In this document: positions 1 through 64,000 of the stretch, one piece after another | How the letters are laid out: each line of letters starts with the position of its first letter | Numbering within the stretch: position 1 is the first letter of the stretch | From: Primorskyibacter flagellatus | Lineage (GTDB): Bacteria; Pseudomonadota; Alphaproteobacteria; Rhodobacterales; Rhodobacteraceae | DNA: 64,000 bases | NCBI RefSeq assembly: GCF_014638275.1 | Contig: NZ_BMFJ01000001.1 | Span: forward strand, 1,786,338 to 1,850,337 | Reading direction: 5' to 3' | The notes under the pieces: model-generated | The model's input: only the letters and a program-made list of their open reading frames with translations | Told to the model about the DNA's origin: nothing | The model's database searches: none | Made by a program: the position numbers and the translations under genes

Positions 1-1145
1 AGAGCGTCTACGTGGCGGCACCCGTTGGTCTCCGGGTCGACGTAGAATTTGACACCGCCTGCGGTCGCCCACTGGTGATCGGTGGCGGTGTCCAGCGCCA
101 TTGTGTAGGTGAACCGGCCTGCGCGAAAGCGGGTCGACACGGAAACGGTCGGAGCGGACTCGAAGAAGGTGGAGACCCGAGGGTCCATCATGAATTCGAG
201 CGGGGTCTTGAACCAGTGCCGGGTCGAGATGAATTGGCCGGACACGCCGCCGGTCGCATCGAAGACCTCGCGGCCGTTCTCCGTGTAGGAAGTCCCGGTA
301 TCGAACAGGAACGACTCGGGCTCGCCGTTGTAGCCACTGTCGACTGAGACGTAGGCACCGTTGACCATGCCGGGCGCCGAAACCATCGCGGCCAGAGAGG
401 GGAAACGCCGCGGCATCGTGCGGCCGATCTCAACCGCGACACCGCCGTCGTTCTCGTAGGTGATGATGGAGAGGCCATCGGCGACCATGAAGATGTCGCC
501 ATCGGACGTACTCGCGAGACCGTCCGTGGTATCCGCGTAGATATGCGCGCCAGCAGACACGGCCGCGAGGATCGTCGCTTCCAGCAGAGCGCGGCCCGAG
601 GCGGCGTCGGCGGCGGCGTTCGCTTCCGAGACCGCGGCGGCGGCGGCTGACGCTGCGGCGGATTCGGCCCCGGCGCCCAGGTCCGCGACGGTCGGCCCAA
701 ATTCCAGAGCGTCACCAGCGAGGTTTCCGACGAGCACCTTTCCGGGGGAGATTTTAAGAGGCGACAGGGGCTGGAAGAACCTGACGGAGTTCCGGATGCT
801 CCTGCGGTTGTCTGCGGTGGCCGACCAAAGCCGGGCGAGTTCGATGTTCAGTTTGGCAGTGAGGCCGGGGCCGTCGAGGTAATCCGATGCCCGTGACGGG
901 TTCAGGTTCGACTCGATCCAGATGTTGTCTCCGATCTCCAATGGCGCGTCGAAAGTGATCGAGGCATTGTCGTCGAAGCCGTCGACGAAGTTCGCCGAGA
1001 GCGTCCAGTTGGTCGCCGGGACGGAGTTGACGAAGACATCCACACTGTCCGCGTCGAAAAGCCGGAATGACAGGTCGAACGGCCCCGCAGTCGCAGAGGC
1101 GAGCGTTACGACAGTGAAGCGGGGTGCGGTTGAGAGCGTTGCCAT
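1..1145 (-). CDS. Phage tail fibre, T7 gp17-like N-terminus (partial)
   Basis: An open frame runs from an ATG at 1145 off the left edge of the window, giving about 381 visible codons. The first 140 or so residues look like the T7 gp17 N-terminal domain that fixes the fibre to the tail: a short beta-rich start (MATLSTAPRFTV) and the segment ARLWSATADNRRSIRNSVR, which is typical of the family. An Ala-rich stretch at about residues 160-190 is a probable coiled-coil shaft. The rest is likely the receptor-binding part, but its end is missing. It is the last visible gene of the leftward structural operon. The T7-type fibre agrees with the tubular tail proteins upstream. Confidence 0.8.
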   Translation of the reverse strand, partial: MATLSTAPRFTVVTLASATAGPFDLSFRLFDADSVDVFVNSVPATNWTLSANFVDGFDDNASITFDAPLEIGDNIWIESNLNPSRASDYLDGPGLTAKLNIELARLWSATADNRRSIRNSVRFFQPLSPLKISPGKVLVGNLAGDALEFGPTVADLGAGAESAAASAAAAAVSEANAAADAASGRALLEATILAAVSAGAHIYADTTDGLASTSDGDIFMVADGLSIITYENDGGVAVEIGRTMPRRFPSLAAMVSAPGMVNGAYVSVDSGYNGEPESFLFDTGTSYTENGREVFDATGGVSGQFISTRHWFKTPLEFMMDPRVSTFFESAPTVSVSTRFRAGRFTYTMALDTATDHQWATAGGVKFYVDPETNGCRHVDA

Positions 1146-1190
1146 GCGAGAGACTTCGCTCAGCCCCTGCACAACCCCAATGCACAGTGG

Positions 1191-1712
1191 TCAGACCGAC
1201 CGGAACGCCAAGATTTTGATGGTATAGGTGTCGGACCCGATTGCGCCGCCCGACATGTTGAAGAAGCGGATCGTGACGGTATCGGCGGCAGAAATCCACG
1301 CCTGCCAGGTCAGGCCGTCAGGAAGAAGCTCAGCGAACGAGACCGCGAGGTAATCCCCGGCGACGATACCTGTGACGGTGGCGGTCAGGTTTTCCCCGGC
1401 TCCGTCTGCGGTCCCTACCGTCGTGAGGTCTGCCGTTGCGCGATAGACCTTCTGGATCTTCCCGGCCTCATCGAACGACAACTCCGTGGTGATCTTGGCG
1501 CTCACCAGCGTCGCAGTGCTCACGGTCAGGTCGTTGATTTCCGATGTGCTGAAATTGTGGTTCCCGCCCTCGCGCGCGACACCTTGGAGAACCTGGGCGC
1601 GGGTGGCGCGCCTGGCCGGCGTCGACGCGGCCGAGTTGTCGTAGATCAGCAGGAAGTCGTCGTCGGTGACATCCGCCGGTTCGATCGCAGGGAGTTCGTT
1701 CAGTTCGGCCAT
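1191..1712 (-). CDS. Phage tail-associated protein, hypothetical
   Basis: This gene encodes 173 residues and is not recognised as a named family. The ATG at 1712 is chosen because GAGGAG lies just upstream; an in-frame start 27 bases earlier lacks such a site. The protein is acidic at its N-terminus (AELNELPAIEPADVTDDDF) and Thr/Ser-rich with beta-like alternation later, as in tail decorations or fibre adaptors. It lies directly upstream of the tail fibre gene, so a role as fibre adaptor or accessory fibre protein is an inference from position only. Confidence 0.7.
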   Translation of the reverse strand: MAELNELPAIEPADVTDDDFLLIYDNSAASTPARRATRAQVLQGVAREGGNHNFSTSEINDLTVSTATLVSAKITTELSFDEAGKIQKVYRATADLTTVGTADGAGENLTATVTGIVAGDYLAVSFAELLPDGLTWQAWISAADTVTIRFFNMSGGAIGSDTYTIKILAFRSV

Positions 1713-1771
1713 TGGCTCCTCGGAGGTAGGACGGCCCAACCATCCACCCGAGGAGCCTCAGACCCAATGCA

Positions 1772-2341
1772 CTAAGTCATCGATGATTCAGATAAACCGT
1801 GGTTAGCATGAAAGCCATGATGCTCCTCCGCTCGCCACCTTGCGGCAATCGCTTCTGATTTCGTATCAAATCTTCCGAGATGGTATCTCGTCCCTTTCGC
1901 TGTGATGTACGCCAACCAGAGCGATCTTTTCTTGTCGAAATGAACCCCACAAACACCCGTTGTGTTGGTACTTGATAGTTTAAGATTTCTGCAATTTTCT
2001 GCGCGAGACGAAATCCGCAAGTTCGACAGTTTATTGTTTTTCCTATCGTGGTCTTCGTGATCGACTTCTTCTGGCCATTCACCTGTGACCATGACGGCTA
2101 TGACGCGGTGAGCATATAGCCTGTGTTCAAAGACACACCCTTGAAGATAGCCGTTACCTCTGTCGGCCGTGAAGGCCTCTTTGCCTGCCCATCGAGCGTT
2201 CCAAGCTCTCGCCGCTTCATGCGCTGACCTGTAGCCACCTGAAAACATTTCAGGTGAACGGTGTCTCCAAAACAATTTACCCGTCAAAGGATCGTATTTC
2301 AGAAGTCGCCGGAGTTCGCGTTGATCAGGTAGCGGTCGCAT
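1772..2341 (-). CDS. HNH endonuclease with AP2 DNA-binding domain
   Basis: This gene encodes 189 residues from ATG 2341; a TTG six bases earlier is less likely. The HNH core is visible near residues 90-110 (EVDHEDHDRKNNKLSNLR), followed by an AP2-like DNA-binding domain at about 125-165 (TGVCGVHF, then WLAYI and YHLGRFDT). This domain order is typical of free-standing phage homing endonucleases, which cut intronless or unoccupied alleles and spread to the break. It interrupts the virion operon between an internal virion protein gene and a tail gene. Its base composition is visibly more AT-rich than its neighbours, which suggests recent acquisition. Confidence 0.88.
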   Translation of the reverse strand: MRPLPDQRELRRLLKYDPLTGKLFWRHRSPEMFSGGYRSAHEAARAWNARWAGKEAFTADRGNGYLQGCVFEHRLYAHRVIAVMVTGEWPEEVDHEDHDRKNNKLSNLRISSRAENCRNLKLSSTNTTGVCGVHFDKKRSLWLAYITAKGTRYHLGRFDTKSEAIAARWRAEEHHGFHANHGLSESSMT

Positions 2342-2365
2342 CGTCAAACGATACCGTTTTCCCGA

Positions 2366-4831
2366 TTATGATCCACCAAAAATTCCGCTCAAGTTCGGGC
2401 CTCTATGAGGAAGAGGGCTTCCGGGCATCCAAAAAGACCCGTTCCCGGTCGAGTTCTGTTGCAGGGTGGCCTTCTTCTTGAAGTCCTTCTCCGCGTCCGG
2501 GTCGAGAAGCCGAACCATCTGGTCGGCGACGAGCCTGTCGAAGGCGGGCCCGATCAGCGGCGTCTGACCCATCGGCGCGTACCGCTTTACCGCGGTCCCG
2601 AGCTCCTTGCCGAAGTTGGTGTCCTCGCCGGTCGCAAACTGGTAGGCGTTCTTGATCGTGAGGTTCCAGGCGTCCTGCGCGAGCTGCGGCATCGGGCCGG
2701 AGATGTAGGAGGCGAAGCCGCCACCCCAATTCGTCTGACCGGCTGCGATGATGTCGCCCATGATTGCGAGACCGCCGCCTTTGAGCGCGGCCTTCGCCAT
2801 GAACATCGGGTCATCCATAGGCATCGGGTCGTTGCCCTTGATGAGTTCCCCGAGTTGGAGAGCGATGGCGCCCATAGCCGTGGCGCCCGCGACCATGTTG
2901 GCGGCATAGCCGATCTTGCCGGCAATCGTCGGCTGTTCGGCGATGCGGCGGTACTGGCCGACCATGAACGTCATCGTGAAGGACTTGAACATCAGCCCGG
3001 ATTTCCAAACTTCGTAAACGAGCGTTCCCGGAGGCGCGTCATAGGCGGCTGCATCAAATCGACCTCGCGCCATGAGGTTCTGTGTCGGCACCGCGTATTC
3101 GGTCTGTTCTTCGATCATCCCTTGGATTTTGAAGAACAATTCATCAGCCAATTCGGGCTTCATCGAGGTGGTCTCGCGCCACCAGAGGGGGTCAACGAAG
3201 GTGGCGCCGTTGCCAGCCGTGAACATGTTGGCGGGGTCGGTGAGATCGGCCCATTCCCGCTCCGTTACCTTCGCATCCCTGAGCAGCTTGCCGATCGGGT
3301 GATCCACCTCAGCGAGAGGGCGGCCGGAGAAGCTGGCCATGACACCCTGCATCTCCCATTGGAAGGCCATGCGCCCGGCATCCGTCCATCCGGACAGTCC
3401 CTGAATTCGCATCGAGGCGCTGGACAGGCGTTCAGCGATCTCCGCCGGCGGCACCTCGCTCTGGAACCGCGCCAGAGCGATACCGGGATCAGCCAGGGTC
3501 TCCGCGATCCAGTGCGCCCGAAGCGCGTCGGCGCCGGTCAACTCGGTCTTCATCAGTTCGACGTGCCGGGAGAGGACGTTAACGGGGTTCATCCCGATCG
3601 CCTGTGCCGCCATCCGCATGGTGTTGAGGTCCGATACCGAGGCCACGATTGCGCGGTCGAGAAAGGCCGAAGTCAGGATGTGCCGGGTGCTGGACATGAA
3701 GACGGAGACGTACTCCTGCCAGAGCGATTCCGGGGCGCCGCCGCCGCTCTGAACCCGGAACATGCGCTGCGCGAGATTGCCGTCTCCTGACACCCGGTCC
3801 CCGTCCATCCCCTCCTTGCGCGCGCGCTCCATCGCAAGCTGCTGCTGATACTCGACACCCATGCCGGGGTTCGGCCCGAATTCCCGCATCGACACGATGT
3901 CCCGCGCCATCTTGTGAACGTGGCCCATCAGGCTCTTGAAGGGATCACCCGTACCGTACCGCTGGTTGTAGTCGATCCAGGCGTCGGCATCGACGAAATG
4001 CAGGTAGCGATGCTCCGCCCGGCGCTTGTAGAGGGCCGAACCCTGCGGCCTGCCATAGACGGCCTCGCGGCTGTTCTTGCCATAGGTGATGTTGTCGAAA
4101 ATCTCCCGCAGAAACTCCCGTTTCACCCGGTCGCTCGGGGGAGGTCCGCCTTCCTGCTGGAACGGCTTGCCGGTGAGGTGATCTTCGATCTGGTCCCATT
4201 TGAGCAGGCCCTCGACATCGCCATACCACCGTTCGAAACCAGCCTTCACGATCGCACGGCGGCTGTGGGAATGGGGGAGGCCCCAATTGTCCAGCTTGCC
4301 GATGGTCCCGCCGGCGGCGTTGAACATCAGGCGCATGTCTTCCAGCGCCTCGCGGATTCCTTCCGCCAGTGCCGCGGCGCTGGCGTCTCCGGTCGGCTGG
4401 CCATGCATCTCTCGCACCAAGTTCTTCATCTGCGCGGGGTTGGTCACGCTGCCAAGGAGGTTCCGGTGATGCTGCCGGAGAAAGTCTGCCAGCCGCGAGT
4501 TGAACCGGCGGACGAGCGCACGGCTCTGGTAGTCCAAGGATTCGACAGTGCGTGACTGGTGCTTGGATAGATCGGTGGCTGCGTTGACGCCGCGAGCCAG
4601 CTTCCGGTTGTTCGCGATCCGCGCCATGTAGACGTGCCGCTTCTCACCGAATTCCTTCCGAAAGGCCTCTTTGACATCCTCCGCCGCCATGCTTTCGGCG
4701 TCGTGCCGGCCGTAGCCCTGCCGCTCATAGCGGTCGGACATGTCCCGCCACATCCGCTGCGCCCGCTCGCCGCGTTCGCGATCCGCTTCACCGCCGCCCA
4801 TGGCGGTCTCCATGCAGTTGAAGAAACTCAT
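2366..4831 (-). CDS. Large internal virion protein
   Basis: This gene encodes 821 residues. The start at 4831 overlaps the stop of the upstream gene (ATGA), which supports it over an in-frame start 24 bases earlier. It is the third of three very large proteins placed between tail tubular protein B and the tail fibre, the position of T7 gp14-gp16, which are ejected to form a DNA channel across the cell envelope. The N-terminal third is charged and helical. The region around residues 640-730 has hydrophobic Gly/Ala-rich helices (AANMVAGATAMGAIAL) that could insert in membranes. No enzymatic motif was seen. The internal-virion role is inferred from size, order and composition. Confidence 0.75.
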   Translation of the reverse strand: MSFFNCMETAMGGGEADRERGERAQRMWRDMSDRYERQGYGRHDAESMAAEDVKEAFRKEFGEKRHVYMARIANNRKLARGVNAATDLSKHQSRTVESLDYQSRALVRRFNSRLADFLRQHHRNLLGSVTNPAQMKNLVREMHGQPTGDASAAALAEGIREALEDMRLMFNAAGGTIGKLDNWGLPHSHSRRAIVKAGFERWYGDVEGLLKWDQIEDHLTGKPFQQEGGPPPSDRVKREFLREIFDNITYGKNSREAVYGRPQGSALYKRRAEHRYLHFVDADAWIDYNQRYGTGDPFKSLMGHVHKMARDIVSMREFGPNPGMGVEYQQQLAMERARKEGMDGDRVSGDGNLAQRMFRVQSGGGAPESLWQEYVSVFMSSTRHILTSAFLDRAIVASVSDLNTMRMAAQAIGMNPVNVLSRHVELMKTELTGADALRAHWIAETLADPGIALARFQSEVPPAEIAERLSSASMRIQGLSGWTDAGRMAFQWEMQGVMASFSGRPLAEVDHPIGKLLRDAKVTEREWADLTDPANMFTAGNGATFVDPLWWRETTSMKPELADELFFKIQGMIEEQTEYAVPTQNLMARGRFDAAAYDAPPGTLVYEVWKSGLMFKSFTMTFMVGQYRRIAEQPTIAGKIGYAANMVAGATAMGAIALQLGELIKGNDPMPMDDPMFMAKAALKGGGLAIMGDIIAAGQTNWGGGFASYISGPMPQLAQDAWNLTIKNAYQFATGEDTNFGKELGTAVKRYAPMGQTPLIGPAFDRLVADQMVRLLDPDAEKDFKKKATLQQNSTGNGSFWMPGSPLPHRGPNLSGIFGGS

Positions 4832-7083
4832 TCCGTCTCCCTCTTGCGGCCGCACCAGTTCATGATCTCAAGGAAGTCGTCATCCGCGTCGAGTTCGTCG
4901 AGGACCGCAGAGGCTGACCGTGAACCTTTCCCATCGCCAACATCGACTCCGATGTCACCTTCCTCAGCGATCTCCTCCCGCATGTAGGTGGAGACCGTCT
5001 CCCGGTAATCCTTGGTCTTGGGATCGGAAGGATCGGAGAACAGGTCGGATTGGAGGCGGGCCCCGGTGTCGAACAGGCCCTCATCCGCCGCCGCGTTGCC
5101 GCCGCGCATCGGGGCGTTCTGTCGGGCTTCCAGGCGATCACGGTCGGAGACCGGCGCCACGCCGTCGATCAGGGTTTGGTCGCCTGCTGCCGTGCGCTCC
5201 GAAGCTCTTTCAGGCGCGCGATCCCCTTCGCCGCCCGCTCCCCGGCCGCCCGCTTCTCCGGCGTCAGGTCCGGGTTCTGCATCGCCTTGTCCAGCCGCCC
5301 TTGCAGGCTGTCCAGACGGCTGATCTGCTGTTCTGCCTTCGACATGATCGACCTCGCGTTCGAGTGCCCGTTCTATCAGATATTCAGGATCACCGCCACG
5401 CTCTTGAAGAACGCCGACGATTTCCCTGATTTCGGCCTCCGTGAGGATGTCCGCGAATTCGTTGTCGCGCATCCATTCGTAGAAGCCTGCCTCGATGTCT
5501 GCCTGATAGGTCTCTGGATTGTTGGCTTTGTGCGCCTCGATGTCCACGAAATAGCGGCCTTCCGGCTCCATGTCGTAGTAGTCGTCGAGGGCAGACCGAT
5601 CCGCCCACTTGTCCAGCTTTGCCTGATCGCTGTCGGCTTGCTGCCGATAGACCAGCCAAGAGTCGTCACCGTTGATGTCGCGGGCGAGGACATCGAGAAA
5701 CCCGTCCCGGTCGAGATACATCCCATCGTCCGAGATTCCGGCGGCCGCGCTGATCCCAGGGAAGTCCTCCTCCCACTCGGATGCGACCAGATTGTCGAAG
5801 TCCTTGCGGCCTTTCCGGGAGAACAGGCCAGGTGAGCTCTTGTGGGTGATCCCCCTGTGCCGGAGTTCGGCGGCGGCGAACCCATCGGGGTGAACCTGCA
5901 TACTCTCTTTCCCGAGACCGAGATGCCGGTTCGGATCGGTCTTGTTGGGTCGTCCGGACTGCTTGAGGCGCGTTGAGAGAGGCTTTCGGGCGCTCGAAAC
6001 CGGGATGTCGTCGATCTGTTGTTGAGCGCGCGCGACTTCCGCGGCCTTGCCTTCCTCCATCTCGCGCTCATATGCGAACCGCTCCTCCTCGCTGATCCCG
6101 TCAGGAAGGTCTTCCAGAGGATCAGTGAGAAGCAGGGGTTCCCGCGTCGGGTTTAGCGGGTTCTCAAGGATGTAGGGCGGCTCAGCCTCCGCCTCATCCA
6201 TCAGGCGTTCGATCTGACCGAAGGGTTGAGAGGTGTCGCTGGTGATGATGTCTTCGACCTCATCTACCATGGCCTGCGCCCGGATATCGGTCATTCCGGG
6301 CACAGCGGTCTGGTTCCTGCCGCGCCAGTAGACGTAGCCGCGCCGCGCACCCTCGACGGCTCCGCCAAGGATTCCGCCGGCCGCCGCCGCCATCGCGAGT
6401 TGCGAGACCACATCCGGATCGGGGATGTCCAGCCGCTCCGCCATGGAAAACTGAGACGGCATGAACGCGGCCTCCGCCGCCATGTTGATCGCAGCCTCGC
6501 GCCCCATAACCCGCACCAGAGACCCGGAACCGCCGCCGAAGAACATGAATGGCAGGTTCTTCACGTCCGCCGTGATCCCGACCATGCCACCAAGAAACTC
6601 TGCGGCGCCGCGACCGGACGGCATCATGTCGAGGATCTGCTGCGCCTCCTCGTATTCGGCTTGCAGCCTGGCATTCACCTTGGCCTCTATCGCCTCATCG
6701 GTGATCTCGAATCCGGTCCAGTCGCCCGGTGCCGCGGTCTTCGCCTCATCAGCCATCTTGAACAGCATGTCCTCGAAGGACCGCAGCATGTGGGCGGATC
6801 GGCGTTCGTAGAGCATCGGGAGGTTGGAGATCAGGTTCTCGGACAAACCCTCTCGCTCAGCCCGCTCGGCCACCGCGTCAACTCCGAGACGGTCGACGAT
6901 CTCCCACCCGGTCTCGGCGCGGACAGAAGATGTCTCGCGAAAAGCCCGGAAGTTGGCGTCGTTCTCCATTGCGGCGGAGGAGGTCGCGGCGCCAAGGCCG
7001 TCCCAGAGGTCGGGGAGGTCAGCCTTAGGATTGTTGGCCTTGATCTGGGGCGGTGTTGCGGGGCCGTTGAGGAAGAAGGTCAT
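4828..7083 (-). CDS. Large internal virion protein, modular
   Basis: This gene encodes 751 residues and overlaps both neighbours by four bases, so it is part of a tightly coupled internal-protein cassette. Residues about 155-250 are Gly/Ala/Met-rich and hydrophobic (GGMVGITADVKNLPFMFFGGG), possibly membrane-active. A very acidic central part (about 285-350) and a disordered Gly/Ala/Glu linker (about 595-635) divide it into modules. The segment between them (about residues 365-560) looks like a separate globular domain that I do not recognise. The position matches T7 gp15/gp16-type ejection proteins; no catalytic motif is evident. Confidence 0.72.
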   Translation of the reverse strand: MTFFLNGPATPPQIKANNPKADLPDLWDGLGAATSSAAMENDANFRAFRETSSVRAETGWEIVDRLGVDAVAERAEREGLSENLISNLPMLYERRSAHMLRSFEDMLFKMADEAKTAAPGDWTGFEITDEAIEAKVNARLQAEYEEAQQILDMMPSGRGAAEFLGGMVGITADVKNLPFMFFGGGSGSLVRVMGREAAINMAAEAAFMPSQFSMAERLDIPDPDVVSQLAMAAAAGGILGGAVEGARRGYVYWRGRNQTAVPGMTDIRAQAMVDEVEDIITSDTSQPFGQIERLMDEAEAEPPYILENPLNPTREPLLLTDPLEDLPDGISEEERFAYEREMEEGKAAEVARAQQQIDDIPVSSARKPLSTRLKQSGRPNKTDPNRHLGLGKESMQVHPDGFAAAELRHRGITHKSSPGLFSRKGRKDFDNLVASEWEEDFPGISAAAGISDDGMYLDRDGFLDVLARDINGDDSWLVYRQQADSDQAKLDKWADRSALDDYYDMEPEGRYFVDIEAHKANNPETYQADIEAGFYEWMRDNEFADILTEAEIREIVGVLQERGGDPEYLIERALEREVDHVEGRTADQPSGQPARAAGQGDAEPGPDAGEAGGRGAGGEGDRAPERASERTAAGDQTLIDGVAPVSDRDRLEARQNAPMRGGNAAADEGLFDTGARLQSDLFSDPSDPKTKDYRETVSTYMREEIAEEGDIGVDVGDGKGSRSASAVLDELDADDDFLEIMNWCGRKRETE

Positions 7084-10016
7084 TCAGCCAGACCTCCTGT
7101 GGATGCTCCTCCTCTGGCAGACCTTTTTTTCGCGTAGTCCTCGGCCTCTTTTACCGTGGCAAACCTCGGGAACTTCTTCCCACTGACCTCCTCGTATTTC
7201 TTTGCGAAAATTTGGGCTTGCTCATCCGTCATCTGTACAGACGTTCCGTCCTTACGAAACCACAGAGAAGGGATGTTCCAATACCCACCGTCAGGAGCAT
7301 CATTCGTGATCTCGATCTCAGTCGAGAAAGTGCCGTCCTTGTTGTCGCGTGGTTGGTGTTTTGCAGAATCAAACGGTTCCAAAGGTAAGGAGGTCTTAGG
7401 TCGCGAAGAATTCTCAGCCTCCATCAGTTTCTTGGGATCGAAGAAGAAGACGTTACCGTCTGCATCCTCAGCGTTCAGGACCGACGAGCCCGAGATGATT
7501 TCCATGCGGTAGAGATTGCCGGCCGCCGGCACGATGCGGATGTTTCCGTCGCCCACGTATTTCGGAGGGATCGGCTTTCCATTGTAGAGCGGAGGCCCGC
7601 CCTCGAACCCTTCTCGGGCGGTCGCGGCCGTCCATGCGGCATCGTCAGTCGTGAACGAACCGAGCAGCGCGGCGCCCATATTCGCCATGCCCGCAGCAAA
7701 ACCCTTACCCTCATGCGGGAGGCCCCGCATGGATTTCCGGATCGCAGCGTCAAGGTCTTCCCCGGAAACACCGATGGGAAGAAGGGTGTCGTGATCCATC
7801 ACCTTCTGCACGCCACCGGTGAGCTGACCGCGCTTGTTCTTGGCCTGTCCCAGTGCAGTCTGCACCGCCTTTGCCATCAGTTCCGTCGCCGCGTCCGACG
7901 TGGGCTCGATCGTGCGCGCCGCGGGATCAGCCGCGTAGATCGCCTGCGCCGCCGCCATGACCTCCGATTGGGCGGCAATCGCGCCGGGGACACCCTTGAA
8001 GGCGTTGGCGGCCGCTCTGCTGAATTGCCCGACCTGATCGGCCTTGGGAGGCACCCGGACCAACCCCTCGGCCATCATCTGCTGACCGCGCAGGATGGTG
8101 GCAGCGAGGGTCGGGTTTCCACCCAGGGACATCATCTTGCCAACGAACATGGTCACGTCGTCCGCGTCGATCTCATCGAAGACCCGGACGGCATCCTCTC
8201 CGAAGCCACCGACGATTGCGTCGGCCATGGCGGCGCGCAGTTCAGGGGGAGTTTCAGCCCCCATGAAGGACTGGATGCTCTCCGCCTCCTCCTTGGTGAG
8301 GTAGGCGCGGGTGTCGGTGTAGCCCTTCTCGAACAGGTCGTTCATGTAGTCGCGCCGGTCAGTCAGGGCCCGGACGAATTTCTCCGGCTCATCGGGTGTC
8401 AGGTTCGGCAGCGCCGGCGGCGGATCGGACTTCATCACTTCGAAGGCGCGCGCCGCGGGGTCATCGTCCCATGCCTTCTGGTTGGCGGCGGCGACGGTGC
8501 GCGCGGCGTCCACGATGTCGAGTTGCCATTCCTCGGCGACCTCCTCTGCCGCCATGCGCGCGACCGCCTGGGCCTGTTCTGAGGGGGTCATCTCAAGGAA
8601 TTCCGGCATATCGTCGCGCAGAGCGAGGAATGCTTGCGCCTCGCGCGCGAGTTCCGGGTGATCCGCCATGACCTGCGGATCGAACGCCATCTCCTCATCC
8701 TTGACCGACGCGCCGTTCTTGGCGCCCCTGATGATGAGGTTGAGATGGTCGCGGGACTCGGCGGTCGCTTCGCGGCGCTTGCGTTCCCGCGAGGCCTCGG
8801 CCGCCCGGCGGGTCTTGATGAAGACGTTTGCGGACTGTTCCTCGGTCCAGTGGACGCCGGGAAGCGCCTCACGCGCCTGCAAGACGCCATCGAGAGCGGC
8901 CTCGGCCTCCTTGATCGCGGTCTCGTCGCCGGACACGATCGCGTCTTCCAGGGTGGTCGACCAGCGTTCGACAAGCGCGGCGGAGGAGTTGTTCGCCCGG
9001 TTCCGGATGTCGCGCTGTTTCTCCTCCATGATCCCGAGTTGCCGGCGGACCATCTCCTTTTCCAGAACCCCCCTGATCTCGGACTTGTAGTCCTGCGGCG
9101 CCGCGTCGACGATCTGGTCGACGTAGCTTTGCGCGGCCGCGGCGAAGCCCTCGGGGTTGGCGATGTACTGCGACGACATCTGCATGATGTCGGAGAGGCC
9201 CTTGTTGTAGACCTCCGAGACGTAGGCGACCTGCGCCGCCGCGTTGTGGGCTTGGAGAATTTCGCCCGAGTACGGGGAGTAGAGCCTGGCTTCGAGTTCG
9301 CCATTCGAGCCGCGGATCATGACGGAGGGTTCAGAATTGCCCTGCGTCGATACGGTCCCGGACTGCCCCATGGCCGCCATGAATTTCTGACCGTAGACTC
9401 CCACGGTGGTCCCGTGGACATCCTTCCGGCTGTTTTTTCCCACGCCGCCCGGCCCGGCGAACCATGCCTGTGCGGCACCCGCTTCACCGAACCGCTCGAC
9501 ATACCCGCCGAACTTGGCGTCGAAAATCTGGTCCTGAATGTCGTCGCTGGCCAGGAACTCATCGGCTGAGACGGTTCGACCAAGAACCTCCTGCGACCAT
9601 GGGCCGATGTTGGCCTCCATGATCTGATACTTGCCAAGGGCCCGACCGAGTTTCGGGTGACGAGCGCCGATTGCGCGGTATCCGCCACTGCCGGCGCTCT
9701 CGATGGAAGCAATAGCCTCCCGGTATTGGAGGTTCTTCCCCTTGCCGATCGCGGACATCGCGTCGTTGGCGATCTGCTGGCTTTCCGAGATCGGCTCGGA
9801 AACAAGACCTTTCGTCTCCCCGAACCGCTTCCGGGCTTCCTGGCGTCCAGCTTCGGCGCCCCGCTCCGTCATGATGTCGGTGGCGACCGGCGCGACCCGA
9901 TCATAGAGCGCGTTCAAACCCTGGGCGAGAAAGCGGAAGGCCCCTCCCCCATCCGGTGCGACCTGACGGAAGTTGGAGAGCGGGTTCTCCCGGACGATCT
10001 TGCGGATTTGCGCCAT
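7080..10016 (-). CDS. Internal virion protein with lytic transglycosylase-like domain
   Basis: This gene encodes 978 residues. The start at 10016 overlaps the stop of the upstream gene by ATGA. Near residues 100-200 lies an SLT/goose-lysozyme-like segment: IASIESAGSGGYRAIG supplies the Glu after a helix, then LGKYQIMEANIGPW and later AQAWFAGPGG, the usual order of family 1 transglycosylases. In T7 the equivalent activity (gp16) locally opens peptidoglycan during genome ejection. The remaining 750 residues are helical and Ala/Glu-rich. The C-terminus (about 890-975) has a small conserved-looking module (GTFSTEIEIT, SLWFRKDGT) seen in many podoviral internal proteins. Confidence 0.85.
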   Translation of the reverse strand: MAQIRKIVRENPLSNFRQVAPDGGGAFRFLAQGLNALYDRVAPVATDIMTERGAEAGRQEARKRFGETKGLVSEPISESQQIANDAMSAIGKGKNLQYREAIASIESAGSGGYRAIGARHPKLGRALGKYQIMEANIGPWSQEVLGRTVSADEFLASDDIQDQIFDAKFGGYVERFGEAGAAQAWFAGPGGVGKNSRKDVHGTTVGVYGQKFMAAMGQSGTVSTQGNSEPSVMIRGSNGELEARLYSPYSGEILQAHNAAAQVAYVSEVYNKGLSDIMQMSSQYIANPEGFAAAAQSYVDQIVDAAPQDYKSEIRGVLEKEMVRRQLGIMEEKQRDIRNRANNSSAALVERWSTTLEDAIVSGDETAIKEAEAALDGVLQAREALPGVHWTEEQSANVFIKTRRAAEASRERKRREATAESRDHLNLIIRGAKNGASVKDEEMAFDPQVMADHPELAREAQAFLALRDDMPEFLEMTPSEQAQAVARMAAEEVAEEWQLDIVDAARTVAAANQKAWDDDPAARAFEVMKSDPPPALPNLTPDEPEKFVRALTDRRDYMNDLFEKGYTDTRAYLTKEEAESIQSFMGAETPPELRAAMADAIVGGFGEDAVRVFDEIDADDVTMFVGKMMSLGGNPTLAATILRGQQMMAEGLVRVPPKADQVGQFSRAAANAFKGVPGAIAAQSEVMAAAQAIYAADPAARTIEPTSDAATELMAKAVQTALGQAKNKRGQLTGGVQKVMDHDTLLPIGVSGEDLDAAIRKSMRGLPHEGKGFAAGMANMGAALLGSFTTDDAAWTAATAREGFEGGPPLYNGKPIPPKYVGDGNIRIVPAAGNLYRMEIISGSSVLNAEDADGNVFFFDPKKLMEAENSSRPKTSLPLEPFDSAKHQPRDNKDGTFSTEIEITNDAPDGGYWNIPSLWFRKDGTSVQMTDEQAQIFAKKYEEVSGKKFPRFATVKEAEDYAKKRSARGGASTGGLAE

Positions 10017-10444
10017 CAGGTTTTTCTCTTGTACTGGTAGAGGTCGAACAGCGAAGGACCGGCCTGCACCAGCCCGCCGGCGAACCCCCATTTTCCGGCC
10101 GACGCTGCATTCTTCCCGGCCATCCGCCAGTCAGCGGCTTCCGACATCCTGTTGCCGAAGTTGATCCGGCGTTCCCGGTCGCGAGTGGCGCGGAGTTCGT
10201 TGACCATCTCGAAGGTTCCGACGCTTGGTGCCTGACCGTTCGCCCCCATCGCGGCCCGGAGCGACCCGAGTTCAGACTCGAGCCCCTGCCGGGACGCGGT
10301 ATCGGTCTGGATTGCGCGGGTCCGCCCGGTGAAGGCGTTGATCTCCGCCTGTTCCTTCTCGCCGCGAGACTTCGCGAGGGCGGAGGCGCCCGCTGCGATC
10401 CCGGCACCGGCTTTTGCTGCGAGGGAGAGACTGACCGGGTCCAT
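10016..10444 (-). CDS. Small internal virion protein (T7 gp14-like position)
   Basis: This gene encodes 142 residues and abuts its neighbours at both ends. The N-terminal 25 residues are Ala/Gly-rich and hydrophobic (LAAKAGAGIAAGASALA), followed by a charged helical body. T7 gp14, the smallest ejected core protein, is found in the same place and has a similar make-up: a short hydrophobic start and a helical coiled body. Assignment rests on this position and composition, not on a motif. Confidence 0.7.
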   Translation of the reverse strand: MDPVSLSLAAKAGAGIAAGASALAKSRGEKEQAEINAFTGRTRAIQTDTASRQGLESELGSLRAAMGANGQAPSVGTFEMVNELRATRDRERRINFGNRMSEAADWRMAGKNAASAGKWGFAGGLVQAGPSLFDLYQYKRKT

Positions 10445-12636
10445 TATGCCTGCACCTTCTGACCGAGAGCGAGAATCCGAAACTTGCCTGGGCGAACCCG
10501 CCGGACTTCAAGGTCCGGGTGGTCGCGGTTGCCAAAGACGGTGAAGTGGCGGACTTCCGTGCGCGCCTTGGGCGGCGCAGTCAGATCATCGCCGAAGTGG
10601 TAGGCGCCGACCTTGTTGACGACGCCGTTGCAGACCACCTCATATCCGTGCGTGTTCTGGACGGAGACGTTCAGTTCCATCACGCGCGCCTTGAGTGAAC
10701 CGGCTCGCTCGCTTTCGATGATCTCGATTGGCCATGGCTTCACGGAGCAGCGGAAATTGAGCCCGACCTGCCGGACGCCTGCTACGTCAGGTTCGTCGGT
10801 GATCGTGCCGTCATCGTTGACCTCGAATGAACCGGCGTCCCACCCTTCGATGTAGTAGTCGACCGTCTCGCCGGCGAGGTGCATCGTGGAAGGTGTTCCG
10901 ACCAGAAGCGGTTCCCCGTTGACCGTCAGGCCCTCCCCGTTGGCGTCCAGTTCCATCGGAATGGATAGGTCTTCGCCGATGGAGGCGCAGTCCAGAACAA
11001 GGGTTTCGTCGAACGCCTCGAAGAACCTCACGGTGCTGGCGAAATCGCGTTCCACGATCGCCCAATACCCACCGAAGATCGGTGCGACACTGACAAACCG
11101 TCCCTGCGTCTCCCACGGGGTGAAGCCAACAGTTTCGTCTTTCAGGCTGGATTGCCAGGACACCGCTGCGATGGTGCCGTCGCCGTTGATGATGAGGACG
11201 AATTTTTCGACCTCGCGCGAGTCCAGAGACGGGCCGCAGAGCCGCCGCGGGGACTTCACCAAATGCTTGTGGTAGGTGGTGATAGAGCGCACCGACCATT
11301 TCAGGTAGATGTTCCCGTCGAGCACCACGGCCGCCACGTTCTCACCGGAGGAATCGACGAAGACCGCGCCTTCGCCAAACTTCACCGGCTTGATCTCGCT
11401 GCATCCGGTCTCGTCGATGAAGACCGGGTTGAACGTGGTCGGGGAGATCACGCCATTCTCGCGCGTCGGGACGTTGTAGATCCCCGAGTCCGAGAACAGG
11501 ATGAGGTCGCCGATGTCGAGCGCGTGCAGCCAGCGCGGCGCTCCATTGCCGACCTGGCGGACAATCGCGTCGTCATCTTCTGTCCCCACGTCGAAATCGT
11601 TGATCGACCTGGAGGAGGAAAGGGCGATCAGATCGGGGATGCTCTCGAAGTCCAGAAACACCAACCGGGAGGAGACGCCGGCGGCGGCGCGGGGGTATCC
11701 GCGGAGCGGCGACATCAGGGGTTCATCCCAGATCGGCGAGGACAGCGGAGGGATGGTGGTAACGGCCGTGACTTTGGAGGTGCCGCTCGATGTGCTGTTC
11801 GGCGCGCTCAGTTCCTCGCCGACATCGGGCCCCTCGTAGAACGACTGCGTGACCACATCGAGGTTCAGCCCGTCGATCCCCAGAACGACGCCCTGAAAGT
11901 TGGTGTCGGCACCCACAACAGCGTCTCCGACCCGGTACTCGGTCGAGTTCTCGACTGCGATGCGGAAACTCGGGGGGAGTTCGTTGACGACGGTGCCGCG
12001 CACCACCGACCCGCTGATCCGGTGGGTGATCTCGATTTCGCGCAGTCCATATCGAATCCGCTGACCGACATAGGCCTCCACCCAGATCGGCGTGCTGGCC
12101 TCGACGAGGATATTTCCGTTAAGGCCGGAGGGCTTGATGGTGACCGCCTGTTCGTAGGCCCAATAGGGCTGCGCGAGTTCTCCGCCGGGCGCGCTGGAAA
12201 ACGCGAAGTTTCCAAAGGACCAGACGCCCTTGTCGTAGTTGAGCTCATGGATGCCGCCTGAGCCGGAACCGATGATCGTCTTCTTGCGCATCGGGGTCAC
12301 CCAGACCTCATCCGTGTCATCCCATGTGACGGAGGTGTGCTCGAAAACGAGATCGCCCGTGGCGTCGACCACCTCCAACGATGCGTCCTTGATGATGAGA
12401 CCGAATTTCAGGCCGGAGGTCGGGCGGATTTCGATGATGTCATCCGCCATGCCCGCGGCCCTGACCTTCCGGAGGCCCGGCCGCGCCTCGATGGTCTGGG
12501 TGGCCAGCGCCTTCATGTTGAGGGCACCTCGCAGGGCTTGCTGCCGCGCTTCGAGATCGTCGCGTTCCAGAAAGTCCTCGCGGGTCTCCATGAACGGAAA
12601 CGCCCGCTGCGTCACGGTTTTCTTGATCCTAGCCAC
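10444..12636 (-). CDS. Tail tubular protein B-like (nozzle) protein
   Basis: This gene encodes 730 residues. GTG 12636 is chosen because it overlaps the end of the preceding gene by eight bases and the following sequence (RIKKTVTQRAFPFMETREDF) is protein-like, while residues encoded further upstream are out-of-frame shadow of that gene. The early segment RGALNMKALATQTIEARPG resembles the beginning of T7 gp12-type nozzle proteins, and the protein is beta-rich throughout with size close to gp12 (794 residues). It follows the tail tubular A-like gene, the usual podoviral order. In the virion it would form the distal tube through which DNA exits. Confidence 0.8.
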   Translation of the reverse strand: MARIKKTVTQRAFPFMETREDFLERDDLEARQQALRGALNMKALATQTIEARPGLRKVRAAGMADDIIEIRPTSGLKFGLIIKDASLEVVDATGDLVFEHTSVTWDDTDEVWVTPMRKKTIIGSGSGGIHELNYDKGVWSFGNFAFSSAPGGELAQPYWAYEQAVTIKPSGLNGNILVEASTPIWVEAYVGQRIRYGLREIEITHRISGSVVRGTVVNELPPSFRIAVENSTEYRVGDAVVGADTNFQGVVLGIDGLNLDVVTQSFYEGPDVGEELSAPNSTSSGTSKVTAVTTIPPLSSPIWDEPLMSPLRGYPRAAAGVSSRLVFLDFESIPDLIALSSSRSINDFDVGTEDDDAIVRQVGNGAPRWLHALDIGDLILFSDSGIYNVPTRENGVISPTTFNPVFIDETGCSEIKPVKFGEGAVFVDSSGENVAAVVLDGNIYLKWSVRSITTYHKHLVKSPRRLCGPSLDSREVEKFVLIINGDGTIAAVSWQSSLKDETVGFTPWETQGRFVSVAPIFGGYWAIVERDFASTVRFFEAFDETLVLDCASIGEDLSIPMELDANGEGLTVNGEPLLVGTPSTMHLAGETVDYYIEGWDAGSFEVNDDGTITDEPDVAGVRQVGLNFRCSVKPWPIEIIESERAGSLKARVMELNVSVQNTHGYEVVCNGVVNKVGAYHFGDDLTAPPKARTEVRHFTVFGNRDHPDLEVRRVRPGKFRILALGQKVQA

Positions 12637-13225
12637 GCCGGTGTCTCGCGCTCGCGATCGGTCCCTTGCGATAGAACGGCTGTGCGCTCCTCGCCTTGGA
12701 GGAGTTCGTCCTGGCGCGCTGGAAATAGACTTCGGCCGCCTGATCGAGGCCTTCCGCTTCCCGGTACTCCTCGCGCACCGCGCGCGCGATGATCGCCTCG
12801 CATCGTTTCTGGACACCCATGCAGAAGTTGGCGGACCAGAGGTTCTGCGCGCCAACCTCGACGTATTCGATCCAGCAGCCGTCCGGGTTGTTCAGGTGGA
12901 CATGGGTGCCGTCCTGAATCCAGTCGACGTTGATGTCGTGGCCCTGGCTGTTTCGAAGCCAGCAGCGGCGGACATGGATCGCAGCGGAGGGGGTCAGATA
13001 GGCGTCGTCGTAACCGAATTTCCCCGGCGCGCGGGTGACGAGATTCTGCTCGACGCGGGTGAAATAGTAGGCGCCGTCTTCGAGTTCGGATTCCACGATG
13101 CCCGGCCAATTCCGGAACAGGGTCCGATATTCCATGGACCCGTCGTTTTCCGCGACGATTTCAAGCTGACCCTGGGCCAGCAGGGCGGCGTTCATGATGC
13201 CGAGCATGGAGAATTCTGTTGCCAT
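12629..13225 (-). CDS. Tail tubular protein A-like (gatekeeper) protein
   Basis: This gene encodes 198 residues. ATG 13225 gives the start MATEFSMLGIMNAALLAQGQ, typical of adaptor proteins that begin with a helix binding the portal. The size matches T7 gp11 (196 residues). It contains a helical C-terminal half (CEAIIARAVREEYREAEGLD) and a basic tail. It is the first gene of the tail module, right after a strong terminator that ends the capsid module. It likely forms the ring between portal and nozzle. Confidence 0.8.
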   Translation of the reverse strand: MATEFSMLGIMNAALLAQGQLEIVAENDGSMEYRTLFRNWPGIVESELEDGAYYFTRVEQNLVTRAPGKFGYDDAYLTPSAAIHVRRCWLRNSQGHDINVDWIQDGTHVHLNNPDGCWIEYVEVGAQNLWSANFCMGVQKRCEAIIARAVREEYREAEGLDQAAEVYFQRARTNSSKARSAQPFYRKGPIASARHRRG

Positions 13226-13267
13226 GCGGCGGATATTCCCCACGACCACGGGCCGACCAAATGCACA

Positions 13268-13299
13268 ACGAAAAACGGGCGACCCGAAGGCCGCCCGTT
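13268..13299 (-). terminator. Rho-independent terminator with UUCG loop
   Basis: On the minus strand an 11-bp stem (AACGGGCGGCC with GGTCGCCCGTT, one G-U pair) closes a UUCG tetraloop and runs into TTTTT. It lies between the last capsid-module gene and the first tail gene, both read leftward, so it separates or attenuates tail expression relative to head genes. Confidence 0.88.
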
Positions 13300-13340
13300 C
13301 CCCAACCCGTCCGCTCTCTTAGGAGGTCCGCCGCGGAGGG

Positions 13341-13865
13341 TTATTCCTCGTCGTCATCCTCGTCGTCGTCATCCTCGATGACCAGCTTTTCGAGTTCGCG
13401 CTTGATGAGCATGACGACATCATCGCGCTTCATCCGCTTCTTCTGGGTCCGGATGCCGAGTTTCAGCATGAGGATCTTGAGTTCGTCGCCGTCCATCTCG
13501 TCGAGGTCGACGGACATCCGGTCCAGCGGCGTCAGGTTCAGCACATCCTTGGCCGTCGAGACATCGCGGATCATCCACTCGCTCGAAAAGGCGTCCTTGT
13601 GGACGACGTGCTTGGTCTTGGGATGGACCAGCCCGACGCCGGCGATGGTGCCGAAGTCGGTGGTGATGATCCGGAAATACTCCGATTCCCTGGGGGCGCC
13701 CTCGACTTCGACCTCACTCGCGTCGACCCCGAGCGCCTCGCGGATTTTCTCGCGCAGGGTCTCATCCTTCCAGGAGGAGGAGGCGCCGGCGATTTCGAGT
13801 TCCGAAGCCTTCTTGACGAGGGCTTCGGTGTCCGCGGTGGCTAGGTTGAATTCGGCGTCCGTCAC
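13341..13865 (-). CDS. Phage head/tail-junction protein, hypothetical, acidic C-terminus
   Basis: This gene encodes 174 residues. The reading frame is open further upstream, but that part is a shadow of the cement gene; GTG 13865 overlaps that gene's stop as GTGA and is the sensible start. The protein begins with a helical acidic segment, has a beta-rich middle, and ends in an almost purely acidic run (IEDDDDEDDDEE). I do not recognise the family. Its place between capsid cement and tail tubular A suggests a head completion or structural accessory role. Confidence 0.7.
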   Translation of the reverse strand: MTDAEFNLATADTEALVKKASELEIAGASSSWKDETLREKIREALGVDASEVEVEGAPRESEYFRIITTDFGTIAGVGLVHPKTKHVVHKDAFSSEWMIRDVSTAKDVLNLTPLDRMSVDLDEMDGDELKILMLKLGIRTQKKRMKRDDVVMLIKRELEKLVIEDDDDEDDDEE

Positions 13866-14290
13866 GAATTCACCTGCGTTGCCACGGCCGCCGTGATCTT
13901 GCCGGCGGTGGCGTTGGAGCCGCCCACGGTGAAGCGCAGCCCGAAGTAGTCGAGCATGGTCGCATCCGGGACAAAGCGGGTGAATGCCGGACGGAACCCG
14001 GCGATGAGGGATGCCAGCGGGATCGCGCCGGAGGAGGCGAGGACCGTGGACGAGGTGAGGTCGGCCGCGTCCGAGGTTTCGATAGTAATCGTCAGCGAGG
14101 TCAGCGTCAGGAAGGTCTGCGTGACCTGAATCAGCAGCGGGACTTCGGTGCCGGAGCCGATGTTGCGAACGATCTGACCGGCTTCGAGCGGGACCACGCC
14201 GGTTTCGTTCCAGCGGATGACGTTCTGGGAGATCGCGGTCGCGGTGATCGCCTGGTTCTCTGCCAGGATCAGGTTCTTGTTCAGGATCAT
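13862..14290 (-). CDS. Capsid cement protein (Bbp16-like)
   Basis: This gene encodes 142 residues, Thr/Ala/Ile-rich and beta-patterned, beginning MILNKNLILAENQAI. A small beta-rich protein encoded directly after the major capsid protein matches the capsid cement protein of Bordetella phage BPP-1 (Bbp16 family), a jellyroll that staples capsomers. A ribosome site AAGGAA lies upstream. Assignment is from resemblance and order and would be confirmed by a profile search. Confidence 0.75.
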   Translation of the reverse strand: MILNKNLILAENQAITATAISQNVIRWNETGVVPLEAGQIVRNIGSGTEVPLLIQVTQTFLTLTSLTITIETSDAADLTSSTVLASSGAIPLASLIAGFRPAFTRFVPDATMLDYFGLRFTVGGSNATAGKITAAVATQVNS

Positions 14291-14347
14291 GTGGGGTTCC
14301 TTGTTTGCGGCGGGGTGGAGAGTCCACGCCCGCCAATGTGTTCCGGA

Positions 14348-15376
14348 TCAGACGACGCGGGCTTCGGTGTTGAGGATCGCGTCGGTCTCGCGCAGCGGGA
14401 AACCGCGATAGGTCTCCACCTCCTTGCCCTGGATTTCCATGAGGCGCAGGCGGGTGAAGTTGTCGTTGGCGCCGGAGTTCGTGCCAAGGGCGTCGAGGGC
14501 TTCCAGCACGTCGCGGTTACAGTAGATCGCGATGCGGCCGGGCGAGGACTGGTTGGCGACCTTGCGGACGCGCCGCGATTTCAGCTTCCAGTAGGCCTTG
14601 CGCATGTACGCGTAGATGTCGACGTTGCCTGCGGCGAGTTCGGACGCGTCGATGTTGCGGATCGCCGCACACCGCTGCCAGTCGCCGAGGGTGAACCCGC
14701 ATTGCGCGGAGAACATCTCCTCCTCGACGAAGTACGGGTTTCCGTTGGCGTCGAGAACACGCTGTTCGCCCTTGTTCTCGCGCTGGATGCCGCCGACCGT
14801 GCCCTTGGGGTAAATCACGGAGAGCCCGTCGTAACTCCATTCGACCATATAGATCGACGTGTTGTCGGAGCCGGTTCCGCCGGCGTCGACGATCTGAGCG
14901 CCTGCGCCCGATGTTGCTTTCTTGGAGAAACGCGCACCGAGACCTTTCGGGTGACGGGCGTTGGTCGCCGGATCGTAGTAGAACAGCGCGCGCATGAGTT
15001 CCTGAGACATGCTTTCGATATGGGTGCGTGCTTCGGCCTGCCGGAACGCGGTGGCGTTTTCGGCGTAGAGCTTGATCTGGCGCTTATCGACATCGGCCAG
15101 GGATTCCACGAAGCCGGTGGTGTCGTCGACGGTCTGCTTGGACGACTTCGACTGCGGGATACCCTCATAGAGGGCGCCCCATGCGACGGTGGGGAGACCG
15201 GTGCGGATCGAGCGGGTGTGCTTCTGACCGGAGTTGCATTCCATCCACGACCAGTCGTCGAGAATGTCCTGCGAGGTGTCGTTCATAGTCTCGATCGTGT
15301 CGATATAGCGCCCGTAGCCGTCAAGCTGCTTGTAGGCGTCGACCATATCCTGCGTCGATTGGGTAAGCGTTGCCAT
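14348..15376 (-). CDS. Major capsid protein (BPP-1-like)
   Basis: This gene encodes 342 residues, the usual length of the BPP-1 group of HK97-fold capsid proteins. Recognisable stretches include the start with LTQSTQDMVDAYKQLDG, a central loop region with many Gly/Ser residues (SKKATSGAGAQIVDAGGTG), and a C-terminal domain ending PLRETDAILNTEARVV. It lies between the scaffold and cement genes, the standard head-operon order. AAGGACA precedes the ATG. It forms the icosahedral shell. Confidence 0.85.
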   Translation of the reverse strand: MATLTQSTQDMVDAYKQLDGYGRYIDTIETMNDTSQDILDDWSWMECNSGQKHTRSIRTGLPTVAWGALYEGIPQSKSSKQTVDDTTGFVESLADVDKRQIKLYAENATAFRQAEARTHIESMSQELMRALFYYDPATNARHPKGLGARFSKKATSGAGAQIVDAGGTGSDNTSIYMVEWSYDGLSVIYPKGTVGGIQRENKGEQRVLDANGNPYFVEEEMFSAQCGFTLGDWQRCAAIRNIDASELAAGNVDIYAYMRKAYWKLKSRRVRKVANQSSPGRIAIYCNRDVLEALDALGTNSGANDNFTRLRLMEIQGKEVETYRGFPLRETDAILNTEARVV

Positions 15377-15387
15377 TCAGATTGTCC

Positions 15388-16143
15388 TTATTTCGTGGGG
15401 TTGGCGTAGTAGTTGTCGAGGTCGGCCTTGGTCGGATCACCCGACTTCGGAACCGGGTCCGACGTTTTGAGGGCGCGGGGGTTCAGCAGCTTTTCGAGCG
15501 CCTTCACCCCGGCGGCGGTGTTGATGGCGACCGTGAGGCCGGGCACGAGTTCGGCGGGGAGCCGGGCTTCCAGAGCGCGCGTGACCGCATCTACCCGCGA
15601 CTGCGCGGCAGTGCCGAGGGAGGCGAATTCCTCTTTGGATTTCACGAAGAGCGGCGAGAACGAGGCGGCCTCGTATTTGGCGAGCAGCCCTATGAATTCC
15701 CCGGCGGCACCTTTGGGGATGTTGTGCTTGTGGAGTAGGCCGCCGAATTCTTCGAAGAGCGGGGCCATGGCGGGATCGTCAAGCAGGAGCTTTGGATTGA
15801 AGTCCTCGGGAAGATCGAGGTCGCCGTAGTCGATGTTGTCGGGGATCGCAAACTCGTAGCCCTTGCCGTCTTCCGGCACTTCCGCCAGTTCCTCGCCGCG
15901 GCGGGCGTGGAAGGACGCGAGTTCGTCGTAGTGGGCTTTGAAGCCGTCGATGTCGGCTTTGCCTTCCGGCCGGAATTGCTCGGGCAGGAACGAATAGTCG
16001 GCTTCGGTGGAAATCGTGTCGTCGCCGGTCGATACGGTATCGTCGCCACCAGCGGGAGCGGTGTCGTCACCGCCTCCGGGGTTGCCCTCGTCCGCTGGCG
16101 CGAACAGCCTGATTTTCCACCACGGGTTCTGCATCAAATTCAT
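15388..16143 (-). CDS. Capsid assembly scaffolding protein
   Basis: This gene encodes 251 residues, acidic and largely helical, with a repetitive Asp/Thr/Gly stretch near residues 22-47 (GGDDTAPAGGDDTVSTGDD). A very strong ribosome site (TTAGGAGGAT) fixes the start at 16143. It lies immediately upstream of the major capsid gene, where scaffolds that direct procapsid assembly are encoded in podoviruses. High acidity, low complexity and the strong ribosome site fit a protein made in large amounts and not retained in the virion. Confidence 0.8.
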   Translation of the reverse strand: MNLMQNPWWKIRLFAPADEGNPGGGDDTAPAGGDDTVSTGDDTISTEADYSFLPEQFRPEGKADIDGFKAHYDELASFHARRGEELAEVPEDGKGYEFAIPDNIDYGDLDLPEDFNPKLLLDDPAMAPLFEEFGGLLHKHNIPKGAAGEFIGLLAKYEAASFSPLFVKSKEEFASLGTAAQSRVDAVTRALEARLPAELVPGLTVAINTAAGVKALEKLLNPRALKTSDPVPKSGDPTKADLDNYYANPTK

Positions 16144-16411
16144 CGCTCAAGATCCTCCTAAGATCGAGGGCGATGAAACTCTGGGCATTGATCGCATCCA
16201 ATGCACGGGGGTCCGCCGTGATCGGGATGCTCCGGAGAAGGGTGGCTTTTTCCAGCAAATCCAGAAGGATGGACCCATCGGGGGTTCTGAGTGTCGCGCG
16301 GATCGCGTCGATCAGTTCCTTGGCTTCCTTGCGCTTGGCGGGGAGGCGCCGGAGCTCTGAGATATATTCGATGAGGGGGCCGGGCTCACTCAGTCGGCGG
16401 GGTAGTTCCAT
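16067..16411 (-). CDS. Phage hypothetical protein between portal and scaffold
   Basis: This gene encodes 114 residues from ATG 16411 (MELPRRLSEPGPLIEYISEL). It overlaps the portal gene by 26 bases and the scaffold gene by 77 bases on the same strand. The long overlap is unusual, but without it the portal-scaffold junction would be an untranslated gap of 240 bases in an otherwise gapless operon. The protein is helical and charged with an Arg-rich C-terminus. Function unknown; possibly a head-assembly accessory protein. Confidence 0.6.
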   Translation of the reverse strand: MELPRRLSEPGPLIEYISELRRLPAKRKEAKELIDAIRATLRTPDGSILLDLLEKATLLRSIPITADPRALDAINAQSFIALDLRRILSDEFDAEPVVENQAVRASGRGQPRRR

Positions 16412-17906
16412 CCGGATTTCCTTGCGCGGGTTCGTCGCGGACCACGGTGAGTTCGTCACCGGATGCCTTCACGATGTTCTTGAAGCTGCCGATCACGTCG
16501 ATCGCCTGGCCGAAGGCTTCACCGAAGACGCCGGCGCCGAGCTCGAGGTTGGATCGGGAGACCATCACCTTGTCCTGGTTCTGGGCTTTTTGGAGGGGCG
16601 AGACGGGCTGAACGGTGATCGCCTGTTCGTTGAGGGTGATCGCCTCCTGCATCAGCGACTTCTCGATCGCGATGTATTCGACCCTCTGGATGAAGGGCAG
16701 GAAGAATTCTTTCCAGAGCGGGGCCGAGGGTTTGCCGATGCGCTGCTGGACGCGGCGGCGTTCGTCGATCCATTGGGAGGCGGTCGGGGGGGTCTCGCCG
16801 CGCTGGCGGGGGCCGTCCTGATACCAGCGCGCGCGGAGACGGTCTTCGAGGCGGTCTTCGGAGAAGAAACCGAGGTCCAGCTTGGTCCCCTTCTGCAACT
16901 CGTAAATCTGGTCGCGGGTGAAGCCGCGGTTGGCGGGATACGAGCGGCCGGCGTCGACGCCATCGGAGAGGTCGAGGAACCCGTCATCCGCGTAGATCAG
17001 GGTGTTGCGGAGGGATTGGTCGAGACCGTCGAGGACGGCTTCATCGACGGCGTTGTAGACGCGCATGTCCGGCAGGGATTTCCAGCCGGGGCCCCTGCCC
17101 CACGGTTTGCCGGGCTGCGGATTGAAGCGACCGACCATGAGCGGGCAGGCCCCGGCGAAGGGACCGATGGTTTCCGGCGTCTCCGGGGTGATCCGCTTGC
17201 CGTCCGCGGTGATCTCCATCTTCCACATCGGATTGCCGGGGTCCGACCAATCCAGCCAGAATCCCCAACAGACTTTGACCGTGGCTCCGGGCCGGGTGAT
17301 CTTGCGCTGCAATGCCGGGTCGGAGAGGTCGACATCCCAACCGGAGAACAGGGCTTCGAGGGAGGATGCGAGGACGGGTTTCTCGCGGAAGCGGTCGAGG
17401 ATCCCGAGGTGTCCGGGGGTAATCAGGAGTTCGTGCGGCGGCACGGTCTCGCAGAAGATGGGTTGCGAGAAGTGCGCGGATTCCACCCACATCGCGATGG
17501 TGCCATGCCCGGCCTCGAACATCACCTGCGGGGAGATGTCGTTGTAGTTGGAGCCGGTGATGAGGTCGAACAGATCGTCCTCGCGCGCGCTGACGAGGGC
17601 GGTGACCTGATCGACATTATCCGGATGGATGGGCGCAGTGACCATGTAGTCCGTCCATTTCGCCTCGGACGGGGTGTAGTAGGTGACCAGATCGGAAGCG
17701 AAGTCGCCGGCGAGGTCTTCGGGCAAGGAGATGAAGGTTTCGGCGTCGTTGTCGCGGGGATTGCGGAGGAGGTCTCCGTCGAAGTCCCATTCGCGGCCCG
17801 GACAGATGAAGGAATAGATTTCCTCGATGGTGGGACGCACGACATCCCGCCACCGCTTCGCCATGTCGTAGCGGGTGGAGAATTCCTTGGACGGCTTACC
17901 TGTCAT
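16386..17906 (-). CDS. Portal (head-tail connector) protein
   Basis: This gene encodes 506 residues, the size of T7-type portals (about 535). The start KEFSTRYDMAKRWRDVVRP with the following ISLPEDLAGDFASDLVTYYTP resembles the conserved beginning of the head-tail connecting family. Near residues 290-310 there is an NAVDEAVLDGLDQ helix typical of the connector core. It lies between terminase and scaffold/capsid genes. Twelve copies would form the ring at the packaging vertex that binds terminase and later the tail. Confidence 0.88.
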   Translation of the reverse strand: MTGKPSKEFSTRYDMAKRWRDVVRPTIEEIYSFICPGREWDFDGDLLRNPRDNDAETFISLPEDLAGDFASDLVTYYTPSEAKWTDYMVTAPIHPDNVDQVTALVSAREDDLFDLITGSNYNDISPQVMFEAGHGTIAMWVESAHFSQPIFCETVPPHELLITPGHLGILDRFREKPVLASSLEALFSGWDVDLSDPALQRKITRPGATVKVCWGFWLDWSDPGNPMWKMEITADGKRITPETPETIGPFAGACPLMVGRFNPQPGKPWGRGPGWKSLPDMRVYNAVDEAVLDGLDQSLRNTLIYADDGFLDLSDGVDAGRSYPANRGFTRDQIYELQKGTKLDLGFFSEDRLEDRLRARWYQDGPRQRGETPPTASQWIDERRRVQQRIGKPSAPLWKEFFLPFIQRVEYIAIEKSLMQEAITLNEQAITVQPVSPLQKAQNQDKVMVSRSNLELGAGVFGEAFGQAIDVIGSFKNIVKASGDELTVVRDEPAQGNPDGTTPPTE

Positions 17907-18117
17907 TGGTCACGATCGGGGCGGTTGTGGCCTTCGGCTTTGCCTTGGCGGTTCCGGGGGTTCCGAACATCGAGAGGTTTCCGAGGCCGTAGACGGCGCG
18001 GAGGTCGGAGGTGAGCCCGGCGGCGGTTTGGGAGGCGGCGTCCCGGCGCTCAAGCAGGGAGAGACGGCGCTCCCGCATCCGTGTCTTCCTGTCCTCCGGG
18101 TCTTCCTTCGGTCCCAT
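17896..18117 (-). CDS. Small phage protein, hypothetical
   Basis: This gene encodes 73 residues from ATG 18117 (MGPKEDPEDRKTRMRERRLS), overlapping the upstream gene by 68 bases and the portal start by 11. An N-terminal charged helix (about residues 8-35) is followed by a Gly/Ala/Lys-rich tail. It sits just before the portal, where many podoviruses encode a small head protein. Function unknown. Confidence 0.6.
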   Translation of the reverse strand: MGPKEDPEDRKTRMRERRLSLLERRDAASQTAAGLTSDLRAVYGLGNLSMFGTPGTAKAKPKATTAPIVTNDR

Positions 18118-18499
18118 GTATTCGCGCTCCTCTGGTTTCCAGCAACTTCTTGCGGAGGCCTCGCGGGGTAAATGCACGGATGCCGGCGAGGGCCGCGCAT
18201 TGGGTGACGCAGTTCATGGGCATGTGGAGGGGGAGACGGAAGGTGGCGACCGGTTCTATGGAGATGACCTCCTCGGATCGCTGGAACACGTCGGCCATGA
18301 GATCGGTGACCTCATCGTGGAGGTGGGTGATGACGAGCGAGGTGGTCAGGCGGCCGGGGTCGAAGAAGAACCAGGTGTCGTCCACGGTGTAGCCGAAGCA
18401 TTCGACGTGCCCGAATACCGATGTGATCCGGGCGCCGGTGCGGAGATCGGCGAGGCGTGCGGGGCGATGGAAGGCGAAGTAGATTTCAACGGGAAGCAC
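18050..18499 (-). CDS. Phage hypothetical protein
   Basis: This gene encodes 149 residues. GTG 18499, overlapping the terminase stop by 14 bases, is preferred because upstream residues in this frame mirror the terminase gene. The sequence has a compact alpha/beta look (VEIYFAFHRPARLADLRTGA, then FGHVECFGYTVDDTWFFFDP). I do not recognise the family. It is cotranscribed with terminase and portal. Confidence 0.65.
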   Translation of the reverse strand: MLPVEIYFAFHRPARLADLRTGARITSVFGHVECFGYTVDDTWFFFDPGRLTTSLVITHLHDEVTDLMADVFQRSEEVISIEPVATFRLPLHMPMNCVTQCAALAGIRAFTPRGLRKKLLETRGARIHGTEGRPGGQEDTDAGAPSLPA

Positions 18500-20006
18500 G
18501 GCGGAGGGACACCTTCCGGGGTTTGATGGGCGAGGGCTGGCGTCGTTCGCGGTTGGGGTTGTCGACCAGCGCATATCCTTCGCCGCCGCCGATCAGGGCG
18601 TTCTCGACGGCCTCGATGACGTGGGAGTAGGAATTTTTCATGGGCTGCGGTGCGAACATGCCGACGACGCCCTTGATCTTGCGGTAGTGGTAGCCGCCGG
18701 CGAACCCGCGCTTGATGGTGATGCAGGAGGGGTTCACGCGGAGGCCGTTGCGCCGTTCCAGCACCATTTCGACGGTGGAGCGGCGGAGCTCCGGGTCGTT
18801 GTCGTTGGTCGCGGGGATGATGGGCATCCCGTGGTTTTCGAAGACCAGATAGGCGGTGGTTTCGGTGGCCTGGGTGCCGTCCTTGCCGCGGGGATCACCC
18901 CAGAATGTGACCTTGTGTTCCGGGTAGAATTTCTTGAGGTGGCGCTTGACGCGGGGCGCAAACAGTTCCGCGCTCTCGTTTTCGCCGATCAGTTCCGAAT
19001 GGATGGTCCAGAGGCCGTTGACGTTTTGCAGGAACGCGGCGGCTGGCTCCCGGCCGAAGTCCAGACCGACGACGATCGGGATTCCTTCCTTGGCTTCGAC
19101 ATCCTCGGGATGGATGTGGTCGACCTCGGAGAAGGTGGGATAGACCGGCTTGCCTTCCATGTGGAGGCCGACCTTGTTGAGTACCCGCCGGTCGATCCAA
19201 GAGCGTTTCTTGCCCTTGATCTTCTCCATGTAGGATTCACGGAGGTTCTTCTGGTTCTCGGCCTTGGGGTTCGGATGGTAGACGGGGCGACCGTCGACGA
19301 TCTCCTCGATGAGCCCCGGCGGCTGCACGAAGAACACCCAATCGTCGGGTTTGACGTAGGCGAGACGTTCATCTTCATCCATCTCCGGCGGCAGGGGGAT
19401 GTCGCCACGCATGTAGGGCACCCAATGGCCCTCGGTTGGCGCGTTCATGTCCATCCAGCCGCCGAACCATGTGGCGCCCGAACCGTTCTTCATCGAGGGG
19501 TATCGCGAGCACCGCGACAGCAACTCGTCGACGATCTCCTTCTGCGCGAACTGGCCTTCGTTCATGAAGAACCCGGTGATCTCGTAGGAGGCGAGGACGG
19601 CCTCGGCGACCTCCGGATCGGGCAAGGCCAGGAAGATGACCTCGCAGTCGATCTTGGTGCCATCCCCGGAGGGGTGATCGCGCTTCAAATGGTGGAACAT
19701 CGGCTCCGACCGGATGAACTGACCCCAATCCTCCTCGGGGAACCATTCCAGCCAGGTCTTCACGGTGGTCTCGCGCAGGCTCTTGTAGGTGTCGCGGGTG
19801 ATGATCCACCGGGTCCGGCGCACCTTGTCGAAGTCCGGGGCCTGATCCATGGCCAGCGTCCAGATCTTGTGGCAGCTCGCCGTCGATGTCCCGGACCCGA
19901 TCGGCCCCTGAATGCAGGCGAACTTGCTCCGATCCCAGAAGAACCGCGTCAGCACCTCGCCATCGGTCTCGTACAGGAAATTCCCGCGTTCGGTGACCCT
20001 CAGCAT
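18486..20006 (-). CDS. Terminase large subunit
   Basis: This gene encodes 506 residues. An N-terminal ATPase is marked by a Walker A-like loop GPIGSGTST at residues 34-42, and the C-terminal nuclease begins with VGLDFGREPAA near 313-321, whose Asp is the first metal ligand of RNase H-like terminase nucleases. This enzyme pumps phage DNA through the portal and cuts the concatemer. The motif GSGTS instead of GSGKS lacks the usual Walker Lys at that place, a variant seen in some podoviral terminases. Confidence 0.9.
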   Translation of the reverse strand: MLRVTERGNFLYETDGEVLTRFFWDRSKFACIQGPIGSGTSTASCHKIWTLAMDQAPDFDKVRRTRWIITRDTYKSLRETTVKTWLEWFPEEDWGQFIRSEPMFHHLKRDHPSGDGTKIDCEVIFLALPDPEVAEAVLASYEITGFFMNEGQFAQKEIVDELLSRCSRYPSMKNGSGATWFGGWMDMNAPTEGHWVPYMRGDIPLPPEMDEDERLAYVKPDDWVFFVQPPGLIEEIVDGRPVYHPNPKAENQKNLRESYMEKIKGKKRSWIDRRVLNKVGLHMEGKPVYPTFSEVDHIHPEDVEAKEGIPIVVGLDFGREPAAAFLQNVNGLWTIHSELIGENESAELFAPRVKRHLKKFYPEHKVTFWGDPRGKDGTQATETTAYLVFENHGMPIIPATNDNDPELRRSTVEMVLERRNGLRVNPSCITIKRGFAGGYHYRKIKGVVGMFAPQPMKNSYSHVIEAVENALIGGGEGYALVDNPNRERRQPSPIKPRKVSLRRASR

Positions 20007-20314
20007 GACGATCTCACCGTCACGATCCGCTGCGCCGTCCGGAACCGCTTCCGGTACTTGTGACCGCGCTTCTTGTTCCGCATCATCTCCTGCGTCAGAA
20101 CCGTCCGCGGCGAACTCTCACCGAGCCCGGTGACGCAGTAGAAAATCCCGTCCTCGCACCGGAACCGATAATACTCGGCGCTATCCGTCCGCAGAACCAT
20201 GTCGATCAGGTCGAACCTCTTGTCGCGGATCGCGATCCCCAAACTGACGCGCAGGGCCTCCGCATCGGTCTTCACGATCCCGCGCTGCCTGCACCTCTCA
20301 TGGAAATGGCCCAT
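20000..20314 (-). CDS. Small basic phage protein, hypothetical
   Basis: This gene encodes 104 residues. ATG 20314 overlaps the upstream stop (TGATG). The C-terminal third is strongly basic (MMRNKKRGHKYRKRFRTAQR), suggesting nucleic-acid contact. It has four Cys residues, two near the start and middle. It lies between two small genes and large terminase; no function is assigned. Confidence 0.6.
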   Translation of the reverse strand: MGHFHERCRQRGIVKTDAEALRVSLGIAIRDKRFDLIDMVLRTDSAEYYRFRCEDGIFYCVTGLGESSPRTVLTQEMMRNKKRGHKYRKRFRTAQRIVTVRSSC

Positions 20315-20556
20315 CACCCACTCTCGCCGCGAATGATCATTCGGTGGACATGCGCCTTGGCAAACTCAAGCGCCCCGAGAACCCGCCATCCGTTCCCGAA
20401 ATTCGATTGCGCGACGTAAACGCCGTCAGAAGCGACCTCAGCCACAACAACGATGTCGACCACCTCGCCACGCTCCGCACGTTCCAGAAGGTCCCGGATG
20501 TCGTCGATGACGACCTGATCAATCACCTGGCGCCGGGCAACCGAAGACACGCTCAT
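20314..20556 (-). CDS. Small phage protein, hypothetical
   Basis: This gene encodes 80 residues preceded by a near-perfect ribosome site (TAGGAGGATT). A helical first half (IDDIRDLLERAERGEVVDIV) is followed by a beta-like second half (GVYVAQSNFGNGWRVLG). It resembles small conserved phage proteins of unknown function. It overlaps the following gene by one base. Confidence 0.65.
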   Translation of the reverse strand: MSVSSVARRQVIDQVVIDDIRDLLERAERGEVVDIVVVAEVASDGVYVAQSNFGNGWRVLGALEFAKAHVHRMIIRGESG

Positions 20557-20621
20557 GGGGAAATCCTCCTAAGAAACCCGGAGCCAGCATCCCCACAACC
20601 CACGCATTCCAGAATGCACCG

Positions 20622-20975
20622 CTACGCTGCCACCAGAACCCCATCCACAACCATCACAGCACCGGACTCCAAAAGACGCTTCTCAGCCTTCGAATACCGG
20701 AGACCCATCCACCCAATCCGCTTCTCAACATCCCGAGACGAAAATCTGCCTCCGCGGATCACATCCAGAACAGCCGCATCATCGGCCGCCCATCGCGAGG
20801 ACTTTTCCGAAGAATTTTTTTTCGAAGCAGAAGGCGCAGCCGGGCGTTTGACAGGAGAAGCCACAAGCGCAGCCTCAACAGCCTCCCGGATAAACTCCGA
20901 TCGACCAACACCACTCGCATCAACGCGAGCCATCAGATCAGGGTCAAACCGTATGGAATAAATTTTGGTCGCCAT
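20622..20975 (-). CDS. Ribbon-helix-helix regulator, putative
   Basis: This gene encodes 117 residues. The N-terminus (KIYSIRFDPDLMARVDASG then RSEFIREAVEAAL) has the beta-strand, helix, helix pattern of MetJ/Arc/ParD-type DNA-binding proteins. A basic linker (about residues 40-60) leads to a C-terminal helical domain (DDAAVLDVIRGGRFSSRDVE) that could be a second winged-helix-like module. Six copies of a 7-bp palindrome lie directly upstream of its start, so autoregulation or a partition/packaging-type nucleoprotein complex is plausible. It is the promoter-proximal gene of the leftward structural operon. Confidence 0.78.
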   Translation of the reverse strand: MATKIYSIRFDPDLMARVDASGVGRSEFIREAVEAALVASPVKRPAAPSASKKNSSEKSSRWAADDAAVLDVIRGGRFSSRDVEKRIGWMGLRYSKAEKRLLESGAVMVVDGVLVAA

Positions 20976-21268
20976 CGCATACCTCCGCTGTATTACACAG
21001 AGCGTATTACGAGGCCGAAAACGTATTACACATGCACGGTGTATTACGGGGTGTATTACGATTTGTATTACAAAATTCGAGAGGTCGCCCGAGGGGGAGG
21101 GGGACGACTACCCTATCCAGGCGCGCGATTTTACCCCCGGCCCCCCTCGATCAGACCCCCCTACCCCCTCGCTATGGGTGCAGCTCTATCCGGGCGGAGG
21201 GGGCGCAGAACCTTGGAACAAAGGGCGAATATGGGGCTGGTACTCACGCGCATGAGTACCGCACGCAA
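20976..21268. other. Non-coding gap with heptamer array and palindrome
   Basis: This stretch holds no convincing gene. It contains the six GTATTAC repeats (20990-21071), a C-rich low-complexity part at about 21120-21180, and a perfect inverted repeat GGTACTC/GAGTACC (21239-21260) just after the putative small terminase gene. It probably contains the promoter of the ribbon-helix-helix gene. Confidence 0.6.
20990..21071. repeat. Six GTATTAC heptamers upstream of the RHH gene
   Basis: GTATTAC starts at 20990, 21004, 21023, 21041, 21053 and 21065, always in the same orientation. Each heptamer is itself a palindrome around its central T. Spacings are 14, 19, 18, 12 and 12 bases. The array begins 15 bases upstream of the start codon of the ribbon-helix-helix gene. 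Confidence 0.92.
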
Positions 21269-21772
21269 TCAATCATCAACGATTTCAGCATCTTGTACGT
21301 CGGACGCAGGGGATTGCCCATCCCTGCGCGCGGGTCGCAGGGTGACAACCTCCTGACCGGGGCGGGCATACTCATACCCACGCGGCCCGGAATTGTTGTT
21401 GTTTATCTGCACATTGACTGTCGGACCAGACCGCTCGCCCGCGAAGAACTCCACCATCCTTGCCCTTACGGCCTCTGACTTTGCGGTGTCCATCAGCTCC
21501 CTGCCGACCTCGAGGGCGCGAGCTTTGTGCGGCGCCTTAAGTGCTTCGACCTCCTGCACATATTCGGATTGTATCTCTAACAGGCGTGCTTTGACCTCAT
21601 CGCGCAGGCGGGCTTTGTATACGCCAGCGGGGGAGAGGCCTGCGGCCTTTGCTGCGTCATCCCATGTCATCCCGTCCCTAACCCTAGCTTGTAGTGCGGC
21701 CTCCACTTGTTTGGAGATCGGGCGGGGTTTGCGGGTGTTCTGGGGCTGAATTGCGGGTGTTTGGTCGGACAT
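21269..21772 (-). CDS. Terminase small subunit-like protein, putative
   Basis: This gene encodes 167 residues from ATG 21772. A helix-turn-helix-like segment lies near residues 30-65 (DGMTWDDAAKAAGLSPAGVY), as in small terminases that bind the packaging site. A helical coiled middle follows (EIQSEYVQEVEALKAPHKAR) and a polar C-terminal tail with NNNNSG. It lies upstream of the large terminase by three small genes. The small-terminase call rests on the N-terminal HTH, size and location. Another HTH DNA-binding role is possible. Confidence 0.65.
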   Translation of the reverse strand: MSDQTPAIQPQNTRKPRPISKQVEAALQARVRDGMTWDDAAKAAGLSPAGVYKARLRDEVKARLLEIQSEYVQEVEALKAPHKARALEVGRELMDTAKSEAVRARMVEFFAGERSGPTVNVQINNNNSGPRGYEYARPGQEVVTLRPARRDGQSPASDVQDAEIVDD

Positions 21773-21912
21773 GGGGCGAGGGTATGCCGGGGGGCGGGGC
21801 TGCGCCCTATGCACTGTGGGGAGGAGGGGAGAGGGGGAGCGTCCAAGGTGTCACCTGGTAGGCGTCTGGGCGGGTGTTTCGGGCTTGCGGTGCGGATCGG
21901 GCAATAATTTCT

Positions 21913-21953
21913 CGCAATGCGTTTCTTTTTTCTCTTGATTGTCACGCAATGCG
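21913..21953. repeat. CGCAATGCG direct repeat flanking a promoter
   Basis: CGCAATGCG occurs at 21913-21921 and 21945-21953, 32 bases apart (about three helical turns). The second copy lies between the -35 and -10 boxes of the promoter at 21935. This arrangement suits a dimeric regulator that blocks or bends the promoter. Confidence 0.8.
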
Positions 21954-21962
21954 GTTTATATT
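21935..21962 (+). promoter_or_regulatory. Sigma70-like promoter for the methyltransferase module
   Basis: TTGATT (21935-21940), a 16-base spacer and TATATT (21957-21962) form a good promoter pointing at the gene starting at 21993. It lies in the only clearly AT-rich gap between the leftward terminase gene and the rightward module. Confidence 0.65.
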
Positions 21963-21992
21963 GAGAGTCGCACCACACACCGAGGATCCACT

Positions 21993-22346
21993 ATGGCACG
22001 TCAATTCCACATCACCAGTTCGCCAGAAGCCGCTTGGCGGTTCGATGGCATCTACTTCGCCCCGCGCAATCGCCTGTTCGGCCTGCGTGACGATGACGGT
22101 ATCCTCTGCACCCTGCCGACCCTGCTTGCCTCTCCGCATCTCTACGATGTTGAGGAGATGACGCCGGAGTCGGAAGCATGGCACCGTGAGCGCCTTTGTC
22201 TGGCAGTTTCCGAGTCGACCTATCGCCGGATCGCGCGGCTGTACGTGGCTATGGTCGGATACGACGCCTTGGCCGAAGGTGTCCCGCCCCGTGACGCGCT
22301 GGTGATCCTGCGGGAATACCGGGCCGAGATGAGGGGCGCAGCATGA
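21993..22346 (+). CDS. Phage hypothetical protein
   Basis: This gene encodes 117 residues. GAGGA eleven bases upstream fixes ATG 21993. It opens with MARQFHITSSPEAAWRFDGI and is otherwise a mixed alpha/beta protein with no recognised motif. It is the first gene of the rightward module and overlaps the cytosine methyltransferase-like gene by four bases (ATGA), so the two are probably translated together. Confidence 0.65.
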   Translation: MARQFHITSSPEAAWRFDGIYFAPRNRLFGLRDDDGILCTLPTLLASPHLYDVEEMTPESEAWHRERLCLAVSESTYRRIARLYVAMVGYDALAEGVPPRDALVILREYRAEMRGAA

Positions 22347-23026
22347 CCCGCCCCTTGCGCGTTCTGATCGGCTGCGAACAGTCTGGTGTTGTCCGTGACG
22401 CCTTCAATGATCTCGGGCATGACGCATGGTCCTGCGACCTGCTGGCGGCGGAGACGCCGAGCAATCGGCATATCGTCGGGGACGTGCGCGACGTGATGTA
22501 TTGGGACCAGTGGGATATTCTGGCCGTCATGCATCCGCCCTGCACCCGCCTTTGCAACAGCGGCGTGCGTTGGCTCTCCGTCCCTCCTCCGGGGCGCACC
22601 CTGCCGGAGATGTGGGCGGAACTGGATGAAGGCGCGGAGCTGTTCTCCGATGTGTGGAATGTCGAGCATATCCCGCACGTCGCCGTTGAGAATCCGGTGA
22701 TGCACAAGCACGCCAAAGAGCGGATCCACAACTACCAGCCACCCGCCCAGACCTTCCAGCCGTGGCAGTTTGCGACCGATCCGGCGAGCGCGGACAACGT
22801 GAAAAAGCGGACGTGCCTTTGGCTGCGCGACCTGCCCGCCCTGACCCCTACCGGCACTCTGGACGGCACCACAGCACGCGCGGACGTTCACAACGCCTCA
22901 CCGGGGCCGGATCGTTGGAAAGAGCGGAGCCGGTTTTTCCCCGGCGTGGCGGCGGCCATGGCTGACCAGTGGGCGCGCTATGCCACGGCCGCCCTGCCTC
23001 AACCCAAGCAGCTTGAGCTGTTCTGA
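22343..23026 (+). CDS. Compact DNA cytosine-C5 methyltransferase-like protein
   Basis: This gene encodes 227 residues. Three landmarks of C5 cytosine methyltransferases occur in order: a cofactor loop-like CEQSGVVRDAF (residues 11-21), HPPCTRLC near 63-70 with the catalytic Pro-Cys, and VENP near 115-118 in place of the ENV motif. The protein is much shorter than typical Dcm/HhaI enzymes (above 320 residues) and lacks an obvious target-recognition domain, as in a family of short phage proteins. It could modify phage DNA, act on a non-standard substrate such as a nucleotide, or be inactive. Confidence 0.78.
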   Translation: MTRPLRVLIGCEQSGVVRDAFNDLGHDAWSCDLLAAETPSNRHIVGDVRDVMYWDQWDILAVMHPPCTRLCNSGVRWLSVPPPGRTLPEMWAELDEGAELFSDVWNVEHIPHVAVENPVMHKHAKERIHNYQPPAQTFQPWQFATDPASADNVKKRTCLWLRDLPALTPTGTLDGTTARADVHNASPGPDRWKERSRFFPGVAAAMADQWARYATAALPQPKQLELF

Positions 23027-23125
23027 CCCATCGGTGAGCGGGTCCGAGCGGCCCGCCATCCCATGCGCCAGAGCATGACCCGCAGCACCACACAGGCGGG
23101 ACAACCCCAGAGAAGGAAAGAGAAA

Positions 23126-24538
23126 ATGAACATGCAGACCGAAATGAAACTACCGGCGAAGCTGCGCCCATTGCGCGAGATCGTCGAGGAATACGAGACG
23201 AAAAAGGCGGCGGCTGTCGATGTCGCGGCGGCGTTTGGTGACGCGATCAAGGCGACCGAACTAGCAGCCAATATCGGCGGCACATATGGCGGCCAGATTT
23301 GGGACCGGTACGCGCCGCGCATCGGTGATGCAAAGATCGTCGAAGTGCTGCGCAAGAGTGCATGGCTTCATGTCTACAACGGGCTGAACATCAAAACCAT
23401 CGCACCGGCCGCAGACCGCAAGCGGTTCGATTTAGCGATGGAAAACCCGCCCGAATTCACGCTGGACAACATCGCGGCGACCTTTGGTCAGTATCTCAAG
23501 GATCCGCGTCACCACATCTTGCGCGGGCTGGCCGAAGCATTCTGCAAACTCGATCCGGCCTATAAGTCACACAGCAAGGTCAAGATCGGCGTGGAGGGCC
23601 TGCCTAAGCGCGTGATCCTCTCCGGCTTCGGTGAGTATGGCTATGGCAGTTGGGGGCAGGAAACCATGCTCGACATGCTTAACGCTCTCGCCAACTACAC
23701 CAAGACCGAACAACTGCATCGCGGACATATCGACCAGATGGCACGTGATGCCCGCAAGAACGGTTCCGCGATGTGGTGGGGTGGTGAACTGCGCGTCTTC
23801 AAGAACGGCAACGCGCACGTGATTTTCGACAAATGGGCGTTGAAGGAAATCAACCGCGCACTGGCTGAATTCTATGGCGATGTCCTACCAGATGTCGAAG
23901 TCAGCGACGAGGATCGACCCAAGGCACAGTCAACGGCTGTTTCCAAAGACCTGCAATTCTATTGGACGCCGCCAGCCGTTGCAAATTCACTGATCCGTGA
24001 AATCCATTGGGGCCGGTACGATGAGACCGCACCCATGGATATCCTTGAACCGTCCTGCGGTAACGGGCGCATCATGGAAGCCATCGCCGCACACATCCGC
24101 AAGGAGAGCCACAGCATCCGGCGGCCGGTCCAGATGGCCGGGATCGAATACAACGCGGAGCGCGCAGCGCAGGCACGGGCGAAGGGGTTTAGCGTCCTTT
24201 GCAGAAATTTCCTCGAATGTGCTCCTGATCCGCGCTTTGATCTCGTGATCATGAACCCGCCTTTCTATGGGCTGCACTGGCAGAAGCACCTAACCCATGC
24301 CCGGAAATTCTTGAAGGCGTCCCCGACCGACCGGCGCGGCATGGGTGGTCAACTGATCTGCGTGCTTCCTGCAACGGCGTTCTATGACGGCCACCTTGGT
24401 AAGATGGGGTTGGTTCGGGCTGACGCCCACACGGCAGAGCGCGGTCATCTCGATAGCGGATGGCATGACCTGCCTGTCGCCAGCTTCTCGGAGAGCGGGA
24501 CCAACGTTCCCACCGGTTACATCGTCCTGCACGCCTGA
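23126..24538 (+). CDS. DUF4942-type class I DNA methyltransferase
   Basis: This gene encodes 470 residues from ATG 23126, with AGAAGGAAAG upstream. The N-terminal 240 residues fit the DUF4942 type found in front of phage and plasmid methyltransferases. A Rossmann methyltransferase follows with LEPSCGNGRIMEA near 306-318 (cofactor loop) and MNPPFYG near 375-381 (the NPPF catalytic motif of N6-adenine and N4-cytosine enzymes). It probably methylates phage DNA against host restriction. A leader with hairpin and AGCACCACA motif precedes the gene. Confidence 0.85.
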   Translation: MNMQTEMKLPAKLRPLREIVEEYETKKAAAVDVAAAFGDAIKATELAANIGGTYGGQIWDRYAPRIGDAKIVEVLRKSAWLHVYNGLNIKTIAPAADRKRFDLAMENPPEFTLDNIAATFGQYLKDPRHHILRGLAEAFCKLDPAYKSHSKVKIGVEGLPKRVILSGFGEYGYGSWGQETMLDMLNALANYTKTEQLHRGHIDQMARDARKNGSAMWWGGELRVFKNGNAHVIFDKWALKEINRALAEFYGDVLPDVEVSDEDRPKAQSTAVSKDLQFYWTPPAVANSLIREIHWGRYDETAPMDILEPSCGNGRIMEAIAAHIRKESHSIRRPVQMAGIEYNAERAAQARAKGFSVLCRNFLECAPDPRFDLVIMNPPFYGLHWQKHLTHARKFLKASPTDRRGMGGQLICVLPATAFYDGHLGKMGLVRADAHTAERGHLDSGWHDLPVASFSESGTNVPTGYIVLHA

Positions 24539-24616
24539 CGCATCGTCCCTGTCCTCCCGAGCGGAGGGCAGCACCATGCGCCAGCATGACAACCCCCAGA
24601 TATGGAGCACCACACC

Positions 24617-24829
24617 ATGAACACCAAGCTTTACCGGATCGCCGTAGTCGGCACCAAAGGCGGAGACCGCCGCTACATCTCAGGCACTGCCGATCAGGTC
24701 GAAATCAGCGACCGCGCGAACGCCCTTCACTGGAACAAGCGCGAGGCGTCAATTCTCGCCCGAGCCTTCACCGAACATTTCCTTGAAATCGGACGCACCG
24801 AGCGTTTCCAGATCGAGGCCGAGGCATGA
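24617..24829 (+). CDS. Small phage protein, hypothetical
   Basis: This gene encodes 70 residues from ATG 24617 (MNTKLYRIAVVGTKGGDRRY). The AGCACCACA motif ends immediately before the start codon, so a classical ribosome site is not evident; GGAG lies 12 bases upstream. It looks like a small alpha/beta protein with a final acidic helix. It overlaps the next gene by four bases. Confidence 0.6.
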   Translation: MNTKLYRIAVVGTKGGDRRYISGTADQVEISDRANALHWNKREASILARAFTEHFLEIGRTERFQIEAEA

Positions 24830-25059
24830 TCACCCTTTCCCTCCGCAGCGGTTCCAACTGGTCCGCGCCGGTCTACGTCGCCGGCATCATCCTGACGCCG
24901 CGCCCCTGCATCGCGATCCGGCCTGAGCCTGTCCCCACGGGCGAGGGCTGCACGCTCGACATGGTGGCGGCCGTCCTTGACGAGATCGTCAGCCAGTCCG
25001 GCACATGGGACGGCTACAGGCTCACCCAGGCCGCTTTTGTGCGGGAGGTCGCGGCGTGA
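24826..25059 (+). CDS. Small phage protein, hypothetical
   Basis: This gene encodes 77 residues, overlapping the previous gene by ATGA and the next tiny gene by GTGA. The middle is Pro-rich (LTPRPCIAIRPEPVPTGEG) and the end helical. One copy of the CGGTTCCAACT repeat falls within its first codons. Function unknown. Confidence 0.55.
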   Translation: MITLSLRSGSNWSAPVYVAGIILTPRPCIAIRPEPVPTGEGCTLDMVAAVLDEIVSQSGTWDGYRLTQAAFVREVAA

Positions 25060-25172
25060 CCATATGGGATGCAATGGCCGATAGACTTGGCCGTCAGCCG
25101 ACGAATGCAGAGGCTGCGGCCGAGGTAAAACGCATATTGCGCGAGGCACGGGAGGAGCGAGATGCAACTTGA
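25056..25172 (+). CDS. Tiny phage protein, 38 residues
   Basis: GTG 25056 overlaps the preceding stop as GTGA, and the frame ends inside the start of the next gene, filling a gap of about 100 bases in a chain of overlapping genes. The product (VTIWDAMADRLGRQPTNA, then an Ala/Glu/Arg helix) is a plausible small helical protein. ATG 25074 is an alternative start. Support is context only. Confidence 0.45.
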   Translation: MTIWDAMADRLGRQPTNAEAAAEVKRILREAREERDAT

Positions 25173-25461
25173 ACTGTTCGCGCTTCCCCCGACCAAAAAG
25201 CACATGCACGGCGCGACCTGGCGCGTCGGCGCCTATGAATGCCGCAACTGGCACGGTTGGTTTCAAAGCCGGGAAGGAGGGAAAGGCAATTGGCTGTTCC
25301 AAATCCACGGCTTTTCTGGACCGGAGGACGGCAACGGCATCGCCCATGTCTACCGGGTCGGGACTGACGGCGACCTTTACGACTCCCCTGTCCCTATCGA
25401 CGGGCCGGGCCGGATCACGATCAACGGTCGGAAATATGGCCGCGACCATTGGAACCACTGA
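25162..25461 (+). CDS. Phage hypothetical protein
   Basis: This gene encodes 99 residues with GGAGGAG just upstream of ATG 25162. The sequence is aromatic-rich and beta-like (WRVGAYECRNWHGWFQSREG, then DGDLYDSPVPIDGPG). No family is recognised. A strong GC hairpin (25468-25492) follows its stop. Confidence 0.6.
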   Translation: MQLELFALPPTKKHMHGATWRVGAYECRNWHGWFQSREGGKGNWLFQIHGFSGPEDGNGIAHVYRVGTDGDLYDSPVPIDGPGRITINGRKYGRDHWNH

Positions 25462-25467
25462 GAGCGA

Positions 25468-25492
25468 GAGGCCGGGAACAAGCCCCGGCCTC
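25468..25492 (+). terminator. GC hairpin after gene, terminator-like
   Basis: GAGGCCGGG and CCCGGCCTC form a perfect 9-bp stem with a 7-base loop, seven bases after the stop at 25461. No T-run follows, so it may be an RNA-end stabiliser or a Rho-assisted site, not a classical terminator. Confidence 0.5.
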
Positions 25493-25642
25493 CGCCCGAC
25501 ACCAAGCACCACACAAGGCGCCGGGGTTGTCCCCAGATAAGGACTTTTCCGGAATATCGCTTGCCGGATGCGATGACAATCCCGCGGGTTCGGTCTATCC
25601 CGGTTCCAACTGACCAGCCCAGCACCACAGAGAGGCAGACCC

Positions 25643-25900
25643 ATGGCAGACATCGCGGATATGAGCCCCGAGGAGCGGTTCCAACTGTTGGACCAGATGG
25701 CCACCGACTACTTCGGCACGGCCCGCTGGAAAGCTGCGTTCGCGCGGAAGTACGGTCTCAGATCCTCAACGCCTGTCGACTGGATGAATGGGCGCCAGGC
25801 AACTCCTGACTGGACCTTTGCGGCGATGCGTGACGCCATGGACCTCAAGAAGCTGGACGCCGTGCGCCGTGCGATCGAGGCGGCCAGCGGTTCCAACTAG
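25643..25900 (+). CDS. Small phage protein with HTH-like segment
   Basis: This gene encodes 85 residues. A segment near residues 25-55 (TARWKAAFARKYGLRSSTPV) has a helix-turn-helix-like pattern. AGCACCACA occurs 12 bases before the start. Two CGGTTCCAACT repeats lie in the gene, one near the beginning and one overlapping the stop codon. It converges with the leftward gene ending at 25897, overlapping it by four bases. Confidence 0.58.
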   Translation: MADIADMSPEERFQLLDQMATDYFGTARWKAAFARKYGLRSSTPVDWMNGRQATPDWTFAAMRDAMDLKKLDAVRRAIEAASGSN

Positions 25901-26199
25901 GCCATCTCGACCTCCAGCTCCTTCGCAATGGACTTGAGGAGGGCGAGAGCGCGGGGCTTGTGGATGCGGTAGCGGATGATGCGGTCACCCAACGACCGGC
26001 ACATAGGATGGTCCCAAATCCACCCCCACGGTTCGCCGTAATCGGGAATTATTTTGCACCCGAAGGCCGAAGTGCCACACCGCCCCTCTATCCCAATAAA
26101 TTCGTCGCCGTCGTCAAAAACGATGTGGATAAACGTCCCTTCAACGACCGGAACGCACTTGCCGTTATGCTCGATCCACGGGCCCCATTCGTCGCTCAC
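25897..26199 (-). CDS. Phage hypothetical protein
   Basis: This gene encodes 100 residues starting MSDEWGPWIEHNGKCVPV and ending in a helix (ALALLKSIAKELEVEMA). Trp-rich and beta-like in the first part, it resembles small phage proteins often encoded near replication genes. It is the last gene of the leftward replication operon and overlaps its upstream neighbour by four bases. Confidence 0.6.
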   Translation of the reverse strand: MSDEWGPWIEHNGKCVPVVEGTFIHIVFDDGDEFIGIEGRCGTSAFGCKIIPDYGEPWGWIWDHPMCRSLGDRIIRYRIHKPRALALLKSIAKELEVEMA

Positions 26200-26696
26200 G
26201 CCTTACCCCTCCTCCGGCTCTCGATTGTGAACCGATTGGTCCTGCGCTCGACTTGGGCGCGCGTCTCGCAGATCGTCCGGATCGCGTAGGGGGTCATCTC
26301 GGTCGGTCGGAAAACCATCTCGAACCCGAGCGCCTGCGCCCATTCGATGACGTGCTGCACGTTCGGGGTCTTAGAGGGGTTGTCCTTCTCCATCTTGGCG
26401 AGATGATCCTGGGCGAACCCGGCCAGGTCTTCGACTTCGCGGATCGTCAGGGACAGCCCTTCGCGCCGGTCTCGCAGGATTTCCCGGATGTCGTCATAGG
26501 TTTCAACTTTGCGGTCGATCCGGTCACGCTGGCGGCCAGGATCGACGCCGGGGATGTGCCCACGCTCCGAGATCGCGGCGAACAGCCCGCAGCCCACCGC
26601 CGGGCACTTGACGATCACTTCGTCCTCCGTGACCGAGGTGATGTGCCACCCCTTGTCCTGCACTGCCTTCAAAAACTTGGGGTCCATCTTACTCAT
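26196..26696 (-). CDS. HTH (XRE-type) phage protein
   Basis: This gene encodes 166 residues. The C-terminal half contains an XRE-like helix-turn-helix near residues 75-120 (LRDRREGLSLTIREVEDLAG, then LAKMEKDNPSKTPNV). The N-terminal half has two Cys in CPAVGCG. It is translated with the genes either side (four- and eight-base overlaps). It may regulate replication genes, but no operator was identified for it. Confidence 0.68.
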   Translation of the reverse strand: MSKMDPKFLKAVQDKGWHITSVTEDEVIVKCPAVGCGLFAAISERGHIPGVDPGRQRDRIDRKVETYDDIREILRDRREGLSLTIREVEDLAGFAQDHLAKMEKDNPSKTPNVQHVIEWAQALGFEMVFRPTEMTPYAIRTICETRAQVERRTNRFTIESRRRGKA

Positions 26697-26886
26697 CCCT
26701 CTGATTTTTAATGCAATCCAGCGTGTATGCTTTCAGGTTCGCAATCTGGATCGCCTGCGTTTTCCCCTCCGGTGTCTTCGCCATTTCCAAGACGGTTTCG
26801 CGCTCCTCGTCCGCGACGTTCCGCACCTCGTCCGCCGTCCGGCAGGCCCGAAGCCGGTCCTTGATGCGGTTCGCCTCCTCAAGCAT
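26689..26886 (-). CDS. Small helical phage protein
   Basis: This gene encodes 65 residues. ATG 26886 overlaps the DnaB stop as ATGA, so the longer in-frame extension that reads across dnaB is rejected. The product is almost wholly helical and charged (MLEEANRIKDRLRACRTADE). Position after the helicase suggests a helicase partner or loader-like accessory, without direct evidence. Confidence 0.6.
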   Translation of the reverse strand: MLEEANRIKDRLRACRTADEVRNVADEERETVLEMAKTPEGKTQAIQIANLKAYTLDCIKNQRDE

Positions 26887-28289
26887 CAGAAATCCACCTC
26901 CGTCTGGGTTTGCAGATCCCAGAACCTGTTGGTGGCGAGATCGCAGCCAACCCGCACGGTGCCGAGAGGCCCCATGCGCTGCTTGGCAACGATGATGTCC
27001 ATGGTCCCCTTGGACGCGGAGATCGAGTCTTCCCAATCCGCCCGATCATCGGCCCGCTCCGGCGGCTCCATGCGTTCGAGATAGTAGGACGGCCGATGGC
27101 AGAAGATCACGTTGTCCGCGTCGTTTTCGAGATCGCCCGAGCCTCTGAGGTCGCCCAGGTGCGGCACCTTGCTTTCCCGCTTGGACATGTCCCGGCTGAC
27201 CTGAGCCAGAGCCACGACCGGGATGTTCAGCATCTTGGCGATGGACTTGGTATCACGGGAAACCTGCGTCAGCACCTCGAACGCATTCCCCCGGCCCCGG
27301 ACCAGTTGAAGGTAGTCGATCACCAGCATTCCGAGGCCCTTGAAATCCCCTTCCGGTTTCCACTTCGCTTGCAGGCGCCGGGTCTCGGAGAGGATCGCGG
27401 GGATGTCCCTGACCCGATCCGACATGATCTCGATCGGCAGGGCCTCTTGCTTTTTGGCGGCTTCAACCACCTTGCGGAACAGGGTCTCGGAGAGCGGGCG
27501 GTCCATCGCCTGATAGGGAACACGGGAGTCGATGGAGTTGATCCGGTTCGCCAAGTCCTCCTCGCCCATTTCGAGGGAGACGAAACCTACCCCGTATCCC
27601 GTCTTCGCGGCATGGTAGGAGAGCCAGGTGGCGAGGGAGGTCTTTCCCATGGAGGTAGCGCCGGCCAGCACCGTAGACCGCTTGGGTTTGAGGAGCAGCA
27701 GCTCGTCGAGGTCGCGGAGACCGGATGACACGCCAACCGCGCCATTCTGATAGGCGTCGTTGATCGCCGTGATGCTCTTGGTATGAGCGGAGAGCAGCGA
27801 CATCGACCGGGCAACGGGCGCGTTCTCCGCCACCGACATTGCCGCCAATTCCATCGCCGCCGCCGCGTCCGAGGATGTGCCACCGGAATTGATCGCTCCG
27901 ACGATCTCCTCCGCCACTTCCAGCAGCCGCCGGCGCTCCGCGGTCTCGATGAGTTCCCGCACGTAGTCCGCCAGCGCGAAGGACGCCACAGCGGCGCCGG
28001 AGAGCCGCGCGAGGTAGGAGACGCCGCCCAGGTCTTTGAGGCCAGGATCGTTTTCGAGCTCACCCTTCAAGACGACGGGTGAAGCGATGTGATCCTTGAG
28101 GATGCGGCCAGCCATCAGGGTCCAGATGCGGCCGTGGGTCGGTTCGTAGAAATGCTCCGCCCTCACAGGCCCGCAGTGGATGTGGAAAAGATTGTTGTTG
28201 TTCAGCACCGCGCCGAGGATCTGCTGTTCCAGCGCGACGTTGTGCGGGACCGTTTTCTCGGTCTCTCGTTGCTGCCCGGAAACCCTCAT
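26886..28289 (-). CDS. dnaB: Replicative DNA helicase, DnaB family
   Basis: This gene encodes 467 residues, the standard DnaB length. An N-terminal helical domain (about 15-120) is followed by a RecA-like core with Walker A AGATSMGKT (209-217), Walker B LVIDYLQL, and the arginine-containing segment RGSGDLENDADNVI typical of DnaB. Recruited to the phage origin, it unwinds DNA ahead of the host polymerase. It lies two genes downstream of the initiator-like gene, in the order seen in many temperate phages, and supports theta replication. Confidence 0.93.
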   Translation of the reverse strand: MRVSGQQRETEKTVPHNVALEQQILGAVLNNNNLFHIHCGPVRAEHFYEPTHGRIWTLMAGRILKDHIASPVVLKGELENDPGLKDLGGVSYLARLSGAAVASFALADYVRELIETAERRRLLEVAEEIVGAINSGGTSSDAAAAMELAAMSVAENAPVARSMSLLSAHTKSITAINDAYQNGAVGVSSGLRDLDELLLLKPKRSTVLAGATSMGKTSLATWLSYHAAKTGYGVGFVSLEMGEEDLANRINSIDSRVPYQAMDRPLSETLFRKVVEAAKKQEALPIEIMSDRVRDIPAILSETRRLQAKWKPEGDFKGLGMLVIDYLQLVRGRGNAFEVLTQVSRDTKSIAKMLNIPVVALAQVSRDMSKRESKVPHLGDLRGSGDLENDADNVIFCHRPSYYLERMEPPERADDRADWEDSISASKGTMDIIVAKQRMGPLGTVRVGCDLATNRFWDLQTQTEVDF

Positions 28290-28579
28290 TCCTTGACGCG
28301 CTCCCGCTCATCGAGGGAGACGGGGATACCCATTCCCACGAAATCCGCGTTGATCTGGCGATAGTTCGAGTCGAGTGCGGCCGCGATCTGCGCCACAGAC
28401 AGCCCGAGACCGGCCAAGTGTTTGACCTTGGCCCTGCGCTCCGCGCGCTCCTCTGACTGCTGCGTCTTTCTCGATGACCGCTTGGACTTGCGAAGGTTCA
28501 TCGGATTGTAGAGCCCGCCTCCGTCAGTGTTGCGCTTCACCTTCGAGATCAGGTGCTCGCCCTTCCAATCGTCGGTCAT
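28286..28579 (-). CDS. Small HTH-like replication-operon protein
   Basis: This gene encodes 97 residues. The first half is basic (LRKSKRSSRKTQQSEERAER) and the second has a helix-turn-helix-like pattern (KHLAGLGLSVAQIAAALDSN). It lies between the initiator-like gene and dnaB with four-base overlaps at both ends. A DNA-binding helper such as a loader or regulator is possible; no family is recognised. Confidence 0.6.
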   Translation of the reverse strand: MTDDWKGEHLISKVKRNTDGGGLYNPMNLRKSKRSSRKTQQSEERAERRAKVKHLAGLGLSVAQIAAALDSNYRQINADFVGMGIPVSLDERERVKE

Positions 28580-29379
28580 ACCAGCCTCCCGGACTTCTGC
28601 GCTTCGAGAACACGCCGGGCGTAACTCTTGGGTCTGTCAGGTTCGTCGGCGGAGAGGAACGGCTCCCAACCCGGCTGACGCAGCCAGGGAAGTGGCCCCT
28701 TGAGGTACTGGCGATCCTGCACCGAGGAGACGTAGCGGCGGGTGGCCGCGTTCAGATCGGCCGGCGAAACCTTCTCAGCTTTGGGATGCTTCCCTTCGCA
28801 AGCCTGCCGATAGACCTTCTCGCAGTCCCTCCGCCCGGTCTTGCGCTGGTGGCTTGGCCAGATGGTTTCCCAGAATTCCTTGAAGCCGTCTCCGATCAGG
28901 TCGGGTTCCGGCCTGCGATCTTTGGATTCGGCTGAGAATAAATCCCCCTCTGGGGGTATGGGGGTCTTATCTTTGGTTTCTCTTAGAAGATTGGTTTCTC
29001 TTATGTGTGCGGTTTTTCCGGAGTCCGGCTCACCCGTATCCGGCTCACCCGTATACGGGTTTTCAGGACACGGGTTGTCATTTATCTCCCAATACGTGCC
29101 AAGGAACTCACCTTTCTCCGTCTTTGTTTGGACAACCGAGACATACCCAAGATCCTTCAACTCCCCCACCATCCGGTAATATTTGTCCCGGCCGACCCGG
29201 CATTGTTCCATCAGGTGATTTGGCCTGAAAACCCATCCCTCCCTGAATGTCATCAACAGAGCCAATAGGCCTCTGGCTTCGATAGATAGCCTTGTGTCCG
29301 ACATCACTGCGTTCGGAACCGAGGTGTATCCGGAGCGACGGCGCACACAGGTTGCTTGATCGACAGGTGAATTGCTCAT
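28576..29379 (-). CDS. Phage replication initiator-like protein
   Basis: This gene encodes 267 residues. The N-terminal 90 residues form a winged-helix-like domain (GYTSVPNAVMSDTRLSIEAR, then DKYYRMVGELKDLGYV), typical of phage replication proteins with helix-turn-helix. The middle contains a short repetitive segment (PYTGEPDTGEPDSGK) encoded by tandem DNA repeats, and the C-terminus resembles domains that contact helicase (FKEFWETIWPSHQRK). As in the lambda O gene, the origin may lie in the middle of this gene. The downstream order helper, DnaB supports the call. Confidence 0.75.
   Translation of the reverse strand: MSNSPVDQATCVRRRSGYTSVPNAVMSDTRLSIEARGLLALLMTFREGWVFRPNHLMEQCRVGRDKYYRMVGELKDLGYVSVVQTKTEKGEFLGTYWEINDNPCPENPYTGEPDTGEPDSGKTAHIRETNLLRETKDKTPIPPEGDLFSAESKDRRPEPDLIGDGFKEFWETIWPSHQRKTGRRDCEKVYRQACEGKHPKAEKVSPADLNAATRRYVSSVQDRQYLKGPLPWLRQPGWEPFLSADEPDRPKSYARRVLEAQKSGRLV
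28973..29059. repeat. Origin-like iterons inside the initiator gene
   Basis: TTGGTTTCTCTTA occurs at 28973-28985 and 28991-29003 (18-base period). TCCGGCTCACCCGTA occurs twice head to tail at 29024-29038 and 29039-29053. A 12-bp perfect palindrome CCCGTATACGGG (29048-29059) overlaps the last copy. The surrounding 100 bases are clearly AT-richer than the operon. Confidence 0.85.
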
Positions 29380-29543
29380 TTCTGCCCCCTAAATATTTCT
29401 GTCAGTTGATTTTTTTCTCTGAGTTCCGCGACGGTCGCGCGGATGTCGTCGACCGGAACATCGAGGCTCCGGGAGATGTCCTCGACACCCAGGCCAGAGG
29501 CGAGGGCGAGCCGGACAACTGCCGGTAAATCGACCGACCGCAT
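29376..29543 (-). CDS. Small HTH-like phage protein, 55 residues
   Basis: ATG 29543 follows the resolvase stop by one base, and the stop overlaps the initiator start. The product (MRSVDLPAVVRLALASGLG, then VEDISRSLDVPVDDIRAT) has a helix-turn-helix-like layout with a polar tail. A longer frame running upstream mirrors the resolvase gene and is rejected. Function unknown. Confidence 0.58.
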   Translation of the reverse strand: MRSVDLPAVVRLALASGLGVEDISRSLDVPVDDIRATVAELREKNQLTEIFRGQK

Positions 29544-29544
29544 T

Positions 29545-30063
29545 TCAAAACAGCCCTCCGACCATAAGCGGAGGTTGCCCGGCGAATTCGGTGCAGGCCC
29601 AATTCCACGTCGCCGCCGCATCGGCCGCATCGAGGTCGGGAATGTCCCACCCGTAGGCCTCGCACTGGCGCTTGACGACGCGCTTGATTTCCAGCTTCGC
29701 ATCCTCGCGCTTGAGGTGCGGAAAATCCTTGGAGGTGTATGCCTTACCGAGGAAATGCTTCCGAACGGTCGCCGGGAACACCATCTCGACCTTGACGCCG
29801 CGGTTGAAAGCGCAGCCTCGCACGCAGGCAACCAGCCCGATTAGGTAGGCGGAGGCGTTCTTGCCGCCAATGAAGGCCTCGACCACGATCAGGTCGGGAT
29901 CATGGGTCTCGATCAGCCCATGCGTAAGCCTGAGCACATTGGAAAAGCGTTCAGCTTCGGAACGTCCCTGTCCGAGTCCAACGCTCCACGCCTTCGGATT
30001 GTCACCCGACTTGCCGACTGCCAAACCACATTGGGTTGCCACGTCCATCGCTACAATTTTCAT
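29545..30063 (-). CDS. RuvC-like Holliday junction resolvase
   Basis: This gene encodes 172 residues from ATG 30063, which overlaps the upstream stop. MKIVAMDVATQCG gives the first acidic ligand (Asp7) of the RNase H-like fold. LIVVEAFIGG supplies the second acidic residue at the end of a strand, and LDAADAAATW near the C-terminus the last acidic pair. This layout matches phage RuvC family resolvases, which cut branched DNA during recombination-dependent replication or before packaging. Confidence 0.82.
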   Translation of the reverse strand: MKIVAMDVATQCGLAVGKSGDNPKAWSVGLGQGRSEAERFSNVLRLTHGLIETHDPDLIVVEAFIGGKNASAYLIGLVACVRGCAFNRGVKVEMVFPATVRKHFLGKAYTSKDFPHLKREDAKLEIKRVVKRQCEAYGWDIPDLDAADAAATWNWACTEFAGQPPLMVGGLF

Positions 30064-30638
30064 GTGACGTGCGCCCACCTGCGCCTCTTTGCGATTGCGC
30101 AAATCTGGGATTGATCGACACCGAACTTCTTGCCGAGGCTAGTGAGGCTGGCACCCTTCCTTCGAAGTTTCCGTATCTCCCTCACATCATCTTCGGTGAG
30201 TCTGGCTTGGCCGAGTTTTGATTCACCGCGCGGAAAAGTTCCGGCAGCCATCGAATCCTCAACATTTTCTCGACGTGTCGCCCATCGGAGATGATTGGGA
30301 TTGGTGCAGCCCAATGCTCCGTTGCCACAGCTATGCGCTGCGTCCAAATTGGGCATCGGCGGTTCGCCGTGAGCAAGAATGCACATGACCCTAGAAGCAA
30401 ACTGCGTTCGACCCTCGAACCAAACAGACCCATATCCGGCAATGGTCGAGAACGGCCAAAGCAGGCAGTTATCTCCCGAATAATCGACGTGTTCATGGAG
30501 CCACGCCATCGGCTTGCCACGCTCAGTACCGCCGCCCAAAGGATCTCCGTGCCTTTGAAAGCGCCGATAGTGCGCATTGCAGTAACCCCGGATGTATTTT
30601 TCCGGTCGGTCACAACCGACGACGTGGCAGCCGCTCAT
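30060..30638 (-). CDS. HNH endonuclease with C-terminal HTH
   Basis: This gene encodes 192 residues. A Cys-rich N-terminus (CHVVGCDRPEKYIRGYCNAH) may bind zinc. The HNH core lies near residues 95-130 (AAHSCGNGALGCTNPNHLRW, then TRRENVEDS). A helix-turn-helix close to the end (RKGASLTSLGKKFGVDQSQI) would give DNA specificity. This is the architecture of mobile HNH endonucleases, yet it is fitted into the operon with one- and four-base overlaps, so it may have been recruited to phage DNA metabolism. Confidence 0.87.
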   Translation of the reverse strand: MSGCHVVGCDRPEKYIRGYCNAHYRRFQRHGDPLGGGTERGKPMAWLHEHVDYSGDNCLLWPFSTIAGYGSVWFEGRTQFASRVMCILAHGEPPMPNLDAAHSCGNGALGCTNPNHLRWATRRENVEDSMAAGTFPRGESKLGQARLTEDDVREIRKLRRKGASLTSLGKKFGVDQSQICAIAKRRRWAHVT

Positions 30639-31078
30639 TACGACTTCCCGCCGAAATCGAGCGGGGTGACGACGCCCTTCTTGGGCTCAGGCGCAGCCTC
30701 GGGCTGTTCCTCGGTGTCGCCCTGCCCCTCCGGCGCCTTGCCGTCGAACATGTCCTCCGACGACTGGCCGGTGATGTGGTTCTCCAACATCGGGATCGCC
30801 CGCTTGAGCGACCGGATGATGTCCATCGCCTTGTGCGCGCCGTCCTTCTTCGGCAGCTTCTTGAGGATCGACTTCGACCAGGAGAACGCCTGTGAGTTCA
30901 TCCCGGTCTTCTCGATGAATTCCTTGGTCTTGGCCGCGCTCTCGCCGGCGTCGGAGCCGCGCTCGTATTCTTCTTTGGCCCGCGCCTCGATCTGGTCGAT
31001 CAGCGCGTCGTGTTCGAACGTCGGGCCATCCATTGCTTCACGGACCTTCTGGCCCTCGCTTTTCTTGGGTTTCGCCAT
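30638..31078 (-). CDS. Replication-operon hypothetical protein
   Basis: This gene encodes 146 residues from ATG 31078 with AAGGA upstream. It is helical and strongly charged (IDQIEARAKEEYERG) with an acidic Pro/Glu/Gln tail. It is the first gene of the leftward replication operon, so it is probably the earliest made. No motif was recognised. Its stop overlaps the start of the HNH gene (TAATG). A terminator-like hairpin lies in its leader. Confidence 0.65.
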   Translation of the reverse strand: MAKPKKSEGQKVREAMDGPTFEHDALIDQIEARAKEEYERGSDAGESAAKTKEFIEKTGMNSQAFSWSKSILKKLPKKDGAHKAMDIIRSLKRAIPMLENHITGQSSEDMFDGKAPEGQGDTEEQPEAAPEPKKGVVTPLDFGGKS

Positions 31079-31093
31079 TGCTGTTCCTTCGGC

Positions 31094-31124
31094 AAAAAAG
31101 GGGCGGAGCACGAAGGCCCCGCCC
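31094..31124 (-). terminator. Leader terminator/attenuator of the replication operon
   Basis: On the minus strand GGGCGG and CCGCCC pair around a 12-base loop, and six Ts follow within two bases. It lies 16-46 bases upstream of the first replication gene, inside its leader, so transcripts entering the operon must pass it. This position suits antitermination or attenuation control. Confidence 0.65.
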
Positions 31125-31269
31125 TAGTTCAACAGGGAGGTTGGAGGCTTTGCAGGACACCCTGCCCCCGGTTCAGGTTGGTTGGCGCGAGGGACCGCGC
31201 CGCCCTGCAAATCTCTTGAAATACCCCGAGGATCCGATTGAATGCCCCTGCACAGATGGAGGGACGACG

Positions 31270-31461
31270 ATGTGGGATCGGATTGTTGAGGTTTTCGCCA
31301 TCTATGGGGCGTTGGTGCTGCTGTTCTACGTAGCAGCCAGTTTCACGCGAAGCGCACGCAACATTCGATCCGACTTCTTTGCGATTCTCACCGGCTGGAC
31401 CCTGATGACGTTTATCCTTGGGGCGATTTACGTGCTCATGGGACTGACCATCGCTTACTGA
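31270..31461 (+). CDS. Small membrane protein
   Basis: This gene encodes 63 residues with GGAGGGA upstream of ATG 31270. Two hydrophobic segments (VFAIYGALVLLFYVAASF and LTGWTLMTFILGAIYVLMG) predict two membrane helices with a short basic loop between them. It stands alone with the next gene between the replication and immunity regions and is transcribed opposite to replication. It may be a lysogenically expressed accessory gene, for example superinfection exclusion. A holin is an alternative. Confidence 0.65.
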   Translation: MWDRIVEVFAIYGALVLLFYVAASFTRSARNIRSDFFAILTGWTLMTFILGAIYVLMGLTIAY

Positions 31462-31473
31462 CAGGAGAGACAC

Positions 31474-31743
31474 ATGAGGCTCATCACCAGCTTTGCAATC
31501 GTGCTCAGCGGAACGGCCGCGCAACCACAAGACGCACGGCCCTTGCCGGAAACATTCTTTTCCGCTGGTGAAGAGCTTTGTGGTCACCTCATCGAAAGCG
31601 CAAAGATCAGCGAGTGTATGTATCGCCAGACCCTCTCGGTGTTGATCCTCAGGTGTGACCACAGCTTCCCGCTGCGTTACGACCTCCGCTTCAAGTGCTT
31701 CGATGAAGCGATCGCGCGATGGAGAGCGTTGCCAAAGGATTGA
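31474..31743 (+). CDS. Small secreted protein, hypothetical
   Basis: This gene encodes 89 residues, with ACAGGAGAGA before the start. The first 16-18 residues (MRLITSFAIVLSGTAA) look like a signal peptide; the mature part has four Cys residues, suggesting disulfides in the periplasm. It follows the small membrane protein by 12 bases, so the two form a pair. No family is recognised. Confidence 0.6.
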   Translation: MRLITSFAIVLSGTAAQPQDARPLPETFFSAGEELCGHLIESAKISECMYRQTLSVLILRCDHSFPLRYDLRFKCFDEAIARWRALPKD

Positions 31744-31849
31744 ATCCGAGCACATCCACGGCCTCACAGAAAAAAATAATTTGTTTTCGCCACTTGTGGA
31801 AAACGCAGCGCAAACACAGGTTTATGCTTGAGGCACCCTTCGAGCGACA

Positions 31850-32080
31850 TCAGTCAGCCCTCTCAGAACGGGCGGCGTCTGACGAAGGAGACGAACCATG
31901 ATCGACCCATGCGGAGACCGGGACATCACCATCGGTTTCGCGCTCAATCCGAACCATCAGATCGAAGCCTGGTCGCTTCGTTCCGCTCAGGATTTGGCTG
32001 AGGTATGCCGGAACGATACCGACTTTAGCTGCAAACGCGGACTTGCGACGTCCCGCGAGATACTTTTTCAGGGGTTCCAT
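31850..32080 (-). CDS. Cro/YdaS-like HTH regulator
   Basis: This gene encodes 76 residues from ATG 32080 (MEPLKKYLAGRRKSAFAAKV). The helix-turn-helix is FAAKVGIVPAYLSQILSG followed by KRPGFDLMVRIERETDG, close in pattern to YdaS/Cro proteins. TTG 32098 is an alternative start, but it lies inside the operator. It is divergent from the second regulator, with a 15-bp operator between them, the usual arrangement of a lysis-lysogeny switch. It may be either repressor or Cro. Confidence 0.8.
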   Translation of the reverse strand: MEPLKKYLAGRRKSAFAAKVGIVPAYLSQILSGTKRPGFDLMVRIERETDGDVPVSAWVDHGSSPSSDAARSERAD

Positions 32081-32090
32081 GCCCCGGAAT

Positions 32091-32105
32091 TTATCCAATA
32101 GATAA
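32091..32105. promoter_or_regulatory. Operator 1, TTATCCAATAGATAA
   Basis: A 15-bp imperfect palindrome with half-sites TTATC/GATAA and five central bases lies between the two divergent regulator genes. Two similar sites are found at 32621 and 32655. The third site differs from the reverse complement of this one by a single base. Confidence 0.8.
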
Positions 32106-32172
32106 CTTTATGCAAGCACAACTTTCCCATTCGCAAATACCGCCCACCCTGCCCGGCTGCTACGAGTTTTCC

Positions 32173-32481
32173 ATGCAGCTAAACTTGCGGATCAGGGACT
32201 TGAGGAAAGCCAAAGGCTTGAGCATCGCCGATCTGGCGGGCAAAGTCGGTGTATCCACACCCCATTTGTCTCAAGTGGAGCGCGGCCTAAAGAACCTCAA
32301 CAATCACTTGTTGGTTCGGATCGCGGCAGCACTAGAAGTTGAGCCTGACGCCCTTATCGCAAGTCAGAACCGTGAAGACATAGGCGATCTTTTGGACGCA
32401 GTTTCAGACCTTTCGGCGGAAGATGTAGAACGAGTGCGCCAGTTCGCTGATGCGTTGAGGCTCTCCCGCCCAGGCGAGTAG
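32173..32481 (+). CDS. XRE-family HTH regulator (prophage repressor or Cro)
   Basis: This gene encodes 102 residues if ATG 32173 is used (MQLNLRIRDLRKAKGLSIAD). An in-frame ATG at 32110 would add a 21-residue leader that does not look like the family and would begin five bases after the operator. The helix-turn-helix is LSIADLAGKVGVSTPHLSQVERG. A C-terminal helical part (residues 65-100) may dimerise. It lacks a LexA-like peptidase domain, so induction would not be by RecA-stimulated self-cleavage of this protein. Confidence 0.82.
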   Translation: MQLNLRIRDLRKAKGLSIADLAGKVGVSTPHLSQVERGLKNLNNHLLVRIAAALEVEPDALIASQNREDIGDLLDAVSDLSAEDVERVRQFADALRLSRPGE

Positions 32482-32571
32482 CGTAGCTCACAACTCGCCG
32501 CCTGTCGGATTCGTCCAGCTCCAAAAATATAGCTGTAAGACTCTCTTTTCTTTTCATCCACCGTACCCCCT

Positions 32572-32601
32572 TTGTTCACGCTAACGCGAAGCCTGTATAC
32601 T
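32572..32601 (+). promoter_or_regulatory. Candidate early rightward promoter
   Basis: TTGTTC (32572-32577), an 18-base spacer and TATACT (32596-32601) point toward the early operon. Operators 2 and 3 lie 20-70 bases downstream. A second candidate, TTGACG at 32644, would place its -10 on operator 3. Either way repressor binding would block early transcription. Confidence 0.45.
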
Positions 32602-32620
32602 GTCTAGCGTCAGGCATCGT

Positions 32621-32669
32621 TTATCCATTGGCTAAATTTTTGTTTGACGAACTTTTGTCTATTGGATAA
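32621..32669. promoter_or_regulatory. Operators 2 and 3 upstream of the early operon
   Basis: TTATCCATTGGCTAA (32621-32635) and TTGTCTATTGGATAA (32655-32669) match operator 1 in half-sites and centre. Their centres are 34 bases apart, about three turns of DNA, so they lie on the same face and could bind regulator cooperatively. Confidence 0.78.
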
Positions 32670-32728
32670 CTTTCCATCACCGCCGAAGACGCCGCCCGGC
32701 TGATCGCGGAAAACCGATGGAGTTGAAG

Positions 32729-32851
32729 ATGCCCACCTACATCCCGGACCCAGATGATTTCTGCCGGACCTGCAAGGGCCGCGGCTGGTTCGGCGCGGAT
32801 CGCTGCGACATGTGCGGCGGCTCCGGCCACAAAAGCGTGAGGGTGTGTTGA
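32729..32851 (+). CDS. DnaJ-type zinc finger mini-protein
   Basis: This gene encodes 40 residues from ATG 32729, preceded by GGAG at the right distance; ATG 32717 is in frame but lacks one. Two CxxC knuckles (CRTCKGRGW and CDMCGGSGH) reproduce one DnaJ-type zinc repeat. It is the first gene of the early rightward operon and overlaps the next by one base (TGATG). Such mini zinc proteins are common in early phage operons; the target is unknown. Confidence 0.72.
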   Translation: MPTYIPDPDDFCRTCKGRGWFGADRCDMCGGSGHKSVRVC

Positions 32852-33120
32852 TGCCCGTCATGGACTTCGCGGACGATCTGGCGGAGGCGCGCAAGGTGCT
32901 GCACCAGCAGTCCAGCCACCCGGTCAGTACCATCATCGACGCGGCGGAGGCGCTGTCGCTGTACTCGCCCGACAAGGCGGAACGCCTGATGGCCGGTACC
33001 GTCGTGAACGTGGCGAGGCGGTCTTCTGGCATCTGGTCGCAGCGTGAAGCCGCGAAATCCGTGGCCGCCTGCATCGCCATCGCGATCATCGTAATCGCTC
33101 TGCTTTCCCTCTCCGGATAG
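32851..33120 (+). CDS. Small protein with C-terminal membrane anchor
   Basis: This gene encodes 89 residues. A helical soluble part (FADDLAEARKVLHQQSSHPV) ends in one hydrophobic segment (AACIAIAIIVIALLSLSG) at the extreme C-terminus, a tail-anchor arrangement. The start ATG 32851 overlaps the preceding stop. Function unknown. Confidence 0.62.
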   Translation: MPVMDFADDLAEARKVLHQQSSHPVSTIIDAAEALSLYSPDKAERLMAGTVVNVARRSSGIWSQREAAKSVAACIAIAIIVIALLSLSG

Positions 33121-33142
33121 CGCGCTGCCTGTCGCGCTGTTC

Positions 33143-33255
33143 CCCCGGTCGGCACCGCCTATGCTCGCCCGCCGGCCGGGGTCGAAATACTCCCGCAACC
33201 CGTCCCGACCCTTGCGGGAGTAGAGCCGGGGCTTTGTCCCCAGATTGCCCCGGCT
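33143..33255 (+). ncRNA. Three consecutive stem-loops, candidate structured leader RNA
   Basis: In 113 bases between two early genes three inverted repeats follow one another: CCCCGG/CCGGGG (33143 and 33176), TACTCCCGCAA/TTGCGGGAGTA (33188 and 33212, 11 bp perfect, 13-base loop) and AGCCGGGG/CCCCGGCT (33224 and 33248, 8 bp perfect). No T-run follows and no gene fits. It could be a leader of the recombination genes or a small RNA. Confidence 0.5.
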
Positions 33256-33291
33256 CACCCATTCACACCTGACAGAAGATTGGAGGCCAAC

Positions 33292-33561
33292 ATGGCAAAA
33301 ACGGTTCAAGAGCACTTCGAGGAGTGCAAGCAGATCGACCAGATCGTCGATCAGGCGAATGCCCTTCTGACAAAGGTTCGCAACGAACTCGTGATCGCGC
33401 GCGCAGTTCTGGAAGCCCTGAGCGAATATCAGCACCCCAAGCTGGCAATGGCCGTGCCCTACCAGTTCCGGCAAGACCTGGGCGACAAGCACGTCACCCC
33501 TCGCACCGTCATCGACGCCGAGATCACCCGCATCAACGCGCTTCTGGGGGATCGGGCATGA
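33292..33561 (+). CDS. Early phage protein, helical, hypothetical
   Basis: This gene encodes 89 residues from ATG 33292, with TTGGAGG upstream. The first 55 residues form a probable coiled coil (FEECKQIDQIVDQANALLTK). It overlaps the next gene, also rich in coiled coil, by four bases. These genes precede exonuclease and RecT, so a link to recombination is inferred from context. Confidence 0.6.
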   Translation: MAKTVQEHFEECKQIDQIVDQANALLTKVRNELVIARAVLEALSEYQHPKLAMAVPYQFRQDLGDKHVTPRTVIDAEITRINALLGDRA

Positions 33562-34565
33562 CCACCACCGACATCATCGAGATCGACATCCCGCACAAGA
33601 CGGACGTACCCGCGCTGTTCGAAACTAAGGACGGGGTTCCCAATCTTGTCGCCAAGATCGAGAAGCAGGCGCGTTCGTTCGCCATCGACTACACGACCGA
33701 GGCGGGCCGCAAGGAAGCGAAGTCGCTGGCCGCCAAGGTTTCCCGCTCAAAGACGCTGATCGACGAGGTTGGCAAGGAACAGAACGAGGAGCGCAACCGG
33801 CTCAACAAGGAGGTCAACGCCCTCCGGAACCTCGCGACCTCGCGTCTCGATGCCCTCCGCGATGAGATCAAGGCGCCTGTCGTCGAATGGGAGAAGAAGG
33901 AGGCCGAGCGGGTCCGTCTTCACATGCTGGCCATGGATGCGTTCGATCTTGGGCGCGTGTCGTCCAACAACTCCTCGATCGACATTCAGGGGGTCATCAA
34001 TTCCATCCGCGACACCAAGATCGACGAGACGTGGGAGGAATACGAGGCCGACGCCAAAGCCGCCAAGGCCGAGGCGCTGGTCAAGTTTCAGGCCGATCTC
34101 GGGATCGCCCGCCAGCGCGAGGATCAGGAGAAGGAGCTCGAGGCCCTGCGCGCGGAGAAAGCGAAGCGCGAGGCCGAGGATGCCGAACGCGCCGAGAAGG
34201 AGGCCTCTGAGAAGGCCGAGCAGGAGCGCAAGGCCGAGGCCGAGCGCCAGTCCAAGGAAGCCGCTGCTGCTGCGGAAGCGAAGGCCAAGGCAGATGCGGA
34301 AGCCGCCGAGCGCCGCCACAAGGAGGAACTGGCAGCGGCACAGCGCCGCGCCGATGAGGCCGCAGCCGCCGAGCGCGCCCAGATCGAGGCCGAGAAGAAA
34401 GCCGAGGCCGAGGCCGAGGAGAAACGCCGGTCGGACAAGCTGCACCGGATGCAGATCACGACCGAGATCGTCGTCGCGATGAAGGCACTCAAGCCCGAGG
34501 GCTACGAGGACATCGTGGACGCCATGATCGACGGGAAAATCCCTCATGTGAAAGTGTCGCTCTGA
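33558..34565 (+). CDS. Coiled-coil protein of the recombination operon
   Basis: This gene encodes 335 residues. The first 110 residues are globular with helices (NLVAKIEKQARSFAIDYTTE). Residues about 165-290 are a long Ala/Glu/Lys coiled coil of TolA-like composition, and a small helical domain ends the protein (TTEIVVAMKALKPEGYED). Proteins of similar layout (for example DUF1351-type) precede RecT/exonuclease pairs in many phages. A role as a recombination or nuclease accessory is likely but unproven. Confidence 0.72.
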   Translation: MTTTDIIEIDIPHKTDVPALFETKDGVPNLVAKIEKQARSFAIDYTTEAGRKEAKSLAAKVSRSKTLIDEVGKEQNEERNRLNKEVNALRNLATSRLDALRDEIKAPVVEWEKKEAERVRLHMLAMDAFDLGRVSSNNSSIDIQGVINSIRDTKIDETWEEYEADAKAAKAEALVKFQADLGIARQREDQEKELEALRAEKAKREAEDAERAEKEASEKAEQERKAEAERQSKEAAAAAEAKAKADAEAAERRHKEELAAAQRRADEAAAAERAQIEAEKKAEAEAEEKRRSDKLHRMQITTEIVVAMKALKPEGYEDIVDAMIDGKIPHVKVSL

Positions 34566-34960
34566 TGAACCGTCGCTCGATCCTGCGCGGCATTCTCGCG
34601 TCCCCGATCATCGGCAAAAAGGTAGTGGAGGAAGGTGTGAAGGTGATGGCCTCGAACATGGCGTCCGGCGTATATGTCGGTTCAGAAGCTAGACCGGATG
34701 TAGATCCGGAATACCGCGATCCACTGCCGAAGTGGATGCGGTCGGCGTTGAGCGACTACGATCAGAAGCTGGACCGTCCGGGCTTCCAAGACCCACTGCC
34801 AGAAGTCCGACAGATGAAATCGTGGTCTGCGGTCTTCAAGCGCCACGTCACCTTTCAGATCATAGAGGAACGCCAAAAACTCCGTCGAGAGTTCTGGGAC
34901 TTTGACCACAGTGACCCGGTGGCGGTCCTGAAATTCCTCCGAGACAAGGGGGTGGTCTGA
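34565..34960 (+). CDS. Early phage protein, hypothetical
   Basis: This gene encodes 131 residues, overlapping its neighbours by one base at each end. The N-terminus (MNRRSILRGILASPIIGKK) resembles a twin-arginine-like or short signal sequence but may be a simple basic helix. The rest is charged, with Trp/Phe-rich helices. No family is recognised. Confidence 0.6.
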   Translation: MNRRSILRGILASPIIGKKVVEEGVKVMASNMASGVYVGSEARPDVDPEYRDPLPKWMRSALSDYDQKLDRPGFQDPLPEVRQMKSWSAVFKRHVTFQIIEERQKLRREFWDFDHSDPVAVLKFLRDKGVV

Positions 34961-35154
34961 TGATCCGCTTCGCATTCATCATCATCGTCGGATACGCCTG
35001 CGCCGCCATGGTATCGTCCCATGTGTCCATGGACCTCGCGCAGACCCACTGGTCGAGCCTCTGGACCTACTTCTGGTGGGTCATGGCTGCACCGCTGCTC
35101 TTAGGCCTATGGTTTGCGGTATCGGCAGCATTCATTGCGTGGTGGGCGCGATGA
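34960..35154 (+). CDS. Small membrane protein
   Basis: This gene encodes 64 residues with two hydrophobic segments (FAFIIIVGYACAAMV and VMAAPLLLGLWFAVSAAFIA). It overlaps the previous gene by one base and the exonuclease gene by four. A two-helix inner-membrane protein in an early operon may affect host envelope or exclusion; function unknown. Confidence 0.6.
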   Translation: MIRFAFIIIVGYACAAMVSSHVSMDLAQTHWSSLWTYFWWVMAAPLLLGLWFAVSAAFIAWWAR

Positions 35155-36119
35155 GCCACGAAATCCGCACCCTGGCTGACGACGAACAGATCACAGAGCC
35201 CGGATTTTACCGGATCAGCCTGGATCGCCACCACTCACAACCATGCGACGGCCCGAGTGTCACGTCCGGGGTTCTTCGGACCATGGAGAAAAAAGGCCCC
35301 TCCAAGGTCTGGGCCTACCACCAGTTGAACCCCAATCGGTTCGAGGAGAAGCGTTCGGATGCGCTTCGCATGGGCACCGCCATGGCCGCCTACATCGAGG
35401 GCGGATTGGCGGGGCTCGAGGCCGAATTCCAGATCCTGCCGGAGAACGCTCCGAGCAGGCCGACCGCCGCGCAGATAAACGCCTTGAAGGAGGGCCGTGA
35501 GACCGAGACTGCGCGGCGGTCCATCACCTTCTGGTCGAACGTCAGGAAGGATGGCCGCGAGATCGTCAGCCAAGGCGAATTCGACCTGCTGGCCGCAATG
35601 GGTGCCGCTCTCGCCGCCGACCCGGCCGCCGCAGCCGTTCTGGGCGGAGAGCCGGAGATCACCATGGCCGCGTTCGACGAGCGCACCGGCCTGTGGATGC
35701 TGGCCCGGCCCGATAACATGAACTTCGACGGCACCCTCAGCGACTACAAGAAGGTGAACACTCAGGGCAGGCCGTTCAATCAGACCCTGTGCAGCCACCG
35801 CACCGAAGACCACGAATACACGATGCAGATGGCTTTCGCCGCGGACGTGTTCGAGCGGTTGACCGGCATCTGGTCGGACCAGTGCGGTCTGGTGTTCCAG
35901 GAGGATGAGCCTCCGCACGATGTCATCCTTCTGCCGATCCCCGAGGAAGACCTCCGGATCGGGCAGTTTCTCAACCGTCAGGCGATGACCCGCTTCCGGG
36001 AGTGTCTGGACGCAAACCATTGGCCCGGCCCCGGCGAGGTCATCACCCCCTTTCACCGCAACCCAGAGCGCCGCGAAGCCTTGCTTGAGCGGATGCAAAC
36101 GGCAGGAGCCGCACCATGA
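35151..36119 (+). CDS. RecE/Cas4-type PD-(D/E)XK exonuclease
   Basis: This gene encodes 322 residues from ATG 35151. The central region has the pattern of DUF3799-like phage exonucleases: RSDALRMGTAMAAYIEGG, later ERTGLWMLARPDNMNFDG with a conserved-type Asp, then DYKKVNTQ providing the (D/E)xK lysine, and HEYTMQMAFAADVFE for the QxxxY-type end of the fold. It would resect double-stranded ends to give single strands for RecT, whose gene overlaps it by four bases. Confidence 0.85.
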   Translation: MSHEIRTLADDEQITEPGFYRISLDRHHSQPCDGPSVTSGVLRTMEKKGPSKVWAYHQLNPNRFEEKRSDALRMGTAMAAYIEGGLAGLEAEFQILPENAPSRPTAAQINALKEGRETETARRSITFWSNVRKDGREIVSQGEFDLLAAMGAALAADPAAAAVLGGEPEITMAAFDERTGLWMLARPDNMNFDGTLSDYKKVNTQGRPFNQTLCSHRTEDHEYTMQMAFAADVFERLTGIWSDQCGLVFQEDEPPHDVILLPIPEEDLRIGQFLNRQAMTRFRECLDANHWPGPGEVITPFHRNPERREALLERMQTAGAAP

Positions 36120-37066
36120 CAGAGCACCAAGAACGGGGCCCCGACCTGATCCTCCGCGAGAAGCGCCGGCAGGAACTTGGCGAGACCGAATTTCAATCCG
36201 GTTCGCAGGGTGGCGCCCTGATGCAGCCGCGGAACGGCCGCGAACTGATGGACATGGCCAACATGATGGCCGGATGTGGAACGATGGTCCGCGACTTCTA
36301 CCGCAACAGCCCCGGTGACTGCGCGGCGCTTATCATGATTTGCCAGCCCTACGGCTTCAACCCGTACCAGGTGAGCTGGAAGACGTACAAGGCCAGCAAG
36401 AACGCCGACGCGCCGGTGTCGTTCGAGGGACAGCTTGTCAACGCGATGGTCAACATGAGCGCGCCGGTCAAAGGCCGTCTGCGGTATCGGTTCGAGAAGG
36501 AAGGTACGCCTGATCTGACCTGCACCGTCAGCGGCATCGACCGGGAGACCGGCGAGGAGATCACCTACACGTCGCCGCCGCTCAAAGACATCCCGGTGAA
36601 GAACAGCCCGCTCTGGAAGGGCGATCCGCAGCAGCAGCTTGGCTACTACAGCGCGCGCGCATGGGCCCGCCGCCATTTCCCGGAACTCCTTCTTGGTGTC
36701 TACACCCGCGAGGAGATCGAGGAAGCCCCGATGCGGGATGTCAGCCAGAAGCCCGAGGCAACCGGCGGATGGGCGGACAAGGCCCGCGCCGCGCGAGGAC
36801 CGTCCAAGGAGCAAACCGAGGCGGACCAGATCGACGGGGTGAAGGACCGACACGCACCCGAGCCCGAGGACATCCCTGATGCGGAGGTGATCCCGGAATT
36901 CGACGAGGATGCCGTCGATCCGATGACCGACGAATACGACGAGGGGGTCACCGCCGCCAATCAGGATGCCCCGGAAACCGACTGCCCGCACGATCCCGGC
37001 ACCTTCGAGTGGAACAACTGGATCGGCGGCCACCGCTTCTGCACAGCGCAGAAGGAGGGTGAGTGA
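36116..37066 (+). CDS. recT: RecT family single-strand annealing protein
   Basis: This gene encodes 316 residues. The family core is seen in CAALIMICQPYGFNPYQV, VSFEGQLVNAMVNM and WKGDPQQQLGYYSARAWAR. The C-terminal 90 residues are acidic and probably disordered. It anneals complementary single strands made by the exonuclease encoded just upstream. Together they form a Red/RecET-type recombination pair for concatemer formation and repair. Confidence 0.93.
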   Translation: MTEHQERGPDLILREKRRQELGETEFQSGSQGGALMQPRNGRELMDMANMMAGCGTMVRDFYRNSPGDCAALIMICQPYGFNPYQVSWKTYKASKNADAPVSFEGQLVNAMVNMSAPVKGRLRYRFEKEGTPDLTCTVSGIDRETGEEITYTSPPLKDIPVKNSPLWKGDPQQQLGYYSARAWARRHFPELLLGVYTREEIEEAPMRDVSQKPEATGGWADKARAARGPSKEQTEADQIDGVKDRHAPEPEDIPDAEVIPEFDEDAVDPMTDEYDEGVTAANQDAPETDCPHDPGTFEWNNWIGGHRFCTAQKEGE

Positions 37067-37371
37067 TGGACGACGTTGAACTGGAAGATATGAAAAAGGC
37101 CTTGGATCAGGTCATCATCGACACCGTCTCAAGCATTCCCGACGAAACCGGCATACATCCGGTTTCAGTCTGGACTGCCACGATGTCGAGAGCCATGGGC
37201 GTCCTTCACAAAGTTTCCCCAGAAGGAACGATGCAAATCATCGGATGCGCTCTGGCACATATGAAGGGCGAAATCACTCTCGAAGAACTGTCCGAAAGGA
37301 ACGTGGCCGCTTTCAAGGTGGTCGCCGACGCCTGGATGGAATGGGAAACCAACGGGAGGACTATCCAATGA
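37066..37371 (+). CDS. Early phage protein, hypothetical
   Basis: This gene encodes 101 residues from ATG 37066, just after the RecT stop; a GTG three bases earlier is also possible. It is acidic and helical at the start (ELEDMKKALDQVIIDTVSSI). It overlaps the following gene by four bases. No motif recognised. Confidence 0.58.
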   Translation: MDDVELEDMKKALDQVIIDTVSSIPDETGIHPVSVWTATMSRAMGVLHKVSPEGTMQIIGCALAHMKGEITLEELSERNVAAFKVVADAWMEWETNGRTIQ

Positions 37372-37688
37372 CCGGCCCGTTCGAAGGAAAGAAGAACGTT
37401 TATCTGTGCCCTGACTGCGGCCACGGGTTCGTCACAATGGATAGCGTCGAAGGGGTGACGCCGTTCATGACGGGGTGCCTGAACTGCCAGAGCATGGCGC
37501 AGTCCCTGATGTATAAAATCCCGCAGCAGGTACTTGGAAACCCCGCTGTCTATTGGATCAGACCGCCGATGGACGAATGGGACAAGTACAGCGTCCACGT
37601 CCGGGATCACCTGTCACGCGGCGGGCTCATCAGAGATGACCATGGCGCCAAAGACATCAAGAAAAGAAAGCGGAGTGTCCGGCATTGA
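37368..37688 (+). CDS. Zinc-ribbon-like phage protein
   Basis: This gene encodes 106 residues. CPDCGHG near residues 14-20 and CLNCQ near 38-42 form a two-knuckle zinc-ribbon. The remainder includes PPMDEWDKYSVHVRDHLSRG and a Lys/Arg-rich end. The start at 37368 is fixed by a four-base overlap with the preceding stop. Nucleic-acid or protein binding is likely; target unknown. Confidence 0.65.
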   Translation: MTGPFEGKKNVYLCPDCGHGFVTMDSVEGVTPFMTGCLNCQSMAQSLMYKIPQQVLGNPAVYWIRPPMDEWDKYSVHVRDHLSRGGLIRDDHGAKDIKKRKRSVRH

Positions 37689-37981
37689 CCTTCATTACCC
37701 CAGAACTGGCGCGCACCACCTACGCCTGCCCCCTTGCCCGCGTTTTCGTGGAGAAGGTCGGCCCGAACTGTGACGCCAACCAGTGCATCATGTGGCGCTG
37801 GCAAGCCCTCAGCGCCGAAACCCTGAAACCTGCGGTCTCCGCCGAGATGAAGCGCATCGGCAAGGGTCCGGCCGGCCACAAGGAGGCCGTGGCGAACGTC
37901 ATGGCCGATCCCGAGTCTCATGGCGTCCAAATCGAGCCGACGCATGGCTACTGCGGACTGGCTGGAAAGCCGGAGGTCTGA
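37685..37981 (+). CDS. Early phage protein, hypothetical (TTG start)
   Basis: This gene encodes 98 residues. TTG 37685 overlaps the previous stop as TTGA, the only sensible start in this frame. Four Cys residues (YACPLARVF, NCDANQC) may bind metal. No family recognised. Confidence 0.55.
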   Translation: MTFITPELARTTYACPLARVFVEKVGPNCDANQCIMWRWQALSAETLKPAVSAEMKRIGKGPAGHKEAVANVMADPESHGVQIEPTHGYCGLAGKPEV

Positions 37982-37982
37982 G

Positions 37983-38369
37983 ATGGAAGCCTACCGCCCC
38001 CACATGAACGTCAAGATGAGGTCGGAGAAGGTCACCGATCACGCCAAGGGCCAGCCGTGCACCATCCGGATCGCGAGCTTCGTGCCTGGCCGGCAGTGTT
38101 CCGGGCAGGACACGACGGTCTTCACCCACTTCGGCGGACCCACGAAAGGAACCTCCACCAAGGTATCTGATTTCGATGGCGGTTTCGGGTGCGCGGTCTG
38201 CCATAGCATCATCGACGGGCCGGACAAGAAAGCCCGCGAATATCTGTTCGAGAGATACCCGGCCGCCGTGGAAAACCGGATGCGCCTCTCCGTCAGCGAG
38301 ACGCTTTCGATCCTGTTCCGCGACGGGATCATCACGGTCGACGGCGCCGAGATAGTAGGGAAACTCTGA
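37983..38369 (+). CDS. Putative HNH-like/nuclease-associated phage protein
   Basis: This gene encodes 128 residues from ATG 37983. The segment KGQPCTIRIASFVPGRQCSG, the later CAVCHSIIDGPDKK and C-terminal helices resemble NinB/DUF1364-type phage proteins, which carry paired Cys and are associated with HNH-like folds. The assignment is tentative; the position downstream of RecT fits recombination-linked genes. Confidence 0.55.
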   Translation: MEAYRPHMNVKMRSEKVTDHAKGQPCTIRIASFVPGRQCSGQDTTVFTHFGGPTKGTSTKVSDFDGGFGCAVCHSIIDGPDKKAREYLFERYPAAVENRMRLSVSETLSILFRDGIITVDGAEIVGKL

Positions 38370-38644
38370 TGGGGTCCGGCGTCTTCTACCACGAACAGGC
38401 CAGGTTCGATGGAGAGTGGATCTCCGTCAAGTGCAACGGCCGTCCGGAGACCAAGAAGATCAACGGTGTCCTGCGCCTGAAAAACTCTGACGGTCTGGGC
38501 CCCCGATTGCGTTTCGAACCGATCGAGGTCGCCCGCGGCCATGCCGACCTGTCACTGGACCAGCTCCGCCAGTGCTACTCGCCGGATGGGAAGTTTCGGG
38601 CGGCCACCCGTACACCCGAGGAGACCGACAATGACCAAGACTGA
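38369..38644 (+). CDS. Early phage protein, hypothetical
   Basis: This gene encodes 91 residues and overlaps the upstream gene by one base and the next by 14. It opens MGSGVFYHEQARFDGEWISV with beta-like alternation and ends with a polar tail. Function unknown. Confidence 0.55.
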   Translation: MGSGVFYHEQARFDGEWISVKCNGRPETKKINGVLRLKNSDGLGPRLRFEPIEVARGHADLSLDQLRQCYSPDGKFRAATRTPEETDNDQD

Positions 38645-39215
38645 CGCAGAGGCGGTGGGGTTGCTGCCGTGCCCGTTTTGCGGATCAAGTCGCGTACACG
38701 CAACCCATTCACCAACCTGCCACGCCGGGTGGGAATACTGCGTCGAATGCCTCAATTGTGGCACTGACGGTCCGTATGCCGGAAACGAATATAACGCCAT
38801 ATTCAAATGGAATGATGATCGCGCCGAACGTGACGCCCTGCAAGCCAAGCTGGATGCGCTGACGGCGGCCCTGCGGTGTGTTCGTGAGGAAATCTGCACT
38901 GGCCCTGTGGATGATGTTCTATGGCACCGTGAAATCCCGGCTGAAACCACAGTCGATTTCATATGCAACACGTTGAACGACGATTGGGACTACGACGACT
39001 GGTTGGCCAGACAGTCAACCGCCCTCACCCCCGCTCCGCAGACCTACGATGACGGGATACGGGAGGCTGTCGAGGCAGAGGAAAAGACGCTTCTACACTT
39101 CTGCAATCTGGTGAACGCAGGGGATGCCCAAGGCGGCGGCAGGGAGTTTCAACGCCAGATTGGTTTTGCGTTCGACCGTCTGAAATCCGCCCTCCTCAAG
39201 GAACCCAAGCCATGA
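38631..39215 (+). CDS. Lar-like zinc-ribbon protein
   Basis: This gene encodes 194 residues. The N-terminus LLPCPFCGSSRVHATHSPTC with a second knuckle CVECLNCGTDGPYAGN is the Lar family signature (restriction alleviation protein type), extended by a C-terminal helical part with EREALQ-like coiled region. Lar-type proteins relieve type I restriction in Rac prophage; many phage members are uncharacterised. A second protein of this type is encoded at 39743. Confidence 0.72.
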   Translation: MTKTDAEAVGLLPCPFCGSSRVHATHSPTCHAGWEYCVECLNCGTDGPYAGNEYNAIFKWNDDRAERDALQAKLDALTAALRCVREEICTGPVDDVLWHREIPAETTVDFICNTLNDDWDYDDWLARQSTALTPAPQTYDDGIREAVEAEEKTLLHFCNLVNAGDAQGGGREFQRQIGFAFDRLKSALLKEPKP

Positions 39216-39424
39216 CTAACAAACTGAAATTCATCACTGCTCACGGCGTCTGCGGACTGACCTGCGAATGGGACCCGACCTCGAATGGTTGCTCTTGGGA
39301 TGCAGAGGGCTGGCTGGACCATTTCGGGACGCGTATCGGCAGCGGAGCAGCGCCTCTACCCGATGGTTCCGGGTGGGTCGATCTGGCGCAGTTTGCCTCC
39401 GTTGTTCAGGAGTCCAAGCCATGA
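39212..39424 (+). CDS. Small phage protein, hypothetical
   Basis: This gene encodes 70 residues, overlapping both neighbours by four bases. It is Trp/Gly-rich (GLTCEWDPTSNGCSWDAEGW) with two Cys. No motif recognised. Confidence 0.52.
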   Translation: MTNKLKFITAHGVCGLTCEWDPTSNGCSWDAEGWLDHFGTRIGSGAAPLPDGSGWVDLAQFASVVQESKP

Positions 39425-39750
39425 CCCACGACCCGAAAACGCTGAGAGCGGCGGCGGAAGCTAGACCGGACGCCTATGCCGTTTATGGAGCGGATCGAAC
39501 TGACGCCTATGCGAAGGGCTATTGTGCTGGCGTAGAGGCTTATCGGAAGTCCATCCTCGCCCTTGCCGACACCCCGCCCGAGCCTGTGTCGGTGGAGGAT
39601 GCGGCGCGGGTGTTGAGATGCATCGAAGCGAACTGGCGCAAGCGTATGGGGTATCCGGACGGCTACGGTAACACGCTAAATATGAGTTCCGAATGGGCGC
39701 TAGGCGAACTTCGCGCCATCGCCGGAGACCAGGAGCCTCACCATGACTGA
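39421..39750 (+). CDS. Phage hypothetical protein
   Basis: This gene encodes 109 residues. It contains a run with DAYAKGYCAGVEAYRKSILA, a helix often seen in small phage proteins of early operons, followed by VEDAARVLRCIEANWRKR. It overlaps upstream by four and downstream by eight bases. Function unknown. Confidence 0.55.
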   Translation: MTHDPKTLRAAAEARPDAYAVYGADRTDAYAKGYCAGVEAYRKSILALADTPPEPVSVEDAARVLRCIEANWRKRMGYPDGYGNTLNMSSEWALGELRAIAGDQEPHHD

Positions 39751-40117
39751 CACCGCCGATCCGCAGCTTCTGCCTTGCCCGTTCTGTGGGGGTGAGGCGA
39801 GATACCAAGCGCAGCAGGGCGACAACACGAACCCTTATGCGTGGCACGTCATCCACCACTGCAAAACGCGCGGCTTCATCCGTATCGAGCCGATCAAATG
39901 GTACGGGAATAAGGAAGAGGTCGCTGCACTTTGGAACGCAAGGCCAGAGGTCGAGCGACTGAAAGACGGTATCACCCTGATCGAGCGAGCCTACTACATG
40001 GAGGGCAAGGGCAAAGAGACCCGCGCCTCCACCATGAACAGCATCGCCCGCGACCTTCAAGACGGCAAAGACCTTGCATGGGCGCGCCGACTGTTCCCGA
40101 GAGGAGAGGCCCTATGA
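39743..40117 (+). CDS. Lar-like zinc-ribbon protein
   Basis: This gene encodes 124 residues. LLPCPFCGGEARYQ at residues 8-21 and the following WHVIHHCKTRGFIR, then EEVAALWNARPEVERLKDG, are the hallmarks of Lar-like phage proteins (first zinc knuckle, His/Cys second knuckle, and the ALWNxR box). It may modulate restriction or other host defence; no direct evidence beyond family. Confidence 0.75.
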   Translation: MTDTADPQLLPCPFCGGEARYQAQQGDNTNPYAWHVIHHCKTRGFIRIEPIKWYGNKEEVAALWNARPEVERLKDGITLIERAYYMEGKGKETRASTMNSIARDLQDGKDLAWARRLFPRGEAL

Positions 40118-40296
40118 CTATCACGCTCTACTGGTGGATGCTTCCCTTGGCGATCACCATCATCGCCTTCATTCCAGCATCCCTTCATCAGCAACGCGGC
40201 GATTACGATTTCGGCGGGGCCATTTTGGGCTTCATCGGACTGGTCGCAACCGCTGTCGCTTGGATCGTTGCTATCATCATGAGGCTGGCTCAATGA
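40114..40296 (+). CDS. Small membrane protein
   Basis: This gene encodes 60 residues with two hydrophobic segments (WWMLPLAITIIAFIPASL and AILGFIGLVATAVAWIVAII). It overlaps both neighbours by four bases. It is the third tiny membrane protein in the early operon; function unknown. Confidence 0.58.
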   Translation: MTITLYWWMLPLAITIIAFIPASLHQQRGDYDFGGAILGFIGLVATAVAWIVAIIMRLAQ

Positions 40297-40553
40297 CTGA
40301 CACCACCGTCCGTGTCGATCCACTGCCGACCTTAGCTCGCGAATGGTCGGCGCTTGGGTTCGACAATGACCGCAAACAGCTTCGGTTCAATGAGATCGTG
40401 GAAACCGCCAAGACGTTTTACAACGACCCGGCTGAGGGCGTGAAGGAGATGATCGAGGCGTGTGACAAGAACAGCCCGCTCTACGTCAAGGGTCGCCCAA
40501 TGTGGCAGGTTCTCCGAGAGGAATATGGGTGGATGCTCGATCATGACGACTGA
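40293..40553 (+). CDS. Small phage protein, hypothetical
   Basis: This gene encodes 86 residues from ATG 40293, overlapping the previous stop. The body is helical and charged (FNEIVETAKTFYNDPAEGVK) and ends WMLDHDD. It overlaps the next gene by 11 bases. No motif recognised. Confidence 0.52.
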   Translation: MTDTTVRVDPLPTLAREWSALGFDNDRKQLRFNEIVETAKTFYNDPAEGVKEMIEACDKNSPLYVKGRPMWQVLREEYGWMLDHDD

Positions 40554-40893
40554 CACCGCCGCACTGGACGCGCTGATAGAGGCTGTGGAGGCGGGCGGTT
40601 ACGTCTCATTCGACATGACCGATCCTGTGGCCGCGAAAATGTTCAAGGGCTGTACCTTCGTAGATGCGGGCCTGCTTAACAAGGCCTGCCAAGGCGACGA
40701 CATGAACGCCGCCCTTGAGCTGTTTAAGGCGCTACTACCGAGGTGGAAATGGGTCATCGCCTCTGACGGTTCAGTCGTTTTGACGGGACCGAAGGACCAA
40801 TCCGTTATCGTGGCTAGGCGATTCAATCTACTCCCTGTCCGCGCCTTCCTTCTGGCCACCCTGCGGGCGTATCGGGCGGAGGTGGCGGGATGA
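40543..40893 (+). CDS. Phage hypothetical protein
   Basis: This gene encodes 116 residues. It starts MTTDTAALDALIEAVEAGGY, a start common among small alphaproteobacterial phage proteins of this operon type, and ends with a basic helix (RAFLLATLRAYRAEVAG). Four-base overlap with the next gene. Function unknown. Confidence 0.55.
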   Translation: MTTDTAALDALIEAVEAGGYVSFDMTDPVAAKMFKGCTFVDAGLLNKACQGDDMNAALELFKALLPRWKWVIASDGSVVLTGPKDQSVIVARRFNLLPVRAFLLATLRAYRAEVAG

Positions 40894-41153
40894 GCCGGAT
40901 GGAGAGTTTTCCGTGTGCCTGCGCCTTTGCGAAAAGCGTTAACGACCGCAGCCCATTCAATTTCCCGCGCATCGGAATGGCAGACACTGTGCTGTATCGA
41001 GGCTACTGGATCAACCGCCATACGACAACTGGCCGAACCGCCGTAATCATGCGGATCGGTGAAGGCCCTCTGCACCCAGAGGCGAGACAGTGTTGTTTCG
41101 AATGGTTTGACCAGAAAGCCCGCCCCACCAACAGCCCGGAGAGGGAGGAGTAG
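40890..41153 (+). CDS. Small phage protein, hypothetical
   Basis: This gene encodes 87 residues. The second half (TVLYRGYWINRHTTTGRTAV) is beta-patterned and the first half Cys-rich. It overlaps the preceding stop (ATGA) and ends four bases before the HAD phosphatase gene. Function unknown. Confidence 0.52.
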   Translation: MSRMESFPCACAFAKSVNDRSPFNFPRIGMADTVLYRGYWINRHTTTGRTAVIMRIGEGPLHPEARQCCFEWFDQKARPTNSPEREE

Positions 41154-41156
41154 ACC

Positions 41157-41585
41157 ATGATAGTATTCGATCTGGACGGCACACTGGCTGACCCCAAGTT
41201 CCGGGAACACTATGTTCGCAGGCCTGTGGGGCAGAAAGATTGGGACCGCTTCCACGCAGAGGCTGCAAGAGATTTGCCAAAAGCGTGGATCGTGAGGGCG
41301 TACCTTGCGTTTGAAGCCACCGGGCATGAAGTCCAAATCTGGACGGGGCGCGATGAGAAGTACCGCCAGTCAACCCTAGAGTGGTTGGCCAAGCAGGGCA
41401 TCCACTCCCCGGAACTCAAGATGCGCCAGACTGGCGACCATACACCTGACGATGAAATGAAATCGGCATGGGCGGATGAGGCGGATCGCCATGTGCAACT
41501 AGTCTTCGAGGACCGTCAGCGGGTCGTTGATATGTGGCGGTCGCGAGGCGTGACGTGCTGCCAAGTTGCCCCCGGTGATTTCTGA
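41157..41585 (+). CDS. HAD-type phosphatase, PNKP-like
   Basis: This gene encodes 142 residues. FDLDGTLAD at residues 4-12 is HAD motif I with the nucleophile Asp and acid/base Asp. IWTGRDEKY near 61-69 is motif II, and VFEDRQRVVDMWRSRG near 118-133 the motif IV region. The arrangement is like the phosphatase domain of polynucleotide kinase/phosphatase, without a kinase domain. It could remove 3'-phosphates from DNA or RNA, including cleaved tRNA, or hydrolyse nucleotides. It is encoded near the integrase end. Confidence 0.78.
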   Translation: MIVFDLDGTLADPKFREHYVRRPVGQKDWDRFHAEAARDLPKAWIVRAYLAFEATGHEVQIWTGRDEKYRQSTLEWLAKQGIHSPELKMRQTGDHTPDDEMKSAWADEADRHVQLVFEDRQRVVDMWRSRGVTCCQVAPGDF

Positions 41586-41824
41586 TGACCCGCCCCGACC
41601 CCTACGCCCGCAAGCGCGCCATGAAGCGTCAAATCCAGATCGTCGGCTATCAGTGGATCGGCAGAGGTCGGGAGAAGCGGCTCTACGGCCCCGATCACGC
41701 CGTCCTCAGCAAGATGAACCGTTTCGGCAAGCTGTTGACGGCAGCAAACGAACAGGCCGCACGAATGTCAGGTAACCGTCGCCTTTACCGCAACCACAAG
41801 ACCCCCGCCGGATCGCAGGAGTAG
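41585..41824 (+). CDS. Small basic phage protein
   Basis: This gene encodes 79 residues with a high content of Arg/Lys (RPDPYARKRAMKRQIQIVGY). It overlaps the HAD gene by one base and ends four bases before the next start. Possibly nucleic-acid binding; no family. Confidence 0.55.
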   Translation: MTRPDPYARKRAMKRQIQIVGYQWIGRGREKRLYGPDHAVLSKMNRFGKLLTAANEQAARMSGNRRLYRNHKTPAGSQE

Positions 41825-41827
41825 ACC

Positions 41828-42070
41828 ATGGGAGCGCACGTCACGCCGCTGTTCATCAAGGAGGAGGATGTAGCCAAGCTGCTAGGCCACAACATCACCT
41901 GGCTCCGGCAGCGTGCGGCTCTGCTGGAAGAAAGCTACGGCCTTCCCAAGATAGACCCGGCGACCCAACTCAGGCATCGTGAGGCGGTCGAGGTCTGGGC
42001 GAGGAAGCGAAACATCCGTCACGCCGAAGACCTCGCTGGCAAAAGAGGAGTGAACTTCGATGCAATATGA
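41828..42070 (+). CDS. Excisionase-like HTH protein, putative
   Basis: This gene encodes 80 residues. LFIKEEDVAKLLGHNITWLR is a winged/MerR-like helix-turn-helix start as in excisionases and AlpA-type proteins, followed by a short basic part. It directly precedes the integrase and overlaps it by 11 bases. Recombination directionality factors are commonly encoded here, so it is the best xis candidate in the window. Confidence 0.62.
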   Translation: MGAHVTPLFIKEEDVAKLLGHNITWLRQRAALLEESYGLPKIDPATQLRHREAVEVWARKRNIRHAEDLAGKRGVNFDAI

Positions 42071-43247
42071 GCCGTCCCTATGGGACGATAGCGACCCCGG
42101 ATACGCGCCGGGGATGAAGCACCGGAAGGACAGGGGAACCTACTTCTGGACCCCGCCGAAGAAGTACAAGGAAGCGGGATACATCATCAAGACCGTCCCT
42201 CTGGATCAATCCTCGCATGAGGCGCGCGCCGCCAAGTGCCGGGAGCTCACCCGCGAGATGCTGGAATGGTACAAGGGCCAGACTGCCGGCCGCCAGGCGG
42301 GGACATGGGGCTACGTCATCGGCCGCTATCTCGCCGACGATTTCAGCGCGATCTGGGATGTCCGCCCGCAGACCAGAGCCGACTACCGGAAGGAACTCGG
42401 TCTGGTGGAGGCCGTGATCGGCGATGTCCGGGTTCTCGACACCGACTACGAGATGCTGGCGACCATCAAGAAGGCGATGGAGACCAAGGGACGATCGACA
42501 CACTACATCAAGAAGTGGTTCACCCATTTCAGACTGGCGGTTTCCCATGGGATCAAGATCGGCGAGCCGGGGTGCCGGGAGGTCAAGGCGGTCAGGTCGG
42601 AGATGCGGATCAAGAACCCGCCGCGGCGCTCCAAATTCATCACCTTCGAGCAGGTCGACAAGATCGTCGCGGAGGCCGACGCCCGCGGATGGCACCAGCT
42701 ATCCCTGTCTGTCCTGATCCGGTTCGAGTACATGCTTCGCGGAGTCGATGTCTACGGGGACTGGTCGCCGGCGGAGAACCGCGAGGGCGGCATCAGGCAT
42801 GGCGATCTCCTCTGGGATGGCGGGCTCACCTGGGAGATGTTCGACAAGGACATCACGCAGTTCGAGAAGGTCATCAGCAAGACCCGCGACAGCCTGCCCG
42901 AGCCCTACGTGTTCGCGCTGATCCCTTCGATCAGAGAGCGCCTGCTGAGGATCCCCGAGGATCAGCGGATTGGCCCGGTCATCGTGATGGAGGACGGTCT
43001 CCCGCCGCGCTACGGCCGCATGTCCCACCAGTTCCGGAGGGTCAGGCACCACCTCAAACTCCCGGACTACCTACAGATCAGGGACACCCGATCCGGCGGC
43101 ATCACAGAAGCCAAGCAGATGGTCGACGGGTTCGCGCTCAGGGATGCGGCGCAGCACACCCAGATCACGACCACCGACACATACGTTAGAGGTCGGTCGG
43201 AGACCGCAAACAACGTCGTCCAGATGCGGCAGAAAGCGAGGAAGTGA
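42060..43247 (+). CDS. int: Tyrosine integrase
   Basis: This gene encodes 395 residues, the normal length of lambda-type integrases. An N-terminal arm-binding region and core-binding domain (about 1-190) precede the catalytic domain. The Arg I box is near 227 (EYMLRGVD), the box II region reads IRDTRSGGITEA near 340, and TDTYVRG places the nucleophile Tyr at 375. The His of the usual HxxR in box II appears replaced by Asp in this reading. The gene ends 20 bases before a tRNA-Leu and its presumed attachment site. Confidence 0.92.
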   Translation: MQYEPSLWDDSDPGYAPGMKHRKDRGTYFWTPPKKYKEAGYIIKTVPLDQSSHEARAAKCRELTREMLEWYKGQTAGRQAGTWGYVIGRYLADDFSAIWDVRPQTRADYRKELGLVEAVIGDVRVLDTDYEMLATIKKAMETKGRSTHYIKKWFTHFRLAVSHGIKIGEPGCREVKAVRSEMRIKNPPRRSKFITFEQVDKIVAEADARGWHQLSLSVLIRFEYMLRGVDVYGDWSPAENREGGIRHGDLLWDGGLTWEMFDKDITQFEKVISKTRDSLPEPYVFALIPSIRERLLRIPEDQRIGPVIVMEDGLPPRYGRMSHQFRRVRHHLKLPDYLQIRDTRSGGITEAKQMVDGFALRDAAQHTQITTTDTYVRGRSETANNVVQMRQKARK

Positions 43248-43266
43248 TGTACCTCGATGTACATCA

Positions 43267-43350
43267 TGGTACGGACGGCGGGACTCGAACCCGCACTCCA
43301 GGGGAAGGCGATTTTAAGTCGCCCGCGTCTACCGATTCCGCCACGTCCGC
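43267..43350 (-). tRNA. tRNA-Leu (anticodon UAA), complete
   Basis: A full class II tRNA folds on the minus strand: acceptor GCGGACG with CGTCCGT, D-stem GCG/CGC, anticodon stem GGCGA/TCGCC around loop CTTAAAA (anticodon TAA), a short variable arm, T-arm GCGGG-TTCGAGT-CCCGC and encoded CCA. The first pair is G1-U72, a wobble. It lies between the integrase and three arm-like repeats, apparently inside the prophage. Confidence 0.93.
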
Positions 43351-43359
43351 GAACAAGAC

Positions 43360-43388
43360 GAGTACCGCGTGAGTACCCGATGAGTACC
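43360..43388. repeat. Three GAGTACC direct repeats, 11-base period
   Basis: GAGTACC occurs at 43360-43366, 43371-43377 and 43382-43388, exactly 11 bases apart. Tandem sites one helical turn apart next to an integrase gene and a tRNA-type core are typical of arm-type integrase binding sites. Confidence 0.85.
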
Positions 43389-43436
43389 GCTTTCAGAAAT
43401 TTCCTTTTCCACCAATAGCATGGACCACATGCCAAC

Positions 43437-43478
43437 GGGATTTTAAGTCCCCTGTGTCTACCATTCCACCACGCGGGC
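43437..43478 (-). pseudogene. 5' part of a second tRNA-Leu(UAA); presumed prophage junction
   Basis: The minus strand gives an acceptor 5' strand GCCCGCG, a D-arm with GTG/CAC, and an anticodon arm GGGGA-CTTAAAA-TCCC. The sequence then departs from a tRNA: the next base breaks the anticodon stem and there is no T-arm or acceptor 3' strand within 90 bases. It shares the 11-mer GACTTAAAATC with the complete tRNA nearby. It is best read as the host tRNA cut by prophage integration in the anticodon loop. Confidence 0.75.
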
Positions 43479-43545
43479 ACGCGGTGGTGCGGACCTTATC
43501 CCTCCTGATGACGCTCCGGAAGCCCGCCGGCTCGGTGCCTTAGCG

Positions 43546-44118
43546 TCACAACTTCTGTCCCTGGCGCGGAATCTGATCTTCGGGAATCAGGTGGCCACGT
43601 TCGGGCAGCCAGGGGTGGCGGGCAAGAACCTCGCGCAGGGCCGCCTGGCCCTCCGCGATCTCTCCCATGCCAAGCAGGGTCAGGGCGCGCCCCGCGGCAG
43701 CTGCGACATGATCGGGCGACAGGGCGATCGCGCGGTCGAGATCGTCCAGGGCAACGCCATAGTCGCCGCGGATGAAGTTCACGAAGGCGCGCTGGTTGTA
43801 ACCCTCTGCATAGGCGGGGCAATAGGCGGTGAGCCGGTCGAAGGCATCCAGCGCCTCGGTGAAATTGTAGGAGGCACGCGCCGTCATCCCCCGGTCCAGA
43901 AGCGCCTGAGCCTGGTCGTCCGGGGCCGAGGACCAGATTTCCCACATCCGGTTTGTCAGGGCGCGGCCTTCCATCTCGGTCCCCGCAGCGCGGGCTTGAG
44001 CCAGCAGATTGCGGATTTCCGGGCCGGTGTCCGGCGACGGCGGACAATCGGCCAGAACCGGAGCAGCCAGAACCGGGGCGGACAGGAGAAGGGCGATCAG
44101 GACAGGTGCGCGGCGCAT
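43546..44118 (-). CDS. Secreted TPR-repeat protein
   Basis: This gene encodes 190 residues from ATG 44118. A signal peptide (RRAPVLIALLLSAPVLAAPVLA) precedes a mature protein with at least two TPR-like helix pairs (ASYNFTEALDAFDRLTAYCP and FIRGDYGVALDDLDRAIALS). It is the first host gene after the prophage junction. TPR proteins of this size act as periplasmic scaffolds; the partner is unknown. Confidence 0.82.
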   Translation of the reverse strand: MRRAPVLIALLLSAPVLAAPVLADCPPSPDTGPEIRNLLAQARAAGTEMEGRALTNRMWEIWSSAPDDQAQALLDRGMTARASYNFTEALDAFDRLTAYCPAYAEGYNQRAFVNFIRGDYGVALDDLDRAIALSPDHVAAAAGRALTLLGMGEIAEGQAALREVLARHPWLPERGHLIPEDQIPRQGQKL

Positions 44119-44237
44119 GGGACAAGGCTGGACCCGCCCGCGCATCAAATCAAGCGGCGCTGTGCCGCGCGGCATCACAGGAGCGCGATCCCCGCGATCA
44201 GCTTGACCTTCCCGCGCAGGCGCAGCAGCGTTGGCGC

Positions 44238-44978
44238 ATGTTTCCGTTGCGCGATCACAACCCCTCAGGGCGACGGCCCTATGTCACCTGGCTGCTGATC
44301 GTGGTCAATGTGGCGGTCTTCATCTCCTACGCCGGGATGGATCCACGGGCGCTGGATGCCTTCTTCGACAACTACGCCCTGTTCCCGGCGCGGGTAACGT
44401 CGGGGGAGGGCTTTGGCGGCATCCTCACGTCCATGTTCCTGCACGGCGGATTCATGCACATTGCCGGCAACATGCTGTTCCTGTGGATTTTCGGCGACAA
44501 CATGGAGGACAAGCTCGGCCATCTCGGATTCCTGGGCTTCTACCTCGCGTCCGGAGTTGCGGCAGCGGTTGCGCAGATCCTGGCGGACCCGTCCTCCGGT
44601 GTGCCGATGGTCGGCGCTTCGGGGGCCATCGCGGGAGTGATGGGGGGCTACCTGCTGCTCTTCCCGAAGGCGCGGGTCGATATCCTGTTCATCTTCATCG
44701 TGTTCTTCAAGGTCTTCCCGGTCCCGGCCTGGGTGATGCTCGGCATCTGGTTCGGGCTGCAGTTCTTCAGCGGTCTCACCGCCGACCTGACGGCGGGCGG
44801 GGTGGCCTACTGGGCGCATGCGGGCGGGTTCATCGCCGGCTTCCTGCTGACGGTACCGGTGTTCCGGCGGCTCGGTGGGACGGCGTTCTGGAACCGCACA
44901 CACGGACATCCGGACCATCCGCCGGCGCAGTACCAGTTCTCCCGATCCAACGTGCCAACCGTGAGACGCCGCCGATGA
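44238..44978 (+). CDS. Rhomboid family intramembrane serine protease
   Basis: This gene encodes 246 residues with six or more membrane segments. GASGAIAG places the catalytic Ser at 128 and YWAHAGGF the His at 194. FLHGGFMHIAGNMLFLWIFG carries the HxxxN oxyanion motif. Rhomboids cleave membrane proteins within the bilayer. The ATG at 44238 starts MFPLRDHNPS, the usual beginning in Rhodobacterales. It overlaps the GFA gene by four bases. Confidence 0.92.
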   Translation: MFPLRDHNPSGRRPYVTWLLIVVNVAVFISYAGMDPRALDAFFDNYALFPARVTSGEGFGGILTSMFLHGGFMHIAGNMLFLWIFGDNMEDKLGHLGFLGFYLASGVAAAVAQILADPSSGVPMVGASGAIAGVMGGYLLLFPKARVDILFIFIVFFKVFPVPAWVMLGIWFGLQFFSGLTADLTAGGVAYWAHAGGFIAGFLLTVPVFRRLGGTAFWNRTHGHPDHPPAQYQFSRSNVPTVRRRR

Positions 44979-45337
44979 GCGGGGAAAAGCGGCTCAGCTG
45001 CCATTGCGGCGCGGTGGAACTGACCGTGCGGCTGGCCGACGGGCTGTTCGGGGCGCGGCGCTGCAACTGCTCCTTCTGCCGGCGACGCGGCGCGGTCACC
45101 GTCACTGCCGCTCCGGGCGGGATCGAGGTGACACGCGGGGCCGACAACCTCACGCTCTACCAGTGGGGATCGCTGTCGGCGCAGCACTACTTCTGCCGGA
45201 CCTGCGGCATCTACACCCATCACCGCCGGCGCGGGGATTCCGAAGAATGGGCGGTGAACATGGGCGCGCTGGAAGATGTCGATCCCTCCGACCACGGCCC
45301 CTTCCCGTGGTTTCCGGGCCGCGACGTCCCGCTCTGA
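44975..45337 (+). CDS. GFA family (glutathione-dependent formaldehyde-activating-like) protein
   Basis: This gene encodes 120 residues, the normal size for the family. Zinc ligands are seen in CHCGAVEL, CNCSFCRRRG and FCRTCGIYTHH. Family members include Gfa and centromere protein V; most are of unknown substrate. ATGA overlap with the rhomboid gene suggests cotranscription. Confidence 0.88.
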   Translation: MSGEKRLSCHCGAVELTVRLADGLFGARRCNCSFCRRRGAVTVTAAPGGIEVTRGADNLTLYQWGSLSAQHYFCRTCGIYTHHRRRGDSEEWAVNMGALEDVDPSDHGPFPWFPGRDVPL

Positions 45338-45345
45338 CGCGCGCT

Positions 45346-45404
45346 TTCATCTTGCCTGAAATATCCTGGGGAGCCGCCCGGAGGGCGGCGGGGCAACGCC
45401 CCTT
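45346..45404 (+). repeat. Dual-hairpin intergenic repeat, copy 1
   Basis: A 26-base block (TTCATCTTGCC, then TGAAATATCCTGGGG) is followed by hairpin GCCGCCC-GGA-GGGCGGC and hairpin GGGGC-AAC-GCCCC and a short TT. It lies between two convergent genes. A second copy at 61739 has the same block and loops but a different first stem. Confidence 0.85.
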
Positions 45405-45415
45405 CCCCGGCGGGC

Positions 45416-46204
45416 TCAGCGGTTGCGGATGACCTTGGAGAACTGATCGAAGATGACTTCGTTCGATCCGATGATCTCACCGCTCGACAGGATGTCCTCC
45501 CCCGGGACCAGCGGTTCGACGAAGCCGCCCGCCTCGCGCAGGATGACGATCCCGGCGGCCATGTCCCAGGCGTTCAGGCGGCGTTCCCAGAAACCTTCGT
45601 AGCGGCCCGCCGCCACGTAGGCGAGATCGAGCGCGGCAGAACCGAAACGCCGCACCCCGGCGCAGGCGGGCATGAGCCGCGCGAGGTCCTGCAGGGTCGC
45701 GGGCAGGTCCGACCGGCCGCCGAAGGGCACGCCGGTGGCAAAGATCGACTCGATCATACGGCCGCGGCCCGAGACCCGGATCCGTGTCTCGTTCATCCAG
45801 GCGCCCTCGCCCTTTTCGGCAAAGAACATCTCGTCCTTGGCGGGGTCGTAGATCACCCCGGCGATAATCTGGCCCTTGTGTTCCAGCGCGATGGAGACCG
45901 CCCAGTGCGGCAGCCCGTGCAGGAAGTTCGTCGTGCCGTCCAGCGGATCGACGATCCAGCGGCGGGTCGGATCCGATCCGGTCTCCGCGCCGCCCTCTTC
46001 GCCGACCCAGCCGTAGGTCGGGCGGGCGTCCATCAGTTCCGACTTGATGATCTCTTCTGCGGCGACATCCGCTCGGGATACGAAATCGCCGGCGCCCTTC
46101 ATGGAGACCTGCAGGTTCTCGACCTCGCGGAAGTCCTTCACCAGCGACCGGCCCGCCTTGCGGGCGGCCTTCTTCATGATGTTCATATTTGCGCTGAGCG
46201 ACAT
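45416..46204 (-). CDS. suhB: Inositol-1-monophosphatase family (SuhB)
   Basis: This gene encodes 262 residues. Metal and substrate motifs are WVGEEGG (about 66-72), WIVDPLDGTTNF (83-94, with Asp 86 and 89) and LNAWDMAAG near 211. This is the standard length and order of the bacterial SuhB-like family, which hydrolyses inositol phosphate and in enterobacteria also joins transcription complexes. The start is MSLSANMNIMKKAARKAGR. Confidence 0.92.
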   Translation of the reverse strand: MSLSANMNIMKKAARKAGRSLVKDFREVENLQVSMKGAGDFVSRADVAAEEIIKSELMDARPTYGWVGEEGGAETGSDPTRRWIVDPLDGTTNFLHGLPHWAVSIALEHKGQIIAGVIYDPAKDEMFFAEKGEGAWMNETRIRVSGRGRMIESIFATGVPFGGRSDLPATLQDLARLMPACAGVRRFGSAALDLAYVAAGRYEGFWERRLNAWDMAAGIVILREAGGFVEPLVPGEDILSSGEIIGSNEVIFDQFSKVIRNR

Positions 46205-46549
46205 GGCGGGGCTCCTGATGACAGGTGGCGCGTATAGACACTGCAGGATGAGTTGTGAAGGGGGGCGGTGAACGGGCAGGCCCGCGGCCGTGAGTTCACC
46301 CTGCCTCCCGCACTCCGATCAATGCATTTCCGAACGGCTCCCATACGAATTTGGAAGATCGCCCGGCGCGCCTCAGGCTGCTACCCATCCTGTCAGGCAG
46401 AAGAGCGCGGAAAAGACCGCGGATGCCTTTCATCTCTGCTCCGACCGGATGCCGTTTCCGAAAGTTCCCGGCATTCCAACTACATGCACATGATGCGTGG
46501 CCATCCCCGATCGGCCCCGGTCCGGAGTGTTTTGTTTTGAGGAAAGCAA
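46205..46549. other. Intergenic gap, nothing recognised
   Basis: These 345 bases between the divergent suhB and VPLPA-CTERM genes hold no convincing gene or tRNA. The gap must contain both promoters. A GAGGAAAGC ribosome site ends it. Conserved small RNAs are known upstream of suhB in alphaproteobacteria, but I cannot see the pattern by eye. Confidence 0.5.
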
Positions 46550-47203
46550 ATGAAGTATCTGTTCCCCCTGCTGGCCCTCGGCCTCACCGCCGCTCCGGCC
46601 CACGCCGCCAGCGTTTCGACGACGGACATCATCGCCACACCCGATTTCAGCTACGGGTTCGAGGATCTGCCGCAGTCCTCCGCCTTCGGGTCCGTCGTCA
46701 TCAGCGGCAATATCACCGTGATGCAGGTCCTTGGCGATCCGAATGGCATCTGGACCAGCTTCCCCTTCCCCGGACAGGAGGGCAGCCGGTCATGGTATCC
46801 GATCGGCGGCGATCTGGGCTATACGGTCATCAAGACGACCGACGGCGCGGACCTCAGCGCGTTCGGCTTCCTGTCGGGTAACGGAGAGGCGCTTGGCACC
46901 GTCCGGACCGCGCATTACAGCCTGCGCCGCGACGGGGTTGAGGTCGCCTCGGGCAGTTACGCCAATTCGGCGGAGATGAGCTATATCGGCTTTTCGGACG
47001 CGATCTTTGACGAGATCTACCTGATGAGCACCTCGGGCCCGACCGACAGTTTTTCTTTCTTCGGGGACCGGACGCGCAACACGCTGGCCATCGACGCCAT
47101 CGAGATGAAGCTGGCCGATGCTCCGGCGGTTCCGCTACCGGCGGGCGGTCTGCTCCTGCTGTCGGGCCTCGCCGCGGCGGGGCTGCTGCGCCGCCGGGGC
47201 TGA
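46550..47203 (+). CDS. VPLPA-CTERM sorting domain protein
   Basis: This gene encodes 217 residues. A signal peptide (KYLFPLLALGLTAAPAHA) is followed by a beta-rich secreted body, and the C-terminus has VPLPAGG, a hydrophobic helix and RRRG, the VPLPA variant of PEP-CTERM signals processed by an exosortase in Rhodobacterales. The mature protein is probably surface-bound or in the extracellular matrix. No exosortase gene is in the window. Confidence 0.9.
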   Translation: MKYLFPLLALGLTAAPAHAASVSTTDIIATPDFSYGFEDLPQSSAFGSVVISGNITVMQVLGDPNGIWTSFPFPGQEGSRSWYPIGGDLGYTVIKTTDGADLSAFGFLSGNGEALGTVRTAHYSLRRDGVEVASGSYANSAEMSYIGFSDAIFDEIYLMSTSGPTDSFSFFGDRTRNTLAIDAIEMKLADAPAVPLPAGGLLLLSGLAAAGLLRRRG

Positions 47204-47384
47204 GTCCGCCCCGACACGGTCGGTCTGCGGGTGGCACACCGCCCGCGCCGACCTATGACATGCGCCGGTCCCCGGCTCCGGCGCATGTCGGCCAAACCGG
47301 GACACCAGAGGTCATGGCAGGCGCTTGCCCCCAAAGGGAACTTGGCAGAAAATTTCCCTGCCTGGGCCACCGAACGGGGACGTC

Positions 47385-47675
47385 ATGCTGTACATGGTTA
47401 TCGAACATTTCCAGGGGAGTGATCCCCTGCCCGTCTACCGGCGGCTCCGCGACGCCGGACGTGACCTGCCTGACGGGTTGCGTTACGTGGACAGCTGGAT
47501 GGAGGTTGGCCTTGGCCGCTGCTTTCAGCTGATGGAGACCGACGATCCGGCCCTGTTTCAGACCTGGGCACTGCACAGGACAGGCTGCGGGGTGACCTTC
47601 GAGGTCGTTCCAGTCATAACTTCGGCCCGAACCCAGGCCGCTGTCGCGCCGCTGCGGTCGGCGAACCGGACCTAA
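47385..47675 (+). CDS. DUF3303-like small protein
   Basis: This gene encodes 96 residues from ATG 47385 (MLYMVIEHFQGSDPLPVYRR). The ending of the first strand (MVIEHF) and the following RLRDAGRDLPDGLRYVDSWM match the small ferredoxin-like DUF3303 proteins. LMETDDPALFQTWALHRTG follows as in the family. Function unknown; the fold resembles dimeric alpha/beta barrels. Confidence 0.75.
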   Translation: MLYMVIEHFQGSDPLPVYRRLRDAGRDLPDGLRYVDSWMEVGLGRCFQLMETDDPALFQTWALHRTGCGVTFEVVPVITSARTQAAVAPLRSANRT

Positions 47676-47684
47676 CAGCATCCG

Positions 47685-48686
47685 TTAACGGCAGCCTTCC
47701 CACCCCCCGTGCGCAAGCAGACGGGCGACGTCTTGCGTGAATCGCGGGGACGTCCAGTAATCCGTGTCGGGGATCAGCGACTGCGCCGGGCTTGCGAAGG
47801 GCCAGGGGAAGGCTCCGGCAGCGGAGAGCGCGTATGCACCTTCGGCGAGGCAGAGTTCCTGTTCGTCGGGTGAGCAGGTATTTTCGCAATGGACCAGAAG
47901 CGGGCGCAGGGCGGGCAGGTCGCGGGCGGCGGCGGCCAGCGCCTGCCGCCCTTCCGATGTGGCGGGCACGGCGAGGTTGCCGGAGGGCAGCGGGTACTGG
48001 CCAATCGCGGCGAACCGGTTCGACGCGCTGCGAAGAGATGCGACGTAGTCCGCCGCCGTGTCCCTCGAGACCGCCGCGGCAGGCGGGACAGGCATGCTCT
48101 GCCCCCGCTGCGACAGCAGGATCAGCGCCATGCCGAGCAGGTCCCGCCCCGGCAGGCCGAAGGCTTCGGGCGCGGCGTTGACCACGTCGGCGACCGGGCG
48201 CGCATCGCCCCGGGCAAGCAGCCAGTGGAGCACGCGCCAGGCCGGGCGGATCTCTCCGTTTCGGGCGAGGGTCCGGGCGGCGGCGGCAAGGTTCCCGCGT
48301 TCGTCCCGCATCGGGGTCGCGGCCATCAGGGCGGCGGCAAGGTCGCTCTCCTTGGCGGCAGACACCAGCCAGTCCCGGCCCGAGAGCCCGACCGGTTCGC
48401 GCAGCAGATCGATCCGGGCGCGGCGGTCCATGCTTGCGGTCACCGTTTCGGCGAGGTGCGGGGTGGCGGCGATACGGGACAGCAGGATACGGGCCGGGAT
48501 ACTGCCCGCGCGGGACAGGTCGGCGAACTGGTCGAGAGCGGCGCGGTCGTCCCCCGCCAGCCACGCCGCCCGCGCCGCGAGGAAGGCCGGATCATCGACG
48601 CCGGGCACCTGTTGCGCCGCGACGGTCACCGGGATCGCGCCAAGAGCGAAAGCCAGACCAAGACACCAGATAACCAACCGTTTCAT
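47685..48686 (-). CDS. Secreted protein, hypothetical
   Basis: This gene encodes 333 residues. A signal peptide (LVIWCLGLAFALGAIPVTVAA) is followed by an Ala/Leu-rich helical protein resembling Sel1/TPR-type repeat solenoids in its first two thirds (FLAARAAWLAGDDRAALDQF). The C-terminal part has Cys in CENTCSPDEQELC. No family is recognised; a periplasmic scaffold is possible. Confidence 0.72.
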   Translation of the reverse strand: MKRLVIWCLGLAFALGAIPVTVAAQQVPGVDDPAFLAARAAWLAGDDRAALDQFADLSRAGSIPARILLSRIAATPHLAETVTASMDRRARIDLLREPVGLSGRDWLVSAAKESDLAAALMAATPMRDERGNLAAAARTLARNGEIRPAWRVLHWLLARGDARPVADVVNAAPEAFGLPGRDLLGMALILLSQRGQSMPVPPAAAVSRDTAADYVASLRSASNRFAAIGQYPLPSGNLAVPATSEGRQALAAAARDLPALRPLLVHCENTCSPDEQELCLAEGAYALSAAGAFPWPFASPAQSLIPDTDYWTSPRFTQDVARLLAHGGWEGCR

Positions 48687-48719
48687 GGTCCCCCGGATAC
48701 CAGATGCGCACGCGCCGGA

Positions 48720-49625
48720 CTACCCGCGCTGCAACTTCACCGCCTCCGTCCGGGCAAGCCGAACAAAATGGGCGAGGTAGGGCTTGCCCGCATCCTCGCG
48801 CCGCGACGCTGCGTACATCCTCCGGGTCATGCCTTTGGCCGTCAGCGGACGGGACACCAGTTCGGAACGCGTCCGTTGGCTGTTCAGCACCCAGTCCGGC
48901 AACACCGTCACCCCGCGTCCGGAGGCGACCAGCATCAGGATCATCGGCGTCAGTTCCACCTGGCGCATCGCCGCGGGTTCCACGCCCGCGGGCTGCAGCA
49001 ACAACTTGTAGATGTCGAGCCGGGTGCGGTCGACCGGATAGGTCAGCAGGGTTTCACCGCGGAAATCCTCGGCCTCCACGTAGGATTTGGCAGCCAAGGG
49101 ATGGGACGCGGCGGCGATCATGACCGGGGAATAGTCGAAGAGCGGGGCAAAGACGGCATCATCGTCCTCTTCCGGGTCGGAGGAGATGACAAGGTCGACC
49201 TCTTCCTTCCGAAGCGCGGAAAGCGCGTCAAAGGCCCTTCCCGCCCTGATGTCGACGTCGACATCGGGCCAGGCGCGGCGGAACTGTTCCAGCACCGGGA
49301 ACAGCCAGTCGTAGCAGGCGTGACATTCCATCGCGATGTGCATGCGACCGGCGGAGCCTTCCTCCAGCGCCTCAAACTCGGCCTGGAGGGCGTCGATTTC
49401 CGGCAGGATCTTTTCGGCGAGGCGCAGCATGCGCTGGCCAGCGGCGGACAGCTTCAGCGGCTTGGAGCGACGCACGAAGAGTTCTACCCCCGCCTGATCC
49501 TCCAACCCCTTGATCTGGTGGGACAAGGCGGACTGGGTGATGTGAAGGATGTCAGCGGCGCGCTGCAGTCCGCCCGCATCGTGAATCGCCTTGATGGTGC
49601 GGAGGTGGCGGAACTCGATATGCAT
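48720..49625 (-). CDS. metR: LysR-type regulator MetR
   Basis: This gene encodes 301 residues from ATG 49625. The winged helix-turn-helix is LQRAADILHITQSALSHQIK near residues 19-38, with a LysR effector domain after it (VMIAAASHPLAA, ILMLVASGRGVTVLP). Divergent placement against metF and overall pattern identify MetR, the homocysteine-responsive activator of methionine genes. Two TGAG-N5-CTCA sites lie between the genes. Confidence 0.85.
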   Translation of the reverse strand: MHIEFRHLRTIKAIHDAGGLQRAADILHITQSALSHQIKGLEDQAGVELFVRRSKPLKLSAAGQRMLRLAEKILPEIDALQAEFEALEEGSAGRMHIAMECHACYDWLFPVLEQFRRAWPDVDVDIRAGRAFDALSALRKEEVDLVISSDPEEDDDAVFAPLFDYSPVMIAAASHPLAAKSYVEAEDFRGETLLTYPVDRTRLDIYKLLLQPAGVEPAAMRQVELTPMILMLVASGRGVTVLPDWVLNSQRTRSELVSRPLTAKGMTRRMYAASRREDAGKPYLAHFVRLARTEAVKLQRG

Positions 49626-49628
49626 ATG

Positions 49629-49672
49629 TGAGTTCGTCTCATGATGTTCGTGAATTCTATGAGCTTGTCTCA
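49629..49672. promoter_or_regulatory. Twin MetR-type operator sites
   Basis: TGAGTTCGTCTCA (49629-49641) and TGAGCTTGTCTCA (49660-49672) are 13-base palindromes of form TGAG-N5-CTCA, 31 bases apart in the metR-metF gap. LysR proteins bind paired sites of T-N11-A type at about this spacing. Confidence 0.75.
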
Positions 49673-49716
49673 CATCAGGGGTTTTGCGACAAGAGGGGAA
49701 CACCAAGGGGAATCCT

Positions 49717-50583
49717 ATGACCACGCCGTCCGTTTCGTTCGAATTCTTTCCGCCCAAGAACCTGGAAGCCTCGTTCCGGCTCTGGGATACGGTGCAGGTG
49801 CTGTCTCCGCTGGCGCCGCGCTTCGTTTCGGTCACCTACGGGGCGGGCGGCACGACGCGCGATCTGACGCGGGACGCGGTGGCGACGCTGCACAAGAACG
49901 CCGGGCTGAACGTCGCGGCGCATCTGACCTGTGTGAATGCCACGCGGGAGGAAACGCTCGCCATTGCCGACAGCTTTGGCGAGGCAGGAGTGACCGAGAT
50001 CGTGGCACTCCGGGGCGATCCGCCGAAGGGCGAAGGCCGCTTCACGCCGCATCCCGAGGGCTTTGCGAATTCCGTAGAGCTGATCGCGGCGCTGGCGGCG
50101 ACCGGCAAGTTCACCATCCGCGTCGGCGCCTACCCCGAGAAGCATCCCGAAGGTGCCTCCGAAGCTGCGGACATCGACTGGCTGAAGCGCAAGCTGGAAG
50201 CGGGCGCGGCAGAGGCGATCACCCAGTTCTTCTTCGAAACCGAGACCTTCCTGCGCTTCCGCGACCGCTGTGCCGCTGCAGGGATTACCGCGCCGATCGT
50301 GCCGGGCATTCTGCCGATCGAAAACTGGACCGGCATGCGCAAGTTTGCCGTCGGCTGTGGCACCGCGATCCCGGCCTGGCTGGACGACGCGTTTGACAAG
50401 GCCGCGCGCGACAACCGGACGGACCTGCTGGCCACGGCGCTCTGCACGGAGATGTGCACTGACCTTCTGGCCGAGGGTGTCGAGAGCCTGCACTTCTACA
50501 CTCTGAACAAGCCGGAGCTGACGCGCGACGTCTGCCACGCGCTTGGCGTGACGCCCGAGGTGAAGCTGGAGAACGTGGCTTAA
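49717..50583 (+). CDS. metF: 5,10-methylenetetrahydrofolate reductase
   Basis: This gene encodes 288 residues, the usual length for bacterial MetF. It starts MTTPSVSFEFFPPKNLEASF, with the FEFFPPK family motif, then YGAGGTTRD and ALRGDPPKGEG, and GAAEAITQFFFE for the substrate site. It is an FAD enzyme that makes 5-methyl-tetrahydrofolate for methionine synthesis. AAGGGG precedes ATG 49717; it is divergent from metR, its likely activator. Confidence 0.95.
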   Translation: MTTPSVSFEFFPPKNLEASFRLWDTVQVLSPLAPRFVSVTYGAGGTTRDLTRDAVATLHKNAGLNVAAHLTCVNATREETLAIADSFGEAGVTEIVALRGDPPKGEGRFTPHPEGFANSVELIAALAATGKFTIRVGAYPEKHPEGASEAADIDWLKRKLEAGAAEAITQFFFETETFLRFRDRCAAAGITAPIVPGILPIENWTGMRKFAVGCGTAIPAWLDDAFDKAARDNRTDLLATALCTEMCTDLLAEGVESLHFYTLNKPELTRDVCHALGVTPEVKLENVA

Positions 50584-50590
50584 AGCGTTC

Positions 50591-50665
50591 GGGGGGGCTT
50601 GAAAGCCCACCCTACGCCGAACCCCGAAGTCAGCGCGCGCGCCGTAGGCCGGGCTTCAGCCCGGC
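50591..50665. repeat. BIME-like inverted pair of hairpin repeats
   Basis: Two units starting CGTAGG point away from each other: on the minus strand CGTAGGGTGGGCTT with hairpin GGGCT-TTCA-AGCCC (50595-50616), and on the plus strand CGTAGGCCGGGC with hairpin GCCGGGC-TTCA-GCCCGGC (50643-50665). They fill the gap between convergent metF and the DUF2235 gene and may serve as a bidirectional terminator. Confidence 0.8.
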
Positions 50666-50673
50666 GCGCCTCC

Positions 50674-51744
50674 TCAGGCCTGACGCAACGGCTGCTCCAA
50701 CGGGAAATCCAGCCCGCGCGCAATGGCGCTTTCGTGGATCCGTTCGGACGGGTCGGCGCCCATTACCCTGCGGTGGCGGATGAGGAACAGCTTGCTCCAC
50801 CCCTGCCACATGCCGACAGAAGGGGCGTCGGGGTCCAGCGGGAAGCCTGTGCGCCAGCCCTCCGGCAGCGGCAGGCCGCGCAGTTCCGCTTGCAGCAGCA
50901 TCCAGACCAGCGGGATGTTCGACAACGGCCGCGCCTCACTGAATCCGCCGAGCTGGCCACCGACGTCGCCATGGGTGCCGCCGAACCAGACCTGTTCCAG
51001 CCGCCCGGACCAGTCGGGATCGCTGTGCCACATGACCGGTGTGTAGACCGCGCGGCGTTCTTCAAGGGCAAGCGCGTGGAACCCGGCTTTCACGCAGCGC
51101 GACAGGGCATGGTTGTGGAACGAATGGCGCGGTTCGGTCAGCCGCCAGACCAGCGGCAGGCGCAGGCCAAGCGACTTGACCGTATCGAAGGCGCCGATCA
51201 TTTCGATCACCGCGTCCTCATGGCAGAATTCGCGGGCGAAGGCGTGGGCCGCAGGGCCCTGGCCGCCGTTCTGGTAGTGTCGGTACGCCTGCTGCACGTT
51301 GCGTTCGGTGGCGTGTTCCGTCTTCAACAGACCCACCTTGTCGAGGATCCCGGCGAGGGATCGGACGGCATAGGCGCCACGGGAGTAGCCAAAGAAATAG
51401 ATGCGATCGCCGGGGCGGTAACGTGAGGCGAGATAACCGTAGGCGCGGCGGATCTGGCGGTTGATGCCCCGGCCCATCAGGACTTCGTGCGTATTCTGCC
51501 AGCTGGTCCACTGGATCCCGGCCTCGTAATAGACCGACAGCTCCGGGCCGGAGAGGTCAGACAGCAGGCGGTAGATCAGACCCGCGTTGCTCTCCTCTCC
51601 GGGTTCCATCGAGGACATGGTGCCGTCGAGGATGATGACATGGGTGACCGGCCCGCGCCGGACCGACGGAACGCTGCGCCGCGCCCGGAACAGCCATCGC
51701 GGTCGGATCGCGCGGAGGAGTCCGTCACTCAGCCGGTCGAACAT
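50674..51744 (-). CDS. DUF2235 alpha/beta hydrolase-like protein
   Basis: This gene encodes 356 residues from ATG 51744, 20 bases inside the end of the upstream gene. VIILDGTMSSM gives the first strand, RIYFFGYSRGAYAVRSLAG the GxSxG nucleophile box (Ser in GYSRG), and VWFGGTHGDVGG a conserved His/Asp loop. The DUF2235 family includes Tle1-type phospholipases, but this protein is not near type VI secretion genes; a housekeeping esterase-like role is more likely. Confidence 0.85.
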   Translation of the reverse strand: MFDRLSDGLLRAIRPRWLFRARRSVPSVRRGPVTHVIILDGTMSSMEPGEESNAGLIYRLLSDLSGPELSVYYEAGIQWTSWQNTHEVLMGRGINRQIRRAYGYLASRYRPGDRIYFFGYSRGAYAVRSLAGILDKVGLLKTEHATERNVQQAYRHYQNGGQGPAAHAFAREFCHEDAVIEMIGAFDTVKSLGLRLPLVWRLTEPRHSFHNHALSRCVKAGFHALALEERRAVYTPVMWHSDPDWSGRLEQVWFGGTHGDVGGQLGGFSEARPLSNIPLVWMLLQAELRGLPLPEGWRTGFPLDPDAPSVGMWQGWSKLFLIRHRRVMGADPSERIHESAIARGLDFPLEQPLRQA

Positions 51745-54019
51745 CGCCCAGCATCTCCCACACCCGCATCGGTGTGAAGGGCATGTCACCGCGCGCAACC
51801 CCGCGCGCAGCCAGCGCATCCATTACCGCGTTGGCCGTCGCGGCCATGGAGCCGACGGTTCCTGCCTCCCCGCAGCCCTTCATGCCCATGGGGTTGGCAG
51901 TGGATGGCACCGGTTCGGTATGGAAACCGACAAAGGGCATGTCGGCGGCGCGCGGCATCGCGTAGTCCATGAACGACGCAGTCAGAAGCTGGCCGTCCTC
52001 GTCATAGGTCACATCCTCGATCAGCGCCTGGCCAAGCCCCTGTGCAACGCCGCCATGCACCTGCCCGGCGGCCAGCATCGGGTTGATAAGATTGCCGAAA
52101 TCGTCGACCACGGTGTAGGCCACTACCTCCACCTTACCGGTGTCCGGGTCGACCTCGACCTCCGCCACATGCGCGCCGTTCGGATAGGACCGGCCGGGCA
52201 GCTTCGCGCGTTCCTCGTGAACCAGCAGGTCGTCGCGCCCGGCCTCGCGCGCCATGTCGGCCACGTCAACCATGGTGGGGGAAGCGTTGGAACCCTTGAT
52301 CCGGAAGCTTTCGTCGTCAAAGGACACGTCCTCTGCGTCCACCTTCATTTTCTCCGCCAGGAAGGCGGTGAACTTTTCCACAATCGTTCCGACCACGGCG
52401 AGGGTCGCGTTGGACTGGGTGGTGACGGAGCGTGAACCGCCGGTCCCCCCGCCCTGGGCGATCAGGTCGCTATCGCCCTGGACGACGCGGATCATGTCCA
52501 TAGGGATGCCGGTCTGGTCGGAGAGGAACTTGGCGTACACCGTCTCGTGCCCCTGCCCGTTGGACTGGGTGCCGACGTAAATGCTGACCGTGCCATCCTT
52601 CATGAATTCGACCTTCGCGCCCTCGGACGGGTCTCCGAGGATACTCTCGATGTAATAACAAAGTCCCAAACCGCGCAGCTTGTTCCGCCCTGCGGCGTCC
52701 TGCCGCCGCGCCTCGAAACCCCCGCGCCCGGCGAGATCGGCGGCGCGATCAAGGAGGCGTTCGAAATCGCCGACATCGTAGAGTTCGTCGGTGACGGTCT
52801 TGTAGGGGAAGCTGGCGGGCTTGATGAAGTTCTTCCGCCGCAATTCCCATGGGTCCACGCCCAGTTCGCGGGCGGCGTAGTCCATCGTTCGTTCCAGCAG
52901 GTAGTTCGCCTCGGGCCGCCCCGCCCCGCGATAGGCGTCGGTCGGGGTGGTGTTGGTGTAATAGCCCTCGACCTCCAGCAGCGCGTTCTGGCAGTCGTAG
53001 ACGCCCATGAGAACGCGTCCGAACAGGTAGGTCTGGATCAACTGGCCAAAGTTCGAATTGAACGCGCCAAGGTTGGATTTCGTCTTCACGTGATATCCGG
53101 TCAGGCGGTGATCGGCGTCGAAGGCCATCGCGACCTCATGGGTCAGGTCGCGGGCACCGTTGTCAGAGAGCATCGCCTCTGTCCGGTCGGACATCCAGCG
53201 CACCGGCCGGTCGAGAAAGCGGGCAGCATAGGCGGCCATGACGTATTCGGGATAGAGCTTGGCCTTCATGCCGAACCCGCCGCCGACGTCCGGGGTGGTG
53301 ACACGGACCTGCGCCTCCTCCAGCCCCATGAGCCGGGCGAGTTCACGCTTCGGCCCCCAGACCCCTTGCCCGTTCACGGCGAGGTGGATGCGGTCCTTCT
53401 CCCACTCCGCAAAGCAGCCGCGCGGTTCGAGGGAGGCGACCATGACGCGGTTGTCGCCGACCTCGGCGCGCACGACATGGGCGGCCTCCGCAAAGGCGGC
53501 CCTGGTTTCCGCCTCTCGGCCGAGCAGGTAGTCGATGGCGAGGTTGCCGGGTGCCTCGGAGTGCAGCTCCGTCTCGCCCTTCTCCAGCGCGGTGACGGCG
53601 GGCAGTTCGTCATAGTCGAATTCGATCAGTTCCGCGGCGTCGCGGGCGGCCTCGTAGGTTTCGGCCACGATCATGGCGACGGGCTGGCCGACCCAAAGCA
53701 CCTTGCCCTCTGCCAGGATCGGATGCTTGGGATTGGCGGCGTCGGACCCGTCGCGGTTTTTCACGGTGACGCAGCTCAGACCGTCGGCAATGCCCGAAGC
53801 ATGCAGGTCCTCTGCCACGGCGACAAGATGAACCCCCTCGGCCTCGCGCGCCGCCGTCAGGTCCAGTGCCGTGATCGTGGCGTGGGCGACTGAGGAGCGC
53901 AGGACATAGAGGTGCAGCGCGTTTTCCGGAGCGATGTCATCAACATAGCGGCCATGCCCCGTCAGCAGGCGAAGGTCCTCGACCCGGGTGGTGGACTGGC
54001 TCTTGCCGAATTTCTCCAT
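51725..54019 (-). CDS. Xanthine dehydrogenase family molybdopterin subunit (CoxL form II-like)
   Basis: This gene encodes 764 residues, typical of CoxL-type large subunits. TPDVGGGFGMKAKLYPEY, DAYRGAGRPEANYLLER and GCGEAGTVGS are the molybdopterin and active-site segments. AYRGAGR is the form II signature and not the AYRCSFR of true CO dehydrogenase, so the substrate is probably an aldehyde or N-heterocycle. The FAD (CoxM) and iron-sulfur (CoxS) subunits are not next to it, so they must be elsewhere. Confidence 0.9.
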   Translation of the reverse strand: MEKFGKSQSTTRVEDLRLLTGHGRYVDDIAPENALHLYVLRSSVAHATITALDLTAAREAEGVHLVAVAEDLHASGIADGLSCVTVKNRDGSDAANPKHPILAEGKVLWVGQPVAMIVAETYEAARDAAELIEFDYDELPAVTALEKGETELHSEAPGNLAIDYLLGREAETRAAFAEAAHVVRAEVGDNRVMVASLEPRGCFAEWEKDRIHLAVNGQGVWGPKRELARLMGLEEAQVRVTTPDVGGGFGMKAKLYPEYVMAAYAARFLDRPVRWMSDRTEAMLSDNGARDLTHEVAMAFDADHRLTGYHVKTKSNLGAFNSNFGQLIQTYLFGRVLMGVYDCQNALLEVEGYYTNTTPTDAYRGAGRPEANYLLERTMDYAARELGVDPWELRRKNFIKPASFPYKTVTDELYDVGDFERLLDRAADLAGRGGFEARRQDAAGRNKLRGLGLCYYIESILGDPSEGAKVEFMKDGTVSIYVGTQSNGQGHETVYAKFLSDQTGIPMDMIRVVQGDSDLIAQGGGTGGSRSVTTQSNATLAVVGTIVEKFTAFLAEKMKVDAEDVSFDDESFRIKGSNASPTMVDVADMAREAGRDDLLVHEERAKLPGRSYPNGAHVAEVEVDPDTGKVEVVAYTVVDDFGNLINPMLAAGQVHGGVAQGLGQALIEDVTYDEDGQLLTASFMDYAMPRAADMPFVGFHTEPVPSTANPMGMKGCGEAGTVGSMAATANAVMDALAARGVARGDMPFTPMRVWEMLGDVRPAE

Positions 54020-54084
54020 GACGCATCCCCTTCGTGCCGTTCAGGGCGACACTAGCGGGAGTTGTCGGGGTGTCCAGAGCCGGT

Positions 54085-55203
54085 TCAGAGTGCTGCGACG
54101 GAAACCGGGCGATCCAGCCCGTATCCGTTGAAGCGGGTGGCGATGCTAAGCGAATAGGCCCCCATGCCGCCGAATATGACATAGTCGTCTTCGGCCAGGT
54201 CACCCGGCAGCGGAACCGGCGCGGGCAGGCGGTCGAGGGAATCGCAGGTCGGACCGAAAACGGTGCGGGCCACCCGGTCCGCGGTACGGTGCGTACCGTC
54301 GGAGGCGATCACCCGAATGCGGTCGGTCGGCCCGATGTCGCGCAGTTCGGACAGGCCGCCGTATATACCGTCGTTCAGGACGACCGCGCCCGAGCCGCGG
54401 ATCGCCTTGACGCGGGTGGCGAGGCAAAAGGCATCGGCCACCATCGCTCGCCCCGGTTCGCAGACCAGCGCGGGCGCTTCGGAACCAAAGGCGGCGCGGG
54501 TGGCGTCGGCGATACGGGCGAAGATGCGGTCCAGATCAGGGGCCGTACCATTGCGATGCGCCGGGAAACCGCCGCCGACGTTCAGGCGGGAAAGGCGAAC
54601 GCCCGCGCGGGTGGCGATGGCGGCGGCCTCGCGGATATAGGCGACCCAGGCCTCCGGATCGGTGCACTGGGTGCCGGGGTGAAAGGTCATCGCCAGCGGC
54701 AGGTTCAGCGCGTCGGCGCGGCGCAGCAGGGCTTCGGCCTCGTCCGGTGTGGCGCCGAACTTGGAACCGAAATCATAAGCCGCGCCCTTCACCGGCAACT
54801 TGAAGCGCACCGCGACCTCGCAGCCGAGCGGCGCAATCCGGTCAAGCCCGGCCATGTCGTCGACGGAGGCGGAGGCGATACCGTAGGTCCGCGCGGCCAC
54901 TACTTCCGCGGCAGACCGGACGGGGTTGTTGTAATGTAACACCGCGTCGGGGTTCGCGGCGCGGACCGCCGTCATCTCTGCCGGCGACGCGACATCGAAG
55001 GCGGTCACCCCTGCGGCGGTCAGGTTGTCGAGGACGACCGGATCGGGATTTGCCTTGACCGCGTAGGTGACCAGACCGGGAAAGCCGGTGAGGAACCGGC
55101 CGGCGCTGGCGTGCAGGCGTTCGGGACAGAAGAAAAGCACCGGCTGATCGGGGCGGAGGCCGCGGAGATAGGCGTCTGCGCTGGTCAGGGGGGTGTGCTT
55201 CAT
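54085..55203 (-). CDS. Type III PLP-dependent ornithine/lysine decarboxylase
   Basis: This gene encodes 372 residues, typical of bacterial fold III decarboxylases. YAVKANP provides PLP Lys50, FHPGTQC and LNVGGGFP the phosphate and substrate loops, CEPGRAMVA the Arg/Glu contacts, and FGPTCDSLD the Cys from the partner subunit near residue 310. It makes putrescine (or cadaverine). The gene is divergent from an Lrp/AsnC regulator and has a 70-130 base structured leader. Length and GPTCDSLD favour ornithine decarboxylase. Confidence 0.9.
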   Translation of the reverse strand: MKHTPLTSADAYLRGLRPDQPVLFFCPERLHASAGRFLTGFPGLVTYAVKANPDPVVLDNLTAAGVTAFDVASPAEMTAVRAANPDAVLHYNNPVRSAAEVVAARTYGIASASVDDMAGLDRIAPLGCEVAVRFKLPVKGAAYDFGSKFGATPDEAEALLRRADALNLPLAMTFHPGTQCTDPEAWVAYIREAAAIATRAGVRLSRLNVGGGFPAHRNGTAPDLDRIFARIADATRAAFGSEAPALVCEPGRAMVADAFCLATRVKAIRGSGAVVLNDGIYGGLSELRDIGPTDRIRVIASDGTHRTADRVARTVFGPTCDSLDRLPAPVPLPGDLAEDDYVIFGGMGAYSLSIATRFNGYGLDRPVSVAAL

Positions 55204-55274
55204 GTCTGGGCCTTTCTGCCTGTTCAGTGCCCGCGCGGGTGCCGTCGAATCCGATTGGGCTTTGTGTGTTGCTC

Positions 55275-55339
55275 CACCGTCATCGCCGGATTTGCTCCGG
55301 AGATCTCGGACCGGGAGATCAAGTCCGATTGTGACGGTG
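55275..55339 (-). promoter_or_regulatory. Structured leader upstream of the decarboxylase
   Basis: CACCGTCA (55275-55282) and TGACGGTG (55332-55339) pair to close a 65-base region that contains further hairpin arms (CCGGA/TCCGG near 55286-55300). It lies 72-136 bases upstream of the decarboxylase start. The speF RNA element of alphaproteobacteria occurs in front of such genes; whether this is a member needs a covariance search. Confidence 0.45.
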
Positions 55340-55433
55340 CCGCCTGATCACAAGTATTCCGCCCATTCCGGTCGCTTTCACCCGTTACTTCGACTAAACT
55401 GGGCATCATTTCCCCGGAAACGACGACGCGAAC

Positions 55434-55868
55434 ATGCAGATTGACGAAATCGACCAACGGATCCTCACCCTGCTCTCTGACGACGCCCGCCGTTCTCTGG
55501 CCGACCTCGCCAGATCGCTCGGTCTGGCCCGCTCTACCGTCCAGGCGCGTCTGGAGCGGCTGGAGCGCTCGGGCGCAATTGCCGGGTACACCCTGCGGCT
55601 TGGGGCAAGAGTCCGGCCTGCAGTCCGGGCGACAGTGCTTCTGACGCTGGAACCGAGGAGCGAGCCAGAGGTGCTGAAACGCCTGACCGCCCTGAGGGAG
55701 GTGGATGTGGTGACGACGACTTCCGGGCGCTACGACCTTATGGTGCAAATGTCCGCGGACACGACGGAGCGGATCAACGACGCGCTCGACCAGATCGTCG
55801 TGGCGCGCGGGGTCCGTTCGACGGAAAGCCTGATCCACCTGGCGCAGAAACTGGACCGGGGGCGGTAG
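55434..55868 (+). CDS. Lrp/AsnC family transcriptional regulator
   Basis: This gene encodes 144 residues, a standard Lrp length. The helix-turn-helix is [20 protein letters not shown] near 22-41, followed by a RAM ligand-binding domain with [16 protein letters not shown]. Divergent from the decarboxylase gene, it probably regulates it in response to an amino acid or polyamine. Confidence 0.9.
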
Positions 55869-56020
55869 AGGCAGGTTGGCAAAGCGATCGGCCAACCGGA
55901 CCGCACCGTCCTCAGCACCTGCCCGCGCGAAACAGCGGCGAAGCCGCCGCGCCGTCCCCTCCCCTTCCCCTCCCCGCCCGGATTGGCTATTCCGGCGCGG
56001 ACGAACGAAAGGCGCAGACC

Positions 56021-59000
56021 ATGGCGATGGAAAAGACCTTCAACGCGGCCGAGGCCGAGGACCGGATCTACAGGGCGTGGGAGGAGAGCGGCGCGTTCAA
56101 GGCCGGCGCAAATGCCTCGCGCGCAGATGCGTTCTCGATCATGATCCCGCCGCCGAACGTGACCGGGTCTCTTCACGTCGGCCATGCCTTCAACAACACG
56201 CTTCAGGACATCCTGATCCGGTGGAAGCGGATGCAGGGCTACGACACGCTCTGGCAGCCGGGCACCGACCACGCGGGCATCGCGACGCAACTGGTGACCG
56301 AACGCGAGATGGCGGCCAATCAGGAACCCTCGCGGCGCGAAATGGGCCGCGAGGCCTTCATCGAACGTGTGTGGCAGCAGAAGGTGAAGACGCGCGGCAC
56401 GATCATCGGGCAGCTCAAGCGGCTCGGTGCCTCCTGCGACTGGTCACGCGAAGCCTTCACCATGGGCGGCGCGGCGGGTGATCCGGACCGTGAGACGGTC
56501 ACGGCGAATTTCCACGACGCCGTCATAAAGGTCTTTGTCGACATGTACGACAAGGGTCTGATCTATCGCGGCAAGCGGCTGGTGAACTGGGACCCGCATT
56601 TCGAGACGGCGATCTCCGACCTCGAGGTCGAGAATGTGGATACCGCCGGGCACATGTGGCACTTCAAGTACCCCTTGGCGAATGGTGCGACCTACGAATA
56701 TCTTGAGAAGGACGACGACGGAAACGTCACGGTCCGGGAGACGCGGGACTATATCTCCATCGCCACCACGCGGCCCGAAACGATGCTGGGCGACGGGGCT
56801 GTGGCGGTGCATCCCTCGGACGAACGCTATGCGCCGATCGTGGGCATGCTCTGCGAAATCCCCGTCGGTCCGAAGGAACACCGGCGGCTGATCCCGATCA
56901 TCACCGACGAGTATCCCGATCCGACCTTCGGCTCGGGCGCGGTCAAGATCACCGGGGCGCATGACTTCAACGACTACGGCGTGGCGCAGCGGGGGGGCAT
57001 TCCGCTCTACCGGCTGATGGACACGCGGGCGCAGATGCGCGACGACGGTGCACCCTATGCAGACTGCGCGGCCCGGGCGCAGGAGATCGCCGGGGGCGCG
57101 GAATTCGACCCGGCAGAGGTCGATACGCTGAACCTCGTGCCCGATCACCTGCGGGGCCTCGACCGGATGGAGGCGCGCGCGAAGGTGGTCGAGGAGATCA
57201 CCGGCGAGGGTCTGGCGGTTATGACGCGGGCGGATGACCCGCGGCTCGGCAAGGCGGCGGTGAAACCTGACGCCGAGGGCGCGGCGGCTTCGGTCCCCCT
57301 GGTCGAGGCAAAGTCGATCATGCAGCCCTTCGGTGACCGCTCCAAGGTCGTCATCGAACCGATGCTGACGGACCAGTGGTTCGTCGATGCAGAGAAGATC
57401 GTCGGACCGGCTCTCGACGCGGTGCGCAGCGGCGCGGTGCGGATCATGCCCGAGTCGGGCGAGAAGACCTATTACCACTGGCTGGAGAATATCGAACCCT
57501 GGTGCATTTCCCGCCAGCTGTGGTGGGGACATCAGATCCCGGTCTGGTACGGCTTCGACCTGGCCCGCGAAGGGTTCCGCGACGACGAGGCGGACGGTGC
57601 GCTCGACATGGTCGAGATCACCCGCCTGCTGTCGGATCAGCACCTGCTGCGCGGAGAGGAGCATCTGCACTGCGCCCATGACTTCGACACGGTGAAGGGC
57701 AAGTTCCACGACGTGCTGGACGGGCTGCCGACCCCGCTTTCACACGCCCGCGTGACCGAAGTCGCCGACCGCGCGACCGCACGCGAAGCGCTGGCGGCAT
57801 CGCTGGCGAAGTACACGGCCAGCCAGAACCCGACGGACCTGATCTACCCGGTCTGGCGGGATGCGGATGTGCTGGACACATGGTTCTCCTCCGGGCTCTG
57901 GCCAATCGGAACGCTCGGCTGGCCGGACCAGACGGAAGCGCTGATGAAGTACTTCCCGACCTCTGTGCTGGTCACCGGGCAGGACATCCTGTTCTTCTGG
58001 GTCGCGCGGATGATGATGATGCAGCTGGCGGTGGTCGGGCAGATCCCGTTCCACGACGTCTACCTGCACGGGCTTGTGCGCGACGCGAAGGGCAAGAAGA
58101 TGTCCAAGACCGTCGGCAACGTGATCGACCCGCTCGAGATCATCGACGAATACGGGGCGGATGCGCTGCGGTTCGCCAATGCCGCCATGGCGTCGCTCGG
58201 CGGTGTGCTGAAGCTCGACCAGCAGCGGATCGCGGGGTATCGCAACTTCGGCACAAAGCTGTGGAATGCCACACGCTTTGCCGAGATGAACGGGGTCTAT
58301 GAAAGCTATCGGACCGACAACCCTAGTAATCTTCCGCCAATGACGCTCGGAGGAGAATATAAGGGCGAGAGTTTACAGGCAAATTCTTGGATTATTGGGG
58401 AGACCGCACGAGTTCGAGAGGCCGTGGATTTGGCGTTAAACTCATATCGATTCGACGATGCAGCCGCGGCCATTTACCGTTTCGTCTGGGGCAAGGTCTG
58501 CGATTGGTACGTTGAATTTTCAAAACCGCTGTTGGCTAGCGAAAATTCTTCAGTGGTAGAGGAAACGCGGCAAACTTTGGGCTGGGTTCTCGACCAGTGC
58601 ATGATCCTGCTGCACCCGATCATGCCCTTCGTGACCGAAGAGCTCTGGGCGGCCACCGGGGCGCGGCCGAAGATGCTGGTGCATGCGGACTGGCCGACCT
58701 ACGGCGCCGACCTGATCGACGCGCAGGCGGACCGGGAAATGAACTGGGTCACCTCGCTGATCGAGGACATCCGCTCCGCCCGCGCACAGATGCATGTGCC
58801 GGCGGGTCTGCACGTGCCGCTGGTCGTGACCGACTGGGACGAGGTCGCACAGGGGGCCTGGGCGCGCAACGAGACGCTGATCAAGCGGCTGGCGCGGGTC
58901 GACAGCCTGACCTGGGTGGAGACCTTCCCCAAGGGCTGCATCACCGTCGCCGCCGAAGGCGCGACCTTTGGCCTGCCGCTGGCCGACATCATCGACGTGG

Positions 59001-59203
59001 GCGAGGAAAAGGCGCGTCTGGAGAAGACGCTCGGCAAGCTGGCGAAAGAGATCGGCGGGCTGTCGGGGCGTCTGAACAACCCCAATTTCGTCGCCTCTGC
59101 GCCGGAAGACGTGGTGGAGGAAGTGCGCGAGAACCTCGCCGCACGGCAGGAGGAGGAGGCCAAGCTCAGGGCCGCGCTGGAGCGGATGGCAGAGCTGGGC
59201 TGA
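56021..59203 (+). CDS. valS: Valyl-tRNA synthetase
   Basis: This gene encodes 1060 residues. The class I signature HVGH is at 52-55 and KMSKT near 692-696, with the editing domain between (about 200-370) and an anticodon-binding and C-terminal coiled-coil region after 750. It charges tRNA-Val. An ATG at 56027 is an alternative start. Codons 766-856 (58318-58590) have about 50% GC with TTA, AGT, ATT and AAT codons, against above 60% in flanking parts, while the protein stays ValRS-like, so a homologous replacement from a lower-GC relative is suspected. Confidence 0.96.
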
Positions 59204-59253
59204 CACGGCTGCGCGCCTGCTTGACACGGGCCGTAGAACGGGTAATCGGCGCG

Positions 59254-59281
59254 GGCCGGGCGGATTGCGCCCGGCCTTTTT
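59254..59281 (+). terminator. Rho-independent terminator after valS
   Basis: GGCCGGGCG and CGCCCGGCC form a perfect 9-bp stem with a GATTG loop, followed directly by TTTTT. It lies 51 bases after the valS stop and 13 before the GTG of the next gene. Confidence 0.92.
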
Positions 59282-59293
59282 CGTGGTGCTTCC

Positions 59294-60229
59294 GTGATCC
59301 CCCTCCAGCTGACCTCCGGCGACCTGATCGCCGACCGCCGCGCCGCCTATGCCGAAGCCCTGGCCGAGTCCGATCCGGGCGCGGCCTGCGATCTGTACGC
59401 GCAGACCCTTGAACTCGTTCCGAGCTGGGCGGCGGGCTGGTTCCGGCTTGGCGACCTGCGCGCCGAAGCCGGGCTGGACGGCGCGGCAGAGGCCTTTGCG
59501 GCGGCGCTTGCGGCAGACCCTGCGGACCGGCTCGGCGCCTCCCTGCGGATCGACATGCTGCGCGATCGGTCGCTGGCGGACACGATGCCTGCCGCCTTCG
59601 TGGAGGCGCTGTTCGACCAGTATGCGCCCGATTTCGACGCGGCGCTGGTGGACCGGCTGGACTACCGCGCGCCTCAGCTCTTGCGCGCCGGTCTGACGGG
59701 GTCTTACGCGCGTGTGCTGGACCTCGGCTGCGGTACCGGGCTCATGGGGGCGCAGCTGCGCGGCATATCGGAGGCGCTTGAGGGCTGGGACATCTCTTCG
59801 GAAATGCTGCGGCTGGCGGGGGAGAAGGGGCTGTATGACCGGCTGGAGAAGCAGGACCTCTCGGCCCTGCCGCCGGCCATGGCGGCGTGGGACCTTGTCA
59901 CCGCGGCGGATGTCTTTGCCTATCTCGGCGCGCTGGAGGGCGTGGTCGCCTGGGTGTCGCGCGCCTTGCGGGCCGGCGGTGGCTTTGCCTTTACGGTCGA
60001 GGCCCACGAGGGACCGGAGGCCTGGATCCTGCGCGACAGCCGTCGCTATGCCCATGCCCTGCCCTACCTGGAGGACCTGCTGGATCGCGCCGGTTTCTCG
60101 GCGCGGATCACGCAGGCCGTGCTTCGCACCGACGGCGGTACGCCCGTTGAGGGGCATGTGGTGCAGGCGGTCCGGACGGACGGCGTGCTCAGACGGCAGG
60201 GCGACGGGGAAGACGCAGTCTTCGCCTAG
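59294..60229 (+). CDS. TPR-containing class I methyltransferase
   Basis: This gene encodes 311 residues from GTG 59294. The first 100 residues have TPR-like helices (ACDLYAQTLELVPSWAAGWF and AAEAFAAALAADPADR). Then a Rossmann methyltransferase follows with VLDLGCGTGLMG, GWDISSEML and AAWDLVTAADVF. This layout resembles TPR-domain methyltransferases such as those of the NoeA/NodS-like group in Rhodobacterales; the substrate is unknown. It converges with the next gene. Confidence 0.85.
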   Translation: MIPLQLTSGDLIADRRAAYAEALAESDPGAACDLYAQTLELVPSWAAGWFRLGDLRAEAGLDGAAEAFAAALAADPADRLGASLRIDMLRDRSLADTMPAAFVEALFDQYAPDFDAALVDRLDYRAPQLLRAGLTGSYARVLDLGCGTGLMGAQLRGISEALEGWDISSEMLRLAGEKGLYDRLEKQDLSALPPAMAAWDLVTAADVFAYLGALEGVVAWVSRALRAGGGFAFTVEAHEGPEAWILRDSRRYAHALPYLEDLLDRAGFSARITQAVLRTDGGTPVEGHVVQAVRTDGVLRRQGDGEDAVFA

Positions 60230-60233
60230 CGGG

Positions 60234-61460
60234 TCAGGTGCCGCGCGCCTCGCGCCGGTCGATGATGCGCACGAGCAGGGCGCAGCCAAGGCCGATCAGG
60301 CTGGCCAGGCACATCAGGAACGGCAGGGCAAAGGCGCCGTTGGTTTCCGTGACGACCGCGCCGGTGATCGTCGTCGTAAAGGCCCCGACCAGCACGATCA
60401 GCGCAGCCGAGAGGCCGGAGGCGCTGCCGGCGATATGCGGCCGGATCGACATCACACCGACGGAGGCATTCGGCGTGGTCATCCCGTTGCCCATCCCGGA
60501 CAGGACCATGGCCCCGAAGAACAGCGGGACGGAAAGCTGACCAGCCAGGATGAACAGCGCCGCGATCCCGAGGCCAAGCGCGGCCAGCAGCCGCCCTGCG
60601 ATCATCATCGTGCTGAGCTGGAAGCGGCGGGACACTCGGCTCGATATCGCTGAGCCGATGATGAAGCCAAGCGTGATGGTGCCCATGTAGACGCCCAGTT
60701 CCGCCGGACTCATCCCGAAGGCGGCGGCGGCGACAAGCGGCGCGCCGGAGACGAAGATGTGGAAGGTCGACACCGAGAAGGCGGCGCAGAGCGCGTAGCC
60801 CCAGAAGCGGCGCGACCGGAACAGTTCGGGATATTCGCGGAACTGAGCCCCGAAGGTGGCAGAGCGCTTCAGATGCGTTTCGCCCAGGTCCAGGTAGGTC
60901 AGCACGAAGAGAGCCACGCCGGAAAAAGCGTAGAAGCCGAAGCTGGCGCGCCAGCCCAGAAACGCATCCATCAGCCCGCCGAAACTGGGCCCCAGCATCG
61001 GGGCAATGGCCATGATCATCGCGACGGTGGCCATCTTGGTCGCGGCCTCCCGGTCGTCGAACTGGTCGCGGATGATCGCGCGGGACAGGGCCATTCCGGT
61101 GGCAGAGGCGCTCTGCATCATGCGCGCGGCGAGGAAGATCACGATGTCCTGGGTCAGCGCACAGATCACGGAGGCGACGGTGAATATCGCCAGACCCGAC
61201 AGGATCACCGGCCTCCGCCCGTAGCGATCCGCAAGCGGCCCCATCAGGAGCTGCGTGACTGCCGTCATCAGCAGATACCCCCCGACGGCGAGGCTCATCA
61301 CCGCATAATCGACCCCGAAATCCTCGGCCATATGCGCCAGCGACGGCACGAACATGTTCAGCGTCAGCACCGAATTGGCGGTCAGCAGGATCAGGGTCAG
61401 AAGATGCGGCGGGGACGCGGCGGGGCGCATATGAAACGTTTCCGGAATATCTTTCCGCAT
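60234..61460 (-). CDS. Bcr/CflA family multidrug efflux MFS transporter
   Basis: This gene encodes 408 residues with twelve membrane segments. The A-motif-like GPLADRYGRRPVILSGL between helices 2 and 3, and the N-terminal LLTANSVLTLNMFVPSLAHM, match the Bcr/CflA drug transporters. It would export drugs such as chloramphenicol or bicyclomycin, or dipeptides, with protons. An internal ATG at 61430 is an alternative start. Confidence 0.88.
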   Translation of the reverse strand: MRKDIPETFHMRPAASPPHLLTLILLTANSVLTLNMFVPSLAHMAEDFGVDYAVMSLAVGGYLLMTAVTQLLMGPLADRYGRRPVILSGLAIFTVASVICALTQDIVIFLAARMMQSASATGMALSRAIIRDQFDDREAATKMATVAMIMAIAPMLGPSFGGLMDAFLGWRASFGFYAFSGVALFVLTYLDLGETHLKRSATFGAQFREYPELFRSRRFWGYALCAAFSVSTFHIFVSGAPLVAAAAFGMSPAELGVYMGTITLGFIIGSAISSRVSRRFQLSTMMIAGRLLAALGLGIAALFILAGQLSVPLFFGAMVLSGMGNGMTTPNASVGVMSIRPHIAGSASGLSAALIVLVGAFTTTITGAVVTETNGAFALPFLMCLASLIGLGCALLVRIIDRREARGT

Positions 61461-61495
61461 CTAGACGCCGCAGACTGGGAAAGGCAAACCGATAG

Positions 61496-61726
61496 TCAGC
61501 CGGAGCGGTCCTCGGCCTCCGGGTCCTCTTTGCCGACGCCCTTGAACACTGCCTTGAACGGCAGCGCCCAGAGCAGTCCAAGCACGATGTAGACCAGAAG
61601 CTCCACAAGTATCGGCGGGCGATCGAACAGGCCGACCACCAGCACCGCCGCGACGATATAGACCGGCAGGCCGATCACCAGGATCACCAGAGACCAGCGG
61701 CGGCGCGCCTTGTAGCTGAGGGCCAT
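61496..61726 (-). CDS. DUF2842 membrane protein
   Basis: This gene encodes 76 residues with two membrane helices (LVILVIGLPVYIVAAVLVVG and LLVYIVLGLLWALPFKAVF). The beginning ALSYKARRRWSLVILVIGLP is the mark of the small DUF2842 family of alphaproteobacteria. It lies 36 bases upstream of the transporter start and may be cotranscribed. Function unknown. Confidence 0.87.
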   Translation of the reverse strand: MALSYKARRRWSLVILVIGLPVYIVAAVLVVGLFDRPPILVELLVYIVLGLLWALPFKAVFKGVGKEDPEAEDRSG

Positions 61727-61738
61727 GTCCGTCGTTCC

Positions 61739-61808
61739 TTCATCTTGCCGGAAATATCCCGGGGTGAACTGAGCCCCGGAGGGGCTCAGGAGGGGCAGCG
61801 CCCCTTTT
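61739..61808 (+). repeat. Dual-hairpin intergenic repeat, copy 2
   Basis: TTCATCTTGCC and GGAAATATCCCGGGG repeat the block at 45346. Hairpins TGAGCCCC-GGA-GGGGCTCA and GGGGC-AGC-GCCCC with TTTT follow. The first stem has changed on both sides relative to copy 1 while the GGA loop is kept, showing covariation. Confidence 0.87.
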
Positions 61809-61816
61809 CCTTCCGA

Positions 61817-63112
61817 TCAGTCCGCGAAGGGGTCGGTGACGAGGATCGTATCCTCCCGCTCCGGCGAGGTGGAAAGCAGCGCGACGGGGCACTCGATCAG
61901 TTCCTCCACCCGGCGGACATACTTGATCGCGTTGGCAGGCAGGTCGGCCCAGCTCCGCGCGCCTTCGGTGGATTCCGACCAGCCCGGCAGTTCCTCGTAG
62001 ACCGGCACGCAGCGGCGCTGCTGTTCGGCGGCGGTCGGGAGATAGTCGAGACGTTCTCCGTCCAGGTCGTAGGCGACGCAGACCTTGAGCGTCTCGAACC
62101 CGTCGAGCACGTCGAGCTTGGTCAGCGCGATGCCGTTCATGCCGGAGGTCGCGCAGGTCTGGCGCAGAAGGGCTGCGTCGAACCAGCCGCAGCGGCGCTT
62201 GCGGCCTGTCACGGTGCCGAATTCGCGGCCCCGTTCGCCGAGGCGCTGGCCATCGGCATCGGTCAGTTCGGTCGGAAAGGGGCCTTCGCCGACGCGGGTG
62301 GTATAGGCCTTCACGATGCCCAGCACGTAGTCGATGGAACCGGGCCCGATACCCACCCCCGTCGCTGCCTGACCGGCAATGACGTTGGAGGAGGTGACGA
62401 AGGGATAGGTGCCGAAGTCGATGTCCAGCAGTGCGCCCTGCGCCCCTTCGAAGAGGATACGCTTGCCGGATTTGCGCTGCTCGTTCAGCACCTTCCAGAC
62501 CGGGGCGGCATAGGGCAGGATCTGCTGTGCAATCTCGTTGAGTTGGGCGATGAGGGCGTCGCGGTCGACCTCAGCGATCCCGAGGCCCCGGCGCAGCGGG
62601 TTGTGGTGCTGGAGCGCGCGGTCGACGCGGCTGGCGAGCGTGGTCGCGTCCGCGAGGTCGGCGACGCGGACGGACCGGCGGCCGACCTTGTCCTCGTAAG
62701 CCGGGCCGATGCCGCGCCCCGTCGTGCCGATCTTGGTCCCGGCCGAGGCGGCTTCTTCCCGCGCGCGGTCCAGTTCTCCATGGATCGGCAGGATCAGCGG
62801 CGTGTTCTCGGCGATCATCAGTGTCTCGGGCGTGATCTCCACGCCCTGATCGCGGATCGCGGCGATTTCCCTGACCAGATGCCATGGGTCCAGGACCACG
62901 CCGTTGCCGATGACCGACAGCTTACCGCCGCGCACCACGCCCGAGGGCAGCGCATTCAGCTTGTAGACCTTGCCGTCAATGACCAGCGTGTGACCGGCGT
63001 TATGGCCGCCCTGGAAGCGGGCGATGACATCGGCGCGCTCGGAGAGCCAGTCGACGATCTTTCCCTTCCCCTCGTCGCCCCACTGGGCTCCGACGACAAC
63101 GACATTGGCCAT
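61817..63112 (-). CDS. purA: Adenylosuccinate synthetase
   Basis: This gene encodes 431 residues, the usual length. [12 protein letters not shown] (residues 6-17) is the GTP-binding signature, GGHNAGHT follows, and [14 protein letters not shown] is the second conserved loop. It catalyses the first committed step from IMP to AMP. The gene is well separated from its neighbours and the ATG at 63112 matches the family N-terminus. Confidence 0.97.
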
Positions 63113-63276
63113 GTGCTTCCCTCCGGCTCTTGTCCAAACCGCGCCCTTTTAGCCAAAGCCCGGCAGGACCGAAACCGGAATCTCCTCCTCCATGTCCCGC
63201 TGCGGCGGCAGAGCGCACTGGACAGGGAGGGGGCGGAGCGGGCTAAGGTTCCCCCCGCAACCGACCGGAGCATCAC

Positions 63277-63672
63277 ATGGGTTTCCTCCTCCGCTGGCTG
63301 ATCGCCTTCGTGCTGATCGCGCTGACCTACAATCCGACCCGGTGGAACTATGCCGCGTGGGTGGCCGGGACGTACCCGGACCAACTGCCGCTGATGGTGC
63401 TGGCGGGGCTGCTGCTGTTCCTCGGTTACGTGATCTACCTGCGCGCAACGTTGCGGTCGATCGGGGCCTTCGGGATGATCATGGTCATCTCCATCTTCGC
63501 GGCGCTGATCTGGGTGCTGACCGACCTCGGCTGGATCCGGCTGAGCGATCCGGGCATCAACACCTGGCTTGCCATCGTTGCGCTGTCGCTGGTGCTGGGG
63601 ATCGGGCTGGGCTGGTCGATCGTGCGCCGGCGGCTGTCGGGCCAGGCGGATGTGGATGACGTGGAGGACTAG
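63277..63672 (+). CDS. DUF6524 family membrane protein
   Basis: This gene encodes 131 residues with four membrane helices (LIAFVLIALTYNPTRWNYAA start, then LMVLAGLLLFLGYVIYL, GMIMVISIFAALIWVL and LAIVALSLVLGIGLGWSIV) and an acidic tail. The pattern matches the small DUF6524 group of Rhodobacterales; the family name should be confirmed by search. Function unknown. Confidence 0.8.
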   Translation: MGFLLRWLIAFVLIALTYNPTRWNYAAWVAGTYPDQLPLMVLAGLLLFLGYVIYLRATLRSIGAFGMIMVISIFAALIWVLTDLGWIRLSDPGINTWLAIVALSLVLGIGLGWSIVRRRLSGQADVDDVED

Positions 63673-63795
63673 CCCGCGCGTCGGTTCGGGGCAAAAGCCT
63701 TGCGGCGCGGGACCGAAAGGCCTATCTAGCCGCGAAACACGTTCCGGGCGCGGGTCCGGAGCCCTGCTGACCTGTCGACCCGAAGGCCCGAAGTC

Positions 63796-64000
63796 ATGGA
63801 AAACGTCGTCCTCATCATCCACCTGCTGCTGGCGCTGTCGCTGATCGCCGTGGTGCTGCTCCAGCGCTCGGAAGGCGGCGGGCTTGGCATGGGCGGCGGT
63901 GGCGGGGCGATGTCCGGCCGCGCGGCGGCAACGGCGCTTGGCAAGGTGACCTGGATACTCGCGGCGGCCTTCATCGTGACCTCGATCGCGCTGACCGTGA
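63796..64000 (+). CDS. secG: Preprotein translocase subunit SecG (partial)
   Basis: 68 codons are visible before the window ends. ENVVLIIHLLLALSLIAVVL forms the first membrane helix, followed by LQRSEGGGLGMGGGGG, the highly typical SecG loop, and a second helix (VTWILAAAFIVTSIAL). SecG assists the SecYE channel. The true end is outside the window. Confidence 0.93.
   Translation, partial: MENVVLIIHLLLALSLIAVVLLQRSEGGGLGMGGGGGAMSGRAAATALGKVTWILAAAFIVTSIALTV

Follow-up and report, generated by a model that had tools for sequence, protein, structure and literature searches.

Temperate phages that integrate into a host tRNA gene without restoring it, and that bring a tRNA of their own, have been described under the name of tRNA-dependent lysogeny in mycobacteriophages and other actinobacteriophages (mBio 2024, PMC10865867). 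According to the passages of that paper on attachment sites, the core shared by phage and host is about 10 bp, which is too short to rebuild the host tRNA. The same source, where it discusses origins, calls the relation of rebuilding to substituting systems unclear and states that the prevalence beyond actinobacteriophages needs further work. A substitution of tRNA-Leu(UAG) is reported for S. meliloti in the relevant parts of PMC11476347 and is taken up again in PMC12429752. A survey of 173 Rhodobacteraceae prophages lists tRNA-Leu among the integration sites, in passages that do not mention substitution (PMC8224337). Here we analyze a window of 64,000 nucleotides (C1:1786338-1850337) from a 4.6-Mb genome in 10 contigs, which very probably holds most of a temperate phage that practises tRNA-dependent lysogeny and carries a substitute for the tRNA-Leu(UAA) gene that it splits.

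The only tRNA reported by ARAGORN in the window is a complete tRNA-Leu(UAA) located inside the prophage (Table 1). A second tRNA-Leu(UAA) is represented by its 5' half, which starts at 43478 and loses all resemblance to a tRNA past the core. The left end of the prophage lies 6.7 kb to the left of the window. In a search of the region C1:1770000-1789999, ACTTAAAATCCC was found again at C1:1779630-1779641, followed by TAGGCC...CGCGGGTACCA, the missing 3' half. When the host flanks were joined in silico, ARAGORN recognized a complete 84-nt tRNA-Leu(UAA), and it found no tRNA across attL, attR or the joined phage ends (attP). Since two pieces that are 50.1 kb apart and have 12 bp in common join to a canonical 84-nt tRNA-Leu(UAA), chance is excluded in practice, and by this reconstruction a 50.1-kb element is inserted in the anticodon loop of the chromosomal gene. 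Two hallmarks of ordinary integration were also considered. There is no complete target tRNA rebuilt at a junction, and the sequence common to attL and attR is 12 bp instead of a long direct repeat over the tRNA 3' half. With 12 bp in common, integration cannot rebuild the host tRNA-Leu(UAA), and since attP lacks the 3' half, the host gene is, as read from the sequence, split and lost. Two candidates were rejected in the course of this analysis: a T-stem and acceptor pattern, used at first to locate the 3' half, matched only what resembles a coding stretch (L047), and a core-like match at window position 750 has neither a tRNA half before or after it nor an ARAGORN tRNA.

The prophage encodes a tyrosine integrase (P0001), which has no match in Pfam and whose stop codon is located 19 bp before the complete tRNA. 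The order of elements is integrase, complete tRNA, arm-type repeats and core, and 48 bp without tRNA resemblance separate the repeats from the host 5' half. By this arrangement the substitute tRNA, placed between the integrase and the arm sites, travels inside the integration module. Its score against the Rfam tRNA model is the highest among the six tRNA-Leu genes identified, and its identity is 75.6% to the rejoined host gene and 80.5% to a further copy on contig C3. The sequence GACTTAAAATC occurs three times in the genome, namely in both tRNAs of the window and once on C3. In addition to the phage genes in Table 1, the prophage has proteins with Pfam or PHROG matches to DnaB and to the RecT family. 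The initial annotation, made from the window sequence, had proposed the complete tRNA-Leu(UAA), the three arm-like repeats, the truncated second tRNA and the sequence shared by the two, an anticodon segment as the phage core, the destruction of the host gene and a full replacement brought by the phage; it had also placed the missing 3' part at the left prophage end. All of these were recovered. In the mechanism that we propose, the integrase would act on the anticodon loop of the chromosomal tRNA-Leu(UAA), recombining it with the attP core of 12 bp, and the phage tRNA would putatively supply UUA decoding in the lysogen.

Table 1. Features of the prophage, the split tRNA locus and the island discussed in the text (window positions unless a contig is given)
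Feature	Position	Strand	Remarks
Prophage, right 43.4 kb of 50.1 kb	1..43448	.	attL C1:1779630, attR C1:1829785
Major head protein	14348..15376	-	PHROG 212
Head-tail connector (podovirus-like)	16386..17906	-	PF12236, PHROG 332
Terminase large subunit	18486..20006	-	PHROG 2
Tyrosine integrase P0001, 395 aa	42060..43247	+	PHROG 1 integrase, E=1.1e-10
Complete phage-borne tRNA-Leu(UAA), putative substitute	43267..43350	-	ARAGORN; Rfam tRNA 59.1 bits
Three GAGTACC arm-type repeats, 11-bp spacing	43360..43388	+	starts 43360, 43371, 43382
attR core ACTTAAAATCCC	43437..43448	-	identical to attL core, C1:1779630-1779641, outside the window
Split chromosomal tRNA-Leu(UAA), 5' half including core	43437..43478	-	complete tRNA when joined to the 3' half
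Host flank gene, rhomboid-like	44238..44978	+	marks the locus in relatives; tblastn 59-80% identity
G266 island, 14.76 kb	G266:C5:14821-29580 (L242, L245)		splits tRNA-Leu(UAA)
G151 junction	G151:C22 around 8432-8568 (L240, L243)		same left junction as G266

To describe the empty site, we used 21 other genomes of the same genus, from 16 of which the locus was taken as picked by search matches (G396, G397, G404, G412 and G413 were left out). As the initial annotation had expected of relatives, an intact tRNA-Leu(UAA) is present in all 16 loci. The rhomboid-like flank gene, which may encode a rhomboid, was found by tblastn in 14 of them, at less than 0.5 kb from the tRNA in 12 loci, at 1.3 kb in G410 and at 4.7 kb in G399. 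Both immediate flanks are kept in G192 and G411, with the rhomboid-like gene on one side and the left flank Lf1 on the other; the right-flank query R1 was left out of the flank comparison.

UUA codons are rare, as had been noted from the start: a rough count, in which some host-side frames are wrong or overlapping and which shows rarity only, gave 3 of 5439 codons in 12 hand-picked host-side ORFs and 2 of 7182 codons in 13 phage ORFs. The accompanying suggestion that the tRNA may be the only reader of UUA has to be given up. An intact tRNA-Leu(UAA) elsewhere, named in the initial annotation as evidence against its own reading, is present on contig C3 (235,794 bp), where it stands beside a tRNA-Met (C3:31087-31246; L012, L053). 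Contig C3 carries a RepA of the repABC type, above the family cut-off, and is therefore probably a plasmid. G406 matches the region of its tRNA with 99.8% identity over 11.5 kb, suggesting that this region probably moves between strains; G395 has part of it, and the same type of tRNA-Met and tRNA-Leu(UAA) pair is also found in other strains of the genus (L115, L116, L117). Because of the intact C3 gene, the source strain may survive without the chromosomal one. The picture of an essential host tRNA disrupted with no other copy thus does not fit this genome, a departure that concerns the strain and not the phage. If the C3 copy works, it would make the phage tRNA dispensable here, but not in relatives that lack such a copy.

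On this second gene, and on its probable mobility, rests the alternative that nothing depends on the phage copy: the lysogen would use the C3 tRNA-Leu(UAA), and the complete tRNA would be either a passenger or what is left of an ordinary integration that took place earlier in a different host. We regard this alternative as improbable. The phage copy outscores the C3 copy (59.1 vs 53.1 bits with the Rfam tRNA model), and the latter has an A-C mismatch in the T stem by hand reading. Furthermore, a strict tRNA-Leu(UAA) pattern detects exactly one copy in 17 of the 21 other genus genomes (including the 66% complete G412, whose single match is a C3-type copy interrupted by about 1.3 kb), two copies in two genomes and none in two (G408 and G410, where ARAGORN finds the gene), so that a phage without a substitute would meet few tolerant hosts.

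Relatives of the integrase P0001 were identified in 10 of 394 family genomes and 8 of 22 genus genomes (its own genome being counted in both), at two genome_contigs loci and on 26 viral contigs. Two of them have named records (Rhodobacteraceae bacterium and Pelagimonas), which makes it probable that the host belongs to this family, and no Mesorhizobium phage is present among the four phage records that match P0001. In 18 of 23 relative loci the integrase is followed by arm-like repeats (by eye) and then by a complete tRNA, which is specific for Leu, His, Arg, Thr or Pro. The other five loci comprise one with no tRNA (L060), two with a 3' half only (L061, L070) and two that end at the integrase (L068, L069); outside the 23 loci, G407 has broken integrase pieces beside a tRNA-His (L176, L178). 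The tRNA of L066 is a tRNA-Leu(UAA), and its contig (L131) has the rhomboid-like gene 4.8 kb away. A displaced 3' fragment was observed at the far end in four of seven relatives, with 38-50 bp identical to the rebuilt gene as compared with 12 bp in the window, and none was seen in the fetched stretch of the other three (G401, G234, G405:C42). Compared with these relatives, the window has lost the 3' half, and its full tRNA has the opposite position with respect to the arms. At L060 (G245:C173) the integrase relative has arm-like repeats, and neither a tRNA nor a tRNA half was seen at the junction, which is perhaps a secondary attachment site; L067, another integrase copy of this genome, is accompanied by a complete tRNA-Leu(CAA).

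Since the relatives have a complete tRNA at nearly the same place after the integrase, the window might be taken for an ordinary rebuilding integration that was misread because a rebuilt tRNA and a stray core stand close together. This reading is refuted by the 3' half at the far end, which pairs with the host acceptor stem; in addition, the acceptor stems of the complete tRNA (GCGGACG) and of the host half (GCCCGCG) differ, and the host 5' half lies free, 86 bp further out. An assembly chimera, which might be imagined for a genome assembled in 10 contigs, has a similarly negligible probability, as both junctions are on a single contig of 2.87 Mb and yield a perfect gene when joined, and the tRNA is intact in 16 of 16 same-genus loci.

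For the preferred reading, a phage that substitutes the tRNA it splits, a tree of 26 integrases was built by maximum likelihood, from which the partial relatives L065 and L066 were excluded. The window integrase falls inside a clade of ten sequences (support 100/99) that also includes five rebuilding members and four of unknown mode, and its sister is L058 (tRNA-Arg) with a support of only 90/92. As the window integrase is nested among rebuilding relatives, substitution looks derived. The tree, in which a single substituting member decides the direction of change, favours a single derivation of substitution from rebuilding in the lineage of the window integrase, and the system would have arisen from an ordinary integrase with an attP that contained the tRNA 3' half. 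Among 25 viral integrase loci, viewed up to 420 bp past the match (7 of them are cut within 50 bp of it), none was seen by eye to combine a complete tRNA with a core standing separately from it; ARAGORN finds a complete tRNA in one (L229, tRNA-His), where the sequence after the integrase is that of L064.

The scan of 394 family genomes returned two genomes, G151 and G266, besides that of the window. G266 belongs to another genus, and its tRNA-Leu(UAA), located 4.9 kb from the rhomboid-like gene, is split by an island with 12 bp in common between the junctions (by eye); when the flanks are joined, the result is a complete tRNA. The island carries a complete tRNA-Leu(UAA) that differs from that of the host at three nucleotides (positions 29, 41 and 50). 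Its integrase gene lies at the other end, and it also encodes a primase-polymerase, a D5-type helicase-like protein and a HEPN-like protein whose match falls just short of the Pfam cut-off. A scan of eight island proteins revealed no phage structural protein, and the island integrase has no significant BLASTP match with P0001 (best E=2.0). By its likeness to P4-type elements, the island is putatively satellite-like. In G151, the left junction adjoins two TIR-domain proteins, and the contig ends before the right junction. The junction sequence was found in these two genomes only, among 275 genomes. A different kind of mobile island within the same family seems to use the same tRNA-replacing trick.

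According to a broader idea, tRNA replacement would not be peculiar to phages: any integrase that acts on an anticodon loop could make this switch, which would have recurred, and paired substitutions in the anticodon stem would keep the carried tRNA from being used as attB. As a whole, we find this idea doubtful. The sequences support its first half, as substitution at tRNA-Leu(UAA) is seen in this family both in a phage and in an island that has its own primase and an integrase unrelated to that of the phage. The stem pair 29-41, which is G-C in the host, is C-G in the phage copy and A-U in the copy of the G266 island, and such paired changes would keep the tRNA fold and alter the core sites of the integrase. 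Self-immunity has no statistical support: position 29 differs from the core or host half in five of eight cases (by eye), as compared with 56% expected at random from 43 host tRNAs in 46 fetched loci.

We also scanned for further cases. A scan of IMG/VR for paired ACTTAAAATC gave 35 stretches, which by eye are mostly chance matches in A+T-rich sequence, tRNA arrays and repeats. Five contigs were kept as candidates (L162, L163, L135 with L168, L148 and L153), and in each a free core or host 5' half lies near a complete tRNA-Leu(UAA) (near 5193-5342 in L162 and at 115-260 in L163), with repeats between core and tRNA in four of the five (by eye). A Pfam integrase domain was detected in L135, L148 and L153, and in none of the four proteins scanned from L162 and L163; L153 is the only candidate in which integrase, tRNA and core are arranged as in the window. 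A second scan (18 stretches) added no case, and neither 398 phylum genomes nor 385 class genomes, when scanned by pattern, gave a further one, an extra phylum match (G789) being two complete tRNAs.

Two additional observations were made on related sequences. In four IMG/VR contigs (L150, L157, L165, L167), a complete tRNA-Leu(UAA) is followed about 80 bp further on by the conserved ATAGACTTAAAATC, with TGTGTC repeats in between and an order reversed with respect to the window. The record NZ_CP155757.1 (L191), deposited as a Sphingomonas plasmid, has cmk, rpsA and IHF-beta genes beside a tRNA-Leu-like stretch that shares 90% identity with the phage copy across 91 bases and is adjoined by a site-specific integrase; this record may be a chromosomal piece.

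These results may matter in several ways. With a substituting integrase nested among rebuilding relatives whose tRNA targets differ, the direction of change becomes testable. The same anatomy in an island with its own primase suggests that the strategy may apply to integrative elements in general. For genome annotation, such prophages look like breakers of a core tRNA, and they would make a mobile element the carrier of a possibly essential gene.

By its anatomy, the window prophage is of the tRNA-dependent lysogeny type, a kind already described: a tyrosine integrase next to attP, a short core in a host tRNA and a phage tRNA of the same isotype are all present. For this isotype and this host group, we found no earlier description of substitution among the matches listed, whose titles and abstract beginnings mention neither a Rhodobacteraceae nor a tRNA-Leu(UAA) case, although this does not establish absence. 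Lactobacillus johnsonii belongs to another phylum than the host of the window. Its prophage Lj965 is said, in the discussion of PMC10865867, to leave the tRNA unrebuilt and to encode a cognate one. Islander-type islands and prophages (PMC4383910) share with the window prophage the tRNA target, the tyrosine integrase and the displaced fragment at the far end; in contrast to the window prophage, they restore the tRNA gene. The S. meliloti case, in the parts of PMC11476347 that describe it, likewise concerns Alphaproteobacteria and a tRNA-Leu gene that is struck in its central part and inactivated; there the prophage supplies a tRNA-Leu closer to that of another genus, and the target is Leu(UAG) instead of Leu(UAA). 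The closest likeness in the relevant sections of PMC10865867 is to Fionnbharth, Cluster L phages and Gaia, with a tyrosine integrase, a host tRNA target that is not reconstructed and a phage tRNA of the same isotype. The core of 12 bp falls within the range of 8-17 bp in the published substituting phages, and the tRNA-Leu(CAA) of Gaia is located downstream of int (PMC10865867). Unlike the actinobacteriophages treated in these sections, the window prophage is podovirus-like, resides in an alphaproteobacterial host with a backup tRNA in the strain, is known from sequence alone, and carries a tRNA-Leu(UAA) placed between int and the arms.
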